NCBI GenBank assembly: GCA_030679145.1
Contig: JAUXTU010000118.1
Span: 1 to 64,000 of the forward strand
Length of the DNA stretch: 64,000 nt
Direction: 5' to 3'
Source: Bacteroidota bacterium
GTDB lineage: Bacteria > Bacteroidota > Ignavibacteria > UBA10030 > UBA8401
Made by a program: the position numbers and the translations under genes. Each line of letters opens with the position of its first letter. Positions within the stretch are counted from its first letter, which is position 1. Under the pieces are notes generated by a model. It worked only from the letters and a program-made list of their open reading frames with translations. It ran no database searches and was not told the DNA's origin. Positions 1-64,000 of the stretch are shown here, in pieces.

Positions 1-678
1 TGTGATATTTTGTGGTTCTTCGTTGACAATCGAATACAGCATCGCCGCTTCATGTTCACCACGGAACGGAAGTCTCCCTGTCAACATTTCAAACAACAGC
101 ACACCGAACGAAAAAATATCACTGCGATGATCGACTTCACCTCCCTGGATTTGTTCAGGAGCCATGTAACCTAATGTTCCGACGGTGCTGGAAGTCCGCG
201 TCAATTTCATTGCACCTTTTAATTTCGCCAGACCGAAATCCATCACTTTTGCCTGACCCTTTGACGAAAGCATGATGTTGTCGTCTTTGATGTCTCTATG
301 TACAATTCCTTTCAAATGCGCTTCTTGAAGCGCGTCAGCAATTTGTGCAGCAATCGTTATCGCATCGTCAATTTTTTTGAACGGAATCTTTTCAGCAAGC
401 GTTCCTCCTTCAACATATTCCATTGCCATATACAACTGATTATCATGCTCTTCAACACCAAAGATCGTGCAAATATTAGGATGATTTAATCCCGCTGCGG
501 CTTGAGCTTCTTGAAGAAACCGAGCTTTTGATGTTTCATCTTTATTGACTCGTTCCGGTAGAAACTTCAACGCGACAGTACGATTGAGTTTGGTATCTTG
601 GGCTTTATATACAACACCCATTCCTCCCTCACCTAATTTCTCGAGGATTTTATAATGCGAAACAGTTTGTCCAATCAT
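1..678 (-). CDS. Hanks-type serine/threonine protein kinase, N-terminal part (cut by window edge)
   Basis: This is the first 226 codons of a kinase that runs off the left edge of the window. Reading the minus strand from the ATG at 678 gives MIGQTVSHYKILEKLGEGG, with the glycine-rich loop GEGGMGVVYKA, the VALKFL lysine, the catalytic loop HRDIKDDNIM, DFGLAK and a MAPEQ motif. These are all the hallmarks of an active RD-type bacterial kinase that phosphorylates proteins on Ser/Thr. An in-frame TAA lies a few codons upstream, so 678 is the only good start. It is the last visible member of a tandem array and is closest in layout to the kinase at 5072-7750. By analogy it may continue into a transmembrane segment and TolB/TPR or propeller module, but that part is not visible. 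Confidence 0.93.
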   Translation of the reverse strand, partial: MIGQTVSHYKILEKLGEGGMGVVYKAQDTKLNRTVALKFLPERVNKDETSKARFLQEAQAAAGLNHPNICTIFGVEEHDNQLYMAMEYVEGGTLAEKIPFKKIDDAITIAAQIADALQEAHLKGIVHRDIKDDNIMLSSKGQAKVMDFGLAKLKGAMKLTRTSSTVGTLGYMAPEQIQGGEVDHRSDIFSFGVLLFEMLTGRLPFRGEHEAAMLYSIVNEEPQNIT

Positions 679-700
679 AAGTTTTAATTTTTAATGCAAA

Positions 701-797
701 ATTGTCCCCACTCAAATAATGTTTGAGACGGGATCTTCGTTCCACTTCAAAAGCGAACGGGATTTGACCGACTTGTCCGCCATCTTTCTGGCGGATC
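701..797. repeat. Three-hairpin intergenic element, copy A
   Basis: This 97-base structured element lies in the gap between two kinase genes. Three successive inverted repeats are visible: CTCAAA/TTTGAG (711-716 with 722-727, loop TAATG), CGTTC/GAACG (738-742 with 755-759) and TCCGCC/GGCGGA (776-781 with 790-795). A second copy lies at 7772-7870 in the same position, upstream of a MIGQ-type kinase start. The first loop is identical in both copies, and one stem pair differs on both sides (A-T here, G-C there). Possible roles are a processed mRNA hairpin, a terminator or attenuator, or a dispersed palindromic repeat. Confidence 0.75.
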
Positions 798-803
798 ATA
801 ACT

Positions 804-2933
804 TTATTTCCCTTTTACTAACTCTTTGAATTCAGGTTCATCGCGAAGTGAATCAAGATCCGTATCACGTTTCAACCACTCATAATTTCCGTACCCTACT
901 GTAACCGCATCTTTCAATGATTGAATTGCTGAATCTTTTTCACCCATTTGAGCATAAAAACAAGCAGCATTATAAAGCATCAACGGATCATCAGGTGAGA
1001 GTTCAATCGCCTTTGCGGCTTGAATTTTTGCTTCATCTTTTCGTCCAACTTGTGCGAGATCGGTGGCATAATACATATGACCGCGCGAATCATCGGGGTG
1101 ATGGGACAGATATCGTTTATATGTTTCAAGTCCTTCCAGTAATATCTTTTGATACTTTTCTTTTTCTCCCATTCTTCCGTAAACGATTTGCAGATCACCA
1201 TAGACAGAATAGAAATCAGGATTAAGCTCCAGCACTTTATGAAATAATTGTACTGATTCTGAATATCGGTCAGTATTGTTATAGATTCTACCAAGAATCC
1301 AATAACCAATAAAATTATTAGGATCGAGTTCAATTGCTTTTCGGCTTGCCGTCACAGCATCATCGAACATTCGTTTACTATAATACCCGAGTCCTAATGC
1401 CGCATATGCTTCAGGCAATGTTGAATCATACATCAATGCTTTCAAACTTGACTCGATCGATTTGTCCAGCCATTGTTCGTTCCGTTCTACATCCTGATAT
1501 AATGATGAATATGTCTCTCCGAGTCCGGCATACGCATCCGCATATCGCGGATCAAGCTCGATCGCTTTTTGGAACAATTGAATCGCAAAGTTCATGCTTT
1601 TCTTTGTCCGTTGATACAAAAAATTTCGTGCACGAAGATTGCAGTCGAATGCTTCCGGGTTCAATGTGGAACGTTTGGTGAGAACAACTTTTTCGGTCGG
1701 CGATAATTTCACCATCAATGCTTCAACGATCTGTTTTGAAACCTGTTCTTGAATATCGAACACGTCGTCAAGTTTTCCTTTATATGTTTCAGCCCATAAT
1801 TGTGTATCTAATTCCACGTCGATCAATTCCACTGTGATCCGCAGGTTCTCTTGAAATTTTCTCACGCTCCCCGAAAGAATATATCGTGTTCCCAATTCTC
1901 GGGCGATCGTTTTGACATCTTTTGACGATCCTTTGTAGTGCATTGAAGTCGCTCTCGGAACGACTCTGATATCTTTTAGTTTTGCAAGATTGGCAATCAA
2001 TTCTTCAGTTAACCCGTCACTGAAATAATCACTCTCTTTATCAGGACTGATATTACCGAATGGCAGCACCGCGATTGCCTTTGTCTTAGACTGACTTCCC
2101 GTAGCTTCAATTGCAGTATTGACTTCTGCAATTGCTTGCAATGCCTCATCAATATTCTTGAACCGATGGTCCCGATTTTTTTCAATGAACTTTTTCATCA
2201 ATTGATCGATTTGACGCGGAATCTTTTTATCCATCTCACTCGGAACAGGAGGATCTTCATTGGAGATCAAATACAGTAATCCTGCATCATGCTCCGCTTT
2301 AAATGGTAATTCTCCAGTCAACATCTCATATAACACAATTCCCAGCGACCAAATATCGGAACGACTATCTGTTGCGATACCTTGAACCTGTTCCGGCGAC
2401 ATGTATGATAATGTTCCCAACGATGTTCCGGTTTTCGTTAAACCAGCACCGCTTTTTAATTTTGCTAACCCAAAATCCATGATCTTGATTTGGGAACTGT
2501 TCGTCAGCATGATATTGTGCGGCTTAATATCCCTGTGCACTATATTTTTATCGTGAGCGGCTTTTAATCCTTTTGCGATCAGTACTGTCCAATCCAATGC
2601 TTGGCGATAGGGAATTCCGGGACCAGTTTTCAGATTCGTCAAATAATCTTTTAATGTCTCTCCTTCAAGATATTCCATCACAAGAAACATCATTCCATCT
2701 TTTTCATCGATCTCATACACATTCAAAATGTTCGGATGATTGAGCGCTGCTGCGGCTTTCGCTTCCTGTAAAAATCGTGATTTATTTTCTCCCATTGTAG
2801 AAAGATGTGCCGGCAAAAATTTTATCGCGACATGCCGATCCAATGTTGTATCCTGGGCTTTATAGACAATACCCATTCCCCCTTCACCAAGTTTATCGAT
2901 AATTTTATAGTGTGAAATTGTTTGTCCAACCAT
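804..2933 (-). CDS. Soluble Ser/Thr kinase with TolB-N-like domain and TPR repeats
   Basis: This 709-residue kinase fusion has an N-terminal Hanks kinase domain (residues about 9-265): glycine loop G16-G21, Lys38, HRDIKPHN with catalytic Asp135, and DFG at Asp153. Residues about 285-420 resemble the TolB N-terminal-like domain often fused to kinases and cyclases (AVLPFGNISPDKESDYF, later LAETYKG-type segments). Residues about 440-700 are TPR-type repeats (AIELDPRYADAYAGLGETY and similar). No transmembrane segment is seen between kinase and TolB-like part, so it is probably cytoplasmic, unlike the neighbours at 5072 and 7885. It starts four bases after the stop of the equally long paralogue at 2938-5067, which indicates co-transcription. 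Targets and stimulus cannot be read from sequence. Confidence 0.93.
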   Translation of the reverse strand: MVGQTISHYKIIDKLGEGGMGIVYKAQDTTLDRHVAIKFLPAHLSTMGENKSRFLQEAKAAAALNHPNILNVYEIDEKDGMMFLVMEYLEGETLKDYLTNLKTGPGIPYRQALDWTVLIAKGLKAAHDKNIVHRDIKPHNIMLTNSSQIKIMDFGLAKLKSGAGLTKTGTSLGTLSYMSPEQVQGIATDSRSDIWSLGIVLYEMLTGELPFKAEHDAGLLYLISNEDPPVPSEMDKKIPRQIDQLMKKFIEKNRDHRFKNIDEALQAIAEVNTAIEATGSQSKTKAIAVLPFGNISPDKESDYFSDGLTEELIANLAKLKDIRVVPRATSMHYKGSSKDVKTIARELGTRYILSGSVRKFQENLRITVELIDVELDTQLWAETYKGKLDDVFDIQEQVSKQIVEALMVKLSPTEKVVLTKRSTLNPEAFDCNLRARNFLYQRTKKSMNFAIQLFQKAIELDPRYADAYAGLGETYSSLYQDVERNEQWLDKSIESSLKALMYDSTLPEAYAALGLGYYSKRMFDDAVTASRKAIELDPNNFIGYWILGRIYNNTDRYSESVQLFHKVLELNPDFYSVYGDLQIVYGRMGEKEKYQKILLEGLETYKRYLSHHPDDSRGHMYYATDLAQVGRKDEAKIQAAKAIELSPDDPLMLYNAACFYAQMGEKDSAIQSLKDAVTVGYGNYEWLKRDTDLDSLRDEPEFKELVKGK

Positions 2934-2937
2934 TACT

Positions 2938-5067
2938 CTATTTGCCTTTCAATAATTCGATGTATTCAGGTTCATTGTGGATATTTTCAAAATCGGGATC
3001 GCGTTTGAGCCATTCATAATTCTCGTATCCGGTCGTAAGAGCATCTTTCAATGCTTTTGTTGCGAGCTTCTTCTCATTGAGACGGGAATAAAAACAGGCG
3101 GCATTATATAACATGAGAGGATCGGACGGATTCAGCTCAAGCGCTTTTGCTGCTTCCCGTTTGGCATCTTCAAATCGCTCTACCATAACGAGTGCAAGCG
3201 CAAAGTACATATGAGCTCTCGCATCTTCAGGATGTTTGGACAAGTACCGCGGATACATCAGCACACATTGCTGCTTTGTTTCGTTCCACTTATCAGTCTG
3301 ACCAAGACATTCGTACACTGCCAACAGATCGCCGTATGCCGAGTAGAAATCAGGATTGAGCGATATTGCTTTTTTAAGCAATTCGACCGCCTCACCATCA
3401 CGATCAGTGCTGTGATAAATTCTTCCTAAGATCCAAAAAGCAATGTGGTTGTTCGAATCGAGTTCTATCGCTTTTCTTCCGGATATCAAGGCTTCATCAA
3501 ATGCTTTTTTCCCGAAATGAGCAAGACTCAGAGATGCATATGCTTCAGAAAGTGTTGAGTCGTACATCAATGCTTTCAAGCTCGCCTCCAATGCTTTGTC
3601 GAGATACGATTCTTTTCGATCAAACTGAATGTAGAGCCATCCGTATGTTTCGCCTATACCAGCATATGCAATTGCATATCGGCCGTCAAGTTCAATGGCA
3701 CGTTGAAAAAGTTGAAGAGCAGAATTCATATCGTTCTTTGTCATCCGATACAGTGCGTTCCTTGCTCGAAGATTATAATCGAACGCTTCGGCATTTTCAG
3801 TTGAACGTTTCGTTAAGACAACCTTCTCCAATGGTGATAATTTTACCATCAACGCGTCAACGATCTGTTTTGATACCTGCTCTTGGATATCGAAGACATC
3901 CTCGAGCTTTCCCTTATACGTTTCCGCCCAGAGTTGCGCATCGGCTTCAACATCAACCAACTCAACCGCAATGCGAAGATTGTCCTGAAATTTTCTGACA
4001 CTTCCTGCTAGGATATATCGTGTGCCAAGTTCCCTTCCGATGGCTTTGACCTCTTTCGTTGTTCCCTTGTATTGCATTGATGTTGTCCGGGGAACAACGC
4101 GAATATCTTTCAATCTGGATAAATTGATGATCAATTCTTCCGTGAGACCATCACTGAAATAATCACTTTCCTTGTCAGGACTGATATTGCCGAACGGAAG
4201 CACAACAATCGCTTTCGTCTGCGGCTGTGCAGATATATTTTCAATTAATTTTTGTGTATCCTTCAACGCTTGGAGAACCTCTGCCATATTTTGATAGCGG
4301 CGTGCTCTGTCTTTTGCCAACACCTTTTGAATGAAGATATCAATCGGTTGAGGAATTTTTCTATCCATCAAGCTTGGTACTGGAGGGTCTTCATTCACAA
4401 TCAAATATAAAAGTCCCGCTTCATGTTCCGATTTGAATGGAAGATCGGCTGTTAATATTTCGTAGAGTACTACACCAAGAGACCAAATGTCCGATCGCTG
4501 ATCGGCTGTTTCACCGTGAGCCTGTTCCGGCGACATATATGACAATGTTCCCAATGATGTTCCTGTTCTTGTCAATCCGGAACTGCTCTTAAGCTTTGCA
4601 ATACCGAAATCCATAATCTTGAGTTTTCCATCGCGGGTCAGCATTATGTTTTCCGGTTTGATATCACGATGGATAATATTTTTCTCGTGAGCAGCTTTTA
4701 GTCCTTCAGCAATCTGCGTGATCCACTCAAGTGCTTGCAGTACCGGAATTCCGGTTCCAGTCTTGAGATTTGTGATATGATGTTTCAGCGTCGTCCCTTC
4801 AATGAATTCCATCACGAAAAACATTCCATTCTCTTTCTCGTCGATCTCGTATACGTTCAGAATATTGGGATGATTGAGTGCTGCAGTCGCTTTCGCTTCC
4901 TGAAGGAATCGTGCCTTGCTGTCAGGCGATGCGGAAAGATGCGGCGGAAGGAATTTAATAGCAACGATCCGATCAAGTTTCACATCCTGGGCTTTATAGA
5001 CAACGCCCATTCCGCCTTCACCAATTTTTTCAAGTATGTTATAATGAGAAATCGTTTTACCGATCAT
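2938..5067 (-). CDS. Soluble Ser/Thr kinase with TolB-N-like domain and TPR repeats (paralogue)
   Basis: A 709-residue paralogue of the next gene, with the same length and domain order: kinase (GEGGMGVVYKAQD, HRDIKPENIM, DFGIAK, SPEQ), TolB-N-like segment (VVLPFGNISPDKESDYF) and TPR repeats to the C-terminus (PEYIELLKGK). The two proteins match almost throughout, so they look like a fairly recent tandem duplication that has since diverged. An AGGA lies at reasonable distance before the ATG at 5067. Only four bases separate it from each flanking kinase gene, so 7750, 5067 and 2933 are probably read from one transcript. No membrane segment is visible, so a cytoplasmic location is inferred. Confidence 0.93.
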   Translation of the reverse strand: MIGKTISHYNILEKIGEGGMGVVYKAQDVKLDRIVAIKFLPPHLSASPDSKARFLQEAKATAALNHPNILNVYEIDEKENGMFFVMEFIEGTTLKHHITNLKTGTGIPVLQALEWITQIAEGLKAAHEKNIIHRDIKPENIMLTRDGKLKIMDFGIAKLKSSSGLTRTGTSLGTLSYMSPEQAHGETADQRSDIWSLGVVLYEILTADLPFKSEHEAGLLYLIVNEDPPVPSLMDRKIPQPIDIFIQKVLAKDRARRYQNMAEVLQALKDTQKLIENISAQPQTKAIVVLPFGNISPDKESDYFSDGLTEELIINLSRLKDIRVVPRTTSMQYKGTTKEVKAIGRELGTRYILAGSVRKFQDNLRIAVELVDVEADAQLWAETYKGKLEDVFDIQEQVSKQIVDALMVKLSPLEKVVLTKRSTENAEAFDYNLRARNALYRMTKNDMNSALQLFQRAIELDGRYAIAYAGIGETYGWLYIQFDRKESYLDKALEASLKALMYDSTLSEAYASLSLAHFGKKAFDEALISGRKAIELDSNNHIAFWILGRIYHSTDRDGEAVELLKKAISLNPDFYSAYGDLLAVYECLGQTDKWNETKQQCVLMYPRYLSKHPEDARAHMYFALALVMVERFEDAKREAAKALELNPSDPLMLYNAACFYSRLNEKKLATKALKDALTTGYENYEWLKRDPDFENIHNEPEYIELLKGK

Positions 5068-5071
5068 AAAT

Positions 5072-7750
5072 TTATCCTGCCACTAATTTTTGAAATCGTT
5101 TGTTGTTGCGGAGGGGATTCCACCATGGTTCAATCTTCAACATTGGAACGGACACTTCACATGGTATCGATACCAACCGCTCAAGTATATCCATCGCTTT
5201 TTCATGTTCACCAACCGAAGCATAAATCTTTGCAAGATCATAAAGACGAAATGAACCACGCCACGCTTCCTTTTCAACCGGTAGAAGTTCAACACCTCGT
5301 TCTCCCGCAGACATCGCCTCTTTCTTGCGACCCAATCCAGCATAGGCAATACCGAGCCCACTGTATAAGCGTTCATCGGAAGGATTAGTTTTTTGTTTTA
5401 GGTGGATAAAAACAATTGCGCTGTCATAATATTTCTTCGCAAGTGATTCATTCCCTCGAATCTTCTCCATTTGTGCTCGAAGAAGACTGGTAGGAGCATA
5501 ACCAAACTGATCATTTAATAATTCTTTCGTATTTGCTCGATCCATTGTAGACTGAACGGCTTGGAAATTGCCTCCCAGTAATTCAATTAGATAGCTCATA
5601 TATTCAATACTAAACTCTGATTCATTAATTTTTCCAAACCTTAGAGCCGTTTCAATAATGCGGCGTGAACCATCAAGATCTCCCTTCCACGATAAGAGAT
5701 TTCTAATCTTATCCTGATATGTTCCGGTAATATCGGGAGACAGTTCAAGCGCTTTATCAAAATTGCGATTTGCTTCTTCATACTCTCGCGCGAGAGTTTG
5801 TGTTTCTCCAAGCTGGCGAATAAGATCTGCAGCTCGCGGATTGCTTTCGATCGATTTTTCAAATGCTTCAATTGATCCGCGTACATTTCCCTGACGGCGC
5901 ATAACCGCTGCAATACCATAATACACAGTTGAATTACTTGGTCTATACGAAAGAGCAAGGGAGAACTCTCCCAACGCTTTGGAATAATCAAGTTTGGTAT
6001 GATAATAATACCATCCCATTGCTTCGTGGGATTCGGAAAGCTGCGGGGCAAGTTCTGTCGCTTTTTCACCGGCGAGGCGAGATTGTTCAACTCGACGCTC
6101 AGATCGATCATAAAAAAACCAATACATACTGGCATGGATCTTTGCAAGTTTTGCATACGCAGCAGCAAATTTTGGATCAAGCCGGATCGCACGGTCCATT
6201 AATTGGATGGCAATTTCTTGGTCGGATTTCGACACACTTCTATCCGAATACTCAATGGCTTTTAGGTAATAGTCGTATGCCTCAGCATTTTCAGTCAGTG
6301 AAGTTTCGAGCGATTTCTGTTCTGTCGTTGCCAATGCAACATCCATTGCGCTTGCAACTCTGCTGGCAATATCTGATTGCAATTTGAATGCGCTGGAAAG
6401 AACTGATTCCATTGACACAGACCATGCTTGCGTCTCATCCTCTACCTTGATGAGCGTAGGATTAACGCGAACGTGCGTTTGACCATCAACGGTTTCCCAC
6501 CGGACAGTACCTTGCAAAACATAATTGACACCTAATTCTTCACCGATCTGTTTTAAAGTTTTTGTTGTCTTTTTGTATTGAACGGCACTTGACCGTGCAA
6601 TCACTTTTAAGGCGGATAATCCTGATAACCGGCTTGTCACTTCGTCGGTCATTCCGTCTACAAAATAATCCTTATCATTCGGTCCTAGATTTTCAAACGG
6701 AAGAACAACGATAATTTTTTTATCATTCTTTCCTGCAAAATTTGAGAAGATCGAATCTTTAAAAAATACGACAGCAATGATAAGCACAACTGTAATACCA
6801 ATTCCTGACAAATATTTTGGGGAGAGGAATTTGCTTTTTGATGGTTGCGGAGCGATTGGAAAAATATTTGATCTGCTTTGTTCCGGTCGTTGAAACTCTT
6901 GTGTTCTTAAAACTCGTGTCGATTCTTTTTTCAAGCGACGGAGATCAACAATAATTTCAGACATTGATTGATATCGGTCTTCCGGATCTTTTTCGAGAGA
7001 TTTTTTCAAGATATGGAGTAATTCCGGAGGAACATCTTCCCGAAATTTCGCTGCATCCTCCGGTTCTTCGTTGACTATTGAATACATGATCGCCGCTTCG
7101 TGTTCACCGCGGAACGGCATCTTTCCGGTCGTCATTTCAAACAACACTACACCGTAGGAAAAAATATCGGATCGTGTATCTGCTTCTATTCCCTGGATCT
7201 GTTCCGGAGACATATACGCAAGCGTTCCGATCGTGCTTGATGTCCTTGTCAATTTCAAAGAGCCTTTCAACTTCGCCAAACCAAAATCCATCACTTTAAT
7301 CTGATTCTTGGAGTTCACCATGATATTTTCTGCTTTTATATCACGATGGATGATTCCCTTGCTGTGTGCTTCGTGTAACGCTTCTCCTATTTGAATTGCA
7401 TATTCTACTACCTGTTTAATGTTCAATGAATTTGATGAAGCAATTTTATCACGTAATGTAATACCGTCGACAAGTTCCATTTCAATAAATTGCTGTCCTG
7501 CCCCATTGGGGCCTTCAAATTCATCAATCCCATAAATAGTACAGACATTTGGATGATTCAAAGCAGATGCAGATTTCGCCTCCTGAAAGAATCGGGATTT
7601 TTCCTGCTCTGATTGCGACAAGTGCGACGGGAGAAATTTTAGTGCAACGAAACGGTCGAGTTTGGTATCCTGGGCTTTATAAACAATGCCCATTCCACCT
7701 TCACCTAATTTTTCGAGGATCTTATAATGTGAAATTACTTGTCCTATCAT
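5072..7750 (-). CDS. Membrane-anchored Ser/Thr kinase with TolB-N-like domain and TPR repeats
   Basis: The domain order is kinase (GEGGMGIVYKAQD, HRDIKAENIM, DFGLAK, MSPEQ), a linker rich in charged residues, one transmembrane helix at about residues 310-330 (GIGITVVLIIAVVFF), a TolB-N-like domain (IIVVLPFENLGPNDKDYF) and a long TPR region (residues about 500-890). The single helix would put the TolB/TPR part outside the cytoplasmic membrane and the kinase inside. An ATG four codons upstream (7762) is possible, but the MIGQ start at 7750 matches the first residues of the kinases at 678 and 5067, so I chose it. Neither start has a clear Shine-Dalgarno site. The three-hairpin element copy B lies just upstream. 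It is the first gene of the close-packed kinase run going down to 804. Confidence 0.92.
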   Translation of the reverse strand: MIGQVISHYKILEKLGEGGMGIVYKAQDTKLDRFVALKFLPSHLSQSEQEKSRFFQEAKSASALNHPNVCTIYGIDEFEGPNGAGQQFIEMELVDGITLRDKIASSNSLNIKQVVEYAIQIGEALHEAHSKGIIHRDIKAENIMVNSKNQIKVMDFGLAKLKGSLKLTRTSSTIGTLAYMSPEQIQGIEADTRSDIFSYGVVLFEMTTGKMPFRGEHEAAIMYSIVNEEPEDAAKFREDVPPELLHILKKSLEKDPEDRYQSMSEIIVDLRRLKKESTRVLRTQEFQRPEQSRSNIFPIAPQPSKSKFLSPKYLSGIGITVVLIIAVVFFKDSIFSNFAGKNDKKIIVVLPFENLGPNDKDYFVDGMTDEVTSRLSGLSALKVIARSSAVQYKKTTKTLKQIGEELGVNYVLQGTVRWETVDGQTHVRVNPTLIKVEDETQAWSVSMESVLSSAFKLQSDIASRVASAMDVALATTEQKSLETSLTENAEAYDYYLKAIEYSDRSVSKSDQEIAIQLMDRAIRLDPKFAAAYAKLAKIHASMYWFFYDRSERRVEQSRLAGEKATELAPQLSESHEAMGWYYYHTKLDYSKALGEFSLALSYRPSNSTVYYGIAAVMRRQGNVRGSIEAFEKSIESNPRAADLIRQLGETQTLAREYEEANRNFDKALELSPDITGTYQDKIRNLLSWKGDLDGSRRIIETALRFGKINESEFSIEYMSYLIELLGGNFQAVQSTMDRANTKELLNDQFGYAPTSLLRAQMEKIRGNESLAKKYYDSAIVFIHLKQKTNPSDERLYSGLGIAYAGLGRKKEAMSAGERGVELLPVEKEAWRGSFRLYDLAKIYASVGEHEKAMDILERLVSIPCEVSVPMLKIEPWWNPLRNNKRFQKLVAG

Positions 7751-7771
7751 AAGTTTTTGCATTTGGGATGA

Positions 7772-7870
7772 AATTGTCCTGTCTCGAATAATGTTCGAGA
7801 CGGTATCCTCGTTCCGATTAATAATCGGAACGGGATTTGACCGACTAGTCCGCCATCTTTTGGGCGGATC
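7772..7870. repeat. Three-hairpin intergenic element, copy B
   Basis: Second copy of the structured element, between the propeller kinase (stop at 7885) and the next kinase start. The hairpins are better formed than in copy A: GTCTCGAA/TTCGAGAC (7781-7788 with 7794-7801, loop TAATG), CGTTCCGATTA/TAATCGGAACG (7810-7820 with 7822-7832) and TCCGCC/GGCGGA (7849-7854 with 7863-7868). The linker GGGATTTGACCGACT between hairpins 2 and 3 is the same in both copies. In both places the element precedes a MIGQ-type kinase start on the minus strand. Confidence 0.78.
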
Positions 7871-7884
7871 ATTCTGTTATCCTA

Positions 7885-10614
7885 TTATTTCTTTTCAACT
7901 AAATTCTGCCAATTGAAGATAAGCGAAGCACTTTTTAATAATTGTGTATTCAACGTTCGATTGATAATGATCATCTTACCATCTGCAAAAATGTCTTTAA
8001 CGGTAACCTGAGAACTTCCATCCAATTTAAATAATACTCTCGATTGCCCGACATTAATTTGATTTCCGGAAATTGTCACAGGAACAGAGATCAATTGTTG
8101 ATCATTGATATTGAACATTATTTCTTTTCCATTATTCAACCATCTGGGTGATTCACCGCCGTTTGTCGAGATCTGCCATTTGCTCGGTGAACCGTCTGTC
8201 GGTCTAATATAAATCTCGTATTTACCGGTTTCATTCGATTCATAGACATACCATTTTCCATCAGGAGAAAAAGTACCGAGCCATTCGCTAAATTCTGAGG
8301 TTAACAGCGGTGTGTATTTTTTCCCTATCAAATCATATAATCCGATATCCCACTTTTGCGGTCCGTTGGTATTCATCGAAACCAACAGTTTGTTGCCGTC
8401 GCGCGTAATATCCGTCGTAAATACTTGATACTGAGAACTATAGACCAATTGTTCGTCTCCGGTTCCGTTACTATTCTTTTGATACAAAGAAAATTTCCCG
8501 GAACGGTTTGAGCTGAAATATATTTTGCTGTCATCCGGGGACCATACGGGAACAATATCCACTCCTTTATCAAATGTCAGCCGTGTATCGTTGTTGCGTT
8601 GAATGTCATGGATCCAAAGATCGGTATTTTTTGACAGTTCATCATACGCATCGGTTGCAATATATTTGCCGCTATTTGAGAATGCTGCCCACGTTGTAGA
8701 TACTTTTGATGTAATGATTTGGCGAATGCTTCCCTGTGGATTAAAAATAACCATCTCCTGATTTGATTTCGATGTTCCAAGAAATACCAAACGGTTATTT
8801 TCCGATATAGAAAACGTACCTTTGCTCCGTACGTCAGAATAGAGCAAATTTTCAATGATTGGTATTGGTTCACTTTTAAGCTCCAATGAACCTTCATCGA
8901 AATGCTGCGCCAGCAATGAGTTTTGTTTGTAATACAATATCCAGCCATTATTATAGATGGCATTACTCGTTGCGCGAATAATAATTTTCCCGTTACCCTT
9001 TTCTAATGAGCCTACGCGGATTGGGTCTGATTCTTCGTCAATACCGGATTTATTTGTTTGAATAGTATAGAGGAAATGTTTACCATCCGGTAAGAAATAT
9101 GGCCAGCGATGATTCACTTCCGATTCTGTTGAATCAAGCGATGTAAGTTGTTTCGATGTTCCGCCTGCAGAAGAAACTTGATGCAATGGTCCGCCGCTGT
9201 TGGGAGCAAACACAATCACGCCATTCTCGTTCCACGTACCGCCTCTGCCGCTTCCAGCCTCGCAAATTGTAAATGATGGTCCTCCCTTTGCGTCTATTTT
9301 CCTCAGCTTTCCATCAGCAAAAAATGCTACCATTCTGCTGTCATACGACCAGAAAGGATACAGTGCATTTTCTGTTCCGGATAATTGCAGGGCCGTCGGC
9401 GAATCCAAGGATCGTACCCATAAATAATTTTTTCCTAAAGAATCCGTCGCTACAAAGGTAACCATCTTCCCATTCGGAGAAATTTCAATATGCCCTCCGA
9501 AAGTAGAATTAAAAATGGTGTTCTGAGAAGTTTCAAACGAAAGACGCAGCAATTCCGGCTCTGATTGTGCAAACAAAAAATAATATCCAATTGCTCCAAT
9601 GAACAATACAAAACATCCGATTGCTGCAATCATCCAGATATTGAATCGAAAAGATTTTTTCTGAGGAACAGTTTCATATTCCGTTGTTTGGGGCGCAAGT
9701 CTTGAGCCCGACGAGATCTGACTTTTTCGCACTGCAAGAATCCTGCTTGCAGTCTGTCTGCTCGATTCTCGTTTTAACTTTCGAAGGTCCTTCACAATCT
9801 CTTTTGCCGATTGATAGCGTTCATCAGGTTCTTTTGCCAAACATTCTAAAATTATGGCATCAAGATCAGGAGGGAGTTCGGGTTTGAGAATAGAGATTGG
9901 TTCTGCATCGACATTGACAATTTCGTAGATGATCGCGGTCTCGTGCATTCCCTTGAATGGTGATTGACCCGAGATCAACTCATATAATAGAACACCGAAT
10001 GAAAAAATATCGGTCCGATGATCGACATTGAACCCTTGAACTTGTTCGGGAGACATATACCCCATTGTACCTACGGTATTCCCCTCTCGTGTTAAACGAG
10101 TAACCCCCTGCAGTTTCGCCAGACCAAAATCCATAATCTGGACGAGTCCATCCTTCCGGAGCATCACATTTTCCGGCTTGATGTCGCGATGAATAATCCC
10201 TTTTTCATGTGCAGCCGCTAACGCTTCTGCAATCTGGATACCAATATCAATTGACTGCTTAAACGAGATATTGTTTTTTCTGTCGCGGAGTGTTTCCCCG
10301 TCAATAAATTCCATGGCGATGAATAATTGACCTTCGTGTTCCGCTACATCGTAGATCGTACAGATATTTGGATGATTAAGTGTGGCGGCAGCTTTCGCTT
10401 CCTGCATGAATCTCTGCCGATCCGAATCCGAGGACGCAACATTCTTCGTGAGGAATTTTAAGGCAACAAAACGGTCAAGTTTGGTATCTTTGGCTTTATA
10501 GACAACTCCCATCCCGCCTTCACCGAGTTTTTCCACAATTTCGTATTGGAGAATTGTTCTACCGATCAATCCGTTCAACGAGTCGAGTCTTTGACCATCA
10601 TCTTGGTGCATCAT
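7885..10614 (-). CDS. Membrane-anchored Ser/Thr kinase with C-terminal PD40/TolB-type beta-propeller
   Basis: A 909-residue kinase. A short 16-residue N-terminal extension precedes the kinase domain (GEGGMGVVYKAKD, HRDIKPENVM, DFGLAK, MSPEQ; residues about 22-290). A transmembrane helix follows at about residues 330-352 (IWMIAAIGCFVLFIGAIGYY). The remainder consists of PD40/WD40-like repeats with the typical phrases EISPNGKMVTF, WSPDDSKIYFSSNRSG and FSPDGKWYVYES, predicting an extracytoplasmic six- to eight-bladed propeller. This is a common sensor-like architecture in bacterial kinases. A GGGG lies about seven bases before the ATG at 10614. It heads the kinase array. The 121-base gap to the next kinase holds the three-hairpin element, so downstream genes may be transcribed separately. 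Confidence 0.93.
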   Translation of the reverse strand: MMHQDDGQRLDSLNGLIGRTILQYEIVEKLGEGGMGVVYKAKDTKLDRFVALKFLTKNVASSDSDRQRFMQEAKAAATLNHPNICTIYDVAEHEGQLFIAMEFIDGETLRDRKNNISFKQSIDIGIQIAEALAAAHEKGIIHRDIKPENVMLRKDGLVQIMDFGLAKLQGVTRLTREGNTVGTMGYMSPEQVQGFNVDHRTDIFSFGVLLYELISGQSPFKGMHETAIIYEIVNVDAEPISILKPELPPDLDAIILECLAKEPDERYQSAKEIVKDLRKLKRESSRQTASRILAVRKSQISSGSRLAPQTTEYETVPQKKSFRFNIWMIAAIGCFVLFIGAIGYYFLFAQSEPELLRLSFETSQNTIFNSTFGGHIEISPNGKMVTFVATDSLGKNYLWVRSLDSPTALQLSGTENALYPFWSYDSRMVAFFADGKLRKIDAKGGPSFTICEAGSGRGGTWNENGVIVFAPNSGGPLHQVSSAGGTSKQLTSLDSTESEVNHRWPYFLPDGKHFLYTIQTNKSGIDEESDPIRVGSLEKGNGKIIIRATSNAIYNNGWILYYKQNSLLAQHFDEGSLELKSEPIPIIENLLYSDVRSKGTFSISENNRLVFLGTSKSNQEMVIFNPQGSIRQIITSKVSTTWAAFSNSGKYIATDAYDELSKNTDLWIHDIQRNNDTRLTFDKGVDIVPVWSPDDSKIYFSSNRSGKFSLYQKNSNGTGDEQLVYSSQYQVFTTDITRDGNKLLVSMNTNGPQKWDIGLYDLIGKKYTPLLTSEFSEWLGTFSPDGKWYVYESNETGKYEIYIRPTDGSPSKWQISTNGGESPRWLNNGKEIMFNINDQQLISVPVTISGNQINVGQSRVLFKLDGSSQVTVKDIFADGKMIIINRTLNTQLLKSASLIFNWQNLVEKK

Positions 10615-10683
10615 TTTATCCCCACTTCAAATTGATACAGCGTTTTCAAGATCAATAATACAATTGATTACATGGTAATTTTC

Positions 10684-11433
10684 TCAGTGCACTTGAATGA
10701 ACCACTCCGCAACCAAACAGCGATGGACTGTTGCTTTGATATCTTCACTTGAAACAGAAGTGCTTGCGTTCCGGTGTGAAACTTTCCATCGGACAAAAGA
10801 GGGGAGGATTTTATAGATGGATGTTAATAATTCGTTGATGGAATGAATTCCGGATGTTGATTGGATATCAACCGTTTCATCCCAGAATGAAATAATATGG
10901 TATTCGCGTTGTTTCCGTAAAAGGATAAGATCAATGAATCCTTTATGAGTCTTATATTTTGGATGAATATCGGCAGAAAAGATGTTTTCGAACGTTTGGA
11001 TCTGATCTTCTTGGACTGATAATGTAAGAATTTGAACTGCAAATGGATTTGTTTTCAGTTTACTGATAGTCTCTGAGCCGGCAACGGAATTGTTGAACCG
11101 TTCGATTGTTGGTTCAACCTGAATAGGAGTATATTCAAGAGAAAGGTCCTCTGATAATTTCAATTCGTATTCGTTCGATTCAACAAAGAACGGCCGCAGC
11201 ACATTCACCAATTGAAGATATAATCCACTTTCCTCATAGTCGAATGATTCTTTTTGCGAATTCCAGATCGTGAGGGACGTGCCTTGCTCCAAATTCTCCG
11301 TATTTTGAAGGAGCGATGCGAATACACACCCCTTAGTGGTTCGTAAAGCGGATAACACTGAGCGGTCGTATGCCTCGGCGAATTTCATTGTTTCTTCGCT
11401 TCGTATCGTATGGGTCACCATTCTCAAAAACAT
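10684..11433 (-). CDS. Tandem ABM-like (dimeric alpha/beta barrel) domain protein
   Basis: A protein of about 249 residues made of two segments, each resembling the antibiotic-biosynthesis-monooxygenase (ABM) fold. The first starts at the N-terminus (MFLRMVTHTIRSEETMKFAE ... GCVFASLLQNTEN ... SLTIWNS). The second begins near residue 135 (FAVQILTLSVQEDQIQTFE ... HKGFIDLILLRKQ ... YHIISFWD). The beta-alpha-beta spacing and the FW/IW near the end of each segment fit the family. No catalytic residues can be assigned, and many such domains are not enzymes. I start it at the second ATG because GGAGG lies five bases upstream; the ATG at 11445 would overlap that site. It sits 47 bases after the PP2C phosphatase gene, so co-transcription is likely. 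Confidence 0.7.
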   Translation of the reverse strand: MFLRMVTHTIRSEETMKFAEAYDRSVLSALRTTKGCVFASLLQNTENLEQGTSLTIWNSQKESFDYEESGLYLQLVNVLRPFFVESNEYELKLSEDLSLEYTPIQVEPTIERFNNSVAGSETISKLKTNPFAVQILTLSVQEDQIQTFENIFSADIHPKYKTHKGFIDLILLRKQREYHIISFWDETVDIQSTSGIHSINELLTSIYKILPSFVRWKVSHRNASTSVSSEDIKATVHRCLVAEWFIQVH

Positions 11434-11438
11434 TGGAT

Positions 11439-11443
11439 CCTCC
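11439..11443 (-). promoter_or_regulatory. Ribosome binding site deciding the start at 11433
   Basis: GGAGG on the minus strand, five bases before the ATG at 11433. The alternative ATG at 11445 overlaps this motif, which argues for the shorter protein. Confidence 0.65.
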
Positions 11444-11480
11444 ATTGGATTGTTGGCAGTAGAGTGGATCGGAATTATCT

Positions 11481-12779
11481 TTACTCTACCCGTTTGATTA
11501 CCATAATAGTAATATCATCCGATTGCGGATGAGCACCGGCATGTTTTCGTACTTCTTTTACAATAATATCAATGATCTCTTCTGCTGATTTCGCCTTGTG
11601 TTCAAGAAGAAGTGACTGTAAACGTTCTTCACCAAATTGTTCATTGGAACTGTTCATCGCCTCGCTAACACCATCGGATTGGATCACTAAAATATCTCCG
11701 ATGTAGATCGGAACTTCTTCATCCTCATAATTTGATTGTGGAATAAGCCCGATCATCAGTCCGCCGGTTTTTAATCGTTGGATTTCATTGCCGTTACGGA
11801 TCAAGAACGGCCAATCGTGACCAGCATTTGAATAATGGATGGAATGAAGTTTAATATCGATCATTCCATAAAATAATGTTGCAAATTTTTCCGGGCTGGT
11901 GCTTTCATACAATAATTTATTGGATCGGAGAAGACATTCGGAAGGCTGTTGTGAGACTAATGTTTGACCTCGCAGTGTTGCTTGAAGATTTGCCATCAGC
12001 AGTGATGCGGGAAGTCCTTTGCCGGACACATCGCCAAGACAGAGCGCCATTCTTCCATCACTCATCGGAATAAAATCAAAATAATCACCGCCAATGGATT
12101 GGGCCGCAATCGTACGCGCAAAGATATCATAACCGTGAAGACCGGGATTGCTTCGCGGTAAGAGGTCCATTTGAATTTTCGCCGCAAGACCAACCTCCTG
12201 CTGCATTTTAATGTACAATTTTTCCTCTTCAATCAAGCGTGCATTTTCTACAACTTGTGCAGACTGCGCAGAAATGATTGCAAGCAAGCGTTGATCCTCA
12301 GTATTGAACGACTGTCCGTCTTTCTTATTATAGACAGTAAGCACTCCGCGTAATTCGGATTTCACAATCAGCGGAACGCATAACAATGTTTTGATATTGG
12401 TATCCCACTGAACTCCTCTAAACCGCGCATCGTTTCCCGGATCTTCAACACTCAACGGTTTTTTATTCAAATGCATCCAGCCGATCAATGCTTGATGCAT
12501 GTGAAATGCCGGTGCTCCTGCAGAACTCACCATCGTGCGGATCAATGTCTTCATCGATTTTTGTTCTTCTTCCACCAATGTGATCACACCTTGTTCAGCG
12601 TTCACTGCACGAATAGATTTTCTGATCAACGTTTGCATGATCTCTTCCGCATTCAACGATGCACTGATTGCTCTCGCAATATCATTGAGAATGGAAAGTT
12701 CTTCGACTGCACGACGCAGTCTTCGTACTTCATCTTGTAGCGAATCTGCAGATTGCGGAGGTAGAGGCTTTTCGGTCAT
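11481..12779 (-). CDS. GAF-domain PP2C (SpoIIE/RsbU-type) serine phosphatase
   Basis: A phosphatase of about 432 residues. An N-terminal coiled-coil (LQDEVRRLRRAVEELSILND) is followed by a GAF domain (residues about 30-175; LIGWMHLNKKPLSVEDPG, TLLCVPLIVKSELRGVLTVY) and a metal-dependent PP2C domain of the SpoIIE/RsbU type. The metal-binding motifs GGDYFDFIPM and LCLGDVSGKGLPASLLMA are intact, as are IQSDGVSEA and SDDITIMVI near the end. Family members dephosphorylate STAS-domain anti-anti-sigma factors or reverse Ser/Thr kinases. A STAS protein is encoded divergently 158 bases away, which fits the first role, and the kinase array downstream fits the second. An in-frame ATG ten codons upstream (12809) exists; neither start has a convincing ribosome binding site. 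Confidence 0.9.
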   Translation of the reverse strand: MTEKPLPPQSADSLQDEVRRLRRAVEELSILNDIARAISASLNAEEIMQTLIRKSIRAVNAEQGVITLVEEEQKSMKTLIRTMVSSAGAPAFHMHQALIGWMHLNKKPLSVEDPGNDARFRGVQWDTNIKTLLCVPLIVKSELRGVLTVYNKKDGQSFNTEDQRLLAIISAQSAQVVENARLIEEEKLYIKMQQEVGLAAKIQMDLLPRSNPGLHGYDIFARTIAAQSIGGDYFDFIPMSDGRMALCLGDVSGKGLPASLLMANLQATLRGQTLVSQQPSECLLRSNKLLYESTSPEKFATLFYGMIDIKLHSIHYSNAGHDWPFLIRNGNEIQRLKTGGLMIGLIPQSNYEDEEVPIYIGDILVIQSDGVSEAMNSSNEQFGEERLQSLLLEHKAKSAEEIIDIIVKEVRKHAGAHPQSDDITIMVIKRVE

Positions 12780-12937
12780 AAGGATTATCAAAGTAATTAA
12801 TGTGTGCAAAAATAACGTTTATACAATTACAATCAAAGACAAATCGGTCTGAATTATTACTTTTGCTTTCTCATTTAGTTTGAATATCTTAGCATTGAAT
12901 AAACTGTTGAAATATTCCACAAACTTATGGAGGAAAA

Positions 12938-13285
12938 ATGAGCATCAAATCATCAACAATGGACGATGGAAATGTAGTAATTCTCGAACCGAAAGGATCG
13001 TTGATCGGTGGCAATGAAACGGATGAGTTAAAAAGCGCCGTTAATTCTTTGTTGGAAAAAGGAAACAAAAAACTGATCGTCGATCTAGCAGATGTTTCTT
13101 ACCTTAATTCGTCGGCAATTGGGATATTGACCGTTGCGCATAATTCCTACCAAAAGAATCAAGGGAAATTGATATTGTGCAACCTGAACAAAAATATTTC
13201 AAATATTTTTCTTGTAACAAAACTGTCGACAATTTTTTTGTCTGAAGATAAACGAGAAGATGCAATCTTTGCTATTGGAAAATAA
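12938..13285 (+). CDS. STAS-domain anti-anti-sigma factor
   Basis: A 115-residue single STAS domain. The signature DLADVSYLNSSAIGILTVAH carries the serine that anti-sigma kinases phosphorylate (the Ser-Ser after Asn). The rest follows the family pattern: VVILEPKGSLIGGNE at the N-terminus and a C-terminal helix after LSTIFLSEDKREDAIFAI. GGAGG at 12929-12933 gives a strong ribosome binding site. It is one of only two plus-strand coding genes and is divergent from the GAF-PP2C phosphatase, with which it would form the phosphatase/antagonist half of a partner-switching module. The matching serine kinase (RsbW-like) and sigma factor are not in the window. Confidence 0.93.
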   Translation: MSIKSSTMDDGNVVILEPKGSLIGGNETDELKSAVNSLLEKGNKKLIVDLADVSYLNSSAIGILTVAHNSYQKNQGKLILCNLNKNISNIFLVTKLSTIFLSEDKREDAIFAIGK

Positions 13286-13329
13286 TCCTTGAAAGTACCG
13301 TGTTAAAACATCACGATTAATTTGAGTTG

Positions 13330-15966
13330 CTATTTTTCTTTGGAAAATTCAGGGTAATGTTCCTTCCTGCAATCAGGGCAAATACTATGGGAGAATTGAG
13401 CATCGGAATGCTTGGAAACATAGGCTTCTACCTGCTCCCAGTACCCTTTATCATCCCTGATCTTTTTACAGTGGGCGCAGATTGGCACAATACCTTTTAA
13501 CGTCTTAATTTGTTCAAGAGATGTTTGCAGTTCCGTTATCATCACATCCCGTTCTTTTTCTGTCCGCTTGCGCTCCGAGATATCGCGCCATATAGTATAG
13601 AGAAACTGTTTGCCCTTTAATTGAATTGGTGTCAACATAACTTCAACCGGAAGGTCACTTCCGTCTGATGTTGTATGTATCCACTCAAAACGATTATACC
13701 CTTCCGCAATTGCTTTGTTAATCATCATCTGTGCTTTTTCTGAAGAGAGCATTCCATCGGGTTGTCGTTCCGGAGAGAGTTCCCACGGTTTTTTATTAAG
13801 AAATTCCTCCTTAGATGAATATTTGAGAATAGAAACTGTTGACGGATTACAGTTAGTAAAACCGGATTCATTAAGAAGCAAAATTGGATCAGCCGATTCT
13901 TGAAATAATCGGCGAAACATTTCTTCGCTCTCACGCAGTTCATCTTCAGCCCATTTGCGTTCTATTGACAAAGCAATTTGGCTTCCAACAGAATAGAGAA
14001 ATTGAACATCGCGTTCCGAATAGATATTTTCTTCTTCGTAGTGCTGCAATACCAAAACACCAATTATTCTTGAAGGGGTAAGCAACGGCACACCAATCCA
14101 CGAAGGTGAATTTGTGCCGATCAATTCCACTTCGTTTTGTTCAACAAGACGGTCAAATAATTCTTGTGTAAGAAGAAATGGTTTTCCGGTACGGTATACA
14201 TACGCTGTACAACTTTTATCCATTGCTACTGGGTCTGGCGTTGGATCGTGCTGATCTACAAAATATGGAAAACTAAACAGTCCAGTATTCTGATCATGTA
14301 GTGCGACGAAACAATTTTCCGCATACATTACTGTTTTGAGCGATTGATGTATTAACTTCAGTAGTTCATAAAGATTTGAAGTTGTCGATACACCCTGGGT
14401 AATCTCATGGACTGCTTGCTGTTCCAATTCCAACCATTTACGTTTGGTGATATCGTGGCTGATGCCGACGATGCCAATAGCTACACCTTGATCATCTAAC
14501 AATGGAAACTTACTCGTTAGATGCCATCGCTGTTCTTCTGAATCATGTTGAAAGTAAGGCTCCTCTTTATTTACTATCGGCATAGACGATTTAATAATTT
14601 CAATTTCATCGGCAAAGTACTGCGCTGCAATGTCGGGTGGATGGAAATCGAATATTGTTTTTCCTAAAACATCCTCCTGGCGTTTTACACCCATAGAATG
14701 CAAATGAGTACGATTATTCAGAATATAGTGTCCTTGGGTATCTTTATAAAAAATTTGATCAGGAAGGTTATCGATAACCGTCCGGAGCATTGTTCGTTCA
14801 GAATGAAATGCATCTTCCGCTTGCTTTCGTTCGGTAATATCGCGAAAACTCCAAACGCGACCGGTCACCACATTGCCTATCCGTTGGGGCTGAGAGTATC
14901 GCTCGAACGTTCGGCCATCCTTTAACTCCAGCACATCAAAACTGATTTCATCCGGTGCGCCGTATAGATCCATCACTTTTTTAAGGAAGATCTCCGGTTC
15001 TTTCAGTTGATCAAGCACGAAACCGAGTGCCGCATTATCGTCTTTGGTGGCGATAATTGCTTCTGGGATCTTCCACAGATCCTTGAATTTTTCGTTGAAC
15101 TGAATAATTCCACCTTTTCCATCCACAACCAGAATCCCATCGGCGGTAGACTCCATTGTAGACTTCAAAATGGACAGTGTTCGTACGAATGACTCTTCCG
15201 CCTTATTGCGTATAGAGATTTGTCGATTGACTCCCACAAAGGAAAAACCGAACATACACATGACAACGAAAATGAGCAATCCTAACGATCGAAGTAAATT
15301 CATCGAGCTTCGTGAATACATCTCTACATCTCTATTAGTCCGTTCCTGAAGCATAGCATAAAAATCATCGATGGGTGCCATGATGTTTGCTTTATTTTCG
15401 TGATAAGCCTCATCATTCATTAATCGTATTGCCATCGCGCGATCAGGTTGTTTCTTAACAGTAAAGTTGCCTGTACCATCATCAAATAATCCTTTAACAG
15501 CATTCATTGCAATCTTTTCTGTTCTTACCAATTCATCAGAATATTTCTGTCCCAAGGTTAGTTTTTCAAGCTCCGCATCGGTAATACCTGTCTTCACCAT
15601 CAAATCTTGGAGAGAGATGTTCTCTCCATCAGGCCGGGGTTTCTGATCCGCATCAGTGATTAAATCCCAGTAAATGCGATTGTAATTTACTGGACGAGGA
15701 ATTTTCCCGTTCCGAATACCTAGGACAGTCCAATACTGGCGTTCAAATTTCTCATTGCCGGTTGCCACGTAGGTTCTCGCCAAACGAGTGAGATCATCTG
15801 AACTCTGACGAAGTTCATCCGCCAGCTGATACGAATCGAAATGAAAGCGCTGGCTCCTGCTGAGGTCTCCTTGGTTCAGAAACAAAAGGATGGTTAGAAT
15901 CACCAAACCAATACCCAATGCAATTTGGATTCCAAGATGAAATTGAAATAGTTTTTTTAACGACAT
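13330..15966 (-). CDS. Membrane PAS/GAF sensor protein with C-terminal CxxC...CxxC module, no kinase domain
   Basis: A sensor of about 878 residues. A first transmembrane helix (about residues 11-31), a mainly helical extracytoplasmic part of about 190 residues and a second helix (about 224-245) are followed by PAS (about 265-385), PAS (390-510), GAF (520-665) and PAS (675-795). PAS ends are marked by RDITERKQAE, HDITKRK and RDISERK. There is no histidine phosphotransfer H-box, ATPase, GGDEF or EAL. The C-terminus is the conserved module GIVPICAHCKKIRDDKGYW ... SHSICPDCRKEHYP, two CxxC pairs that could bind a metal. Output is unknown; it may hand a signal to the hybrid kinases next door. A GTG start at 15984 would add six residues. 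Confidence 0.88.
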   Translation of the reverse strand: MSLKKLFQFHLGIQIALGIGLVILTILLFLNQGDLSRSQRFHFDSYQLADELRQSSDDLTRLARTYVATGNEKFERQYWTVLGIRNGKIPRPVNYNRIYWDLITDADQKPRPDGENISLQDLMVKTGITDAELEKLTLGQKYSDELVRTEKIAMNAVKGLFDDGTGNFTVKKQPDRAMAIRLMNDEAYHENKANIMAPIDDFYAMLQERTNRDVEMYSRSSMNLLRSLGLLIFVVMCMFGFSFVGVNRQISIRNKAEESFVRTLSILKSTMESTADGILVVDGKGGIIQFNEKFKDLWKIPEAIIATKDDNAALGFVLDQLKEPEIFLKKVMDLYGAPDEISFDVLELKDGRTFERYSQPQRIGNVVTGRVWSFRDITERKQAEDAFHSERTMLRTVIDNLPDQIFYKDTQGHYILNNRTHLHSMGVKRQEDVLGKTIFDFHPPDIAAQYFADEIEIIKSSMPIVNKEEPYFQHDSEEQRWHLTSKFPLLDDQGVAIGIVGISHDITKRKWLELEQQAVHEITQGVSTTSNLYELLKLIHQSLKTVMYAENCFVALHDQNTGLFSFPYFVDQHDPTPDPVAMDKSCTAYVYRTGKPFLLTQELFDRLVEQNEVELIGTNSPSWIGVPLLTPSRIIGVLVLQHYEEENIYSERDVQFLYSVGSQIALSIERKWAEDELRESEEMFRRLFQESADPILLLNESGFTNCNPSTVSILKYSSKEEFLNKKPWELSPERQPDGMLSSEKAQMMINKAIAEGYNRFEWIHTTSDGSDLPVEVMLTPIQLKGKQFLYTIWRDISERKRTEKERDVMITELQTSLEQIKTLKGIVPICAHCKKIRDDKGYWEQVEAYVSKHSDAQFSHSICPDCRKEHYPEFSKEK

Positions 15967-16206
15967 ATTAATCTTTTTGGACACTGATGTGATATAATTA
16001 GTAAATTAAACAGCAGTCATTGTGAACATTTATTATTGTATTACCAGAGCAGTTATCACTCTTTAGTTCGATCGTTATGCCATAACAAAACGCTGACATA
16101 CTCGATATTTCTGCAATTCATTAAATTTTCATTTTTACAATTCTACTATTGACAGAGTAATTGGTCTTCTCGTTCTTACGATATTCACGTTAGATGAGGT
16201 ATATAA

Positions 16207-16389
16207 GGGCATCTCTAAAAACAAAAAAAATTGTCATTGCGAGCCGTTCTTTGCGAAGTCCCAAAGGGATCCCCTTGGGACAATCTTGTTTTTTCTTTTT
16301 TAATTGAAAGATTGCTTCAGTCGCTTCCGCCAAAAAGACGGCGGACAAGTCGCTCCCTCGCAATGACGGCAATGTTTTTAGAGATGCCC
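16207..16389. repeat. MITE-like inverted-repeat element, copy 1
   Basis: A perfect 17-base terminal inverted repeat, GGGCATCTCTAAAAACA at 16207-16223 matched by 16373-16389, encloses the inner ends TTGTCATTGCGAG (16231) and CCTCGCAATGAC (16356-16367). Internal palindromes include CCAAAGGGATCCCCTTGG and TCCGCC/GGCGGA. There is no transposase. Related copies are at 54051-54188 and 58845-58965. The element ends four bases after the stop codon of the gene at 16394. The remaining gene-free bases to the left (15967-16206) are AT-rich and show nothing I can assign. Short reading frames across the element are not genes. Confidence 0.8.
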
Positions 16390-16393
16390 ATAA

Positions 16394-17506
16394 TCAATTA
16401 TTCAACGCTTTTGGTAAAGAGACGATAACAGTGGTTCCATTTTTTTCTACACTTTCAATAAAAAGACTCCCGCCGTACAATTCCGCAATCGTTTTTGCAA
16501 TCGTCAACCCTAATCCTGATTCCTGCTGTCGAAATGGTCGTTCTTCGTTTTGCAACAACGATTGTATTGTATCGATCTCTTGTTTCGACATTCCGCACCC
16601 TTCATCGCGGATCGTCAGGAGCACTTCTTTTTGCGTTTCTACGGAAGAAAGAGTGATGTTACTGCCGGGTTCAGAAAACTTGCATGCATTGTCAATAAGT
16701 TCATCAATAACTTTTCCGAAATCTGCGGGAGATATTTGAAGAGAAGCATCGGTGCATGTGATCGAGAATGATTCACTTCGACCGTTTGCACGCATGTTCT
16801 CTGTAACAATGGACTGAAGCACAGAAAGATATGATTCTGTAGTTTCCTGCCGCAATGATGCAATTTTTTCTTGATCCTTTACCCATAACTGTAGCATAGA
16901 ATAGTAAAGGATATTTTCATGTAAATGACTGAGCCGTTTTCCGGATGCAGTGATCATCGTTGCAGCTCTGTGAATTGTATCGGAAGAACCATCGGTAACG
17001 GTAAGCAGAGATTGAGCATGGTCAAGAATATCCATCACCAAAATTTGCAGTTCGTTTGAAAGCAGCAAAATAAAACCTGTTTGTGTCCGTTCAATTGTCG
17101 ATTCGATAAACTTATGCCACAACTGTTTTTTTCTCAGTCTGGTTTCAATGGCACTAACAAGATCTTCTATGGAAAACGGTTTCGTAAGATAGTCGTCTGC
17201 TCCAAGATCCATTCCTTTACGAAGATCAAATTGCGCTACGTTCACACCGGTCATAAAAACAAAAGGGATCTTGCTCAATGCAGGTTCCTTTTTAACGGCA
17301 TTCAGTAATTCATATCCATTCATCGAAGGCATTTGAATATCGCATAAGATCAGATCCGGATGTTCCGATTTGGCAAAAGCCAATCCTTGTGATCCATTTC
17401 CTGCTAAAATTGTACTATAACCGGCATCCGTGAGAATATCATCAATTGCATTTCGCAGATCTTTTTCATCGTCAACAACCAAAATCTTTTGTTTATGCTC
17501 ATTCAT
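16394..17506 (-). CDS. REC-HATPase hybrid protein with degenerate H-box (His replaced by Asn)
   Basis: A 370-residue protein: receiver domain (residues about 6-122, acidic pocket DDE, phosphoacceptor Asp56 in LILCDIQMP, TKP lysine), a helical DHp-like region (about 135-215) and a complete ATPase domain (N-box DELIDNACKFSE, G1 DEGCGMS, G2 SGLGLTIAKTIAELYGG). It aligns without gaps to the paralogue at 18195-19331, where the H-box reads SLPHEFRTPLNSIL. Here the same place reads LLSNELQILVMDIL, so the autophosphorylated His is Asn151 and the following Pro is lost. Nucleotides AAC confirm Asn. It may be a regulatory pseudokinase or may phosphorylate a DHp in another protein; a DHp-only protein is encoded directly upstream. 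Confidence 0.9.
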   Translation of the reverse strand: MNEHKQKILVVDDEKDLRNAIDDILTDAGYSTILAGNGSQGLAFAKSEHPDLILCDIQMPSMNGYELLNAVKKEPALSKIPFVFMTGVNVAQFDLRKGMDLGADDYLTKPFSIEDLVSAIETRLRKKQLWHKFIESTIERTQTGFILLLSNELQILVMDILDHAQSLLTVTDGSSDTIHRAATMITASGKRLSHLHENILYYSMLQLWVKDQEKIASLRQETTESYLSVLQSIVTENMRANGRSESFSITCTDASLQISPADFGKVIDELIDNACKFSEPGSNITLSSVETQKEVLLTIRDEGCGMSKQEIDTIQSLLQNEERPFRQQESGLGLTIAKTIAELYGGSLFIESVEKNGTTVIVSLPKALNN

Positions 17507-17596
17507 ACAACACCTTTTTTATTATAATTAGTAATCATATTTTTTTCTGTTCATCGTAGACAATCACTTCCAAAACTTTGCAAGGATTTCATCAGA

Positions 17597-18154
17597 TTAG
17601 TTCCCTTTTGCAGGAACCGCCATCGCGCCCATTGTTTTACCGATTTGTTCTGTTTCATAGTACTGTGTTTCACTAAAATCCTTCAGTACTTGGGTGATTC
17701 GTTTCGATTCTTCTTCTATCGAATTGATCTGTGCAAACATATCATGGGAAATCGGCAGCAACTGTTTGATTTTATGCACCCTCAGCATAATAATGGCAAG
17801 CGGATTGTTGATTTGATGCTGCATACCTAATACCATCTCTCGTATGGTATTTATTTGCGTTTCTTTAATTTCCAAATCTTGTTCATTCACAATTCTTTTT
17901 GTTTCACTTTCGTGAAGCTGTGTATTAATCTGTATCACTTTCACTAACATCATTGCCAACATCCACATGAATGGCAGCGCATCGAACATTTCAAGGACGG
18001 TATAAAAATCCACCGTTGATGTTTTTGCAACAACGAAAAATCTGATCATCACAATGAATAGATACAAGTAGATGATATATCCGGAAAGGACCGCCGGATA
18101 TTTTGCCGGCAGATCTTTAAGACCTCGGAAGATTGTAACGATTGTGTTCATCAT
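17597..18154 (-). CDS. Two-helix membrane protein with DHp (H-box) segment but no ATPase domain
   Basis: A 185-residue protein with two predicted transmembrane helices (about 22-43 and 55-74), a coiled-coil linker and an H-box, MVLGMQHQINNPLAIIML, with His113 in the place where histidine kinases are phosphorylated. Such HEINNPL-type boxes normally lead into a catalytic ATPase domain, but here the protein ends about 70 residues later with no N, G1 or G2 box and no frameshifted remainder downstream. It therefore looks like a free dimerisation/phosphotransfer unit. It lies between a full REC-DHp-CA kinase (18195) and the REC-CA protein lacking its own His (16394), which makes trans-phosphorylation a reasonable guess. 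Start could also be the second ATG. Confidence 0.8.
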   Translation of the reverse strand: MMNTIVTIFRGLKDLPAKYPAVLSGYIIYLYLFIVMIRFFVVAKTSTVDFYTVLEMFDALPFMWMLAMMLVKVIQINTQLHESETKRIVNEQDLEIKETQINTIREMVLGMQHQINNPLAIIMLRVHKIKQLLPISHDMFAQINSIEEESKRITQVLKDFSETQYYETEQIGKTMGAMAVPAKGN

Positions 18155-18194
18155 AAAGCCGCTCTCCGATACAATGATGATTTTTTTTCGATCA

Positions 18195-19331
18195 TCATTC
18201 CTCTTTTAATTTTGGTAAACGCACTATAACCGTAGTGCCTTGCTTATCTATGCTTTCAATAGAAAGATTCCCGCCGTGAAGTTCTGCAAGTGTTTTTACG
18301 ATCACCAATCCAAGACCTGCTCCTTGCTGCTCGTAATAACCCCGTTCAAACTGCTGGAATGCTGAGATTCTATGGATCTGTTCTTCAGACATCCCGCGCC
18401 CTTCATCTCGTATGATAATGTGTACTTCGGATCCAATTGCTTCACTTGAAATATGCACGGTTGTTCCTGCTTCTGAAAATTTTAACGCATTGTCAATGAT
18501 CTCTTCCATGATCTTTGTCAGGTATATTGATGACATTTGAATAAAAACATTTTTGACAGAAAGGAGTATTGCATCAGCACGTTCATGCATCGACATTTGC
18601 TTTTGTGCAACTGTGTGAATGATGTCCTCTACCATTGTTACAGATTCATGACGTAATATTTCGATCTTCTCCCGATCATTCATGATAAGTTGTAATTGTC
18701 CAAACAAAACAATATTCTCCAATAAATGATGAAGCCGCAAGCCGGATTTATGAATCATTTCCCCTGCCTCTTGGACTTCATCGGGTGGAAGATTATTTTC
18801 TTCCATAAGAATTTGTGAAAATCCAAGTATCGAGTTCAGCGGAGTGCGGAATTCATGTGGAAGAGAATGCAGGATGCTTGTTTTGATATCCTCAAATTGT
18901 GAACTATAATATTTTTGCAATTTCTGTTTTTTATTCAAACGGGTCTTTACCGCCGAAAGAAGTTCTTCGGTACTAAATGGTTTGGTAAGATAGTCATCCG
19001 CCCCAAGCTGCATCCCTTTTCGCATATCGCCCGGAGCAGTGTTTCCGGTCAAAAAAATGAACGGGATCCCGGCAAATTCGGGATCTTCTTTCAGCGTACT
19101 CAGTAACGTATTACCATCCATCTTCGGCATATTGACATCACAGAGAATAAGATCAGGATTATACATTTTTGCGGCTGCCAAACCGTCTAATCCATTTTTT
19201 GCATTGAACACTTCGTACCCTGAAAATTGCAGTGCCATTGTTATGATATCGCGGTAGTTCTCTTCGTCATCAATAATGAGAATTTTTTGCGGTCCAACGA
19301 AAAATTCCGAGTTTATCCTTTCCATGTCCAT
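18195..19331 (-). CDS. Hybrid response regulator-histidine kinase (REC-HisKA-HATPase)
   Basis: A 378-residue soluble protein: receiver domain (phosphoacceptor Asp65 in LILCDVNMP, LTKP lysine), DHp with intact H-box (His159 in LPHEFRTPLNSILGF) and ATPase domain (N-box EEIIDNALKFSE, G1 DEGRGMS, G2 GAGLGLVIVKTLAELHGG). The receiver at the N-terminus suggests that phosphorylation by an upstream kinase controls the attached kinase activity. The 10-PAS hybrid encoded just before it (32-base gap) is a likely donor. AAAGGA about nine bases before the ATG supports the start; a second ATG lies two codons in. It is a paralogue of 16394-17506. Confidence 0.92.
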   Translation of the reverse strand: MDMERINSEFFVGPQKILIIDDEENYRDIITMALQFSGYEVFNAKNGLDGLAAAKMYNPDLILCDVNMPKMDGNTLLSTLKEDPEFAGIPFIFLTGNTAPGDMRKGMQLGADDYLTKPFSTEELLSAVKTRLNKKQKLQKYYSSQFEDIKTSILHSLPHEFRTPLNSILGFSQILMEENNLPPDEVQEAGEMIHKSGLRLHHLLENIVLFGQLQLIMNDREKIEILRHESVTMVEDIIHTVAQKQMSMHERADAILLSVKNVFIQMSSIYLTKIMEEIIDNALKFSEAGTTVHISSEAIGSEVHIIIRDEGRGMSEEQIHRISAFQQFERGYYEQQGAGLGLVIVKTLAELHGGNLSIESIDKQGTTVIVRLPKLKEE

Positions 19332-19363
19332 ATTAAAGAATTCCTTTACGATATAGCGTGTGA

Positions 19364-22300
19364 CTATTTTGCAATGTTAACATTTTTTATTGCGTCCATT
19401 AATTCCTTACCGGTAAAAGGTTTGTGTAAGAAATAATCAAAGAATTTATCTGCATTGTCATCAGTTGATTCCGGCATTAGTCCGCTCATACCGATGATCT
19501 TGATCGAAGGATTGATCTTTCTGATCGCAGCACTGGCAGTTTTTCCATCCATTACCGGCATCATAATATCGATCAATACTACTTCGATTTTTGCTTTACT
19601 TTGAATGAACTTTGATATTCCTTCCGTTCCGTTGTTCGCTGTAATGACTTCATAGTTGTAAAAACGAAGGGTTTCCTCGCACACCGATCGGATCGAAAGT
19701 TCATCATCCACGACAAGAATGGTCTCGCTATTCCCCTGTGGAATGTTCCTTTCGGGAGGAACATCGGTCATCGCTCCGGATTCCGATGACGCAGGTAGAT
19801 ATATCTGAAAACTTGTTCCTTCACCCACATTCGAATCCAATAGGATAAATCCGTGATGTGTTTTAACAATACTATAGACCGTGGAAAGACCAAGTCCTGT
19901 TCCTTTTCCTATATCCTTTGTTGTAAAGAATGGATCGAATATTTTTTGTTGAATATCCAACGGAATTCCCGATCCTGTATCCCGAACTTCGATCACAAGA
20001 TACCTCCCTTTTTTTGCATCGGGATGACGGGATAGTAATACTTCGTCAATATCCACATTTTTTACATTGATAGAGAGACGCCCGCCGTGCGGCATGGAAT
20101 CGCGAGCATTCACGCAGAGGTTCATCACTACCTGTTGGATCTGCGTTGGATCCGCATTGATAGTCCACAGATCTTTTGGTGCATAACAGTGAATGCCAAT
20201 ATTCCTTTGGAATGTTTGTTTGATAACATCTTCAACTTCATTAACTATATGTCGGACTTGCATTAAGACCGGTTTGCTTTCAGCGCCACGCGCAAATCCC
20301 AACACTTGAGCAACAATATTTTTTCCCCGTATGGTGGATGATTCGATTGTGTTAATAAGATTTTGCAATGTCTCATCCTGTACTTTCATCCTCAAAACCT
20401 GGACTGAAAGCAAGATAGGTCCCAGAATATTATTCAAATCGTGTGCGATACCGCCGGCAAGCGTGCCGATACTTTCCATGCGTTGTGAACGCATAAATTG
20501 CTCTTCAAGTTTTTTCTTTTCGGTAATATCAGTATTAATGGAAAGGATGGATTTTGGATTCCCCTTGGTATCATGAATGATACTTAATCGAACATCAACC
20601 GCAATTTCATTTTTATCTTTTGTTTTATTGGTAACTTCCCCCATAAAAATACCCTCTTTAAATAATTGAATATAGACTTCGGCAGGTATTATTTTATCGG
20701 TAAACAGTAGTTCTTGTGCATCTTTGCCCAATACTTCGCCGGCACTCCATCCATACATACGTTCAGCTCCCTTATTCCAATACAATATGCGATGGTCCAA
20801 ATCTCGTAAGATAATGGCATCGTGTGCTTCATTAAGCAATAATGCCTGTTGTTCTATTTGTTCAAAGGATTTTTGTCGATCCGTGACATCTTGTTTTATT
20901 GCAACAAAATGAGTTATAGCATTTTGTGCATCTCGCACGGGAGTGATGGTCATTTCATCATTGTACAGTGTTCCGTCTTTCCGTTTATTAACAAACTCAC
21001 CTCTCCATGCTTTCCCCGTCAGAATTGTCTCCCACATATTCTTATAAATTTCTTCCGATTGTTTGCCGGATTTTAAGAGTTTTGGATTTTTTCCTTTGAC
21101 CTCTTGCAGTGTATAACCGGTCATAGAAGTAAAAGCATTATTCACCCAAACGATCGCACCGTCAATATTCGTGATCACAATTCCATTTGCTGCTGTTTCA
21201 AATGCGGTCAAGAATAATAATTGCAGTTCCTCGATCTTTTTCCGTTCAGTGATATCCTCTGCAACACCGATGAGAGCGATACTCTCTCCTTGTTCGTTTC
21301 GAATAGCGGAGGTGGAAAGATCGATAAAAAATTCTTCACCGTTCTTTTTACGATTTAAGAGTTCGCCGCGCCAATTTCCTTGTTTGGTATGCTCCAGAAT
21401 ACCGGAAACCACAACCGGATCGTTCTTAGGAGAGCTCAGTATTGAAATATGCTTGCCTATAACTTCATCAGCCTTGTACCCATACTTTGTGCAGAACGCA
21501 TCATTCACAAAAGTAATCATATCATTCAGATCGGTAATGCTTACACATTCAGTAATGCTGCGAAGCGCATGGGCAAGCATGGAAATTTGTTCTTCAGATT
21601 TTCTCCGTCCGGTGATATCCCTAATAATTCCTGTATAATATTTCACGGAAGATAATTCCCATTCCGCTAACGATAATTCTATAGGGAATTCTTTCCCGCT
21701 CTTATGTAATCCAAATAGTTCTATCGTCCGCCCGATCACATGACGTTCCCCGTGTTGTTTCATTCGGTTCAAACCGATCCGGTGTTCATCAAGATACCGA
21801 AGTGGAATTATTTTTTCCAACGTTGTTCCCAGTACTTCTGCTTCTGTATATCCGAATATTTTTTTTGCCGCAGGGTTCCACTGTAATATTATTCCATTTT
21901 CATCGCCTGTGATAACAGCGTCATTTGCAGACTGTGTGACAGACCGGAATCGAAATTCACTTTCGCGCAACCTGATCTCTGCCTGCTTACTTTCGGTAAC
22001 ATCTCTATTACTAACGCGCCTGCCAATATAATTATGATGTTCATCAAAGATCGGTCTGCATATATGACTAATATTTACAATTGAACCATTCTTGGTAATT
22101 ATTCTGAATTCCGCTTCACTCGATTGTTCTTTATGTTCAACTAAATGAACTTTCCTAAAATGTTCCGCCATAGAAGCAGCATCATCGGGATGTATTATTT
22201 TTTCTACTAATAGAGGATCTGAAATAAATTCATTTTGGGTATAACCGGTTATTATTTCACAAGAAGGAGAGATATATACAATTTGTTTATGTTCGTTTTT

Positions 22301-24784
22301 CAAGTATTCCCAATCATGCGTATAATCTGCAAGGGTACGGAATTTTTGTTCGCTTAAACGTAAAACTTCTTCTGCTTTCTTGCGCTCGCTGATATCCCGT
22401 TGAATTCCAAGAAATCCAATGATACTTCCTGCTTCATCAAACATCGGACTTGCAGATCCGTCAATATTAATAAGCTTTCCATCTTTGCTCTTATTAATTA
22501 GTTCTGTCTTTACTTCATTTCCATTCAATAAGGTCTTCCAAAAGCCATCGTAGATTTGTGGTTCTAACAATCCACTTTTAAGAATACGCGGGGTTACTTT
22601 GCCAACAACATCGACCGCAGCATAGCCGTATAGGTTTGTGAATCCTGGATTGATGAATGTAAAAATGCCAGTTTTGTCTGTAAGAAATATTGCTTCGCTG
22701 GAATTGTTTACGGCTTTGCTTAATTTTAAGAATGCATCCTCTGTCTGTTTGCGTTCGGTGATATTTTCACAAGTGATGAATACCGATACTTTCCCCTCCG
22801 AGGAGGTCATCGCACGAGCTTTTTCACTCACCCACAAAATGGTCCCATCCTTACGAACTTTGCGTAGCTCCCAAGAATGTTCCATACCGATATTTTCCAA
22901 ACATTGCTTTACCTGTGCTTGAGCGGCTGATTGTTGGTCGGAAGGGAATACTTTTAGAACTGATCCTCCAATCAATTCTTCAGGTGAATAACCAAGGTGG
23001 TTGGCGCCATATTTGTTTACGGAAAGAACGAGACCTTCTATATCTATGGTAAAGAACATTAAGGGTGTACTGTCATACAAGTTGCGATAACGTTCTCCAC
23101 TCAGAATCATCGCTTTCTCCGCTTGCTTGCGCTCAGTGATGTTACTGGAAATTGCCAATTGAACCGTTTTACCAAAATAGTTTTCCAATGGAGTAGCATG
23201 GGTTTCCATCGTTTGGATATTCCCTTTAAGACTTACTATTCGAAATTCTAAAGTTCCACTCTTTCCCGCACACACGCTTTTATTGAAATTTATGAACGAT
23301 GTTCTATCATTTTCATCGATGAGATCATAAAGTGATTTTCCTATCACTTCCTCTTCCGAATCAGCACCAATCATTTTCATTCCCGCCGCATTCATAAACA
23401 ATAACTTTCCGTCGGAATCTACAAGTTTAATGCACTCAGTCCCTGTATTTATAATGTTTTGTAAAAATAAGGTGCTCTGCTTCAATTCTTGTTCAGCACG
23501 CTTGCGTTCGGTGATGTCGCGGAAAATGCTTAGAAGTAACTGCTTGTCGCCATTAGTTTCAAGAAATGCATTCGACATTTCCACATTCAATAGGTTCCCG
23601 GATCGCAGCTTCAATTCCGCTTCCATTTTTGGAACGATTGTTCTTGTGGAGAATCTTTCCTTATAATGTTGTATCGCTGTTTGATCCTCTTCATCAGAAG
23701 ATAAGTATACGATGTTTATCGACTGCCCCTCAATTGCCTCCTTCTTCGCTCCGACTAATTTACAATAAGCATCGTTTACTGCAATAATTGTTCCTTTATT
23801 GTCAGTGATTCGCATTCCATCAACGGAGTTTTCCCAGACGGATCGGAACCTTTCTTCGCTGGCTTTCAACGCTTCTTCCGCTTGCTTGCGTTCGGTGATG
23901 TCTCGAACGGTGATCTGGACAGCATTTTCTTTGTCATAAATAACCGGTATTGCTTTTACTTCAACATCAACGACAGAGCCGTCCAATCGTAAAAATTTTT
24001 CTTCTGCCGTTGGCAATGATTTTCTCAATGTCATTGTTTCCATCATCCTCTTTGCAACTAACTCTTTAGAATCAGGATGTACAAAGTCAATGACAGATCT
24101 TCCGATCAAATCATCAACGTTTGATGCTCTCATAAGTGTTACGCTTGATTGATTGGCAAAGACAATTTTCCCTTTGCTATAAATAGCAATAGCATCCGGC
24201 GAACCTTCCACAAGCAAGCGGTACTTTTGTTCACTCTCGCTTAGATTCTCTTCGATTTTTTGCCTGGTTTCATTTTCATTTCTTAAATCTTCAAGAAGAT
24301 TTAATGTGGCTGTGTGAGTTGCAGTAAGATCACGGGTTTGTTCTTTAATCAATCTGTCGAGTTTTTCGCTTTCCTCGCGCTTCCCGATATTGGCGTTTTT
24401 AATTTTTATCATTGCCCGAATCTGGGCGAATAGTTCCATTGGCTCAATGGGTCTGGCTAGGAATGCCTCCGCGCCGGCTTCCAAAGCACGCAAACAATTT
24501 TTCTTATCTCGTTTAAACGAAGTAACAATAATGATCGGAATATCGCTCAGTGTTTTATCGGCTTTAAGCGTTTGACACACTTCAAAACCATCCATATCGG
24601 GCATAACAAGATCGAGCAATATAACATCCGGGTTTTCGGCAGCTGCTAGTTTAAGTCCACTTTTTCCATCCGGCGCAGTCAATGTTATAGCTTCAGGAAA
24701 TGCATCTTTTATCATCAATTTCAGAATGACCAAATTGTCATTGGTGTCATCAATGGCCAGTATTTTAATTTTTCCATTTTTCAT
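19364..24784 (-). CDS. Very large hybrid histidine kinase: REC, ten PAS domains, HisKA, HATPase, REC
   Basis: About 1806 residues with no transmembrane helix, so cytoplasmic. The N-terminal receiver (about 5-120; VILLDLVMPDMDG) is followed by a coiled coil and ten consecutive PAS units of about 120-130 residues, each ending in a DITERK-like motif (RDITERKQAE, NITERKQTE, RDISERKKAE, RDVTESKQAE, RDITGRRKSE and so on). The DHp carries GTLAGGIAHDLNNILGP, the ATPase NLCVNARDSMPHGG, DTGSGI and GTGLGLSTVY, and a C-terminal receiver VVLIDIMMPVMDG. Both receivers keep their Asp, so a multistep phosphorelay is expected. An upstream TTG (24796) adds four codons, but the ATG has GGGAT in front. It is the first gene of a four-gene signalling run. 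Confidence 0.93.
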   Translation of the reverse strand: MKNGKIKILAIDDTNDNLVILKLMIKDAFPEAITLTAPDGKSGLKLAAAENPDVILLDLVMPDMDGFEVCQTLKADKTLSDIPIIIVTSFKRDKKNCLRALEAGAEAFLARPIEPMELFAQIRAMIKIKNANIGKREESEKLDRLIKEQTRDLTATHTATLNLLEDLRNENETRQKIEENLSESEQKYRLLVEGSPDAIAIYSKGKIVFANQSSVTLMRASNVDDLIGRSVIDFVHPDSKELVAKRMMETMTLRKSLPTAEEKFLRLDGSVVDVEVKAIPVIYDKENAVQITVRDITERKQAEEALKASEERFRSVWENSVDGMRITDNKGTIIAVNDAYCKLVGAKKEAIEGQSINIVYLSSDEEDQTAIQHYKERFSTRTIVPKMEAELKLRSGNLLNVEMSNAFLETNGDKQLLLSIFRDITERKRAEQELKQSTLFLQNIINTGTECIKLVDSDGKLLFMNAAGMKMIGADSEEEVIGKSLYDLIDENDRTSFINFNKSVCAGKSGTLEFRIVSLKGNIQTMETHATPLENYFGKTVQLAISSNITERKQAEKAMILSGERYRNLYDSTPLMFFTIDIEGLVLSVNKYGANHLGYSPEELIGGSVLKVFPSDQQSAAQAQVKQCLENIGMEHSWELRKVRKDGTILWVSEKARAMTSSEGKVSVFITCENITERKQTEDAFLKLSKAVNNSSEAIFLTDKTGIFTFINPGFTNLYGYAAVDVVGKVTPRILKSGLLEPQIYDGFWKTLLNGNEVKTELINKSKDGKLINIDGSASPMFDEAGSIIGFLGIQRDISERKKAEEVLRLSEQKFRTLADYTHDWEYLKNEHKQIVYISPSCEIITGYTQNEFISDPLLVEKIIHPDDAASMAEHFRKVHLVEHKEQSSEAEFRIITKNGSIVNISHICRPIFDEHHNYIGRRVSNRDVTESKQAEIRLRESEFRFRSVTQSANDAVITGDENGIILQWNPAAKKIFGYTEAEVLGTTLEKIIPLRYLDEHRIGLNRMKQHGERHVIGRTIELFGLHKSGKEFPIELSLAEWELSSVKYYTGIIRDITGRRKSEEQISMLAHALRSITECVSITDLNDMITFVNDAFCTKYGYKADEVIGKHISILSSPKNDPVVVSGILEHTKQGNWRGELLNRKKNGEEFFIDLSTSAIRNEQGESIALIGVAEDITERKKIEELQLLFLTAFETAANGIVITNIDGAIVWVNNAFTSMTGYTLQEVKGKNPKLLKSGKQSEEIYKNMWETILTGKAWRGEFVNKRKDGTLYNDEMTITPVRDAQNAITHFVAIKQDVTDRQKSFEQIEQQALLLNEAHDAIILRDLDHRILYWNKGAERMYGWSAGEVLGKDAQELLFTDKIIPAEVYIQLFKEGIFMGEVTNKTKDKNEIAVDVRLSIIHDTKGNPKSILSINTDITEKKKLEEQFMRSQRMESIGTLAGGIAHDLNNILGPILLSVQVLRMKVQDETLQNLINTIESSTIRGKNIVAQVLGFARGAESKPVLMQVRHIVNEVEDVIKQTFQRNIGIHCYAPKDLWTINADPTQIQQVVMNLCVNARDSMPHGGRLSINVKNVDIDEVLLSRHPDAKKGRYLVIEVRDTGSGIPLDIQQKIFDPFFTTKDIGKGTGLGLSTVYSIVKTHHGFILLDSNVGEGTSFQIYLPASSESGAMTDVPPERNIPQGNSETILVVDDELSIRSVCEETLRFYNYEVITANNGTEGISKFIQSKAKIEVVLIDIMMPVMDGKTASAAIRKINPSIKIIGMSGLMPESTDDNADKFFDYFLHKPFTGKELMDAIKNVNIAK

Positions 24785-24818
24785 AACATATCCCAATGTA
24801 TTTGTGCTCGTTGTTGAA

Positions 24819-25090
24819 TCCTTTGTGTGCTTTGTGGTTTTTTCTTGCGTTCTTTGTGGTTAAACTTCTAACCACTAGGGACACTAAGACTTACACAAAG
24901 GTAACAAAGATTTTTTTTGTGCGCTTTGTGATTTTTCCTTGTGTTCTTTGTGGTTAAAATCCTTACCACGAGGAACACGAAGATTTACACAAGGGTCACA
25001 AAGATTTTTTGTGTGCTTTGTGATTTTTCTTTGTGTTCTTTGTGGTTAAAATCCTTACCACGAGGAACACGAAGATTTACACAATGGTCA
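24819..25090. repeat. Tandem CTTTGTGG repeats, left block
   Basis: About three units, 92-95 bases apart, of a repeat recognisable by TTCTTTGTGGTTAAA (starting near 24849, 24944 and 25036) followed by ACCACnAGGnACAC and ACACAAnGGTnACAAAG. Within a unit the CTTTGTGGTTA half is roughly complementary to the TAACCAC...ACAAAG half, so each unit can fold. The block fills the gene-free stretch after the large hybrid kinase start and runs into the stop codon of the gene at 25088. Confidence 0.85.
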
Positions 25091-25468
25091 CAAATTACCA
25101 TTGATAACTCTTCTAACACCATTTTTGAAAAGAACGGTATTAAAGTTGATCAATAGACCTAATTTACAATTAGATAGTTTGAGATACGTAAGAATTTGAG
25201 CAAGATGAATGTCATTCAATGCATCAACCGCCTTAATCTCAACAATTAATTTCTTCTCTATCATCAAATCTATCCTGTACCCGATATCTAATTTCACTTC
25301 CTCATATACAAGAGGTAACGCCTTTTGTTTTTCAACGTAAAGACCTTGCTTGTTAATTTCGTACCATAAACATTCTTCATAGCTGCTTTCCAGTAAGCCC
25401 GGACCAAGAACTCGGTGCACTTTTAAGCCAAGGTCAAAAACAATTTTTGCAAGTTCATTTTCTGTCAT
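25088..25468 (-). CDS. GxxExxY-family protein embedded in repeats
   Basis: A 126-residue protein of the GxxExxY family: MTENELAKIVFDLGLKVHRV, then the defining GPGLLESSYEECL (G-x2-E-x2-Y), and a PD-(D/E)xK-like core (YRIDLMIEKKLIVEIKAVDAL, with Asp, Glu and Lys). Related proteins are proposed to have a nuclease-like fold, but no activity is established. I start at the internal ATG 25468. The longer frame from 25531 would translate repeat sequence and begins with an unlikely 21-residue stretch. The TGA stop falls inside the left repeat block, and the right block starts 15 bases beyond the start codon, so the gene and its repeats look like one mobile or reshuffled unit inside a signalling locus. 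Confidence 0.85.
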   Translation of the reverse strand: MTENELAKIVFDLGLKVHRVLGPGLLESSYEECLWYEINKQGLYVEKQKALPLVYEEVKLDIGYRIDLMIEKKLIVEIKAVDALNDIHLAQILTYLKLSNCKLGLLINFNTVLFKNGVRRVINGNL

Positions 25469-25482
25469 ATTCTCTATCGTAA

Positions 25483-25679
25483 CCTTTGTGGTTTTCCTCT
25501 TGTGTATTTTGTGGTAAAGAAATAACCACAAGGAACACTAAGATTTACACAAGGTTCACTATCACTTATTTTGTGCGCTTTGTGGTTTTCCTTTGTGCGC
25601 TTTGTGGTTTTCCTTTGTGCCCTTTGTGGTTTAGCTTTTAACCACAACGGACACTATGTTTGCATAAAAGATACAAAGA
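25483..25679. repeat. Tandem CTTTGTGG repeats, right block
   Basis: The same repeat family as 24819-25090, on the other side of the GxxExxY gene: CCTTTGTGGTTTTCC is repeated three times near 25485, 25578 and 25600, with GTGCGCTTTGTGG, AACCACAAGGAACACTAAG and ACCACAACGGACAC. Units are less regular than on the left. It fills the gene-free stretch up to the REC-PAS gene. Confidence 0.8.
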
Positions 25680-25713
25680 TTTTTGAGTAAGAGAATATAT
25701 ATATTTATTTCAA

Positions 25714-26655
25714 TCACTCAACGATCTTATATTTTTCTTTATGTCCCGATTTTTTTAGAAGTTCGTTCACTTCCTTCTTAAGTTCAATCATCGTAAGTTC
25801 GCGCCCAACCGTAAGGCGGTGGAACCTCTCAAGCTCATTCATCTTATTCAGCAGCACTTCTTTCGCCTTTTTACGCTCGGTGATATCGTGAACGATGATC
25901 TGGATAGCAGGTCTTTTATCATAGACGATCGGAATTGCTTTTATTTCTACGTCAACTTCGGAACCATCCGATCGTATAATTTTTTCTTCTGCCATCGGCA
26001 ACGCCTTGCCCAACGTACTTGTTTCCGTCATTCTTTTCGCAATAAAATCTTTAGAATCAAAATGAAAATAATCGCCGACAGGCTTTCCAATCAATTTATC
26101 AACACTTGTGGTCCCCCAAAGCAATGCACTTGAAAAATTGGCAAAGACAATTTTCCCTTCGCTATAAATTACAATAGCATCCGGTGAACCTTCTATCAGC
26201 GAACGGTACTTTTGTTCACTCTCCTGCAATATCCCTTCCGCTTCTTTTCGTTTCTTTCTTTCCATTGCTTCTTCGAGCGCCCGCTGTACTGCAACGGGTA
26301 GCCGATCGGGTTTATCTTTTAGAATATAATCAACAGCTCCTTGTTTAATGAGCTCGATGGCAGTTTCTTCTCCTATAGATCCGGAGACACAAAGAAAGGG
26401 AGTACCAGGAGAGATGATACAGGCTAATTGTAATGCTTTGAATGCATTGAAACCGGGTAACTTAAAATCGGATAAAATAATATCATATGCTCGGCTGTGT
26501 AGTTTAGCGGTAAAATCGTTTTCAGTTTCAACGCGTTCAATCTTTAAATGAAAACCGGCATCGGTCAACAATTCGCAGATGATCTCGAAGTCACGTTCAG
26601 AATCTTCGAGCGACAACACGGCGAGTGGGGCACCCGGTTTAATTTTTTGAGTCAT
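25714..26655 (-). CDS. REC-PAS response regulator
   Basis: A 313-residue protein with an N-terminal receiver (residues about 10-130, Asp63 in DIILSDFKLPGFNA, KDKPDRLP region), a coiled-coil linker and one PAS domain (about 145-265), ending in HDITERKKAKE and the tail FHRLTVGRELTMIELKKEVN that closes many PAS sensor proteins. No enzyme or DNA-binding domain is visible, so it probably acts through protein contacts. The PAS domain is strikingly like the first PAS of the 10-PAS kinase (SPDAIVIYSEGKIVFAN here, SPDAIAIYSKGKIVFAN there), which suggests a recent domain copy. AGGAG eight bases before the ATG supports the start. Confidence 0.9.
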   Translation of the reverse strand: MTQKIKPGAPLAVLSLEDSERDFEIICELLTDAGFHLKIERVETENDFTAKLHSRAYDIILSDFKLPGFNAFKALQLACIISPGTPFLCVSGSIGEETAIELIKQGAVDYILKDKPDRLPVAVQRALEEAMERKKRKEAEGILQESEQKYRSLIEGSPDAIVIYSEGKIVFANFSSALLWGTTSVDKLIGKPVGDYFHFDSKDFIAKRMTETSTLGKALPMAEEKIIRSDGSEVDVEIKAIPIVYDKRPAIQIIVHDITERKKAKEVLLNKMNELERFHRLTVGRELTMIELKKEVNELLKKSGHKEKYKIVE

Positions 26656-26732
26656 AATATGCTCCTACAGTTTCAAGTTAATAACCGATGTTACGCAAGA
26701 TGGTTTTTTTTCGAAAAATATTGAGTTTCGTC

Positions 26733-26802
26733 ATTCCAGCGTACGCTGGAATCCACGTTTTTGAGTTATTGTTGCAAGATGGATGCCAGCTTTCGCTGGC
26801 AT
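26733..26802. repeat. BIME-like pair of palindromes
   Basis: Two hairpins in a 245-base gap: ATTCCAGCGTACGCTGGAAT (26733-26752, perfect palindrome) and ATGCCAGC-TTTC-GCTGGCAT (26783-26802), separated by 30 bases. The pattern GTCATTCCAGCGTACGCTGG resembles dispersed palindromic repeats seen in many bacterial genomes. It lies downstream of the receiver gene at 26901 and upstream of the REC-PAS gene, where it could also stabilise or end a transcript. Confidence 0.7.
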
Positions 26803-26900
26803 GGCAGCCCTTCTTTATTTGTTTTGTATAAAGTAAGTTAAGAATATTGTTTAAACAATGGTCATACTGAGCAAGATTTCCTGTTTAGTAATGTTATACC

Positions 26901-27338
26901 CTATTCTTTCGGCAGTTCATTGATCAACGCCCAGAATACTCCCACTTGTTTAACCGCGTAAATAAATTCTTTGAAATCCACCGGCTTCACCACAAATGCA
27001 TTGGTCCCTGAATCATAACTCTTTTTTAAGTCAGATTCTTCGCGGGACGATGTCAACATCACAACGGGAAGTTTTTTGAGCTGTTCATCTTTTCGAATTT
27101 CCTGCAGCACCTCCAAGCCGTCCATCCGCGGCATTTTAATATCCAGCAATACGACTGCCGGATGTTCTTGTTTGCGGTCTTTAAATTTCCCTTCGTACCG
27201 TAGATATTCCATTGCCTCTACACCATCCTGCACAACTGTAACACGATTCGCAAGATTCAATTCAGATAACGCTTCAAGTGTCAATTCGACATCGTGCGGA
27301 TTGTCTTCCACCAGCAGGATATCTTTTAGATTAGTCAT
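26901..27338 (-). CDS. Rcp1-like single-domain response regulator
   Basis: A 145-residue stand-alone receiver: VEDNPHDVELTLEAL acidic pocket, phosphoacceptor Asp66 in VVLLDIKMPRMDG, LTSS switch threonine and VKPVDF lysine. The extra loop around GKFKDRKQEHPAV is typical of the Rcp1 subfamily, whose members receive phosphate from PAS or phytochrome-type kinases. Its ATG overlaps the TGA of the kinase gene at 27335 (ATGA), with an AGGAG inside that gene, so translation is coupled and the kinase is the obvious partner. No output domain is present. Confidence 0.93.
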   Translation of the reverse strand: MTNLKDILLVEDNPHDVELTLEALSELNLANRVTVVQDGVEAMEYLRYEGKFKDRKQEHPAVVLLDIKMPRMDGLEVLQEIRKDEQLKKLPVVMLTSSREESDLKKSYDSGTNAFVVKPVDFKEFIYAVKQVGVFWALINELPKE

Positions 27339-30328
27339 GATTTCATCTCCTTTTGTTTGGGCATGGTAAAATAGAATGTTGCTCCCTTGTTCAATTCAGC
27401 CTCTGCCCACGTGCGTCCTCCATGCCGAAGAACAATGCGACGTACATTGGCAAGCCCTATACCGGTTCCTTCGAAATCTGCATGAGAATGCAATCGTTGA
27501 AACACACCGAACAATTTCTGTACATACTTCATATCAAAACCGACACCGTTATCACGCACATAAAATATATATTCCGTATCCTCGACAACGCTGCCAATTT
27601 CTATCCTGGCATGCTCTCTGGTCTTTGTGAATTTGACTGCATTCTGCAATAGATTTATCCAGACGAGTTTCACCATTGCTTTATCGCATAGCACGCGTGG
27701 TAGCGAACTAACGTTCCATTCGATCGTTCGGTTAGAATATTCATGTTGGAGAAATTTCAAAACATCTTGAGCCATCTCGTTCATATCAACATTTGACTCA
27801 ACCATTTCTGAACGGCTGGTTCGAGAAAATTGAAGCAAATCGTCAATGAGTGTTCCCATCTGACGCGCAGAATCGGCGATGGTATCAAGATAATGTTTTC
27901 CTTTTTCAGGAAGAGAGCCAGAGAAATGTTTGTTGAACAGATCCACATACCCATTGACATGCCGAAGCGGCGCACGTAAATCGTGTGAAACTGAATATGA
28001 GAATGCCTCAAGTTCCTTGTTGGCAGCTTCGAGTTGTGCAGTGCGTTGAATAACGCGTCGTTCCAGTTCTGCATTCAGATGTCGAATCTCTTCTTCCGCA
28101 TGTTTGCGTTCGGTAAGGTCCCTCATAATTACACAAACCATTTTTTTTCCGAGAGAATCGGAATACATTGATGTTCGTAAATCTGCTTCAAACTTTGTTC
28201 CATCTACCTTAATCATGGTAACTTCAGTTTGCGACTTTCCTGTTTCATCTCTTTCTTTTACATATGCCCATAAACGGGGATCGGTTTGATCGATCAGAGT
28301 CTTTCTTCCTAATTTACATATTTGCTCTTCTGTAGTGCCAAATAAAATACACGCGGCAAGGTTGGCAGCAAAAACAGTTCCATCAGGATATCCAAGAACA
28401 ACAGCATCCATACTGTTTTCGAAAAATGCCTTGTGTATTGCTTCGCTTTTACGCAACGCATTCTCCACCCGCTTGCGCTCGGTAATGTCGTCGGTCATTC
28501 CCATAATTCGCTCAACTTTTCCGTCAAGTCTTTTGATAGGCACAAACGAGGAGGAAAAAAGAAGTCCGTTGGATGCTTTGAATTCAAAGACTGAATCTTT
28601 TCCCTTCAATGCAGCCTTCAGCAACTCACTTATCCGTTCCTTGTCTTCATTTCCTACCGCATCGAGATATGGCATTCCCTGTATCGCACCTTCATCCTTC
28701 ACACCCATCATCTTCAAACCTGCTTTGTTCATGGAAGACAATTTACCTTGAAGATCTATCTCATGGATGCATATAGGCGAATGTTCAATCAATGTTCTAT
28801 ATCGTTCTTCACTGTTGCGTAATAGCATCTCTCCTCGCATACGTTCAGTAATATCAACATCAACTCCGCGATAGCCAATAAGATTATTGTTCTTGTCAAG
28901 AATTGGGAACCCGGTCGTCGAGAGAATAACTTTCCTTCCATCTTTATGAATGCTATCATTAATAAAATTTTTGAAATTTTCTTTGCGGGCAAACGCTTCA
29001 AAGGCTCCCTGTTTTAGCACTTCCCTTTTTTCCGGATCAAAAAAATCATAGAAATATTTAATACCAAGAATTTCTTTTTCTTCATAACCCAATAACTCTT
29101 TTACCATTGGACTTATATAGGTGTATTTACCACTACGATCCACTTCCCAAATCAATTCACGCGCGCCTTCAGATACTTGTTTAAATCGCAATTCACTTTC
29201 GCGTAATATTTCTTCAGAATGTTTTCGTTCGGTAATATCGCGTACAATACCTTGTACAGCAATTAATTCTCCCCTATCATTATAAATGGAAACAACGTTC
29301 TGTTCTATCCAGATTATTGCGCCATCCTTCTTTATCCATCGCAACTCTAAAGGGTTCTTGATAATTTTATTTTTTAAAGTAGAATTTATCAATTGGAGAT
29401 CATCTGGGTGAACTACTTTACTAACTATATCGGGATCGGCGTAATGTTCTTCCGGACTATAGCCATTAATCTTAATTGATGAAGGACTTACATAATCAAA
29501 TCCTTCTGTTGGAATAAATCGGTAAATATAAATTAAATCATTGGCTCGTTCTGAAATAAAATGGTATTTTTCTTCGCCCTTCCGAATAAGATTATTTTGC
29601 TGTTCAATTTTCAACATTGCTTCATTAAATGCTTTGCTCACAACTCCAACCTCATTATCAGTAACAATCGGAATTGGTTCATTCAACTGATGATTTCCCA
29701 ATCGTTCCGCACCGCTCAGCAATAAATTTAACTGCCGCAGCACAACATGCGAAAGTCCGAATGCGAACAATGTACCGATGAGTATTGCCGCTAGTGTGTA
29801 CAATAATCCTTGGCGATTGACGTATTCGATATGTATTTTCTCTATAGAAAGATTGTGTGCTATACGTGCCCAGCCTAAGAATGTTTTGTTTTCAAAAATG
29901 GGTGCAACGATCTCAATTTCTTCTTCGGAAGAAACAAGTTTTGTTATTCTTTGTGGTCCTTGTAAAAATGAAAGGCTTGCAGAGTCTTGCAGATATAAAC
30001 CAATTTTATTTTTATTGGAATGGCTTACTACACGCCCTTCTGGTGTCATAATCATTGCATAACTAATAGATTGATCTTCCGAAAAGGTTTCCAACACTTC
30101 TTGCAATCCTATCAGATCATGGGTTCGTAAATACTCTTTACTGCTCGATGCAAGTATAGTTATTTGAGATAATGTTTCAATATTTGCTTTTTCTATCAGA
30201 AATAATTTTTGACGTTGGGTAAGATCGTACACAAAAATAGTCATCAATAGTAAATGCACCATGGCGACACCAAGAACAAGTTGCCGGCGAATTGATTTCC
30301 CGATGATCCATCGGTATATTTTTTGCAT
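27335..30328 (-). CDS. Membrane PAS histidine kinase, partner of PhnD-like lipoprotein and Rcp1-like regulator
   Basis: A 997-residue sensor kinase. TM1 (16-36), an extracytoplasmic sensor of about 135 residues, TM2 (173-196) and a HAMP-like linker are followed by four PAS domains (ends RDITERKHSE, VDITERMRGE, DDITERKRVE, RDLTERKHAE), a coiled coil, a DHp of the phytochrome/Rcp1 type (FSYSVSHDLRAPLRHVNG) and an ATPase domain (NLLQNAVKFT, DNGVGFD, GTGIGLANVRRIV). Its ATG overlaps the TAA of the upstream binding-protein gene by one base, with a GGGAGG in front, and its TGA overlaps the next gene. The three-gene coupling suggests that the lipoprotein presents a ligand or ligand-loaded state to the kinase sensor domain. 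The ligand is not known. Confidence 0.93.
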   Translation of the reverse strand: MQKIYRWIIGKSIRRQLVLGVAMVHLLLMTIFVYDLTQRQKLFLIEKANIETLSQITILASSSKEYLRTHDLIGLQEVLETFSEDQSISYAMIMTPEGRVVSHSNKNKIGLYLQDSASLSFLQGPQRITKLVSSEEEIEIVAPIFENKTFLGWARIAHNLSIEKIHIEYVNRQGLLYTLAAILIGTLFAFGLSHVVLRQLNLLLSGAERLGNHQLNEPIPIVTDNEVGVVSKAFNEAMLKIEQQNNLIRKGEEKYHFISERANDLIYIYRFIPTEGFDYVSPSSIKINGYSPEEHYADPDIVSKVVHPDDLQLINSTLKNKIIKNPLELRWIKKDGAIIWIEQNVVSIYNDRGELIAVQGIVRDITERKHSEEILRESELRFKQVSEGARELIWEVDRSGKYTYISPMVKELLGYEEKEILGIKYFYDFFDPEKREVLKQGAFEAFARKENFKNFINDSIHKDGRKVILSTTGFPILDKNNNLIGYRGVDVDITERMRGEMLLRNSEERYRTLIEHSPICIHEIDLQGKLSSMNKAGLKMMGVKDEGAIQGMPYLDAVGNEDKERISELLKAALKGKDSVFEFKASNGLLFSSSFVPIKRLDGKVERIMGMTDDITERKRVENALRKSEAIHKAFFENSMDAVVLGYPDGTVFAANLAACILFGTTEEQICKLGRKTLIDQTDPRLWAYVKERDETGKSQTEVTMIKVDGTKFEADLRTSMYSDSLGKKMVCVIMRDLTERKHAEEEIRHLNAELERRVIQRTAQLEAANKELEAFSYSVSHDLRAPLRHVNGYVDLFNKHFSGSLPEKGKHYLDTIADSARQMGTLIDDLLQFSRTSRSEMVESNVDMNEMAQDVLKFLQHEYSNRTIEWNVSSLPRVLCDKAMVKLVWINLLQNAVKFTKTREHARIEIGSVVEDTEYIFYVRDNGVGFDMKYVQKLFGVFQRLHSHADFEGTGIGLANVRRIVLRHGGRTWAEAELNKGATFYFTMPKQKEMKS

Positions 30329-31266
30329 TATTTTTTCCCTCCCATTGCGGGTAACGATCCGAATAGGTTTTTATACTTTATCAAAAAAGTATTAACCCGT
30401 GCGGTATATTCTTTTTGCAACATTGGAACAAAGCGAGAAAGGTTAATTCGTTTCAAAATCTCTTTCCCTTCCCGATGGGTATGTAATTGGAATAGTATAT
30501 CAAAAAATATTTTACAATGTTGTTCCGGCACATCATTACGCACAACCAGTCCGTTATTAATCAACGGTTCTGTTTGCCATTGAATAGTAAGAGCACTATC
30601 AACTTCAGGATGGTCTTTCAAAAATGATTCCCATGGAGGCGGCCACGTACACCCTGCTTTGGTTTTTCCAAAATAAACATTCATAATGGAAGATTCTTGT
30701 GAACCAACGTAGAGACATTTTGCGTCTTTTTCCACATCTAAGCCATTTGTTTTTAAAAAATATTTCGGCATCATTGCCGCAGCAAGAGCTGTTGCCGATG
30801 GAAAACTGATCACCTCACCTCGCAGATCTTCAATCGACCGGATATGACTGTCCTTTCGCACCACGATAATTCCACGAAACCGTTCGTCATCTCCCATTTT
30901 TCCGAAAATTGTATAACCATATTGTAAGGATTGGATACTCTGATACGGATTTGGTATTGCAAACTGAAATTTTCGATTTTTCAGTTTCTCTTCAAAATGA
31001 GCATAATCCTTTGATGCTTCAAGACGAACAGAAAATTCTTTTGTATGCTGATTGATATAATCCACTAACGGCTGATAGACTTCAAAATAGCGACGAGAAT
31101 TATGGAGCGGATGAATGGCAAAAGTATACTCAACAATGACTGATTGCACTGTTGACTCTTTGCCATAGATTGGTGTACTTTCGCGTTTTGGTTGTTTGGT
31201 ACAGCTGAAATTCAAGATAGCAGTTACAATGAAAATGAAATGAAAAATAACAGAAGGAGTTTTCAT
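30328..31266 (-). CDS. PhnD-like (phosphate/phosphonate-type) substrate-binding lipoprotein
   Basis: A 312-residue exported protein with an N-terminal hydrophobic stretch followed by a cysteine (ILNFSC), which fits a relaxed lipoprotein box. The mature part follows the PhnD/PtxB family: FAIHPLHNSRRYFEVYQPLV near the start, a central FAIPNPYQSIQSL, RGIIVVRKDSHIRSIEDLRG and SFPSATALAAAMMPKYFL, then the second lobe. Family members bind phosphonate, phosphite or other small anions for ABC import, but no permease or ATPase gene is nearby. Instead the next gene, overlapping by one base, is a membrane histidine kinase, so a sensory role is more likely. Ligand contacts cannot be named from sequence alone. 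Confidence 0.88.
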   Translation of the reverse strand: MKTPSVIFHFIFIVTAILNFSCTKQPKRESTPIYGKESTVQSVIVEYTFAIHPLHNSRRYFEVYQPLVDYINQHTKEFSVRLEASKDYAHFEEKLKNRKFQFAIPNPYQSIQSLQYGYTIFGKMGDDERFRGIIVVRKDSHIRSIEDLRGEVISFPSATALAAAMMPKYFLKTNGLDVEKDAKCLYVGSQESSIMNVYFGKTKAGCTWPPPWESFLKDHPEVDSALTIQWQTEPLINNGLVVRNDVPEQHCKIFFDILFQLHTHREGKEILKRINLSRFVPMLQKEYTARVNTFLIKYKNLFGSLPAMGGKK

Positions 31267-31861
31267 ATAAAATTCTCGTTTATTGATAGGCGGTATAACT
31301 AAATCGAGATTTCGGGAAAACTATTACTCTGAGTGAAGCACAGATATTTTTTTACTGAACGTATTGAACCATTTTTAAAAAACAATATCTCTACCATGCA
31401 TTTGAAATCAAAAGGTTAACGGAATTACTCAAAGGCCATTTCTCTCCTGTTCGACATCTGCTTTCACAATAAGATAGGCAAAAGTAAACAAGCCCTCAAT
31501 GAGTTATCTTTATATTTTGTCTATCTGTCAAAACATTCAGACAATGTTATCCGTTCCTCAGCCTTAAATCATATTCTATTATTAATCTAGGACCACTCAT
31601 CTCTTCCAAATTTTTAATCAAAAAGATCTTTCTTTTTACAAGTAAAGAATGTGTAAATCTTCCTTACGCATTCATATCAGAACACATTTTTATTTTCGTC
31701 GTTTACCCCGACTTGAAGTATCCGATCTCATATAATTAATTACACTTTTGTAGAATTGTAAAAATGAGAAGCATAAGAACCTCACAAATTTCAAAATTTT
31801 TGACGTTTTTCTGTGGCACAATGATTGTTTATAAAGAGATAACTATAAAGAGGATACTACA
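31267..31861. other. Divergent intergenic region (595 bases)
   Basis: AT-rich, no credible reading frame. It separates the minus-strand lipoprotein operon from the plus-strand kinase and must carry promoters for both. The only clear signal I see is the sigma-54-like site at 31814-31829 facing the plus-strand gene. For the minus-strand operon no convincing core promoter was picked by eye. Confidence 0.6.
31814..31829 (+). promoter_or_regulatory. Sigma-54 (-24/-12) type promoter
   Basis: TGGCACAATGATTGTT matches the consensus TGGCACRNNNNTTGCW at all specified positions except the C of the -12 GC, which is T here. It ends 32 bases before the ATG at 31862, leaving room for a start of transcription and the AGAGGA ribosome binding site. 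A sigma-54 promoter would imply control by an AAA+ enhancer-binding activator, which is not encoded in the window. Confidence 0.6.
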
Positions 31862-33046
31862 ATGAACGCCACTTCAACTTCAACTCTTCGCCAACGCTCT
31901 TCCATTGAAGAGTTATACAAACAATCACAATACTTTACAAAACACCTTCAATATCAATATTTTTCAGATTCGCTTACTGAGTTCGTTACAATATTGAATA
32001 GCAACAGACAGATCGTGTTTTGTAATCAACCTTTAGTCACGTATCTCAACGCCGTTGATGCAAATGACATTATCGGAAAACGTCCGGGTGAGGCATTGCA
32101 TTGCCAACATTCTAATATCACTCCGGGAGGATGCGGTACAACGGAATTTTGTAAAATGTGCGGCGCATATCGTGCCATCATGCAAAGTCAACAAGGGAAA
32201 GAGAATATTCAAGAATGTCGGATCATATCAGAACCGGATACTAAAGCGCTGGATCTATCGGTTCATGCAACTCCATTCACCTATAACAATGAACCATTTA
32301 CCATCTTTGCGTTGACCGATATTGGAGATGAAAAGCGCCGAAAAGTGCTGGAGAGTCTGTTCTTTCACGACATTCTGAATATGGTCGGTGGTTTACTCGG
32401 ATATTCAGAACTGTTAAAAGATGCGTCAGCTGAAGAAGCAAAAGAATTTGCGCCGATCATGAGCAAACTCGTCTCAGATCTAAGCGATCAGATCACAGCA
32501 CAAAAGGAGCTTGCAAAAGCAGAACATAATACAACCAAGGTATCCCCGACAATGATCCATGCAAAAACATTCTTGGATTCCATCGTTCTTTCGCTCCGGA
32601 TGCATGCAGTATCAAAAGATAAGACCATCACAGTCGATCCGTCTGCAGAAGATTTTATCTTTGTCAGCGACGATAATATCTTACATCGTGTGATTGGAAA
32701 TTTAACAAAGAATGCACTTGAAGCAACAAATATTAACTCCACTGTGCAGATTTCTTGCAAACGAAAGGGGTCTGAAGTTCAATTCAGCGTTCATAACAAC
32801 GAAGAAATACCATACGAAGTTCAACTTCAGATCTTCCAACGGTCATTCTCAACAAAAGGAGATGGAAGAGGATTGGGAACATATAGTGTAAAGCTGTTTA
32901 CAGAACAATACCTTAACGGTGAGGTTTCATTTGTCTCAAACAAAGATGACGGCACAACGTTCACTGTTGAATTACCAATCTCTCTGGGCACTCCGAATAA
33001 TACTCAATCAAAAACGAGTGAAATGGTTGAAAGTGTCTTTGCATAA
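31862..33046 (+). CDS. Soluble histidine kinase with Cys-rich PAS domain
   Basis: A 394-residue kinase without transmembrane helices. The PAS domain (residues about 30-155) contains a cluster of Cys and His: HCQH (Cys81), PGGCG (Cys91) and EFCKMCG (Cys97, Cys100), a pattern that could hold a metal or iron-sulfur cluster or sense redox state. The DHp H-box is LFFHDILNMVGGLLGYSE (His169) and the ATPase domain has NLTKNALEAT and GDGRGLGTYSVKLF, with a weak G1 box. AGAGGA before the ATG supports the start. It is transcribed alone, opposite to its neighbours, from a sigma-54-like promoter, and ends before a strong hairpin. No cognate response regulator is adjacent. Confidence 0.9.
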   Translation: MNATSTSTLRQRSSIEELYKQSQYFTKHLQYQYFSDSLTEFVTILNSNRQIVFCNQPLVTYLNAVDANDIIGKRPGEALHCQHSNITPGGCGTTEFCKMCGAYRAIMQSQQGKENIQECRIISEPDTKALDLSVHATPFTYNNEPFTIFALTDIGDEKRRKVLESLFFHDILNMVGGLLGYSELLKDASAEEAKEFAPIMSKLVSDLSDQITAQKELAKAEHNTTKVSPTMIHAKTFLDSIVLSLRMHAVSKDKTITVDPSAEDFIFVSDDNILHRVIGNLTKNALEATNINSTVQISCKRKGSEVQFSVHNNEEIPYEVQLQIFQRSFSTKGDGRGLGTYSVKLFTEQYLNGEVSFVSNKDDGTTFTVELPISLGTPNNTQSKTSEMVESVFA

Positions 33047-33099
33047 AAAATCTGAAGAGAGGAATTTTAGGTCGGAATCCATATATCAATGCCTCATAA

Positions 33100-33150
33100 A
33101 AGTTCAGCGTTTTGAATCCCGCAATGAACGGAATTCAAAATGCTGAACTT
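33100..33150. terminator. Long hairpin between convergent genes (bidirectional terminator)
   Basis: An 18-base-pair inverted repeat, 33100-33117 with 33133-33150 (one G-U type mismatch), with a 15-base loop. It sits between the stop codons of the convergent genes ending at 33046 (+) and 33210 (-), where a terminator is expected. No long T-run follows the stem, so it is not a textbook intrinsic terminator. Confidence 0.65.
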
Positions 33151-33209
33151 CGGGCATGAAAGCTTTGCTTTTAGGCATATATTCTTACTGCCCAACGTGA
33201 GTTTACAAA

Positions 33210-34529
33210 TTATTTCTGCAGCAGCTCTGAAAGCTCTTTTTGATCGATCTTCAATGCACTCGCCGCTTTTTCCATTGCTTCATCTTCCGATTTTCCTACA
33301 CCCTTTGCGGAGAATTGTATTGACCCGCCAATAGAATTCGATGTATTATCTTTCAGATTCATTGTTGCTTCAAGAGTAAGAGTATATAACGTTCCAGCCA
33401 TTCCGTCGATCTTATTCAATCCGCTTGTGCTGAGTTCCACAATAATTGAATTATTGGACATCGTCACAACTTTATACCCAATCTGTGAAACCGCAGTAGA
33501 AAGTTTTGACGAAATATTGTCTGCAACTTTTTTATTCTTCGAATTTGTTAAGATTGAAAAAGCTTTGTCAGATAGTTGAGCTGTCCAGGAGAATGTTACC
33601 GAAGATTGATTAAGATTCTCGTCAAATTCCCTTCCAATGCTAACGATGGACACTTTTGCTTTCATTCTATTTCCGCTTCGAACACTGGTGGCGAATGTGG
33701 CCGCACCTTTTTCGTCCGTCAGTCCTTCGCCAAGTTTATTCTTTTCATCAAGAAGAAACATGACCGTAACACCAGAGCAAGGAACATCATTCACAGTAAC
33801 TGCAACAGTAAATGGTTGTGGAAATTTCTCTCCAATTTTTCCTTTTTGATTATCGCCGCTTTTCTTCTCTAATTTGATCTGAGAAAGAAATGTCCGGATA
33901 TCAGTTTGCAATGCAGCCGGATTGAACATTGACGGGAAAGAAAACGGAGCACGCGCCGCGGCATTATGCAGCACCTGTTTTGCAAATAACGGCGTGATCA
34001 CTTGCTTGATCTGATTGGTACTTTGAATTGCTTCATTCAATTTCCCTTTTGCAGCAAATTCTTTTGCCGCCGTTCTCAAATCACTTGCCTGTTTCCAGCC
34101 GCTCTCCAGTTCCGAGCGTAAACCTTGACTATATTTATCACGATTCAAAACAACAAGTGCATATGTAGTGGATGAAGCCTCATCAACAACTGTTTCGATA
34201 ACATCAGCACCGGTGATCTCATCACTGACTACTGTGCGTGATTGACGTTTGAAATCGGAATAGATCTGTTCATCATCATTCACGGAAAAATTCTGAGTCA
34301 CCGATCTGACCTCCGACTGCACCTGAACTCGAAGCTGTGAAACAATATCCGCCAGTGCGGCTTTTTTTGCAGATTCTGCACCGGTTGCTCCGCCGCCCGT
34401 TCCGATACCAATGATGTATTCTGATGTCGGATACTGAGGGTGATTGTGTGACGAAAACCATATAGGTATTTGTGCAGATGAAGTTGCAGCGGCCATCAAT
34501 ACAAGAACAAGGGTTGATATTTTTTTCAT
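33210..34529 (-). CDS. Exported LPP20-like protein
   Basis: A 439-residue protein with a clean signal peptide (MKKISTLVLVLMAAATSSAQ, probable cleavage before Gln). Residues about 20-165 fit the LPP20 domain: IPIWFSSHNHPQYPTSEYII, GIGTGGGATGAESAKKAAL, DIVSQLRVQVQSEVRS, and a C-terminal YALVVLNRDKY. The remainder (residues 165-439) contains a likely Ig-like beta-rich segment (about 235-290) and a second alpha/beta part. LPP20-domain proteins are exported envelope proteins of largely unknown function, related to FlgT. It is the last of three consecutive exported-protein genes with 14-22 base gaps. No cysteine follows the signal, so it is not a lipoprotein. Confidence 0.8.
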   Translation of the reverse strand: MKKISTLVLVLMAAATSSAQIPIWFSSHNHPQYPTSEYIIGIGTGGGATGAESAKKAALADIVSQLRVQVQSEVRSVTQNFSVNDDEQIYSDFKRQSRTVVSDEITGADVIETVVDEASSTTYALVVLNRDKYSQGLRSELESGWKQASDLRTAAKEFAAKGKLNEAIQSTNQIKQVITPLFAKQVLHNAAARAPFSFPSMFNPAALQTDIRTFLSQIKLEKKSGDNQKGKIGEKFPQPFTVAVTVNDVPCSGVTVMFLLDEKNKLGEGLTDEKGAATFATSVRSGNRMKAKVSIVSIGREFDENLNQSSVTFSWTAQLSDKAFSILTNSKNKKVADNISSKLSTAVSQIGYKVVTMSNNSIIVELSTSGLNKIDGMAGTLYTLTLEATMNLKDNTSNSIGGSIQFSAKGVGKSEDEAMEKAASALKIDQKELSELLQK

Positions 34530-34551
34530 ATTCTATCCTAAACGTTGATGA

Positions 34552-35823
34552 TTATTCTACTCCAACAACGATCAATTTTCGATTAAGTGTTATCTGTTTT
34601 AATTTACCTTGCGAAAAATTAGCATTAAACTCACGCCGAAGTTCACGGAACAATGCTGAAGGACTTTGCATATCTTTATCCTGTATCCACGCAAGATAAT
34701 CGATCGTATTATCAGCAACTACATTTTCTTTCACACGCCCTGCAATTTTCTTCAAAGTTTTTGAAGCAGCATCGGCGATATCGTATTTCGTATCCTGATC
34801 GAACTGACCCACAATGGTAAAAATAATTTTATACTGAGCACCATTTTTCAGGTCATCCTGCCAATATGAATTGATCCTTGAAATAACATTATTCAATGCA
34901 TTCGTCATTGCCGCCTCTACAAGCGCATTTGCCGGCGCAGCAGATTCTTCGCTGTATCCCGTCTCAACTCCAAGTAGGCGGGCGGTCGTAGTCTCATATG
35001 CTCGAATAGACACCGATGCTTTTCGGACATCGGATGAACCGACTTTACGAGTATCAATGGTGATCGTGTATGAAACATAGATATCACTCCCCACAGAAAG
35101 CGCAATCATGTAAGAAAAGTCTTCTTCATGACCTTTCACGCTCAACTGTGCTTTTTGCTGATCATACAACTGCTGTGCTTGTTCCGGTGCAACAACGTTG
35201 TATTTTTTTTGTGTGAGGTATGATTCAATGACTGACGCACCTTGTTTGAGAACTGCGTTTGATCGTAATTCGTCCAATGGGTTTTGTCCGGATTTCACTT
35301 CCGGCAACGCCATCAATGTCGGCAGACCGATCTCTTCAGTTACATCTTCAAGTTTAGCAATCACCCGGCGATCAACAAGAAAATTCATGATCGTTGCTCG
35401 ATTGATACGAAATTGTTTCTCAATACGGATCTTTTCGCCACCGGCAAGTTTTACTCTGCTCTCAAAACTATTTGCTTCCCACGCAATAAATTTTTGAACA
35501 TTGTCATTTGCAAACAATTCCTGCTCAACGGGAGCAAATTTTCGTTTCTCTTCATCGCTGCGGACCAATCCGTCAAGCCCTGCGCCGCCATAAACGACAA
35601 GGTAAACAGCTGCTTTGCGTGCATCGATCTCTGCAAGTTTCACAGATTCTTCTTCTTTAAACCCAAACATCCCGGATTTTCCACCTATCCCTTTCGCTTT
35701 GATCAGCACTTCATCAGCAGTGACTGCTTCAATGAATGTTGCCTGACGTGAATCGGGAAGATTTCCTTGAGCATAAAGAAACGTTGAGAAAAAAACCAAG
35801 AGTATACTTATTGTCCGTTTCAT
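34552..35823 (-). CDS. Exported protein of unknown function
   Basis: A 423-residue protein with a signal peptide ending in FLYAQ (cleavage before Gln). I do not assign it to a named family with confidence. Visible features are an N-terminal ATFIEAVTADEVLIKAKGIG segment, EIDARKAAVYLVVYGGAG (similar in feel to the repeated-residue helix of LPP20 and FlgT proteins), a TolB/FlgO-like middle part (VIESYLTQKKYNVVAPEQAQ, YMIALSVGSDIYVSYTITID) and a DNALNNVISRINSYW-type helix. Its neighbours on both sides are exported too, so all three may act together in the outer envelope. The gaps are 14 and 22 bases, indicating one transcript. Confidence 0.65.
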   Translation of the reverse strand: MKRTISILLVFFSTFLYAQGNLPDSRQATFIEAVTADEVLIKAKGIGGKSGMFGFKEEESVKLAEIDARKAAVYLVVYGGAGLDGLVRSDEEKRKFAPVEQELFANDNVQKFIAWEANSFESRVKLAGGEKIRIEKQFRINRATIMNFLVDRRVIAKLEDVTEEIGLPTLMALPEVKSGQNPLDELRSNAVLKQGASVIESYLTQKKYNVVAPEQAQQLYDQQKAQLSVKGHEEDFSYMIALSVGSDIYVSYTITIDTRKVGSSDVRKASVSIRAYETTTARLLGVETGYSEESAAPANALVEAAMTNALNNVISRINSYWQDDLKNGAQYKIIFTIVGQFDQDTKYDIADAASKTLKKIAGRVKENVVADNTIDYLAWIQDKDMQSPSALFRELRREFNANFSQGKLKQITLNRKLIVVGVE

Positions 35824-35837
35824 AATTCCTCAAATAG

Positions 35838-37577
35838 TTAATTGAGTGAAGGGAGTGAATAATTGAACCACACAAACCAACCAAGTCCGGAATATCGTAC
35901 TTCAGGACCTTTTGCATTTTCCAATTTTGTATCGTTGTTATCTTTATCGGTTACGGTAACATTCCATTCATTGCTGACCGGTGCGCCGGAATACTCCGCA
36001 CCACCTCCAATAGAAAATGCAGGTGTGAGATATATTTCTAGTCCTGCCTTTGCATCAAAACCAAATGCTGTATGCATCAATGAATAATTGAGATCATCAC
36101 CGTTCTTATCTTTTCCGACATCGGAAAGGTACGTCGCGTTAAAACGGCCATCAGCTTGAAGAACAAGTCCAAACCGCCGAAAATAATATTTTTTAACAAG
36201 TCCCAAATTTATGTAGCCCCCAAGCCCGGGACCCGCATTCTTTGAGCTATCTATCGGATTAAGAGTCTTAGAATAGTCATAAAAGAAAAATTTTCCTTGA
36301 GCGTTAGGAAATCCAAGTGCCGCGCCAAGATGGAGCCACAATTCTGAAACATTCGTTGCATTTGCAAGACTTGTTTGAATGGAAGCCATTGGACCGAACA
36401 TTCCTGAATATTCTTCATCTATCCGCAGAAAGAATTTTTTTCCATCAGGAAAAATAAATACGTCATCAAATTTGGAGATTTTTATCGGAATCTTACCAAA
36501 ACCGCCAAGACCATTAATGCCGATCAGCGGAATTTCAGTTACATTCAATCCCGGAGAATAGTTTGATCCGGTGATTGTTTGAGCATAGGAAAATGCTGAT
36601 TCATTTTTTTTATTGTTTCCAACCTTCCGTACTTTTACGAAACCGCGTCGTTCTTTCTTTATTTCACCCGATTCGGATTCCATTAATTCTTCAACCCAAT
36701 ACGAGTCATCCAGACCAAGACCTTCGCGTGTTCCAAGATTGAGATTGATCCCAAACGTTGTCACTTCAGTTACTCCGCCTGTCAATTTGAATTCTTCAAG
36801 TTTTTTTGTTTCATTTGCAATGTTCACCGAACTAACCTTCACAGCAGATTCAAATGCCTCCCAGTCTACATCTCCTTCGGCTCCATCATCCTGATCTCCG
36901 GACCGTGAAATCTCATTATCACCCCAGCCGTTCGCAGCACCAATAAACGAAACGGACGCATTGTTCGATTTATCAACATTCAATTTAAACCACAACAATC
37001 CGACCTTTATTGAATGCGTATATGTCGTGTATTTTTGTTTTCGAACAACTTTTCCTTCATCGTTTTTTATATCTCTTTCACCACGGCTGGTACTTCGATT
37101 GTATAACTCCACATATGGTACATAGAAAAATCCGGAATTAAGGATCGATTCCAATTGTGCAGCGGAAAGTCCGCTGGACTGCGCCTTAGTTGCAAGAAAT
37201 GTATTTCGTTCAGCTTCTGTGAGGTTCTGCTTGCTCAGCAATTCTTTATTGAAGTCGAGCAGTTCCAGGAATTTTGGAGCAAGATTTTTTTCGATCAGTG
37301 GACGAACAGTAGAAGCAGAAAATGAATTCATCTTTGATGCTTCATTGCTGAATTCCACAATGACATTTTCCGGAAGAGAAGAATAGTTGAATCGTTCCAT
37401 TACTATACTTTTTGAAACTGAGGAAGCAATAAAATTGGTCTGACGACTCGTCAATTGAAATCCCGCAGGTACCAGAACTTTGTTTACGTACGATACAACC
37501 TTCTTCTTATATTGTGCATTTAACGAGATAGATGCGGTGCAAAATACAATCACGATAAGTGTAATATATTTTTTCAT
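35838..37577 (-). CDS. Exported outer-membrane-protein-like protein
   Basis: A 579-residue protein with a signal peptide (MKKYITLIVIVFCTASISLN, cleavage before Gln after NA). The N-terminal third is helical. Residues about 150-350 are beta-rich and contain phrases such as TFGINLNLGTREGLGLDDSY, while the C-terminal 200 residues alternate aromatic and hydrophobic strands (GGYINLGLVKKYYFRRFGLVL, FDAKAGLEIYLTPAFSIGGG) and end in WFVWFNYSLPSLN, as in outer-membrane beta-barrel or porin-like proteins. The function is unknown. It is first in the exported three-gene run, directly downstream of the tRNA gene. Family not recognised. Confidence 0.6.
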   Translation of the reverse strand: MKKYITLIVIVFCTASISLNAQYKKKVVSYVNKVLVPAGFQLTSRQTNFIASSVSKSIVMERFNYSSLPENVIVEFSNEASKMNSFSASTVRPLIEKNLAPKFLELLDFNKELLSKQNLTEAERNTFLATKAQSSGLSAAQLESILNSGFFYVPYVELYNRSTSRGERDIKNDEGKVVRKQKYTTYTHSIKVGLLWFKLNVDKSNNASVSFIGAANGWGDNEISRSGDQDDGAEGDVDWEAFESAVKVSSVNIANETKKLEEFKLTGGVTEVTTFGINLNLGTREGLGLDDSYWVEELMESESGEIKKERRGFVKVRKVGNNKKNESAFSYAQTITGSNYSPGLNVTEIPLIGINGLGGFGKIPIKISKFDDVFIFPDGKKFFLRIDEEYSGMFGPMASIQTSLANATNVSELWLHLGAALGFPNAQGKFFFYDYSKTLNPIDSSKNAGPGLGGYINLGLVKKYYFRRFGLVLQADGRFNATYLSDVGKDKNGDDLNYSLMHTAFGFDAKAGLEIYLTPAFSIGGGAEYSGAPVSNEWNVTVTDKDNNDTKLENAKGPEVRYSGLGWFVWFNYSLPSLN

Positions 37578-37631
37578 GTTGGTTTTGTGATAGTGAATAG
37601 GATGTTATTCGTTCGAGGAGGGGTTTTTTTG

Positions 37632-37706
37632 TGGGCGTTCACGGGATCGAACCGCGGACCTCCTGCTTGTAAGGCAGGCGCTCTAAACCAGCTGAGCTAA
37701 ACGCCC
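37632..37706 (-). tRNA. tRNA-Val (anticodon TAC)
   Basis: A full cloverleaf can be drawn: acceptor GGGCGTT paired with AACGCCC plus discriminator A, D-arm GCTC/GAGC, anticodon stem CCTGC/GCAGG around loop CTTACAA (anticodon TAC, valine), five-base variable loop and T-arm CGCGG-TTCGATC-CCGTG. The 3' CCA is not encoded. It has a standalone position between the RmlD-like gene and the exported-protein genes. Confidence 0.95.
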
Positions 37707-37718
37707 TTGAAGTGCTTT

Positions 37719-37746
37719 AATATAGAAAATTTTTCAAAAAAAACAA
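37719..37746 (-). promoter_or_regulatory. Possible sigma-70-like promoter of the tRNA gene
   Basis: On the minus strand TTGTTT, a 16-base spacer and TATATT (plus-strand 37741-37746 and 37719-37724) lie 12 bases before the tRNA 5' end. This is a plausible -35/-10 pair in an AT-rich spacer, called by eye only. Confidence 0.35.
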
Positions 37747-37770
37747 AGGAGATTAGTTGCTCTCTTATCA

Positions 37771-38637
37771 TCATTGCACGGGATATTCAATCAAAAAACG
37801 ACGGATGGCATCTCGCCAATCCGGGATCGTAATGCCAAGATCATGTTGAAGGTGTTGATTTGACATAGCCGAAAACAACGGACGCTGCGCCGGACTTGGA
37901 AATGCACTTATTGACACGGGAATGATAGTTGATTGTATTGAAAGCTGTTTTGCGATGTATCTTCCCCATTCATAGCGAGAAGCATAATCGCTGTTGGTGA
38001 GATGATATAACCCGGTCAATTTTTTATTGATCGCCCGGAGTGTGATGTCAACAAGATCAATTGTACTGGTCGGAACTGATACTTCATCCGCTGTTAATTT
38101 CAACACAGAATTTTTTTGTGACCATTGCAGCATTTTGTGAATAAAATTCTGTGTTCCGTTACCAAACACCCAGCTTGTACGAAACAATAAATACTGACCG
38201 CCGGAAGAAAGAATCGCTTCTTCTCCTACACGCTTACTCTTGCCATAAATGTTTAATGGATTTGCAGTATCCTGTTCTGTATAGAGATTTCCTTTTAATC
38301 CGTCAAAGACATAATCGGAGCTGTAATGGACAAGAAAGATATTTTTGTCAAGGCACAATGTTGCAATATTTTTTACAGCAGTGGTATTAATCAGGTAAGC
38401 GGTGTCTGATTGTTGTTCAGCAAGATCCACCGCATTATATGCGGCGCAATTGATGATAACGGTCGGTCTTACTGAATCAACAAATTTTGAGAGAAAATCA
38501 ATTGATGTGATATCGCAATCTTTTTCATCGGGGGCGATGACTGTTTCCTTGCGGGCAGATAGGTCCTTGGCAAATTGTTTTCCGAGTTGACCGTTTGCGC
38601 CGAGGATGAGATATTTCTGGTTATTCAAAATCTTCAA
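37771..38637 (-). CDS. rmlD: dTDP-4-dehydrorhamnose reductase-like SDR
   Basis: A 288-residue extended short-chain reductase. It has the GxxGxxG nucleotide loop (ILGANGQLGKQ), DCDITS, INCAAYNAVDLAEQ, YSSDYVFDG and the active-site YGKSKRVGE (Tyr-x3-Lys), then RTSWVFG and TKLTGLYHLTN-type residues. This is the RmlD pattern, the last step of dTDP-L-rhamnose synthesis. RmlA, B and C are not in the window, so rhamnose itself is an inference. The start is TTG at 38637, since no ATG precedes the nucleotide loop in frame. It is 20 bases after the sugar transferase gene and probably ends the polysaccharide cluster on this side. Confidence 0.85.
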   Translation of the reverse strand: MKILNNQKYLILGANGQLGKQFAKDLSARKETVIAPDEKDCDITSIDFLSKFVDSVRPTVIINCAAYNAVDLAEQQSDTAYLINTTAVKNIATLCLDKNIFLVHYSSDYVFDGLKGNLYTEQDTANPLNIYGKSKRVGEEAILSSGGQYLLFRTSWVFGNGTQNFIHKMLQWSQKNSVLKLTADEVSVPTSTIDLVDITLRAINKKLTGLYHLTNSDYASRYEWGRYIAKQLSIQSTIIPVSISAFPSPAQRPLFSAMSNQHLQHDLGITIPDWRDAIRRFLIEYPVQ

Positions 38638-38657
38638 GGATAATATAATTGCAATTG

Positions 38658-40076
38658 TTAATACGCTCCGCGGCCAAAAGCTACAACGGGAATGGTTTCG
38701 AAAAGAATCTCAAGATCAAATAACAGCGATTGATTCTCTACATAATAAAGATCAAGCAGGATCATATCTCTGAATTTTATTTCACTGCGTCCTGAAATCT
38801 GCCACAAACCTGTCATACCCGGTTTCACCGAACCACGTTCTTTTATCGCATCCCAAAATTCATCGGATTCGGTTGCTCGTTCAAAATCTTTTAGCGGAAG
38901 GGGACGCGGACCAACAAGACTCATATCACCTTTGAGCACATTAAACAACTGCGGGAGCTCATCAATACTGAGTTTTCGAATGATCTTTCCCACACGTGTC
39001 ACCCGGGGATCATTTTTCATTTTGAATAATGCACCGTCAGATTCGTTCTTATCCATTAATTCTTGTTTGATTTGTTCGGCATTGGTAACCATGCTGCGAA
39101 ATTTTATAAAATCAAACTCGTATCCACCTTTCATCGCACCGCGGCGCTGCATAAAAAAAATCGGACGTCCACTCTCTAAATAATTAGCGACAATTGTTAT
39201 AAGGAAAATCGGCGACAGCAGCAGTATAATGATTGAGGATGCAATAATATCAAATGTTCTTTTTGAAATACTTTTTAAAATTTTAACCCTGGAACGGATG
39301 GGAGCAGAAATAGTTATTCCAGCTATATCATAGATACGCGATATCTTCAAAAGATCTTCAGCATGAGGAGAAATGATCTTAAGTTTCACATTACTTTTAT
39401 GACTGATACTTTTTAGATAAGAATATCCATTCAAAGAAAATTCAGTAGAAGGTATAAATATACGATCGATGTTTTTGGTCGCTACAACATGAGTGATATC
39501 CTCTTGTGTATATTGCGGAAGATCTGTGGGATCAAGTCCCTTTTCTTTGACAATGAATCCTTTTGTCTTATATCCGAGTTCAGGAAATGTTGAAAATCGA
39601 TAAAAAAGTTTTTCCGCATCTTTATCAACACCAACGATTAAAGAATTATGAACGCCATATCCTAATCGTTGAAAGTACAGATTGATTAATTTCAGGAAAA
39701 AACGTGCTACCAATAATAATACGGCAAGGGAAAGAACGAAAGTAATAACAGAATTTTTACCAACGAACGCTTGCGCAAAACTATTTACAGCGAGGGAAAT
39801 CAACACCGTAATGACGAATGCACGTGCCGTAATCAGGTTTTGTAAACGCAAACTTAGGTGAAATGAGCCGCGATAAAGACCTAACATTGATGCTATAAGT
39901 AAATAGATCGCCGTAAAGAAAGTAAAGCCAATCAAGAGATTTTCATCAGGAGTTATATAATGAATGGTTTCGCTCCACTTCAACGAAAAAATAACAAACC
40001 CGCCCGCCCAAATTGCCAGGACATCTATCAATTGAGAGATAATTACAAAAGCTATTTTCCAATTTCGTTTAAGCAC
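38658..40076 (-). CDS. Polyprenyl-phosphate sugar-1-phosphate transferase (initiating glycosyltransferase)
   Basis: A 472-residue membrane enzyme that would transfer a sugar-1-phosphate to the lipid carrier undecaprenyl phosphate, the first step of a repeat-unit polysaccharide. The N-terminal half has four to five transmembrane helices and a CoA-binding-like soluble domain. The C-terminal third has the bacterial sugar transferase motifs: KRTFDIIASSIIILLLSPIF, KFRSMVTNAE, LSIDELPQLFNVLKGDMSLV, GPRPLP and KPGMTGLWQISGR. Start is GTG at 40076, with GGAT upstream. The 314-base gap before it separates this gene and rmlD from the giant surface-protein gene. Confidence 0.92.
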   Translation of the reverse strand: MLKRNWKIAFVIISQLIDVLAIWAGGFVIFSLKWSETIHYITPDENLLIGFTFFTAIYLLIASMLGLYRGSFHLSLRLQNLITARAFVITVLISLAVNSFAQAFVGKNSVITFVLSLAVLLLVARFFLKLINLYFQRLGYGVHNSLIVGVDKDAEKLFYRFSTFPELGYKTKGFIVKEKGLDPTDLPQYTQEDITHVVATKNIDRIFIPSTEFSLNGYSYLKSISHKSNVKLKIISPHAEDLLKISRIYDIAGITISAPIRSRVKILKSISKRTFDIIASSIIILLLSPIFLITIVANYLESGRPIFFMQRRGAMKGGYEFDFIKFRSMVTNAEQIKQELMDKNESDGALFKMKNDPRVTRVGKIIRKLSIDELPQLFNVLKGDMSLVGPRPLPLKDFERATESDEFWDAIKERGSVKPGMTGLWQISGRSEIKFRDMILLDLYYVENQSLLFDLEILFETIPVVAFGRGAY

Positions 40077-40390
40077 CGAAGATATCCTATAGTAAGCTGA
40101 TTGGTATTTGTATTCTTAAATACAGAATTTAATTTTATGAGCTTTAGTAATCAATTTTTAAAATTCCCCTTTTGTGCAACACTGCTTAAAACAAAACCCC
40201 AACACTCGATTTTTTAGAATTGAATTTCTATTGATGGCAGTTGCTTATCTTGCCTAAATATTATTCTATATAAGAAACAAAGAAATATAGGAAGTATTAA
40301 AAGGAGTAACAAGAAGATATTAATGCTCTGAAAAATATGTGAACCCCAATTTCATTTTAAATAAACATTCCAAGCAGTTTTATTGTTGCA
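40077..40390. other. Intergenic region (314 bases)
   Basis: AT-rich, no reading frame or RNA signal recognised. It lies between the stop of the giant surface-protein gene and the sugar transferase start and probably contains a terminator for the former and a promoter for the latter, but nothing clear stands out. Confidence 0.5.
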
Positions 40391-43300
40391 TTATTTAATC
40401 AGAACAAGTTTTTTTACAAATTTGTGTTCTTTTTCCAAAGCGTTCACTTCTTTCATACGTATTACAGCATAATAGACACCGGAAGAATATCGGCTGGCGT
40501 TCCACACAATCTCCTGATATTGTGCGTCCATTTGATGTTCAAATATTGTAGCGATTCGTTGTCCAATCACGTTGTATATTTCAATCGAAACATCGCTCGT
40601 TTTAGGGACACCAAATCGTATTGTTGTTGTCGGATTAAATGGGTTTGGATAATTTTGATAAACAATATATTCAGTTGGAACCAATAATTTCCACGCTGCT
40701 ACACCCAACACTTTTTCAGATGTTATAAAAGAGATTGTATCATTCGCTAGTGTAGTAAATTTTCCATCAGTTACAGAAATTGTCCAATAATATCGAGAGG
40801 ATGTTTTGAATAATTTCATGATCTTACCAGCAAAGATTGTATCGGTCAAATTGTTCAGAATAGTATCTACTGCAGCGCCCCAGATATGAAGTGTATATTG
40901 CAATGTATCTTCATAATCCCCGTCTGATGATCTATTCCATAAAAAATTAAGATCTTTATTCCAATCCAATGCAATAGTATCTGTTTGCGATTGTTTATAC
41001 AGGGTAAAGCTAACCGGTTGATGATATGTTGGAGTAATTGTAAGATTCCATTGCTGAGTCACTGTACTCCCTTTTGAATCGGTAACCTTTAATGAGATTA
41101 CTGTATCCCCGACATTATCATATTGTGGGACCCCTCGAAGTGTATCACTACTAAATTTCAGCCAACTCGGAAGTGAAATGAATTCAATAACAAGAGAGTC
41201 TCTTCCATATTCCGCATCACTGTCATACGGATGAAATGCATAGCGATATTCAAATTCTTCGGAGGTGGTAGTATCAGCTGAAGATAAAATAATAGGAGCG
41301 TGGTTTACGTTAGTTACGTTCAACAAAAACGATTGAATGGACTCTCCCGATTTATTGTCCACAACTTTTAAAGTTACGATTGTATCAACGGCATTCTTTC
41401 CTTGAGGTATTCCATAAACTGTATTGCTGTCTTCATTAAAATGTAACCACGATGGCAAAACAACAGGAGTTACAGTTAATGAATCAGCAAAATTCTTTGA
41501 ATCTCTGTCGAATACATTGATTGAATAAATATAATTTGAATCTTCAATCGCATTGATAATTGGTACAGAAGTAAATATCGGTGCGTGATTTGTATGATGT
41601 ACATACAGCGTATATTGTTGAAGAGCAATTCCGTTCTTATCATCTGAGGCTTTAATGCTCATTGGGAAAGAGCGATATTCTAATGTATCAGATACATTGA
41701 GAACAGTCTCCTCTTTTTTTCTACCCTCTGTAAACTTTTCAAAATCTTCATCTGAGTGGAGTAAGAATTTATGATTTTTCCTAAGTGATATTATTTCTTT
41801 CTTTTCTGGCATAACTATTCCAGATAGACTATCGACTAAAGATGGAATTCCAGATATCAAACCAGTCAATGAATCAATCAACAAAAATGGAGGAGCTTGA
41901 ACAAAGGTAAATAAAACTTTATCTCCAAATAATAGTGAATCCTGATCTAGTGCCATTACCCTGTAGTTATAAACGCTATCTTCTTTCCCTATAGTATCGG
42001 GAACAGAAACAAAGACAGGCGAATGATTGATATGTTGCACTGTAAGAACAAATGTCTTGTTGATTGTTCCGCCCTTATTATCATACGCTTGAACAGTCAC
42101 CGTTGTATCTCGCACATTCAGCCCACTTGATGTTCCACTGAGTGTTCCGGTGATACTATCGATTGTCAGCCAGGTTGGTTTAATGACCAGTTTATATTTT
42201 ACTTGATCACCAAATAACAGGCTGTCCTGATCGCTGGCTCGGACTATTGTTGTATAAAGTGTATCTTCTATTGCATTTGGTAATATTGATGTTACAAAAA
42301 CTGGTAAATGATTTGTGTGTGTCACTGTAACATTAAAGCTCTGAAGTATTACTCCACCCTTTCCATCACGTACTCGCACTGTAACCGCCGTATCTCCTAC
42401 ATCTTTTCCTCGTGGAGTTCCGGTAATTAATCCTGTCGTGCTATCAATGCTCATCCATTGTGGACTAACACGAAGTCTATAATACAATGTATCATTAAAT
42501 AATAATTGATCCTGATCCGTTGCGATCACTTGATATGAATACAGACTATCTTCTGCAATTTGTTCAAGCGGGTTTGATGCAAATTCCGGTAGGTGATTGA
42601 TATGCTCTACCTTGAGTGTATACTGTTGTGTTGATATTCCTCCTTTATTATCAAACGTTTGAATTGCTACAATAGTATCTTGAGCGTGAATCAATGATGG
42701 TGTTCCACTGATAAGTCCTGTAATGCTGTCAATCGTCAACCACAGTGGCTTGACCAGTAGTTTATATCGGATGTAATCTCCAAATAACAAAGTATCCTGG
42801 TCTGTAGCATTTACTACATAGGTATAGAGTGAATCTTCAATCGCTGTTGTATCAGCAATGGACACAAATTGAGGCAAATGGTTGGTATGCGATACTTTCA
42901 CATTATAGCTTGCACTGGCGATTCCACCTTTTCCATCGGTTACTCTTACTGTAACAAGTGAGTCTGTACCAACATTTTTTCCACGTGGTGTTCCACTAAT
43001 AAGTCCTGTGCTGCTGACCGTTAACCAACTTGGCTTTTTAGTGAGTGTAAAAGTAAACACATCTCCTACGAGTGTGTCGGGATCTTCTACCTTAACCTGA
43101 TATCTATAGAGTGTATCTTCCTGCGCAGTGAATATTCCTGTAGAAACTATTTCCGGTATATGATTGACGTGGGTGATATGAAGCGTATATTGTTGAGTGG
43201 TTGTTCCTCCCGCATTGTCATATGCTTGTACTATAACAACTGTATCATATAAGTTTTGCACTTGTGGCGTACCGCTGATCGTTCCGTTGGTGCTGTCGAT

Positions 43301-46300
43301 GTTTAACCAGCTTGGCTTATTGATCAGTCTGTATCGGACGATATCTCCAAATAATATTGTATCGTTGTCTGTAGCTCTAGAAGTTTGTATATATATTTCA
43401 TCCTCTACAGTTACTGTATCTGGATTCCAGTTGACAAATGATGGAATGTGATTAATATGGTGAATAGTAAGTGGAAAATTCGATACCGTTACTCCTCCGT
43501 TATTGTCTGTTACATAAACCCTGTATGTTGTGTCTCCAACATTTTTTGCCGTTGGTAATCCGAAAACTCTCCCGGTCAATGAATCTATCGTCAACCAAGA
43601 AGGATGGATAAGTAATGAATATCGAATTCGATCTTCAAACAACGTAGTATCCGGATCGATAACATTGAACATAACTGAAAATAGTGAATCTTCGGTTGCG
43701 CTTGTCCTTGATTGTTGCGCAATAATACTATCTTGACCACTAAGAAGTGTATAAGCAAACTCCGGACTATGGTTTGTATGGTTTACTGCAAGTTGATAAC
43801 TATGATTCGTAAATCCACCCTTATCATCGTATACTTGAATGGTCACAGTCGTATCTTGCGCACTCAAGCCACTTGCGGTTCCACTGATTGTTCCTGTGAT
43901 ACTATCGATCGTCAACCACACTGGTTTGATAAGAAGTTTATACCGTATCAGATCTCCAAATAATGCACTGTCTTGATCGCTTGCTTGAACGATTGTGGTA
44001 TACAGCGAATCTTCTATTGCATCGGATAAGGTATTAGTTGAAATAATAGGATTGTGATTTGTGTGCTTTACAATTATTGGAAGAGTATGTTCGACAAATA
44101 ATCCATTATTGTCTTTTGCTCTGATGGTCAACAGCGTATCGCCCACATTTTTTGCGGAAGGAATACCTGAGAATATTCCGGTAAGAGTATCCAGAATCAT
44201 CCACGTTGGACCACGAATCAGTTGAAAATGTAACTGATCATTAAAGATCGTATCTTGATCAGTAAAAATCATCTTCCCAATATACAGTGAATCTTCATTT
44301 GCAATAGAATCAGGCGCAGAAACAAAGAGTGGCGGGTGATTGATATGTTCCACAGTGAGTGTGAATGAATGTGTCGAGACTCCACCCTTGTTGTCGTATG
44401 ATTGTACCGCAACAATTGTATCTCTCGCGTTCAAGCCGTTTGGCGTACCGGTAATGATACCAGTGACACTGTCGATTACAAGCCAGATTGGTTTAACAAT
44501 CAGTCGATATCGCACCACATCACCAAACAATGCCGAATCTTGATCACTACCTTTTACAGTATACGTGTAGAGTGAATCTTCCACTGCTGTTGTATCTGCG
44601 CTTGTTACAAACACTGGCGCATGATTTGTATGCGATATCGTCACTGAAAATGTCTGCAATATCAATCCTCCCTTACCATCCCTGACTCTCACAGTCACCA
44701 CAGTATCTCCAACATTTTTTCCTTTCGGTGTTCCGGTGATCAATCCGGTTGAACTGTCAATATCCATCCAACTTGGATGCACACTCAGTTTATAATGTAA
44801 TGTATCACCGAAGAGTTGCTGATCCGCATCCGTTGCCGTTACCTGATACGTGTAGAGTGAGTCTTCCCGTGCCGTCGTGATTGGTGTTGAAATAAACTCC
44901 GGTTCGTGATTGATATGTTCCACACGAAGTATAAACTGCTGCGTTGAAATTCCTCCCTTGTTATCGTACGACTGCACCGCAACAATTGTATCCAATACAT
45001 TTAGCCCGCTTGGAGTTCCGCGAATGGTTCCGGAGATACTATCAACGACAAGCCAACTCGGTTTTATGGAAAGTCTGTATCGGATATTATCTCCGAACAA
45101 CAGCGTATCCTGATCGTTTGCTTTTACATTGTATGTATAGAGTGAATCCTCCACCGCCGTTGTATCTGCCATCGTCACAAACTGAGGCGAGTGATTGGTA
45201 TGAGATACTTTGATCGCGTAACTCTGACTGGCAATACCTCCCTTACCATCGCTGACTCTCACAGTCACGATAGTATCTCCCACATTCTTTCCCAAAGGAA
45301 TACCGGAGACAAGACCACTGCTGTTGACACTGAGCCAACTCGGACGTTTGGTAAGTGTATATGTAATAACATCTCCAATGAGCGTGTCCGGATCTTCCAC
45401 AATAACCTTATATCTATAGAGTGAATCTTCCTGCACAGTGAAACTTCCTATCGATACGATCTCAGGAATATGATTGATGTGTGTGATATAAAGTTGGTAT
45501 TGCTGCTGCACCAATCCTCCCACATTATCGTACGCTTCTACTACGAACAGTGTATCATACAGATTCTGGACTCTCGGCGTACCGCTTATGACTCCTGTAA
45601 CGCTGTCAATACTTATCCAAGCTGGTTTATTGATCAATCTGTATCTAATAATATCACTAAATAACAATGTATCTTGGTCTGTTGCTTTTGTTTTGTAGCT
45701 ATACACATCATCTTCTATCGCCGTAGTATCTGCTACACTGGTAAAAATTGGTGTGTGATTCGTGTGAAGAATGTGTAGTGTAAAAGATTTTTGCACAACA
45801 CCACCGTTTTGATCATTCACCGATACTGTCAGTGTTGTATCACCAACACTGTATGGTTTTGGTATGCCTGAAAGTATTCCTGTAATTGAATCAATCGAGA
45901 GCCAGCTTGGTTTTATTGTAAGAAAATACCGTAGCTGATCTCCAAATAATAAACTGTCTACATCGCTCGCATACACTTTTGAAGTAAAAAGTGAATCTTC
46001 TTGTCCAAGTGTGTCGCTTAGTGTGGCAATGATTGGTGTATGATTGGTATGTTGAATTATTAACTTTGTTTCCTTAATAGAGGTTGTATTCCAACGATCT
46101 ACTGCTTTTACTACTAAAGAGGTATCTCCAACATTTTCACCTTTTGGAGTTCCATAAACTGTCTTTGCAATACTGTCGTAATGAAGCCAACTTGGAAGTT
46201 GAAGAATCGAAATAGAATACTGATCACCATCAACATCAGTTACAAAATTTGAAATATTAAACAAACTATCTTCTTTTAGCATCAGAATAGAGTCTAATAA

Positions 46301-48781
46301 TATTGTCGGAAAATGATTCTTTCGGTAATAAGCTGATCTTGAAAAATTTGGAACAGTAGTTGTCCTTCCAGAAAAAATCACCGGCGTCGTTGACTCTTCT
46401 TTAACTTTTAGTTTTAATAAATTTGGTTCTATCAAGAATGCAGTACTATCAGATATGTTTGTTATTGTTACTGAATCTTTGAATATGCTTAGAAGAGGTG
46501 TTGGTTGTTGGTAAATACTCCAAGATTGTAAAAAAACGTTTGACGGTTCCATTTTTTTATATGTGATTTGAAGAGTATCATCAATATTTGCAAAAATACT
46601 GTTTTGTGTAAATAAATAATATGACCGCAGTGATCGTTGATCACTCATCCCACTCATAATTCCATTCTCATCCAGTGCAATAACCCGATAAAAAACAAAC
46701 TCCGGAAATTTGTTTCCTGTTTTGAGGATAAATTTATTTGTTGTAACGGTATCAACAATAACACTATCTGCAAAAGAAAATCCTCTAATATTACTGCCAA
46801 GGATAATAAATTTATTTGGGGTTTTCCCGTTAAGATTCACATCCCACACTAATGATAAAGAATCTCCTGACTCAACGGTTCTCAAATTCAAGGGAATTCC
46901 AGGAGCATTAATTGTAAAACTCCAAGTGTTACTCCACGCGCTAAACACTCCGTCAGAATTTTTTGTTGCTACTCTCCAATAGTACTTCGTATTGGGTACA
47001 AGCAAACCGAGCTGCGGAATCTTCCACTTATTCACGACACCATTACCTGCTTGTCGAGAGAATTTATTAAATGTCGATGATACCGGAAAAAGAAAATCAG
47101 GACGCTCACTGACTTGAATATGATAGTCTGCAATATTGCCTGCTGAAATCCCCGATGGAATTTCCCATTGAAATTCAAACTGAGTTGAATTAACAACACT
47201 ATTATTTGGCGGGAATATTTCTTGACTTGGTGCAGGCGGCACCGTGATTGAATCGATTGAAATATACGTATGTGAATATTGCAATCCAGAAAGATCTGAT
47301 CCATCTGTACTATACAATTTGAAATCGTTTAATCCAGTTTTGAACCGAGGGAAGGCGTTCGGATTGAATTGAAAAGAAAAATCGATTGAAACTGAGTCGA
47401 TGCCAAAATGCGAGGATGAATCAACCCACTCAAATTTTAAAAAGAATGCATGTGTTATCGGTGTGCCTACAGGATGTATTTGTGAAAAGAGATTGATTGA
47501 TTGTTGATCACTTCCATTTCCTAAAGGAATGAAACTAAGAATCTGTGTAAAAGTACTGTCATATTCCTTCCGAAAATATACTCTAACATTTCCTGAACTT
47601 GTATCACTGAAATACTTGAAAAATATATTCGCATCGGTAATTGCCATTGGATTGGCACATCGAATGGTAAAACTTGAAACTGAATTTGTGTCAATACTTT
47701 TAATGGCGCTGACAGTGTCCTGCTGTTGATGGAAAATGTTTACAGTATCAATTATTTCTTCCCAAAACGATGCTATTGACGGTGAATAAATTTGCAATCC
47801 AAGAGATGAAGTAGGAGGTGCTTGCGGGGGATTTGAGTTAAATGATGGGTCAGTATGAAAAAACGAATAATACTGCTCCGGAAAATTCTTAAAAGGAAAC
47901 TCTATTTTTTCCGATGGTCGTAAAACCAATGATATAGAATCAAGGTCGACCCACGAATAATTCCAAACATCTAAATTTGATGAGTAAAAATATGAGATCG
48001 GTGTATCTTTATATGCTTCAATGAAAGGAAAACCAAGATGATGATAGCGACGAACAATATCCTGGTCATTATCAATATCATAAAATCCAAGAATTTTACT
48101 GTTTAGCCTGTCTTTGTAAATAACATTCATATCAGGATCAAAAAGTAGTTCTCTGCCTGACCCTAACAATACTCTGCCAATAGTATGTCGACCGCCGCCA
48201 ATAATTTTTATTTGTGCATTGTATCCATAGTGCGTTAATATGGATGCCATTAATTGTGAGACATTTTCACAATACCCACTCCCAAACGTATTGTAGGTCA
48301 TAATCGGTTTTGTACGTGGATCACTGTTGGAGGAGCTTGTACTAACAAGCCAGTGGTAATAATTATTCTTTAAAAATGATAAGACCGCTTGAAGAGTGTC
48401 TTCAACAGTGAATAAACTATCTAATGGAATTTGAGAGGTAAGATCATTAAATCCGTAGATCATGCTCTGTCCGTTAATTTCAACTTGGGGATTTCTGATT
48501 GTACTATTCCCTGTGTTTTCAAGAACGAACTTGAGATTAGGTTCTGCACCATTCGCTCTTCCAAAATTCAGTGCACTCCCAATTGTGTCGAAAAGGGACT
48601 CCTGTTGATATCGCCTGGAAGAAAATCCATCCACTCCACCGGGCAGTGACAGACTCAAAGAGGTATCTTTTCCAAAAACCTTCCAACTGTTTTGAATAGT
48701 TTGAGAAAACAACATATCAGTCGGTATAAGGACAAATAGACCAATGCAGAAAGAAAGTAATATGTGTTTTTTGATTATCAT
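40391..48781 (-). CDS. Giant T9SS-exported protein: transglutaminase-like head, Fn3 domains, 18 CADG repeats
   Basis: A 2796-residue surface protein. A signal peptide (cleavage after FS before Gln) leads to a transglutaminase-like domain (residues about 100-230) with a Cys-His-Asp set visible: Cys171 in GSGYCENVSQ, His199 in GGGRHTIGR and Asp215 in LLFDPDM. Two fibronectin type III-like domains follow (about 525-740), with EFQWEIP and YYWRVATKNSDGVFSAWS. Next is an array of 18 dystroglycan/cadherin-like repeats of about 95 residues, with consensus EDSLYTY, FGDxIRYRL, KPSWLxIDSxTGxISGTP, DNKGG and HxNHxP. A last Fn3-like unit precedes the sorting domain VYQNYPNPFNPTTTIRFGVP, which marks type IX secretion and cell-surface anchoring. 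There is no Shine-Dalgarno before the ATG. Adhesion or matrix building is inferred. Confidence 0.95.
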   Translation of the reverse strand: MIIKKHILLSFCIGLFVLIPTDMLFSQTIQNSWKVFGKDTSLSLSLPGGVDGFSSRRYQQESLFDTIGSALNFGRANGAEPNLKFVLENTGNSTIRNPQVEINGQSMIYGFNDLTSQIPLDSLFTVEDTLQAVLSFLKNNYYHWLVSTSSSNSDPRTKPIMTYNTFGSGYCENVSQLMASILTHYGYNAQIKIIGGGRHTIGRVLLGSGRELLFDPDMNVIYKDRLNSKILGFYDIDNDQDIVRRYHHLGFPFIEAYKDTPISYFYSSNLDVWNYSWVDLDSISLVLRPSEKIEFPFKNFPEQYYSFFHTDPSFNSNPPQAPPTSSLGLQIYSPSIASFWEEIIDTVNIFHQQQDTVSAIKSIDTNSVSSFTIRCANPMAITDANIFFKYFSDTSSGNVRVYFRKEYDSTFTQILSFIPLGNGSDQQSINLFSQIHPVGTPITHAFFLKFEWVDSSSHFGIDSVSIDFSFQFNPNAFPRFKTGLNDFKLYSTDGSDLSGLQYSHTYISIDSITVPPAPSQEIFPPNNSVVNSTQFEFQWEIPSGISAGNIADYHIQVSERPDFLFPVSSTFNKFSRQAGNGVVNKWKIPQLGLLVPNTKYYWRVATKNSDGVFSAWSNTWSFTINAPGIPLNLRTVESGDSLSLVWDVNLNGKTPNKFIILGSNIRGFSFADSVIVDTVTTNKFILKTGNKFPEFVFYRVIALDENGIMSGMSDQRSLRSYYLFTQNSIFANIDDTLQITYKKMEPSNVFLQSWSIYQQPTPLLSIFKDSVTITNISDSTAFLIEPNLLKLKVKEESTTPVIFSGRTTTVPNFSRSAYYRKNHFPTILLDSILMLKEDSLFNISNFVTDVDGDQYSISILQLPSWLHYDSIAKTVYGTPKGENVGDTSLVVKAVDRWNTTSIKETKLIIQHTNHTPIIATLSDTLGQEDSLFTSKVYASDVDSLLFGDQLRYFLTIKPSWLSIDSITGILSGIPKPYSVGDTTLTVSVNDQNGGVVQKSFTLHILHTNHTPIFTSVADTTAIEDDVYSYKTKATDQDTLLFSDIIRYRLINKPAWISIDSVTGVISGTPRVQNLYDTLFVVEAYDNVGGLVQQQYQLYITHINHIPEIVSIGSFTVQEDSLYRYKVIVEDPDTLIGDVITYTLTKRPSWLSVNSSGLVSGIPLGKNVGDTIVTVRVSDGKGGIASQSYAIKVSHTNHSPQFVTMADTTAVEDSLYTYNVKANDQDTLLFGDNIRYRLSIKPSWLVVDSISGTIRGTPSGLNVLDTIVAVQSYDNKGGISTQQFILRVEHINHEPEFISTPITTAREDSLYTYQVTATDADQQLFGDTLHYKLSVHPSWMDIDSSTGLITGTPKGKNVGDTVVTVRVRDGKGGLILQTFSVTISHTNHAPVFVTSADTTAVEDSLYTYTVKGSDQDSALFGDVVRYRLIVKPIWLVIDSVTGIITGTPNGLNARDTIVAVQSYDNKGGVSTHSFTLTVEHINHPPLFVSAPDSIANEDSLYIGKMIFTDQDTIFNDQLHFQLIRGPTWMILDTLTGIFSGIPSAKNVGDTLLTIRAKDNNGLFVEHTLPIIVKHTNHNPIISTNTLSDAIEDSLYTTIVQASDQDSALFGDLIRYKLLIKPVWLTIDSITGTISGTASGLSAQDTTVTIQVYDDKGGFTNHSYQLAVNHTNHSPEFAYTLLSGQDSIIAQQSRTSATEDSLFSVMFNVIDPDTTLFEDRIRYSLLIHPSWLTIDSLTGRVFGLPTAKNVGDTTYRVYVTDNNGGVTVSNFPLTIHHINHIPSFVNWNPDTVTVEDEIYIQTSRATDNDTILFGDIVRYRLINKPSWLNIDSTNGTISGTPQVQNLYDTVVIVQAYDNAGGTTTQQYTLHITHVNHIPEIVSTGIFTAQEDTLYRYQVKVEDPDTLVGDVFTFTLTKKPSWLTVSSTGLISGTPRGKNVGTDSLVTVRVTDGKGGIASASYNVKVSHTNHLPQFVSIADTTAIEDSLYTYVVNATDQDTLLFGDYIRYKLLVKPLWLTIDSITGLISGTPSLIHAQDTIVAIQTFDNKGGISTQQYTLKVEHINHLPEFASNPLEQIAEDSLYSYQVIATDQDQLLFNDTLYYRLRVSPQWMSIDSTTGLITGTPRGKDVGDTAVTVRVRDGKGGVILQSFNVTVTHTNHLPVFVTSILPNAIEDTLYTTIVRASDQDSLLFGDQVKYKLVIKPTWLTIDSITGTLSGTSSGLNVRDTTVTVQAYDNKGGTINKTFVLTVQHINHSPVFVSVPDTIGKEDSVYNYRVMALDQDSLLFGDKVLFTFVQAPPFLLIDSLTGLISGIPSLVDSLSGIVMPEKKEIISLRKNHKFLLHSDEDFEKFTEGRKKEETVLNVSDTLEYRSFPMSIKASDDKNGIALQQYTLYVHHTNHAPIFTSVPIINAIEDSNYIYSINVFDRDSKNFADSLTVTPVVLPSWLHFNEDSNTVYGIPQGKNAVDTIVTLKVVDNKSGESIQSFLLNVTNVNHAPIILSSADTTTSEEFEYRYAFHPYDSDAEYGRDSLVIEFISLPSWLKFSSDTLRGVPQYDNVGDTVISLKVTDSKGSTVTQQWNLTITPTYHQPVSFTLYKQSQTDTIALDWNKDLNFLWNRSSDGDYEDTLQYTLHIWGAAVDTILNNLTDTIFAGKIMKLFKTSSRYYWTISVTDGKFTTLANDTISFITSEKVLGVAAWKLLVPTEYIVYQNYPNPFNPTTTIRFGVPKTSDVSIEIYNVIGQRIATIFEHQMDAQYQEIVWNASRYSSGVYYAVIRMKEVNALEKEHKFVKKLVLIK
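41012..46330 (-). repeat. Coding tandem array of 18 cadherin-like (CADG) repeats
   Basis: Eighteen units of about 285 bases within the giant gene, each closing with a HxNHxP motif (HTNHTPII, HTNHTPIF, HINHIPEI and so on). Units 3-6 (about 44.6-45.75 kb) and units 11-14 (about 42.3-43.4 kb) match each other in order, pointing to a block duplication of four or more units. Unit 16 carries a 50-residue insertion near 41.7-41.8 kb. Confidence 0.85.
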
Positions 48782-48815
48782 TTAAAAAATTGTGGCACCC
48801 TGCTCTAATATTCAA

Positions 48816-49916
48816 TTACAGAGTCATTGTAGTAAAGAGTTGCTCATACTGATCGGCAATCTTTTCCCATGTATAATTGGAAGTAATTCGTTCACGAGCA
48901 ATCGAACGAAGTGTCTCCAGTCGCGAAGAATCCTTCTCCGTTTCATTTACAACCATAGCAACAGAATCGACATCCTTTTGAAAGAAGACACCATGTTTTC
49001 CATCCAACAATACCTCTCGGCTAAAAACTGTATCGAGCGCAAGAATACCGCAGCCGTAGGCAAGTGCTTTTAGTAATGTCGGATTTGTTCCACCAAACTC
49101 ATGACCATGAAAATATGCATACGAATTGCAATAAAGTTCGCGTAGAACATTGGGATCTTTTACATATCCTGGAAACAAAATTCTGGGATCTGTCGTTTTT
49201 TTGATCGACTCCGCATATGCATCCCGGTACGGAACATCACCTACAACCACTAATTTTTTCTTTGAAGTGGATTTTTCGAATCCCTTTACAATAATATCTG
49301 CATTATTATCGGGGATCAATCGCCCAACAATCAAATAATAATCATTCTTTTTCAAACCCATCTGTTCAATCAACTCAGGATTAGTGCTGTATGCAGGATT
49401 TGCACCGTATGCAATAGTTGTTGATGAAGCATTGAACTCTTTCTTATAAATATCGGCCATTCGGTCCGAATCTGAAATAACGACATCAAATAATTTTGTA
49501 GAAAGCCACGATGAAAAATAAAAGTACTTCGCTCCAAGTCCCTTCCATTTCGGGCGGAGCCATTCCAATCCATCCACATTGATCGCTGTTTTCTTTCTTG
49601 CAATCGTCGTGATCAATCCAAATGGACCGTTTGCTGAGTTCACATAGAGGACAACATCAACTGATCGGGATACTACATGCAAAGTCGATAGAAGACTGTG
49701 ACTCAATTGACTGATTGATTTAGTCTCAATAGCCGGTAAATATACAAGATCGACACCATTCACAACAGGAGGAAATTCTTTGAACAGTCCTTTGTGACAG
49801 TAAACGGTGATCTTATGCCCTTTTTTGACTAAACGAGTACTTAATTCTGTAACAAACGTTTCATATCCGCTATAAACATATGGATAACCACGTGATCCAA
49901 TAATTGCTATCTTCAT
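48816..49916 (-). CDS. Glycosyltransferase (GT4, DUF1972-type)
   Basis: A 366-residue GT-B fold glycosyltransferase. The N-terminus MKIAIIGSRGYPYVYSGYET is the DUF1972 signature seen in rhamnosyl- and related transferases. The C-terminal half has the nucleotide-sugar binding features YYLIVGRLIPDN, LFPGYVKDP, and HGHEFGGTNPTLLKALAYGC with the EX7E-like region. It adds a sugar to the growing repeat unit on the lipid carrier, at the cytoplasmic face. Donor and acceptor cannot be told from sequence. An upstream TTG (49928) could add four residues; the ATG at 49916 gives the normal family start. It lies 34 bases before the giant surface-protein gene, so the two may be co-transcribed. Confidence 0.88.
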   Translation of the reverse strand: MKIAIIGSRGYPYVYSGYETFVTELSTRLVKKGHKITVYCHKGLFKEFPPVVNGVDLVYLPAIETKSISQLSHSLLSTLHVVSRSVDVVLYVNSANGPFGLITTIARKKTAINVDGLEWLRPKWKGLGAKYFYFSSWLSTKLFDVVISDSDRMADIYKKEFNASSTTIAYGANPAYSTNPELIEQMGLKKNDYYLIVGRLIPDNNADIIVKGFEKSTSKKKLVVVGDVPYRDAYAESIKKTTDPRILFPGYVKDPNVLRELYCNSYAYFHGHEFGGTNPTLLKALAYGCGILALDTVFSREVLLDGKHGVFFQKDVDSVAMVVNETEKDSSRLETLRSIARERITSNYTWEKIADQYEQLFTTMTL

Positions 49917-50018
49917 TATTATTCGCAATAAACAGCATTAAAATGATTTTTTAGGAGTATAATATACTGATTTATGCACTAATAATAGAGATTTTGTGCA
50001 CATCCACTATGCATTGCA

Positions 50019-51170
50019 TCACACATTAGAGGAATATAATCTAGAAATGTTTACCAGATATGTTGAAACGCTATAACGATTTTGAACACGCTCATAAGCC
50101 GCATTCCCAAGGTTCTTTCTCAATGGTTCATTTTCAACACATTGTATTACCCTAGCTGCCATAGCGTTGATATTATTGGGAGGAACTAAAAATCCGCTTA
50201 GCCCGTCTTCTACCATTTGCACAACACCGCCATGAGCATTGGCAATAATCGGTTTGCCGGTTGCCATTGCTTCTAAAACAGTGGTTGGAAATGGATCGGG
50301 AAGCGTTGAAGGGAGTATGAATATATCAAATCCTGCCAAAAGATCTTTTACATCAGAACGGAACTCTTCGATAATAAATTTTTTACCAAGTGCACGTTGA
50401 TCGACAGATGCTCTGAATTTTGTCATTTCATAGTCTTGTCCCTGGAACGGACTTCCGACAGCAATGAATGTTACATTCGAAGTACGTTTACATACTTCTG
50501 TCGCAACATTCAAAAACAGATCTTGTCCTTTCCAGTGGCTCACACGGCCAATCATTCCAACCAGAACTTCATCGTCACCTACGGAAAACTCAGTCCGAAT
50601 CTTTTTCCTGTTGCCGTTCAAGTACTTTTCTATCTCTAGTCCATTATGAATAACAATCGAATGATTCCGGATCAATGGTTGGTCAATCGCGAGATTATCA
50701 ATCACACTGTTAGAAACACCGATCACCGTCGTACCAAAATGATGGAGAAAGAATGATATTACTTTCCTCACGATAACAGGATTCACAATAATTTCCCGAA
50801 CATGCCAGAGATGTTTCTTTCCGGTTAATTTAGCGGCAACTCCTCCAACCAGAACAGCAGCGGTATTTGAATGAAGAAAATCAATTTTCCTCGTTCGAAT
50901 GATCGATAGAACTTTGATCAACGCCGTGATAAATCCATATGCGAACTGAAACAACCCAATCGGTGTAAATAATTTCCGTCGAATAATACCAAGATCAAAT
51001 ATAAATGTTTCAATTCCTTCTTTACGAAGTTCGTCGACTAACGGTCCATTGTACGGCAGGCAAACAAACGGTGTGTATTGCTTTTTATCGAGAGCACGAA
51101 TTGTACGGAGTAAACTTCTGTCGGAACCGTATAGATCACTGCTGGAATGCAGATAAAGGATATTTCTCAT
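50019..51170 (-). CDS. Glycosyltransferase family 4
   Basis: A 383-residue GT4 enzyme: N-terminal MRNILYLHSSSDLYGSDRSL, the motif VGMIGRVSHWKGQDLFL of the second Rossmann domain, VLPSTLPDPFPTTVLEAMAT with the conserved Glu, and GVVQMVEDGLSGFLV. Hydrophobic stretches near residue 80-95 suggest weak membrane association. It is expected to transfer a hexose from a nucleotide sugar to the polysaccharide repeat unit. It starts one base after the stop of the epimerase gene, so the two are translated from one message. Confidence 0.92.
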   Translation of the reverse strand: MRNILYLHSSSDLYGSDRSLLRTIRALDKKQYTPFVCLPYNGPLVDELRKEGIETFIFDLGIIRRKLFTPIGLFQFAYGFITALIKVLSIIRTRKIDFLHSNTAAVLVGGVAAKLTGKKHLWHVREIIVNPVIVRKVISFFLHHFGTTVIGVSNSVIDNLAIDQPLIRNHSIVIHNGLEIEKYLNGNRKKIRTEFSVGDDEVLVGMIGRVSHWKGQDLFLNVATEVCKRTSNVTFIAVGSPFQGQDYEMTKFRASVDQRALGKKFIIEEFRSDVKDLLAGFDIFILPSTLPDPFPTTVLEAMATGKPIIANAHGGVVQMVEDGLSGFLVPPNNINAMAARVIQCVENEPLRKNLGNAAYERVQNRYSVSTYLVNISRLYSSNV

Positions 51171-51171
51171 G

Positions 51172-52113
51172 TCATTTTGTCAATGAAGATTGATAAAGGA
51201 ATTGCCTTTTCAATCCTTCGGCAAGACTGATATGTGGTTGATACTGCAGATCACTCTGCGCTTTACTGATATTTGCTCTGGTCTTTGAAACATCACCACT
51301 TTGCTTTTCAATATATTTAATATTCAATTTTTTACCTGCAATTTCCTGCAACAGATTCAACGCATCGTTTAACGAAGCAAGATTTGTTCCGCCAAGATTA
51401 TACACCTCTCCCGCTCTACCACGATTTGCTGCTGCGATACAACCGTTAACAATATCCTCAACGTACGTAAAATCTCTTACCTGTGTTCCATCGCCATAAA
51501 CGACAAATTCATTGCCGTTGATCAATGCTTCAACAACCCGTTGAAATGCCATATCGGGGCGTTGACGCGGACCAAAAACGGTAAAGAATCGTAACGACGT
51601 TACTGGAACGCCAAAATTTGCGCGATACGAATTCACCAGATGCTCTCCAGCAAGTTTGGTCACACCGTACGGAGAGAATGGAGTAGGAACATCTGTCTCC
51701 GTAAGAATATCACGGTCCACATTCCCATACACTGACGATGAAGAAGCATAAACCAGTTTTTGGAGCGAAATATTTTTAACTGCTTCAAGCAACCGTTGAG
51801 TTGCACGAATATTGTGATCAACATATTCGTCGAAATCTTTTCCCCAACTCAACCGAACCCCAGGCTGCCCTGCAAGATGATAGATAACGGTGATATTGTT
51901 TAGTAAGGATGCAATGTCCATTTGGTTCAAATTTCCTTCAACAAATCGGAACGATTGATGCTTCCGTAAAATTTCCAAATTCTTTCGTTTTCGTTCAACC
52001 GGATAATACGGTGTTAACATATCGATCCCTACCACCTGCTCACCGCTCAGCAGTAATTTTTCCGTTAAATGCGAACCAATAAAACCTGCACAACCAGTTA
52101 CTAAAATAGCCAT
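51172..52113 (-). CDS. NAD-dependent nucleotide-sugar epimerase/dehydratase (extended SDR)
   Basis: A 313-residue extended SDR. TGCAGFIGSHLTEKLL carries the GxxGxxG loop, VVGIDMLTPYY the acidic NAD-ribose site, YASSSSVYGNV the catalytic Ser, and SPYGVTKLAGEHLV the Tyr-x3-Lys pair. FGPRQRPDMAFQRVVEA and the RDFTYVEDIVNG motif resemble UDP-glucose or UDP-glucuronate 4-epimerases. It would supply an epimerised nucleotide sugar for the cluster. The exact substrate is uncertain. One base separates it from the GT4 gene and 32 bases from the asparagine synthetase-like gene. Confidence 0.9.
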   Translation of the reverse strand: MAILVTGCAGFIGSHLTEKLLLSGEQVVGIDMLTPYYPVERKRKNLEILRKHQSFRFVEGNLNQMDIASLLNNITVIYHLAGQPGVRLSWGKDFDEYVDHNIRATQRLLEAVKNISLQKLVYASSSSVYGNVDRDILTETDVPTPFSPYGVTKLAGEHLVNSYRANFGVPVTSLRFFTVFGPRQRPDMAFQRVVEALINGNEFVVYGDGTQVRDFTYVEDIVNGCIAAANRGRAGEVYNLGGTNLASLNDALNLLQEIAGKKLNIKYIEKQSGDVSKTRANISKAQSDLQYQPHISLAEGLKRQFLYQSSLTK

Positions 52114-52145
52114 ATCGTATATATCCTATTATTCAATGTGATTGT

Positions 52146-54002
52146 TTATTCAAAATATCGTTCATACCAAAGATCAAAACTCAACAGTGTCCAAAGCATA
52201 TAGTAGTAATTATACCGACCTGAAAAATGAGCATCCATTATTGAATGCACATAATCGACATTGATGAAACCGTAACGGCTCAGACGCTCTTTGCTTAAGT
52301 GTTGTTGAAGCATCGGTTTTAATTCTTTACGAAACCATTCATTCAACGGAAGATCAAATCCCTGTTTCGGACGATCAAACAACGTTTTGGGAAGATTCTT
52401 ATACAAAATCTTTTTCAATAAGTATTTCTGTTCACCATTTCTGACTTTATACTGAAGCGGTAAACCCAATCCAAATTCAACCAAACGGTAATCAAGAAAA
52501 GGTGCACGCGCTTCAAGCGATACCGCCATGCTTGTCCTGTCAACCTTCGTTAAAATATCATCAGGCAAATATGTTTTAAAATCAACCATGTTTGGGTACA
52601 TCAATTCGTCAGTAACAAAGTTCCTGAAATCTTTCGTAAATAATGATGGCTGATGTACTATGTGATGGTTCATCAATTTCTGCAAATCGTTCCGTTTAAA
52701 CATACCGCTCAAATAATCATAACAATCTTCAAGCGAAGAGTACTGCAGACCCTGCGCCCCTTTTTGAATAATATCGACAGGAATTTTTTCAAAAGCATGG
52801 AAAATTGCTTTGCGGACTGCTGCCGGAATGACATTGAATGTTCGCGCAGCGGCATATTTTTTATACCGTGAATAACCCCAAAACAGTTCATCACCGGCAT
52901 CGCCCGAAAGTGCAACCGTTACTTTGCTTCGAGCAAGTTTTGAAACGAGATATGTCGGGATCGATGACGGATCTGCAAATGGTTCATCAAAATGATCTGC
53001 AAGCAGTTCGATCGAATCAAATATTTCCTCGGGACAAACGATCAATTCTTCATGATCTGTCCCCAATGCCGATGCAACCGCTTTCGCAAAAGGAGCTTCA
53101 TTATATCGATGATCGGTGAATCCAATAGAAAATGTTTTTACATGTGAACTCTGTTTTACCATTGATGAAACCACAACACTTGAATCGATCCCGCCGCTCA
53201 AAAAAGCGCCAACCGGAACATCGCTGATCATTCGGTACCGAACGGAAGAATCGATCAATTGCTCCAGTTCGTTTTCGTAATCCTGTTCACTCCGTTCATG
53301 TCCATTCCGTTGAGAGTAAATAAGTAACGGATCCCAATATTGGTGCATTTGTAATACACCGTCGAGAGTTATCGTTAGTGTATTCCCCGGAAGTAACTTA
53401 AACATATTTTTAAATATCGTTCGGGGAGCAGCGATGTACTTGAATGCAAAATATTGTTCAACAGCACTCATATCCATTTCTTTCCGAACGTACGGATACT
53501 TTAGGATCGCTTTTATTTCAGAAGCAAAAACGAAATGTCTTTTATCAAAGTAATAGTGAAGCGGTTTAACTCCAAGCCTGTCTCGTGCAATAAATAGTAT
53601 TCTCTTCTTTTCATCAAATATTGCAAAAGCAAACATTCCGTTGAACCGTTCAACGCATTGTGTCCCCCATTCATCATACGCATGCAGAATCACTTCCGTA
53701 TCACCGGTGCTGATAAACTTCCGTCCTCTCGATTCTAACTCTGCTCGAATTTCTTGGAAGTTATATATCTCACCGTTAAAAATAATTTTGGAATGGAGTG
53801 ATGCTACCGACATCGGCTGATGACCAAGCGGCGACAGATCGAGAATGCTTAACCGGCGATGTCCTAATCCGATATTTCGCTCCTGCCAATAACCATGGTC
53901 ATCCGGGCCGCGATACGCTATCGTATCGGTCATGGCACGAAGCACTTCTAATGAAGGCGTTTCATTCTCGACAAAAGAAATATATCCGGTGATTCCGCAC
54001 AT
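52146..54002 (-). CDS. asnB: Glutamine-hydrolysing asparagine synthetase-like amidotransferase
   Basis: A 618-residue AsnB-type enzyme. The N-terminal class II glutaminase domain begins MCGITGYIS, with the catalytic Cys2, and contains YRGPDDHGYW, GLGHRRLSILDLSPLG and NGEIYNF. The C-terminal synthetase domain has the ATP loop SGGIDSSVVVS, VALSGDAGDELFWGYSRYKK and PFLDYRLVEFGLGLP. In polysaccharide clusters such proteins may amidate sugar acids or other carboxyl groups rather than make free asparagine; which one applies here is not known. It is the longest enzyme in the cluster and is followed by the epimerase gene. The MITE-like repeat copy 2 lies upstream. Confidence 0.93.
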   Translation of the reverse strand: MCGITGYISFVENETPSLEVLRAMTDTIAYRGPDDHGYWQERNIGLGHRRLSILDLSPLGHQPMSVASLHSKIIFNGEIYNFQEIRAELESRGRKFISTGDTEVILHAYDEWGTQCVERFNGMFAFAIFDEKKRILFIARDRLGVKPLHYYFDKRHFVFASEIKAILKYPYVRKEMDMSAVEQYFAFKYIAAPRTIFKNMFKLLPGNTLTITLDGVLQMHQYWDPLLIYSQRNGHERSEQDYENELEQLIDSSVRYRMISDVPVGAFLSGGIDSSVVVSSMVKQSSHVKTFSIGFTDHRYNEAPFAKAVASALGTDHEELIVCPEEIFDSIELLADHFDEPFADPSSIPTYLVSKLARSKVTVALSGDAGDELFWGYSRYKKYAAARTFNVIPAAVRKAIFHAFEKIPVDIIQKGAQGLQYSSLEDCYDYLSGMFKRNDLQKLMNHHIVHQPSLFTKDFRNFVTDELMYPNMVDFKTYLPDDILTKVDRTSMAVSLEARAPFLDYRLVEFGLGLPLQYKVRNGEQKYLLKKILYKNLPKTLFDRPKQGFDLPLNEWFRKELKPMLQQHLSKERLSRYGFINVDYVHSIMDAHFSGRYNYYYMLWTLLSFDLWYERYFE

Positions 54003-54050
54003 TAATTGTAATATCCTATCTTATTAGCATCTCTAATAACCAAAAAATGT

Positions 54051-54188
54051 TTGTCATTGCTCCAAGGGAGTCCCTTCGGGACGAGCTGTTCTTTGGCGAA
54101 GCAATCTTGTTTTTATATCGTTAATTGAAAGATTGCTTCGGTCGCTTCCGCTTAAAAGATGGCGAACAAGTCGTTCCCTCGCAATGAC
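54051..54188. repeat. MITE-like inverted-repeat element, copy 2
   Basis: TTGTCATTGC on the left and GCAATGAC on the right enclose an A+T-rich middle with AGATTGCTTCGGTCGCTTCCG and ATGGCGAACAAGTCG, as in copy 1. The outer GCATCTCTAA arm seen in copy 1 is also present to the left (54028-54037), but only weakly to the right. It lies just downstream of the beta-helix gene (stop 54215) and upstream of the asparagine synthetase gene. Confidence 0.75.
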
Positions 54189-54214
54189 ATTTTTTTTGTT
54201 TAAGAAATACATCT

Positions 54215-55753
54215 CTATGGCACAAGCGTTACACATTGTTCATACAACGATCTTGACGTACTTTGGCTTTCAGAGAAACTTTTTGCAGTGCACTTTCTAT
54301 ATACGATCGGTATTGTTGGAACGATTTTTCCACCGATTGAATTGTCAATGGTTAATGTGTTTTCACAAAAGACGTTTTCCAGAATCGGTGAATCAGTGAA
54401 CCGACCTATCAATAATTTTGATGACGTATTCCCCGTTACTGTAAGGTCATTTATTCGAAATCCCGAAATAATATCCATATTTTCTTTTTTTGGTATTACA
54501 GTATAATCTTTTCCCCAAAGCCCCCTTGATCCTATAAATTGAAGGTTTGGCGTACGGTAACTTGAATCCATATTACCATTGATAACACCGCTGAGTGTAA
54601 AATTTTTCAATACTCTCCCTCTATCTTCAGGATCAAAATTATCCAGTGAATCCAAACGATCGAAGAATACCACATGCGAAACACTTCCCCTTCCATTGTA
54701 ACGCACATCAACTTTAAGATATATTCCATCCATTATTGCAGATTGAAACAGTCCATTTCGATTCCGATATCCGTGCCACATAATGCCGATACAATAATCC
54801 GTTCCTTCTGGATCCATTGTTGTTTCGGTATTTTGATATTCAATATTGATATTTTTTAAGAGCGGCAGACTATCCGTATCTTGATATACATACCCATTAA
54901 GTAAAACATCCGTAGAATAGATATTATTTTTTGACACAACCCGAGCTTTAAAATCATGAATATCAGAGAGATACAACGTACGATATGCTGTATTCGACTC
55001 AATCAGATCTGCCGAAAGATTGTTCCCAGTCCGTGCGCACCTTAATACATATCCTGCATACTCTGATTTTAAAATTCCGATTTGAATATTTTTTACTTCT
55101 GTTTTCTGATTACCAATGCGGTTTAATTCGATCCCAACCGCAACATTTTTCACGGTATTATATGGCATTGATATATTTTCAGAATTACCATCAAAACCGA
55201 CGAAAACAACTCCGTTCCATGTTATGCCGCCGTCATTTGTTATTTTTTTAAAATGATGACCGATGATGTGCAATCCCGTTATGCTGATATTTTTACAATC
55301 TCTAAAATGAAACAGATACCCAAAAAATCCCGGTTCGTCTCTTGTAGTATCAATCATTATGATTGCAGAATCGCCGATGATACTCAGATTTTCTACACCC
55401 TTAAATGCAGGGAAACTTGGTCTGCTCAATGGTGAACCTTTGCTCCAGATGAAATATGTCCCTTGTGGAAAGAAAAGCGTGCAGTTTCCGGAAGCTGCAG
55501 CCAAACAAGCCTTCTTTATTGCTTCCAAATCATCGGTAACACCATCTCCCTTTGCTCCAAAATTTTTTACGCTAATTACTGTAGTTATATTTTCCCATGA
55601 ACCCTGTTCAACATTATTAATAGTAGGATTAAATGCGAGGATAGAATTATAACCAACAATTAGCAAGAGTATAAAAGAAAAAACATCACCGTATAGAATT
55701 CGAAACTTGGATTTGATGTAATGATACATTTTTAATAAATTATTTCGTTTCAT
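54215..55753 (-). CDS. Right-handed beta-helix (pectate-lyase-like) exported protein
   Basis: A protein of about 512 residues with an N-terminal hydrophobic segment ([17 protein letters not shown]) that acts as a signal peptide or anchor. Mature sequence starts with [20 protein letters not shown], the classic entry motif of the pectate lyase 3/GH28 superfamily beta-helix, and continues with repeated short strands ([35 protein letters not shown]). It may cut, modify or bind the polysaccharide made by the cluster; no catalytic residues are certain. The start is ambiguous: ATGs at 55825, 55753 and 55729 are in frame, and 55753 overlaps the acyltransferase gene by 14 bases. Confidence 0.78.
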
Positions 55754-56465
55754 TATTCGTTTCATTTTTTCTTGAACGAATGATTTTTGCCGGAACACCT
55801 GCAACAACTGAATAGGGAGGAACATCCTTACTAACTACACTTCCCGCTGCAACAATAGAACCACGACCAACCCGAACTCCCGACAAAATAATACTGTTAG
55901 CAGCAATCCAACAATCGTCTTCAATAATTACTGTACTTCTTTCAACCCCCTGCTCTTTCATAACAACATCAGCTTCTGAAAATGCATGGTTTTCTGCATA
56001 TATGCTGACACGAGGAGATATCAAAACATTGTTACCAATTTCAATATAACCAGAACAACCAATGTAATTATATGGTCCAATATTGGAATTGTTCCCGACC
56101 TTTAATCCTTCTCCTAATTCACCACCGTAAAAATTTGTCGGTCGAATAATGGCAAACCGCCCCACTGTAACGCGATTACCAAAAACAATACCACGTCTCG
56201 ATATAGATTGTATTTCGCAATAATCTTCAGCAATAAAACTTTTTCCGACATGTAAATGTTTTGCATGACGGATAATAACACCTTTGCCGATAAGTAATAT
56301 TCCTTTTGCACTTCCTAAAAAAGGAATTCTAAGTAAACCTCGAATTGCACAAACCGATAGCATCAAAAAAACACGAAGGACAGACATCCCATCCCATTCA
56401 GCATTAAACCTATTAGATGATCCCACACCACTTTTATTCAGGAGCCATTTCAATATTGACCGCAT
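55740..56465 (-). CDS. Hexapeptide-repeat (LbH) acyltransferase
   Basis: A 241-residue acetyltransferase-type protein. A hydrophobic N-terminal third ([20 protein letters not shown]) is followed by left-handed beta-helix hexapeptide repeats: [36 protein letters not shown] and [18 protein letters not shown], with [19 protein letters not shown] near the end. YAENHAF supplies the family's catalytic His. It would acylate a sugar in the repeat unit. It overlaps the start of the beta-helix gene and is 12 bases after a glycosyltransferase gene, so it belongs to the same operon. Confidence 0.92.
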
Positions 56466-56477
56466 TTTATTTACCCA

Positions 56478-57608
56478 CTAATTGATTATAGAAGATAACG
56501 TTTCAAATAATTTTTGTTCGCAAACTCTTTGTGAAAATCTTTTCTCAATAATATCCCTTCCTTTAAGACCCATTTGAAATCTTTTTTCCGGCACTTTCAA
56601 TAATATTTCGATAGATTCTTCCCATTCTTTATTTGTTGAGGCTAAAAAGCCGCTCTCACCATGTTCAATAATGTCTTTATTCACTCCAACGGGGGATGCA
56701 ATAGTAGGAACTCCACAAGCCATATACAATAACGCTTTATACCCGCATTTACCCCGAGACCACTCATCATCTACCAACGGCATTACTCCAATGGTAAATT
56801 TTTTTATCTCATCAATAAAAATATCTTGTGGTATCGAATCGATTATTTCCGCTGTAAAGGTATCACTGTGAGAAAATAATTCTCTTATTTTTTTAGACCC
56901 CATAGCACCGATAATTCTGATGGTAATGGGATACTTCTTTGAAATATTTCGAATCGGTTCTAAAAGAATTCGCAAGTGTTCAATATGCTGTTCTCCAGCA
57001 CCCACCCAACCAATAATGGTTGGTGAAGGATTTATATTCTCTTCGGGAATGGTGTACTGTGATGTATCAACAGGGGTTGGGATAACTGAAATATGTGAGT
57101 TAACAGGACGCACTTTTTCGGCAAGATAACTATTTCCAGCAATGACTAATTTATAGTACGGTAACATCGAAAAGAATTTTTTTCGAATCTCATCCTTATT
57201 TGAATCTGACCATTCCGATATCCCTAACCCAGAAAACGGAACAAATAATGCGTCATCAAAATCATAAACAAGGTTTTTATTAAGCGTTTTCAAAAAATAC
57301 AACACTACCTTTGGCAATCTTGTCCGCTGTATAACAACAATATCATAAAATGGACTGGAGCATATTAACAAAATCAATTTCCAAATCTTGAGCAAAGTAT
57401 CAGATCGAAAAAACCTGTTTTTATTAAACTCTTTTATCGTTGAATCCAAATCTTTATACTCGTTGTTCCATGAAATGACATTTACACGACAACCACGTTT
57501 CAAAAAATATGGAACGTAATTAAATACTCTAAATTTTCCACTGAGTTTATAATCTCCGGCAGTCCCTGCCGCAAGAAAAAGTACGGAGAATTTTTTAGTG
57601 TTATCCAT
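56478..57608 (-). CDS. Glycosyltransferase, GT-B fold
   Basis: A 376-residue GT-B enzyme (GT1/GT4-like). The N-terminal half contains KFRVFNYVPYFLKRG and VVIQRTRLPKVVLYFLKTL. The C-terminal half has PTIIGWVGAGEQHIEHLRIL, RGKCGYKALLYMACGVPTIA and SPVGVNKDIIEHGESGFLA, the usual donor-binding region. The conserved Lys and Glu are less obvious than in the neighbours, so assignment to a subfamily is open. The start codon overlaps the stop of the previous glycosyltransferase gene at 57608 by one base (TAATGG), showing coupled translation. Confidence 0.88.
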   Translation of the reverse strand: MDNTKKFSVLFLAAGTAGDYKLSGKFRVFNYVPYFLKRGCRVNVISWNNEYKDLDSTIKEFNKNRFFRSDTLLKIWKLILLICSSPFYDIVVIQRTRLPKVVLYFLKTLNKNLVYDFDDALFVPFSGLGISEWSDSNKDEIRKKFFSMLPYYKLVIAGNSYLAEKVRPVNSHISVIPTPVDTSQYTIPEENINPSPTIIGWVGAGEQHIEHLRILLEPIRNISKKYPITIRIIGAMGSKKIRELFSHSDTFTAEIIDSIPQDIFIDEIKKFTIGVMPLVDDEWSRGKCGYKALLYMACGVPTIASPVGVNKDIIEHGESGFLASTNKEWEESIEILLKVPEKRFQMGLKGRDIIEKRFSQRVCEQKLFETLSSIIN

Positions 57609-58801
57609 TAAGCGATTACTTCCTCAAATAATTTTTCAAAGTTTTTTGCCACAACCGTAATATCATACTGTTGTAATATTTTTCGAAGAGCTTCTTCTCC
57701 AAACTGTTTCCTTAGCACAGATGATGATATAAGTTTGCGTATTGCTTTTCGAAGGGCTTCTTCATCTCCATAATCAATAATAAGTCCATCAACACCCTCT
57801 TCAATAACATCCGGAACACCGCTGACACGCGTTGCAATACTCGGCAATCCGCACGCACGTGCTTCTATCAGGACATTGGGAAGTCCTTCGGATTGTGAAG
57901 GAAGAATAAATATATCGGCTGTTTGAAAATATTTCTCCCGGTCCGCAACTTGTCCCAAGAAATCAACAGTGATCTGTGATTTTATTTCTTTTGCTTCCTT
58001 CTTTACCGAATCTTCAATAATGTTCTGGGCAAATTTTCCGCTCCCCAATACGAGTAACTCAACATTGTTGGGAACATCATTCAAAATTGAAATCGAACGG
58101 ATCAGAAAGTCGATCCCTTTATTGGCATTCAAATGACCGCAATAAAGAAGATAGATGCTCTCCTGTTTAAGACCGAGTGTCTCCCTCATCTGTTTGCGTT
58201 GTTCCGGATCGAGAGGATGAAATTTATTTGTATCAACACCGTTGTTCATTCTTCTGATGCGTTCAGGTTTAACCCCTTCTTCAATGAATCGTTTTTCGAT
58301 GAATGAACTGATCGCAAGAAAACGATCGAATGCTGCATACCCTTTTTTGCGAAGAGAATAGAAAGCCGACCCTCGAAGGTTTCCTATCTCGGGTGAGAAC
58401 GTCGATGCAGTTCGGACAAACGACTTTTTTCCAAACAACTTAAAGAAAAACGCAGGGATGGAAAAGTAATCAAGACCGAAAAAGAAAATGATAACGTCAA
58501 ATTGTCTTAATCGGAACAGACCATAACCGATAAGTGAAAAGACGTAGAGCAAATTTTCAAGAATTGCCGGAAGTCCCTTCTCTTTTTTAAAATTGAAACT
58601 CGGTACCCGGTGAATTGGTATCGAACCAAGCATTTCATCCTTTGCTGTTCCTTTAATTCTGCTTGATACTACACGGACTCTGTTTCCCCTTTTAATCAGC
58701 TCTTCCGCAACAAGACGCGCTTGGTTTTCTCCACCTCCCACAATGGGATAAAACCTCGGTGTTGCAATGATAATACTATATTTTTTTTCGTCTCTCTTCA
58801 T
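57608..58801 (-). CDS. Glycosyltransferase family 4
   Basis: A 397-residue GT4 glycosyltransferase: YSIIIATPRFYPIVGGGENQ at the N-terminus, LLYCGHLNANKGIDFLIRS of the C-terminal domain, and SEGLPNVLIEARACGLPSIA with the conserved Glu, then TRVSGVPDVIEEGVDGLIID. It transfers a sugar from a nucleotide donor onto the growing lipid-linked repeat. The TAATGG overlap with the next gene indicates translational coupling. MITE-like copy 3 lies between this gene and the polymerase gene upstream. Confidence 0.92.
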   Translation of the reverse strand: MKRDEKKYSIIIATPRFYPIVGGGENQARLVAEELIKRGNRVRVVSSRIKGTAKDEMLGSIPIHRVPSFNFKKEKGLPAILENLLYVFSLIGYGLFRLRQFDVIIFFFGLDYFSIPAFFFKLFGKKSFVRTASTFSPEIGNLRGSAFYSLRKKGYAAFDRFLAISSFIEKRFIEEGVKPERIRRMNNGVDTNKFHPLDPEQRKQMRETLGLKQESIYLLYCGHLNANKGIDFLIRSISILNDVPNNVELLVLGSGKFAQNIIEDSVKKEAKEIKSQITVDFLGQVADREKYFQTADIFILPSQSEGLPNVLIEARACGLPSIATRVSGVPDVIEEGVDGLIIDYGDEEALRKAIRKLISSSVLRKQFGEEALRKILQQYDITVVAKNFEKLFEEVIA

Positions 58802-58844
58802 GTATTATTGTATTGTATTAGAAACCATTTACAAACTCAAATCG

Positions 58845-58965
58845 TTGTCATTGCAAACTGTTCTTTGGCGAAGTCCCGCATTATGGGACTCCATAAAGCG
58901 GAGCAATCTCGTTTTTTCTTTTTATCTTAAAAAGATTGCGTCGTCGCTTCGCTCCTCGCAATGAC
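58845..58965. repeat. MITE-like inverted-repeat element, copy 3
   Basis: TTGTCATTGC at the left and CTCGCAATGAC at the right (58955-58965) enclose internal repeats including GTCCCGCATTATGGGAC (58874-58890) and an AAGCGGAGCAATCTC/AGATTGCGTCGTCGC arm pair. It is the shortest copy and lacks the TCCGCC/GGCGGA module of copy 1. It occupies the gap between the polymerase gene and the GT4 gene. Confidence 0.75.
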
Positions 58966-58985
58966 CATTTTTTTTGTAACATCAG

Positions 58986-60308
58986 TTATAAAGTTTTTTG
59001 CAAAACGGTCTTTACTTCCGATTCAATCTCCTCCGTTGGAAGAAATGCTATGCACAACATAACGGCTACGAGACCGAAACTTGTAAACCGAAACAGAACA
59101 TTGGACCATAATGAAACAAGTATCATATTCGTGACTAATAACCATACCATGAGTTTTTCGGGTTGTTTTAGTTTCCCTGCGTTCTTCAATATCACACCTA
59201 AAAAACTCACAAATAATAGTGCATATGGAAGCCCTCGTTCAAAAATAAGCGTGAATCCTAAATTCTCATAATCAACCCAATCGAGTTTCTGACTAATAAG
59301 CCGCAGTTCTTTAAATGGAGATCCGAACAGAGTGCTTAGTATCGTACGATCGAATGCAATGCTTCCCAAAATATCCCACGTATCAATGCGCGTAGAAAAT
59401 GTATCTGTCAGCGCCATATAGATTATAATATTTTCTATGATCACGTTAATGTAAAAGAACAATACTGCTAAAACAGAAATGCCGACAAATCTTTTGAAGT
59501 TCTTTGAATATGTTGATAAGATAAAGAAAAAAAATACACCAGTGACAAAGATAGCGATCATTCCGAAACGAGAAGTATTGAGCAACGAAGAGACAGCAAC
59601 GAAGCCCATTAACACAAGAAAATATTTATTTTTGCGTTCCGTAGCAAAATATGTATACCCAAAAAGTAAAAAATAAAACGGCAGCTGGGTTCCCCAATGA
59701 TTATGCTGACCTAGCATTCCGCTAAAGGTCATTTGAAAAGGTATGTTCAATTGATTAAAAAAGAAATCGATCTGGAGACGATCTGATAATTCTAACGCTG
59801 GAAAATATTCTAATGTTTTGTTAGCAGTGTTCCAATCATAGGAATTAACAATGAAATCACTAAAGTAGAAGGACTCATAAATTGAAAATACTAACTGGAC
59901 TAAAAACAATACACTCATTGCATAGACAAATTTCAATTCGATCGCTTTTCGTTGGGTTGGATTTGTTCTAAGAAAGAATGCAATAATACCAAGTGCAACA
60001 GGAATGCTATAATGGCGACCCAGAAATGAGAGCAGACCATATCCATCCCTCACCAGATTAATGAATCCCATGAATATATAGATCAAACAGATCCATACAA
60101 AAAAACGGATTACGGTGTTATCGGTTTGTCGAGGTATTCTGATGCTTGAAAGTATAAAGATTGTTGCAAATAAATAGTTTAATAGAACAACATCAAAAGG
60201 AAGTTGAAACGCAACAATATTTAACAGCAGTGGAGTAAAAAATACCGCAACAAGCAAGACTATTGATGTATGGTATGATGGTAACGCTCTATTCTCAGTA
60301 ATGCTCAT
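58986..60308 (-). CDS. O-antigen polymerase/ligase-like membrane protein (Wzy/WaaL type)
   Basis: A 440-residue protein with about ten to twelve hydrophobic helices: TSIVLLVAVFFTPLLLNIVA, FFVWICLIYIFMGFINLV, QLPFYFLLFGYTYFATERKN, IFVTGVFFFFILSTYSK and others. A large loop between helices in the second half contains FSTRIDTWDILGSIAF and FGSPFKELRLI, as in the Wzy_C domain of O-antigen ligases and polymerases. It would polymerise or ligate lipid-linked units on the periplasmic side. Members diverge strongly, so Wzy and WaaL cannot be separated here. It lies 53 bases after the methyltransferase gene. Confidence 0.85.
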   Translation of the reverse strand: MSITENRALPSYHTSIVLLVAVFFTPLLLNIVAFQLPFDVVLLNYLFATIFILSSIRIPRQTDNTVIRFFVWICLIYIFMGFINLVRDGYGLLSFLGRHYSIPVALGIIAFFLRTNPTQRKAIELKFVYAMSVLFLVQLVFSIYESFYFSDFIVNSYDWNTANKTLEYFPALELSDRLQIDFFFNQLNIPFQMTFSGMLGQHNHWGTQLPFYFLLFGYTYFATERKNKYFLVLMGFVAVSSLLNTSRFGMIAIFVTGVFFFFILSTYSKNFKRFVGISVLAVLFFYINVIIENIIIYMALTDTFSTRIDTWDILGSIAFDRTILSTLFGSPFKELRLISQKLDWVDYENLGFTLIFERGLPYALLFVSFLGVILKNAGKLKQPEKLMVWLLVTNMILVSLWSNVLFRFTSFGLVAVMLCIAFLPTEEIESEVKTVLQKTL

Positions 60309-60361
60309 GAACTATATTTTTTTCTTTGATCTATAATCACGATTTAAAACAGTGACATCAT

Positions 60362-61195
60362 TTACGGTTTTGATGCGATGATATAAATGTTCGTTAATTG
60401 CAGCCAGGATCCGATCTTTTTTTGCATTTTCCGTGAAGGTATCATTAAAATCATCTTTTCAATCCATGTCACAACGCCGACTCGAACTAATCCAATATGA
60501 AAAAGAATATCGTTGAGTCTAAATATCCTTCGTAAAATAATTTGAGTGTTAATTTTTTTAAATCCTCCTTTTTGGAGAAGTGCTGCCAAGTCCCAATACA
60601 TATATTCTTTCATGTGAAATCCGGTTGGATAGTCGTCGAAATATTTAGAGATGTCATGGGGACCGGTAAGTCCATGAGGGGTTACAATGAATATTTTCCC
60701 GCCGGGTTTCAGGTGGCTATACATGCAGTGGATATGTTCATCAACCTCATCCGGATGAAGATGTTCGATAAGATGGAGAGAATAGATCAGGTCGAACTGT
60801 TGATTATCCAAGGCAAACGATGCGACATCACTTTCTACCAAATGGACATTGGGCAGAAAAGATTTTATGGACTTCGCAACTGTAACATCTAGCCCCGTCA
60901 CCGAAGCAACAAGCGGGCTTACATATTGTAACATTTTCCCCGAACCGCAGCCCAACTCCAAGACGTCAGCATTCGGACGCAGCAATGGGCGAAGAAAAGA
61001 AAGGTAAAATTCTGCCTCTCGCGCATATTCTTCGTCGCTTTTATTTCGCGAAATATGCCACGGAATTTCTTCATAGAGCGTGCGGTACGCATTCCCAACA
61101 ATCTGTTTTCGGTCTTTAGGATCACTGTTGCGGATCTGATCGGCAAGTTTTCTTTCTAATAGATAATGCTTTTTGATCTTTTCTTCTTCTGTCAT
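60362..61195 (-). CDS. Class I SAM-dependent methyltransferase
   Basis: A 277-residue methyltransferase. Motif I is ADVLELGCGSGKMLQYVSPL, followed by VASVTGLDVTVAKSIKS, DSDVASFALDNQQFDLIYSLH (post I/motif II) and LKPGGKIFIVTPHG (motif III). The first 70 residues are helical and charged. Two hydrophobic patches toward the C-terminus may contact membrane or partner. In this cluster it probably methylates a sugar or the terminal residue of the chain; the target is unknown. It lies 28 bases after a glycosyltransferase gene. Confidence 0.9.
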   Translation of the reverse strand: MTEEEKIKKHYLLERKLADQIRNSDPKDRKQIVGNAYRTLYEEIPWHISRNKSDEEYAREAEFYLSFLRPLLRPNADVLELGCGSGKMLQYVSPLVASVTGLDVTVAKSIKSFLPNVHLVESDVASFALDNQQFDLIYSLHLIEHLHPDEVDEHIHCMYSHLKPGGKIFIVTPHGLTGPHDISKYFDDYPTGFHMKEYMYWDLAALLQKGGFKKINTQIILRRIFRLNDILFHIGLVRVGVVTWIEKMILMIPSRKMQKKIGSWLQLTNIYIIASKP

Positions 61196-61223
61196 TTTTC
61201 AATTCGATTAGTTTGTTAAGATT

Positions 61224-62285
61224 TTATTTAGAACGGAGGAAAGAAGAGTATTTTTTCCAATGCCGTCGTATTTCATGTTTTAAATACCCGGCATAAAGAT
61301 GTAAAAAATAATTTAATTTTTGTTTTGGTGTAGTCTTTCTGGCAAAATCATTTGCAGAAGCAATTGAATGTACACCGTCTTTGTCCGAGCCCTGCAAATG
61401 TTCAGCGGGTTGCCCATTCTGCTTCGCCAATAGGTGTTCCCATATTTCGCGATGCTTTCTAGCATAATTTGCCCATGTCCAATTGATAACTTTATCAGAA
61501 CGTTGTTTAAATGTATCCGAAATTTCTGTAAAAACTTTTAGAAGATCTTCAAAAGAATGAAATGGATATGTGATGCCACCGGTAACATCCAGATGATATC
61601 CTTGCGGAACTACGATGGTTTCAACACCGGCAGCAAGAGCATCAATAAAACCCATCTGTCCTTCATCTTCCCCGAAGTACATAAAATAATCTAACGTTGG
61701 AAGGAGGCGAATATATTCATCATAATCAAAATCCGTGAAATATTTTACGATAAAATGTTTCTTCTCTAAATGTTCTATTTGTGGTTCCCACCCTGCGCCC
61801 ATCACAATAAATTCAAAATTTTTCGGATCCAAATAATCAGCGAGTTTCCCGAGCAGAAATTCTCTTTTACGCCCATCATCATATACCCGGGTAGTGATAC
61901 CAACTCGTCGCCTGCGTGGTGAGAGTACGGAATCATGCGCAGGAAGCACATAGCACAAACTCGAACGAGGTATTCCACCGGATGATAACGTTTCAACGGT
62001 TTGATTCGACAAACAAATACCTACCGCTGCTATACTTAATTGCTGCTTCAATACATTGAACTTTTGTATTGAATCAATATGTGTTACCATTTGCGTTTGA
62101 ATACTTGGCGAAGGTTCGAGCAGGTCGTAATGGACAATGTGGTGATTAATATCCGCTGTGTGTTCAATTTCTTGACCGAGCGAAACGGTAACACCCTGCG
62201 GAGTCAAATGTTCATCCAACTTTCGGGCAAATTTACCCAGTATCCAGGTACTGATATCTCCATGACAAACGATATGTACCTTCAC
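61224..62285 (-). CDS. Glycosyltransferase-like protein, GT-B fold
   Basis: A 353-residue protein. The second half has the features VGITTRVYDDGRKREFLLGK, FEFIVMGAGWEP and YFGEDEGQMGFIDALAAGVE with a likely donor-site Glu, as in GT4-like enzymes. The first half (MKVHIVCHGDISTWILGKFA) is less typical, and the C-terminal 60 residues are basic and helical (KKYSSFLRSK). The start is GTG at 62285, one base after the stop of the upstream methyltransferase gene. I would call it a glycosyltransferase with moderate certainty; substrate unknown. Confidence 0.75.
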   Translation of the reverse strand: MKVHIVCHGDISTWILGKFARKLDEHLTPQGVTVSLGQEIEHTADINHHIVHYDLLEPSPSIQTQMVTHIDSIQKFNVLKQQLSIAAVGICLSNQTVETLSSGGIPRSSLCYVLPAHDSVLSPRRRRVGITTRVYDDGRKREFLLGKLADYLDPKNFEFIVMGAGWEPQIEHLEKKHFIVKYFTDFDYDEYIRLLPTLDYFMYFGEDEGQMGFIDALAAGVETIVVPQGYHLDVTGGITYPFHSFEDLLKVFTEISDTFKQRSDKVINWTWANYARKHREIWEHLLAKQNGQPAEHLQGSDKDGVHSIASANDFARKTTPKQKLNYFLHLYAGYLKHEIRRHWKKYSSFLRSK

Positions 62286-62286
62286 G

Positions 62287-63066
62287 TTATTTACCCTTCT
62301 TCTTTAGACCGACACTGATATTCCATTCATAAGGATCAATAGGACCATCAAACTTCATGAAGGGAGAGGTATAGACAACGTCGAAACCGTTCGAATTGAG
62401 GATATTATACATCTCTTGAAAGAAATAATACCGCATTGGATGCAGTTCAGTAAAATCATGAATCCGTTTACCATCGACAAAATACATGCACGAAAATTTT
62501 ACGGTAGCAATCTGCTGAACAATATCAAGATTGGTTTCAGAGATCCGTAACAACTCTCCATTTGAATCCGATTTTCTGATCACTTTCACCGGATCATAGT
62601 GACGCGTAACGGCATTGCCATTCCAGTAATCGAAAATGAAAATTCCGTCTTCAGTAAGCAGGTTAGAAATATTCTTCAATGTGCGGAGAAAATCGTCCAT
62701 CGAAGTAAGATAATCCATCGCAGAGAACATAGAAATGACCACGTCGTATTTTTTTTCTATCTTGTGTGAATCCTGAAATGAATAATTGTAGAATGCAGCC
62801 TTGCTTCCGTTGCTCTTGGCAGATTCACGTGCAACCGTAATCATGTTCGAAGAGATATCACTCCCCTCAACAAGAAAACCCATCTTTTCAAGATGAAAAA
62901 TATGTTTACCGGTTCCACAAGCTAGATCGAGCAACGTTACCGGGGATGATTTCGGCGCCAATAACTTCTTAATAATTTTTGTGATATATTCCGCTTCGTC
63001 GATATAATTTTTTTCACGGTAAAGTAGATTGTAGAATTCTGCGTATTGATTGAATTGAGAAGACAT
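62287..63066 (-). CDS. Class I SAM-dependent methyltransferase
   Basis: A 259-residue methyltransferase. It has an N-terminal AEFYNLLYREKNYIDEAEYI, motif I TLLDLACGTGKHIFHLEKMG, the acidic residue in VEGSDISSNMITVARE, FYNYSFQDS and VISMFSAMDYLTS, then EDGIFIFDYWNG. The family works on sugars and small molecules. Together with the FkbM-like gene upstream and the methyltransferase at 60362 it forms a trio that could methylate chain-terminating residues. It is coupled to the following glycosyltransferase gene (one-base gap). Confidence 0.92.
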   Translation of the reverse strand: MSSQFNQYAEFYNLLYREKNYIDEAEYITKIIKKLLAPKSSPVTLLDLACGTGKHIFHLEKMGFLVEGSDISSNMITVARESAKSNGSKAAFYNYSFQDSHKIEKKYDVVISMFSAMDYLTSMDDFLRTLKNISNLLTEDGIFIFDYWNGNAVTRHYDPVKVIRKSDSNGELLRISETNLDIVQQIATVKFSCMYFVDGKRIHDFTELHPMRYYFFQEMYNILNSNGFDVVYTSPFMKFDGPIDPYEWNISVGLKKKGK

Positions 63067-63130
63067 TTGTTAACTTATTATTGTAATGAATTAAAAAAGA
63101 ATTGATTAAATAAACTTTAACTTGGTTGTA

Positions 63131-64000
63131 TTACTTCGGTATCTCAAAAAAATGCATCTCTTTAATTTTTGAAAATTGAATATCCCATTGTCCTTCAAAA
63201 CGGACCCTCTGAGCAAAATTTTCTCTAAAATGACTTCCCTGTAATCCATTGATAAACGTCTGGGGAAAAGCATCGGCGTGAACGAAGAACGCATTGACAC
63301 CGTTGGAATCTACCGTTACAAATTTGTAACCATAACCATTGAACAAATTTTTCCACCCGGCGATGGAGACTCCATAATACAAATGAGATTTATGCGCAAG
63401 ATTATAATCAAAATGTTCATCATACATAATTGTTAACGAAGCATTTGGGCCATAGGCTGAATTATATTCAACGCAAAATATTTTGGGCCGCATTCCGTCG
63501 TCTAAAATCTTTTTTGCGATATAGTAATCGTTTCCATCCATATCCAATGAAAAAACATCCGGATCGGTATGCAACGATTTTTTAAGAATCTCTAAGATAT
63601 TATCAAGTGTAATAAATGCTGCAATAAATTGTAAGCCCCAGTTCAATGGCTGTAAAACAGTTCTGGCATTTTCAATTTTCGTTTCGTTCCCATCAATCAT
63701 CAACCCGCTGAATTTTCTGCCAAGTGCCAGCCATGAGCAATTGTTTTCAGTTCCATCGGATGCACCGATCTCGATAAAATATCGATTCGGATTGCTGATC
63801 TGGTGTGTTAGGTAGTCGAATATTCCGTCCTCACCGTTTTGGGAGAAAGAAGAAAATTCCCACGACAAAGGATCTGTCGGTATTGTTTCTCTTCCATTAA
63901 TCGTCACCGCGCCGCGGGAAAAGGCAATAGCAATTTTGTTCATCATCCGCCACTCTAAGAAAAAATTTCGAATTGAGCGTAACGACAATACTTGCATCAT
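63131..64000 (-). CDS. FkbM-like methyltransferase-family protein, start at window edge
   Basis: A 289-residue frame whose first codon is the last triplet of the window, so the true start may lie outside. Sequence FSSFSQNGEDGIFDYL, then RYFIEIGASDGTENNCSWLA (motif I), RKFSGLMIDGNETKIENA and FSLDMDGNDYYIAKKIL fit the FkbM/SQxGED group of SAM-dependent methyltransferases found in surface-sugar clusters. Residues 18-20 (MMNK) offer a downstream alternative start. The gap to the next gene is 64 bases. Confidence 0.75.
   Translation of the reverse strand: MMQVLSLRSIRNFFLEWRMMNKIAIAFSRGAVTINGRETIPTDPLSWEFSSFSQNGEDGIFDYLTHQISNPNRYFIEIGASDGTENNCSWLALGRKFSGLMIDGNETKIENARTVLQPLNWGLQFIAAFITLDNILEILKKSLHTDPDVFSLDMDGNDYYIAKKILDDGMRPKIFCVEYNSAYGPNASLTIMYDEHFDYNLAHKSHLYYGVSIAGWKNLFNGYGYKFVTVDSNGVNAFFVHADAFPQTFINGLQGSHFRENFAQRVRFEGQWDIQFSKIKEMHFFEIPK

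Follow-up and report, generated by a model that had tools for sequence, protein, structure and literature searches.

What can a membrane protein that carries the DHp hairpin and H-box His of a histidine kinase do when it has no ATPase of its own, and when the gene that follows it encodes a kinase paralogue that has lost its phosphoacceptor His? The question arises from four genes, here called H, A, B and C, that follow one another in this order on the minus strand of the window (the whole 64,000-nucleotide stretch of DNA that was analysed), separated by intergenic gaps of 32, 40 and 90 bp (Table 1). An earlier note had read these genes as a 10-PAS kinase at the operon start (H), a complete REC-DHp-CA kinase (A), a two-helix membrane protein with an H box and no ATPase (B) and a REC-CA paralogue with Asn in place of the phosphoacceptor His (C), and had proposed that the ATPase of C phosphorylates His113 of B to give a split, receiver-gated kinase. 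Apart from the G2 box of C, the description of the genes has held up. The three consecutive open reading frames have the strand and lengths described, and in every orthologue comparison that gave estimates of both rates dN is roughly a tenth of dS, which places A, B and C under purifying selection and marks them as real genes. Residue checks and Pfam recover the REC, HisKA and HATPase_c domains of A together with its His159, as well as the H-box His of B in a protein without ATPase, while H has ten PAS_9 stretches flanked by an N-terminal and a C-terminal REC, along with HisKA and HATPase_c. Promoter and terminator scans returned signals near background.

Table 1. Genes, domains and key residues of the operon (window coordinates)
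Feature	Coordinates	Strand	Basis
H: multi-PAS hybrid kinase, REC - 10 PAS - HisKA - HATPase_c - REC	19364..24796	(-)	Pfam; operon's first gene
A: complete REC-DHp-CA kinase (REC + HisKA + HATPase_c), H box PHEFRTPL, His159	18195..19331	(-)	Pfam, alignment
A His159 codon	18855..18857	(-)	
B: two predicted membrane helices, long helix and DHp hairpin, without CA domain, 185 aa	17597..18154	(-)	
DHp region of B, residues 105-160, motif MQHQINNPLAII	17675..17842	(-)	Pfam HisKA 24.1 bits
B His113 codon, followed by Gln114 where HisKA kinases have Glu/Asp	17816..17818	(-)	
C: REC, degenerate DHp (Asn151, NELQILVMDIL) and CA	16394..17506	(-)	REC and HATPase_c matches, HisKA none
C Asn151 codon, phosphoacceptor His position	17054..17056	(-)	

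Other genes of the window are described here for completeness. At 13330-15984 lies a gene for a PAS-PAS-GAF-PAS protein that has no kinase domain and ends in a Cys-rich stretch (ICAHCKKIRDD...CPDCR); a gene with the same tail adjoins B in genome G017 (locus L108). The region 10684-13285 holds an ABM-domain gene and a GAF-SpoIIE phosphatase, with a STAS protein on the other strand, and these genes are likely a partner-switching set beside the operon. A single ORF of 2796 aa (40391-48781) ends in about 100 residues that resemble the C-termini of proteins encoded near B-like genes in G019 and G021, and this end is perhaps a sorting tail.

The Pfam HisKA profile (PF00512) scores B below its curated cut-off of 26.9 bits and thus short of formal membership; among the relatives of B, a paralogue at the tadA locus passes with 37.1 bits, and the forms with Asp at the His position score 15.5-16.4. 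An AF2 monomer model, built from 35 relatives, has a mean pLDDT of 76, a moderate confidence, and folds into helices at residues 20-45, 59-132 and 137-173. Its best Foldseek matches are all DHp domains (ERS1, 4mt8; CpxA; ZraS; GacS); their probabilities are near 1 (1.0 for ERS1), yet the E-values start at 0.08 (ERS1) and every one lies above 0.05, and we use the search only insofar as the top matches agree on DHp domains. H113, N116, N117, P118 and L119 are invariant across 35 His-form relatives. Judged by motif, family alignment and predicted fold, B is clearly homologous to HisKA DHp domains despite its sub-threshold score, and sequence, AF2 model and Foldseek matches all place its conserved His on a DHp-like hairpin of the monomer, as in the Spo0B/ChpT phosphotransferases. 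A truncated or decaying gene was rejected on the dN/dS values and on conservation across the family. A frameshifted piece of a full kinase was likewise rejected, with only 90 bp lying before C, no kinase-length remnant and relatives that are equally short.

B is a member of a conserved, uncharacterised Ignavibacteria family of membrane-anchored DHp proteins without ATPase. B-like proteins occur in 70 of the 98 genomes of the window's order (Ignavibacteria); outside the order, among 245 genomes sampled across the class, full-length members were found only in families f20 and f9, and the public contigs that match B are Ignavibacteria/Bacteroidota metagenome assemblies. Most members have 165-240 aa and share the membrane module and the DHp, without an ATPase. 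The window's genome carries a second B-like copy beside tadA (G000:C94; L036 5158-5775), an arrangement common in families f1 and f5. In many genomes this gene immediately precedes tadA, with prfA beyond it on the opposite strand, and it usually has no two-component genes nearby. In genome G002 (L013/L118), the membrane module of B, 56-59% identical to that of the window, is fused to a complete and unrelated DHp-CA kinase of 330 aa; it looks as though a full kinase had acquired the module by a swap. Neither NCBIfam nor Pfam has a family covering B or its Asp-form relatives, weak HisKA matches aside, and a literature search for these Ignavibacteria proteins found no paper. Holophagaceae/Geothrix proteins with weak HisKA matches were rejected as members, as none has the membrane module at an E-value of 1e-3. 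The one inspected, L152 (5216-7318, Geothrix rubra), is a long FHA-GAF-REC-like protein that ends in a DHp, LKHEINNPLAII, without ATPase; by its sequence it appears to be another ATPase-less DHp class in Holophagaceae.

The residue at the phosphoacceptor position divides the family. Across 87 distinct members it is His in 53, Asp in 30, Glu in 3 and Gln in 1; the His form is confined to families f1 and f5, and Asp forms are found in f1, f2, f4, f5, f6, f9 and f20. The rest of the motif is kept: N+3, N+4, P+5 and L+6 are present in 30/30 Asp forms and in essentially all 53 His forms, with members from f20 carrying Tyr at +3 and retaining N+4-P-L. Position H+4, where HisKA-type phosphatases have N or T, is Asn in all 30 Asp forms and in 52 of the 53 His forms, the remaining one having Thr. 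Position H+1 is far looser, with E18 Q18 H6 D4 R3 K2 S2 among the His forms; it is acidic in only 22/53, whereas E or D occupies it in 49/49 full kinases from the same loci that match the standard H box. Helix kinking and folding may by themselves be enough to explain why the NNPL residues are kept. A further paralogue in f6 (L219, L220 and L221) has Glu/Gln at the His site and Lys at H+4 (QESINKPIAV, QQSLDKPLAV), so that the supposed phosphatase Asn is lost there. In trees computed without the H-box columns, the His forms make up one clade on a single branch (SH-aLRT 100 in one tree, 99/95 support in another); these trees are unrooted, with the f20 outgroup on a very long branch, and because the root is not fixed, gain of the His cannot be told from its loss.

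How these residues are to be read follows from work on complete kinases. In HisKA kinases, autophosphorylation depends on the acid at H+1 and phosphatase activity does not, the phosphatase requires the N/T at H+4 that kinase activity can do without, and the His itself is largely dispensable for the phosphatase (PMC3510030). The half-life of CrdA~P is 53.5 min without CrdS, 0.7 min with the wild-type protein, 2.6 min with H371A and 47.6 min with N375A, and CrdS E372Q is kinase-dead and phosphatase-competent (PMC3510030). The H-Q-I-N-N of B would be the natural equivalent of this E372Q state, which speaks against a CA domain phosphorylating B and would fit a phosphatase or receiver-docking role. 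That a DHp alone can suffice is indicated by HK853-DHp, which is phosphatase-active in vitro in the absence of its CA domain (PMC5727384). CrdS E372Q/A, the kinase-minus, phosphatase-plus state matched by the H-Q-x-x-N motif of B, and HK853-DHp were made in the laboratory by mutating or truncating complete kinases, whereas B is a natural membrane-anchored protein.

The neighbours of B support a conserved two-component operon in which the multi-PAS hybrid kinase is joined by A, B and C. Hybrid kinase, A, B and C follow one another in G000 (the window's genome), G013 and G019, and in G021 they are divided across contigs; the same class of multi-PAS hybrid kinase is found directly upstream in G013, G019, G009, G016 and others. 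The earlier note had tied its proposal to the co-occurrence of B and C in relatives, and the two genes do occur together, in four genomes, but they are not obligate partners. C is found without B in G016 (kinase, A, C) and G020 (A, C and kinase, C), and B without C in G009 (kinase followed by B alone) and G017 (B and A on separate contigs). The completeness of G016, G020, G009 and G017 is 97, 82, 96 and 89%; in one of them the absence could be an assembly gap, in all of them it could not. Most B-bearing genomes among the order's 98 lack C, of which true orthologues exist in six genomes of the order and none elsewhere in it, compared with the 70 that have B-like genes.

Across the wider family, the recurring partners of B are receivers, whether stand-alone REC proteins, hybrid kinases or REC-kinases, and not His-less ATPases. 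In f5, an A-like kinase with intact His lies directly upstream of the B-like gene at L112, L113, L124 and L238, a REC gene follows it at L115 and L116, and the order hybrid kinase, B-like gene, stand-alone REC at L114 and L117 is that of a relay. In f2, the gene upstream of the Asp form encodes a stand-alone REC, and the two overlap by 4 bp in some cases (L201-L205). In f20, the Asp form adjoins a REC protein of 352-354 aa that has no H box, N box, G1 or G2 and retains an intact receiver acidic pocket. The genes for this dead-kinase REC protein and the Asp form are directly side by side in seven genomes (L268-L273, L275). A REC gene lies within 1 kb of about 35/96 members against ~7% expected from the REC density of the window's genome, counts that are not independent because the members share ancestry. 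Many members have no nearby REC gene, namely the tadA-linked His-form group and the Asp forms of f4 and f6.

C, a paralogue of A, is best read as a pseudokinase: its receiver is intact, while both its DHp and its ATP lid show decay. The Asn that the earlier note saw at the aligned His is present in all seven orthologues known from six genomes (the six others are 52-74% identical to the window copy), within a new conserved motif, NELxxLV(M/L)DIL(D/E)H(A/S)Q, which rules out a sequencing error, and Pfam finds no HisKA match in C. The H-box helix is 75% identical among C orthologues and only 23% identical to that of A (REC, 54%), and is therefore constrained to something new. From G1 to the ATP lid, on the other hand, identity is 40% within C versus 76% within A. 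The note had also described the N, G1 and G2 boxes as intact; the N box and G1 do fit this description. In G2, however, the initial Gly of GxGLG is replaced in 6/7 orthologues (ESGLGL in the window copy), and the F-box (QFxR) is gone. C shares with DivL-type pseudokinases a non-phosphorylatable residue fixed in place of the His. Caulobacter DivL, which has Tyr for His, binds DivK~P and needs no catalysis, acts together with a hybrid kinase and a receiver (PMC4211667). DivL keeps all of the N, G1, F and G2 motifs and a PAS input; C has an altered F-box and G2, an eroded lid and an N-terminal REC in place of PAS modules, and because of these differences DivL would be its nearest precedent in logic only.

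These observations bear most heavily on the split kinase of the earlier note, in which the CA domain of C (or of A) would phosphorylate His113 of B in trans, and which we now consider very unlikely. It can draw on the adjacency of B and C in four genomes, on the N box and G1 retained in C, and on precedents, in that the halves of EnvZ can work as separate polypeptides, 3.7% of HisKA proteins have no ATPase, and the His-bearing and ATPase-bearing parts of CheA3/CheA4 in Rhodobacter sphaeroides are separate gene products (PMC3591291). CheA, unlike B, has an HPt (P1) domain and is soluble and cluster-bound, and CheA3 is also a phosphatase of CheY6-P, which likens it to a phosphatase reading of B (PMC3591291). 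What sets B and C apart from that pair also weighs against phosphorylation in trans: the CA of C is eroded, without F-box and in most copies without the first G2 Gly; B has at H+1 the Gln that is kinase-dead in CrdS (PMC3510030); and the genes are not obligate partners, each occurring without the other and C in 6 genomes versus 70 for B-like genes. In addition, 30/87 family members have Asp for His, and no split kinase is possible in f20, because there the Asp-form protein recurrently pairs with a REC protein whose CA is dead.

A phosphotransferase is the alternative suggested by the His itself, whose strict conservation in the His form (53/53) is easier to reconcile with a phosphoacceptor than with a pure phosphatase. 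Here B would be a membrane-bound protein of the Spo0B/HmrB type that takes a phosphoryl group from the C-terminal REC of the hybrid kinase onto His113 and hands it on to a further REC, either that of A or C or a stand-alone one, with the Asp form as a separate, non-relay branch. Dimeric DHp-like helical hairpins without autokinase activity are phosphotransferases in Spo0B, ChpT and probably HmrB, the last encoded next to the hybrid kinase HmrA (PMC11481889, PMC3433190). B resembles them, with its dimer only presumed, and in the window operon it shares with HmrB a place beside a hybrid kinase; the gene order at L114 and L117 is that of a four-step relay, which lends some support to the small relay with the 10-PAS kinase suggested in the earlier note. 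None of the three is membrane-anchored as B is, and ChpT keeps a CA-like domain. Spo0B also keeps such a domain, and we know of no Asp-form branch for Spo0B, ChpT or HmrB. We regard the phosphotransferase as doubtful, as the other large branch has Asp for His and still has REC partners, many His forms (those at the tadA locus) have no REC neighbour, and the N+4 phosphatase residue is retained. B might also be a non-enzymatic docking or heterodimerisation module, either sensing REC phosphorylation in the manner of DivL or, like RetS/RocA, pairing with the DHp or membrane helices of a kinase. The Asp, Glu and Gln forms, the fusion of the same membrane module to a complete kinase in G002, and the precedents of DivL (PMC4211667) and of RocA, which binds CsrS via membrane helices (PMC6635533), are consistent with such a role. 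It is nonetheless quite unlikely, since the strict N+4 and the restriction of position 0 to H, D, E or Q suggest chemistry, and binding of the DivL type requires no such residues.

Because many family members have lost the His, B more likely acts on partner receivers than as half of a split kinase. The explanation that we favour, although as a whole it falls just short of an even balance, is that B docks receivers at the membrane, most likely as their phosphatase, and that C is a DivL-like pseudokinase. The DHp hairpin of B, a four-helix bundle when dimeric, would dock the receiver domains encoded around it, namely those of the hybrid kinase, A and C, and stand-alone RECs in other genomes. Most likely it would then dephosphorylate them as a kinase-minus, phosphatase-plus DHp gated by the membrane module, while C probably influences A or the hybrid kinase in the way that DivL modulates CckA. 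Of these parts, receiver docking is probable; phosphatase activity, derived from family rules, is plausible though not quite favoured. The f20 pair, in which both partners lack the kinase residues and the REC pocket is intact, counts for docking or phosphatase activity. More tentatively, the stand-alone membrane DHp proteins of Ignavibacteria could possibly be dedicated receiver phosphatases, a phosphotransfer fold turned into a separate enzyme class, with REC-pseudokinase partners in operons of the window type; the DxxxN of the Asp branch recalls the DxxxQ of CheZ.

About 4% of HisKA proteins are without an ATPase (PMC3591291), and the B family provides a natural test set for the role of such proteins. 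It has one architecture in two fixed states, His and Asp, with the kinase acid mostly gone and the phosphatase Asn retained, in the neighbourhood of receivers, hybrid kinases and pseudokinases, and could distinguish between split kinases, relay carriers and phosphatases as the role of DHp proteins that have no ATPase.
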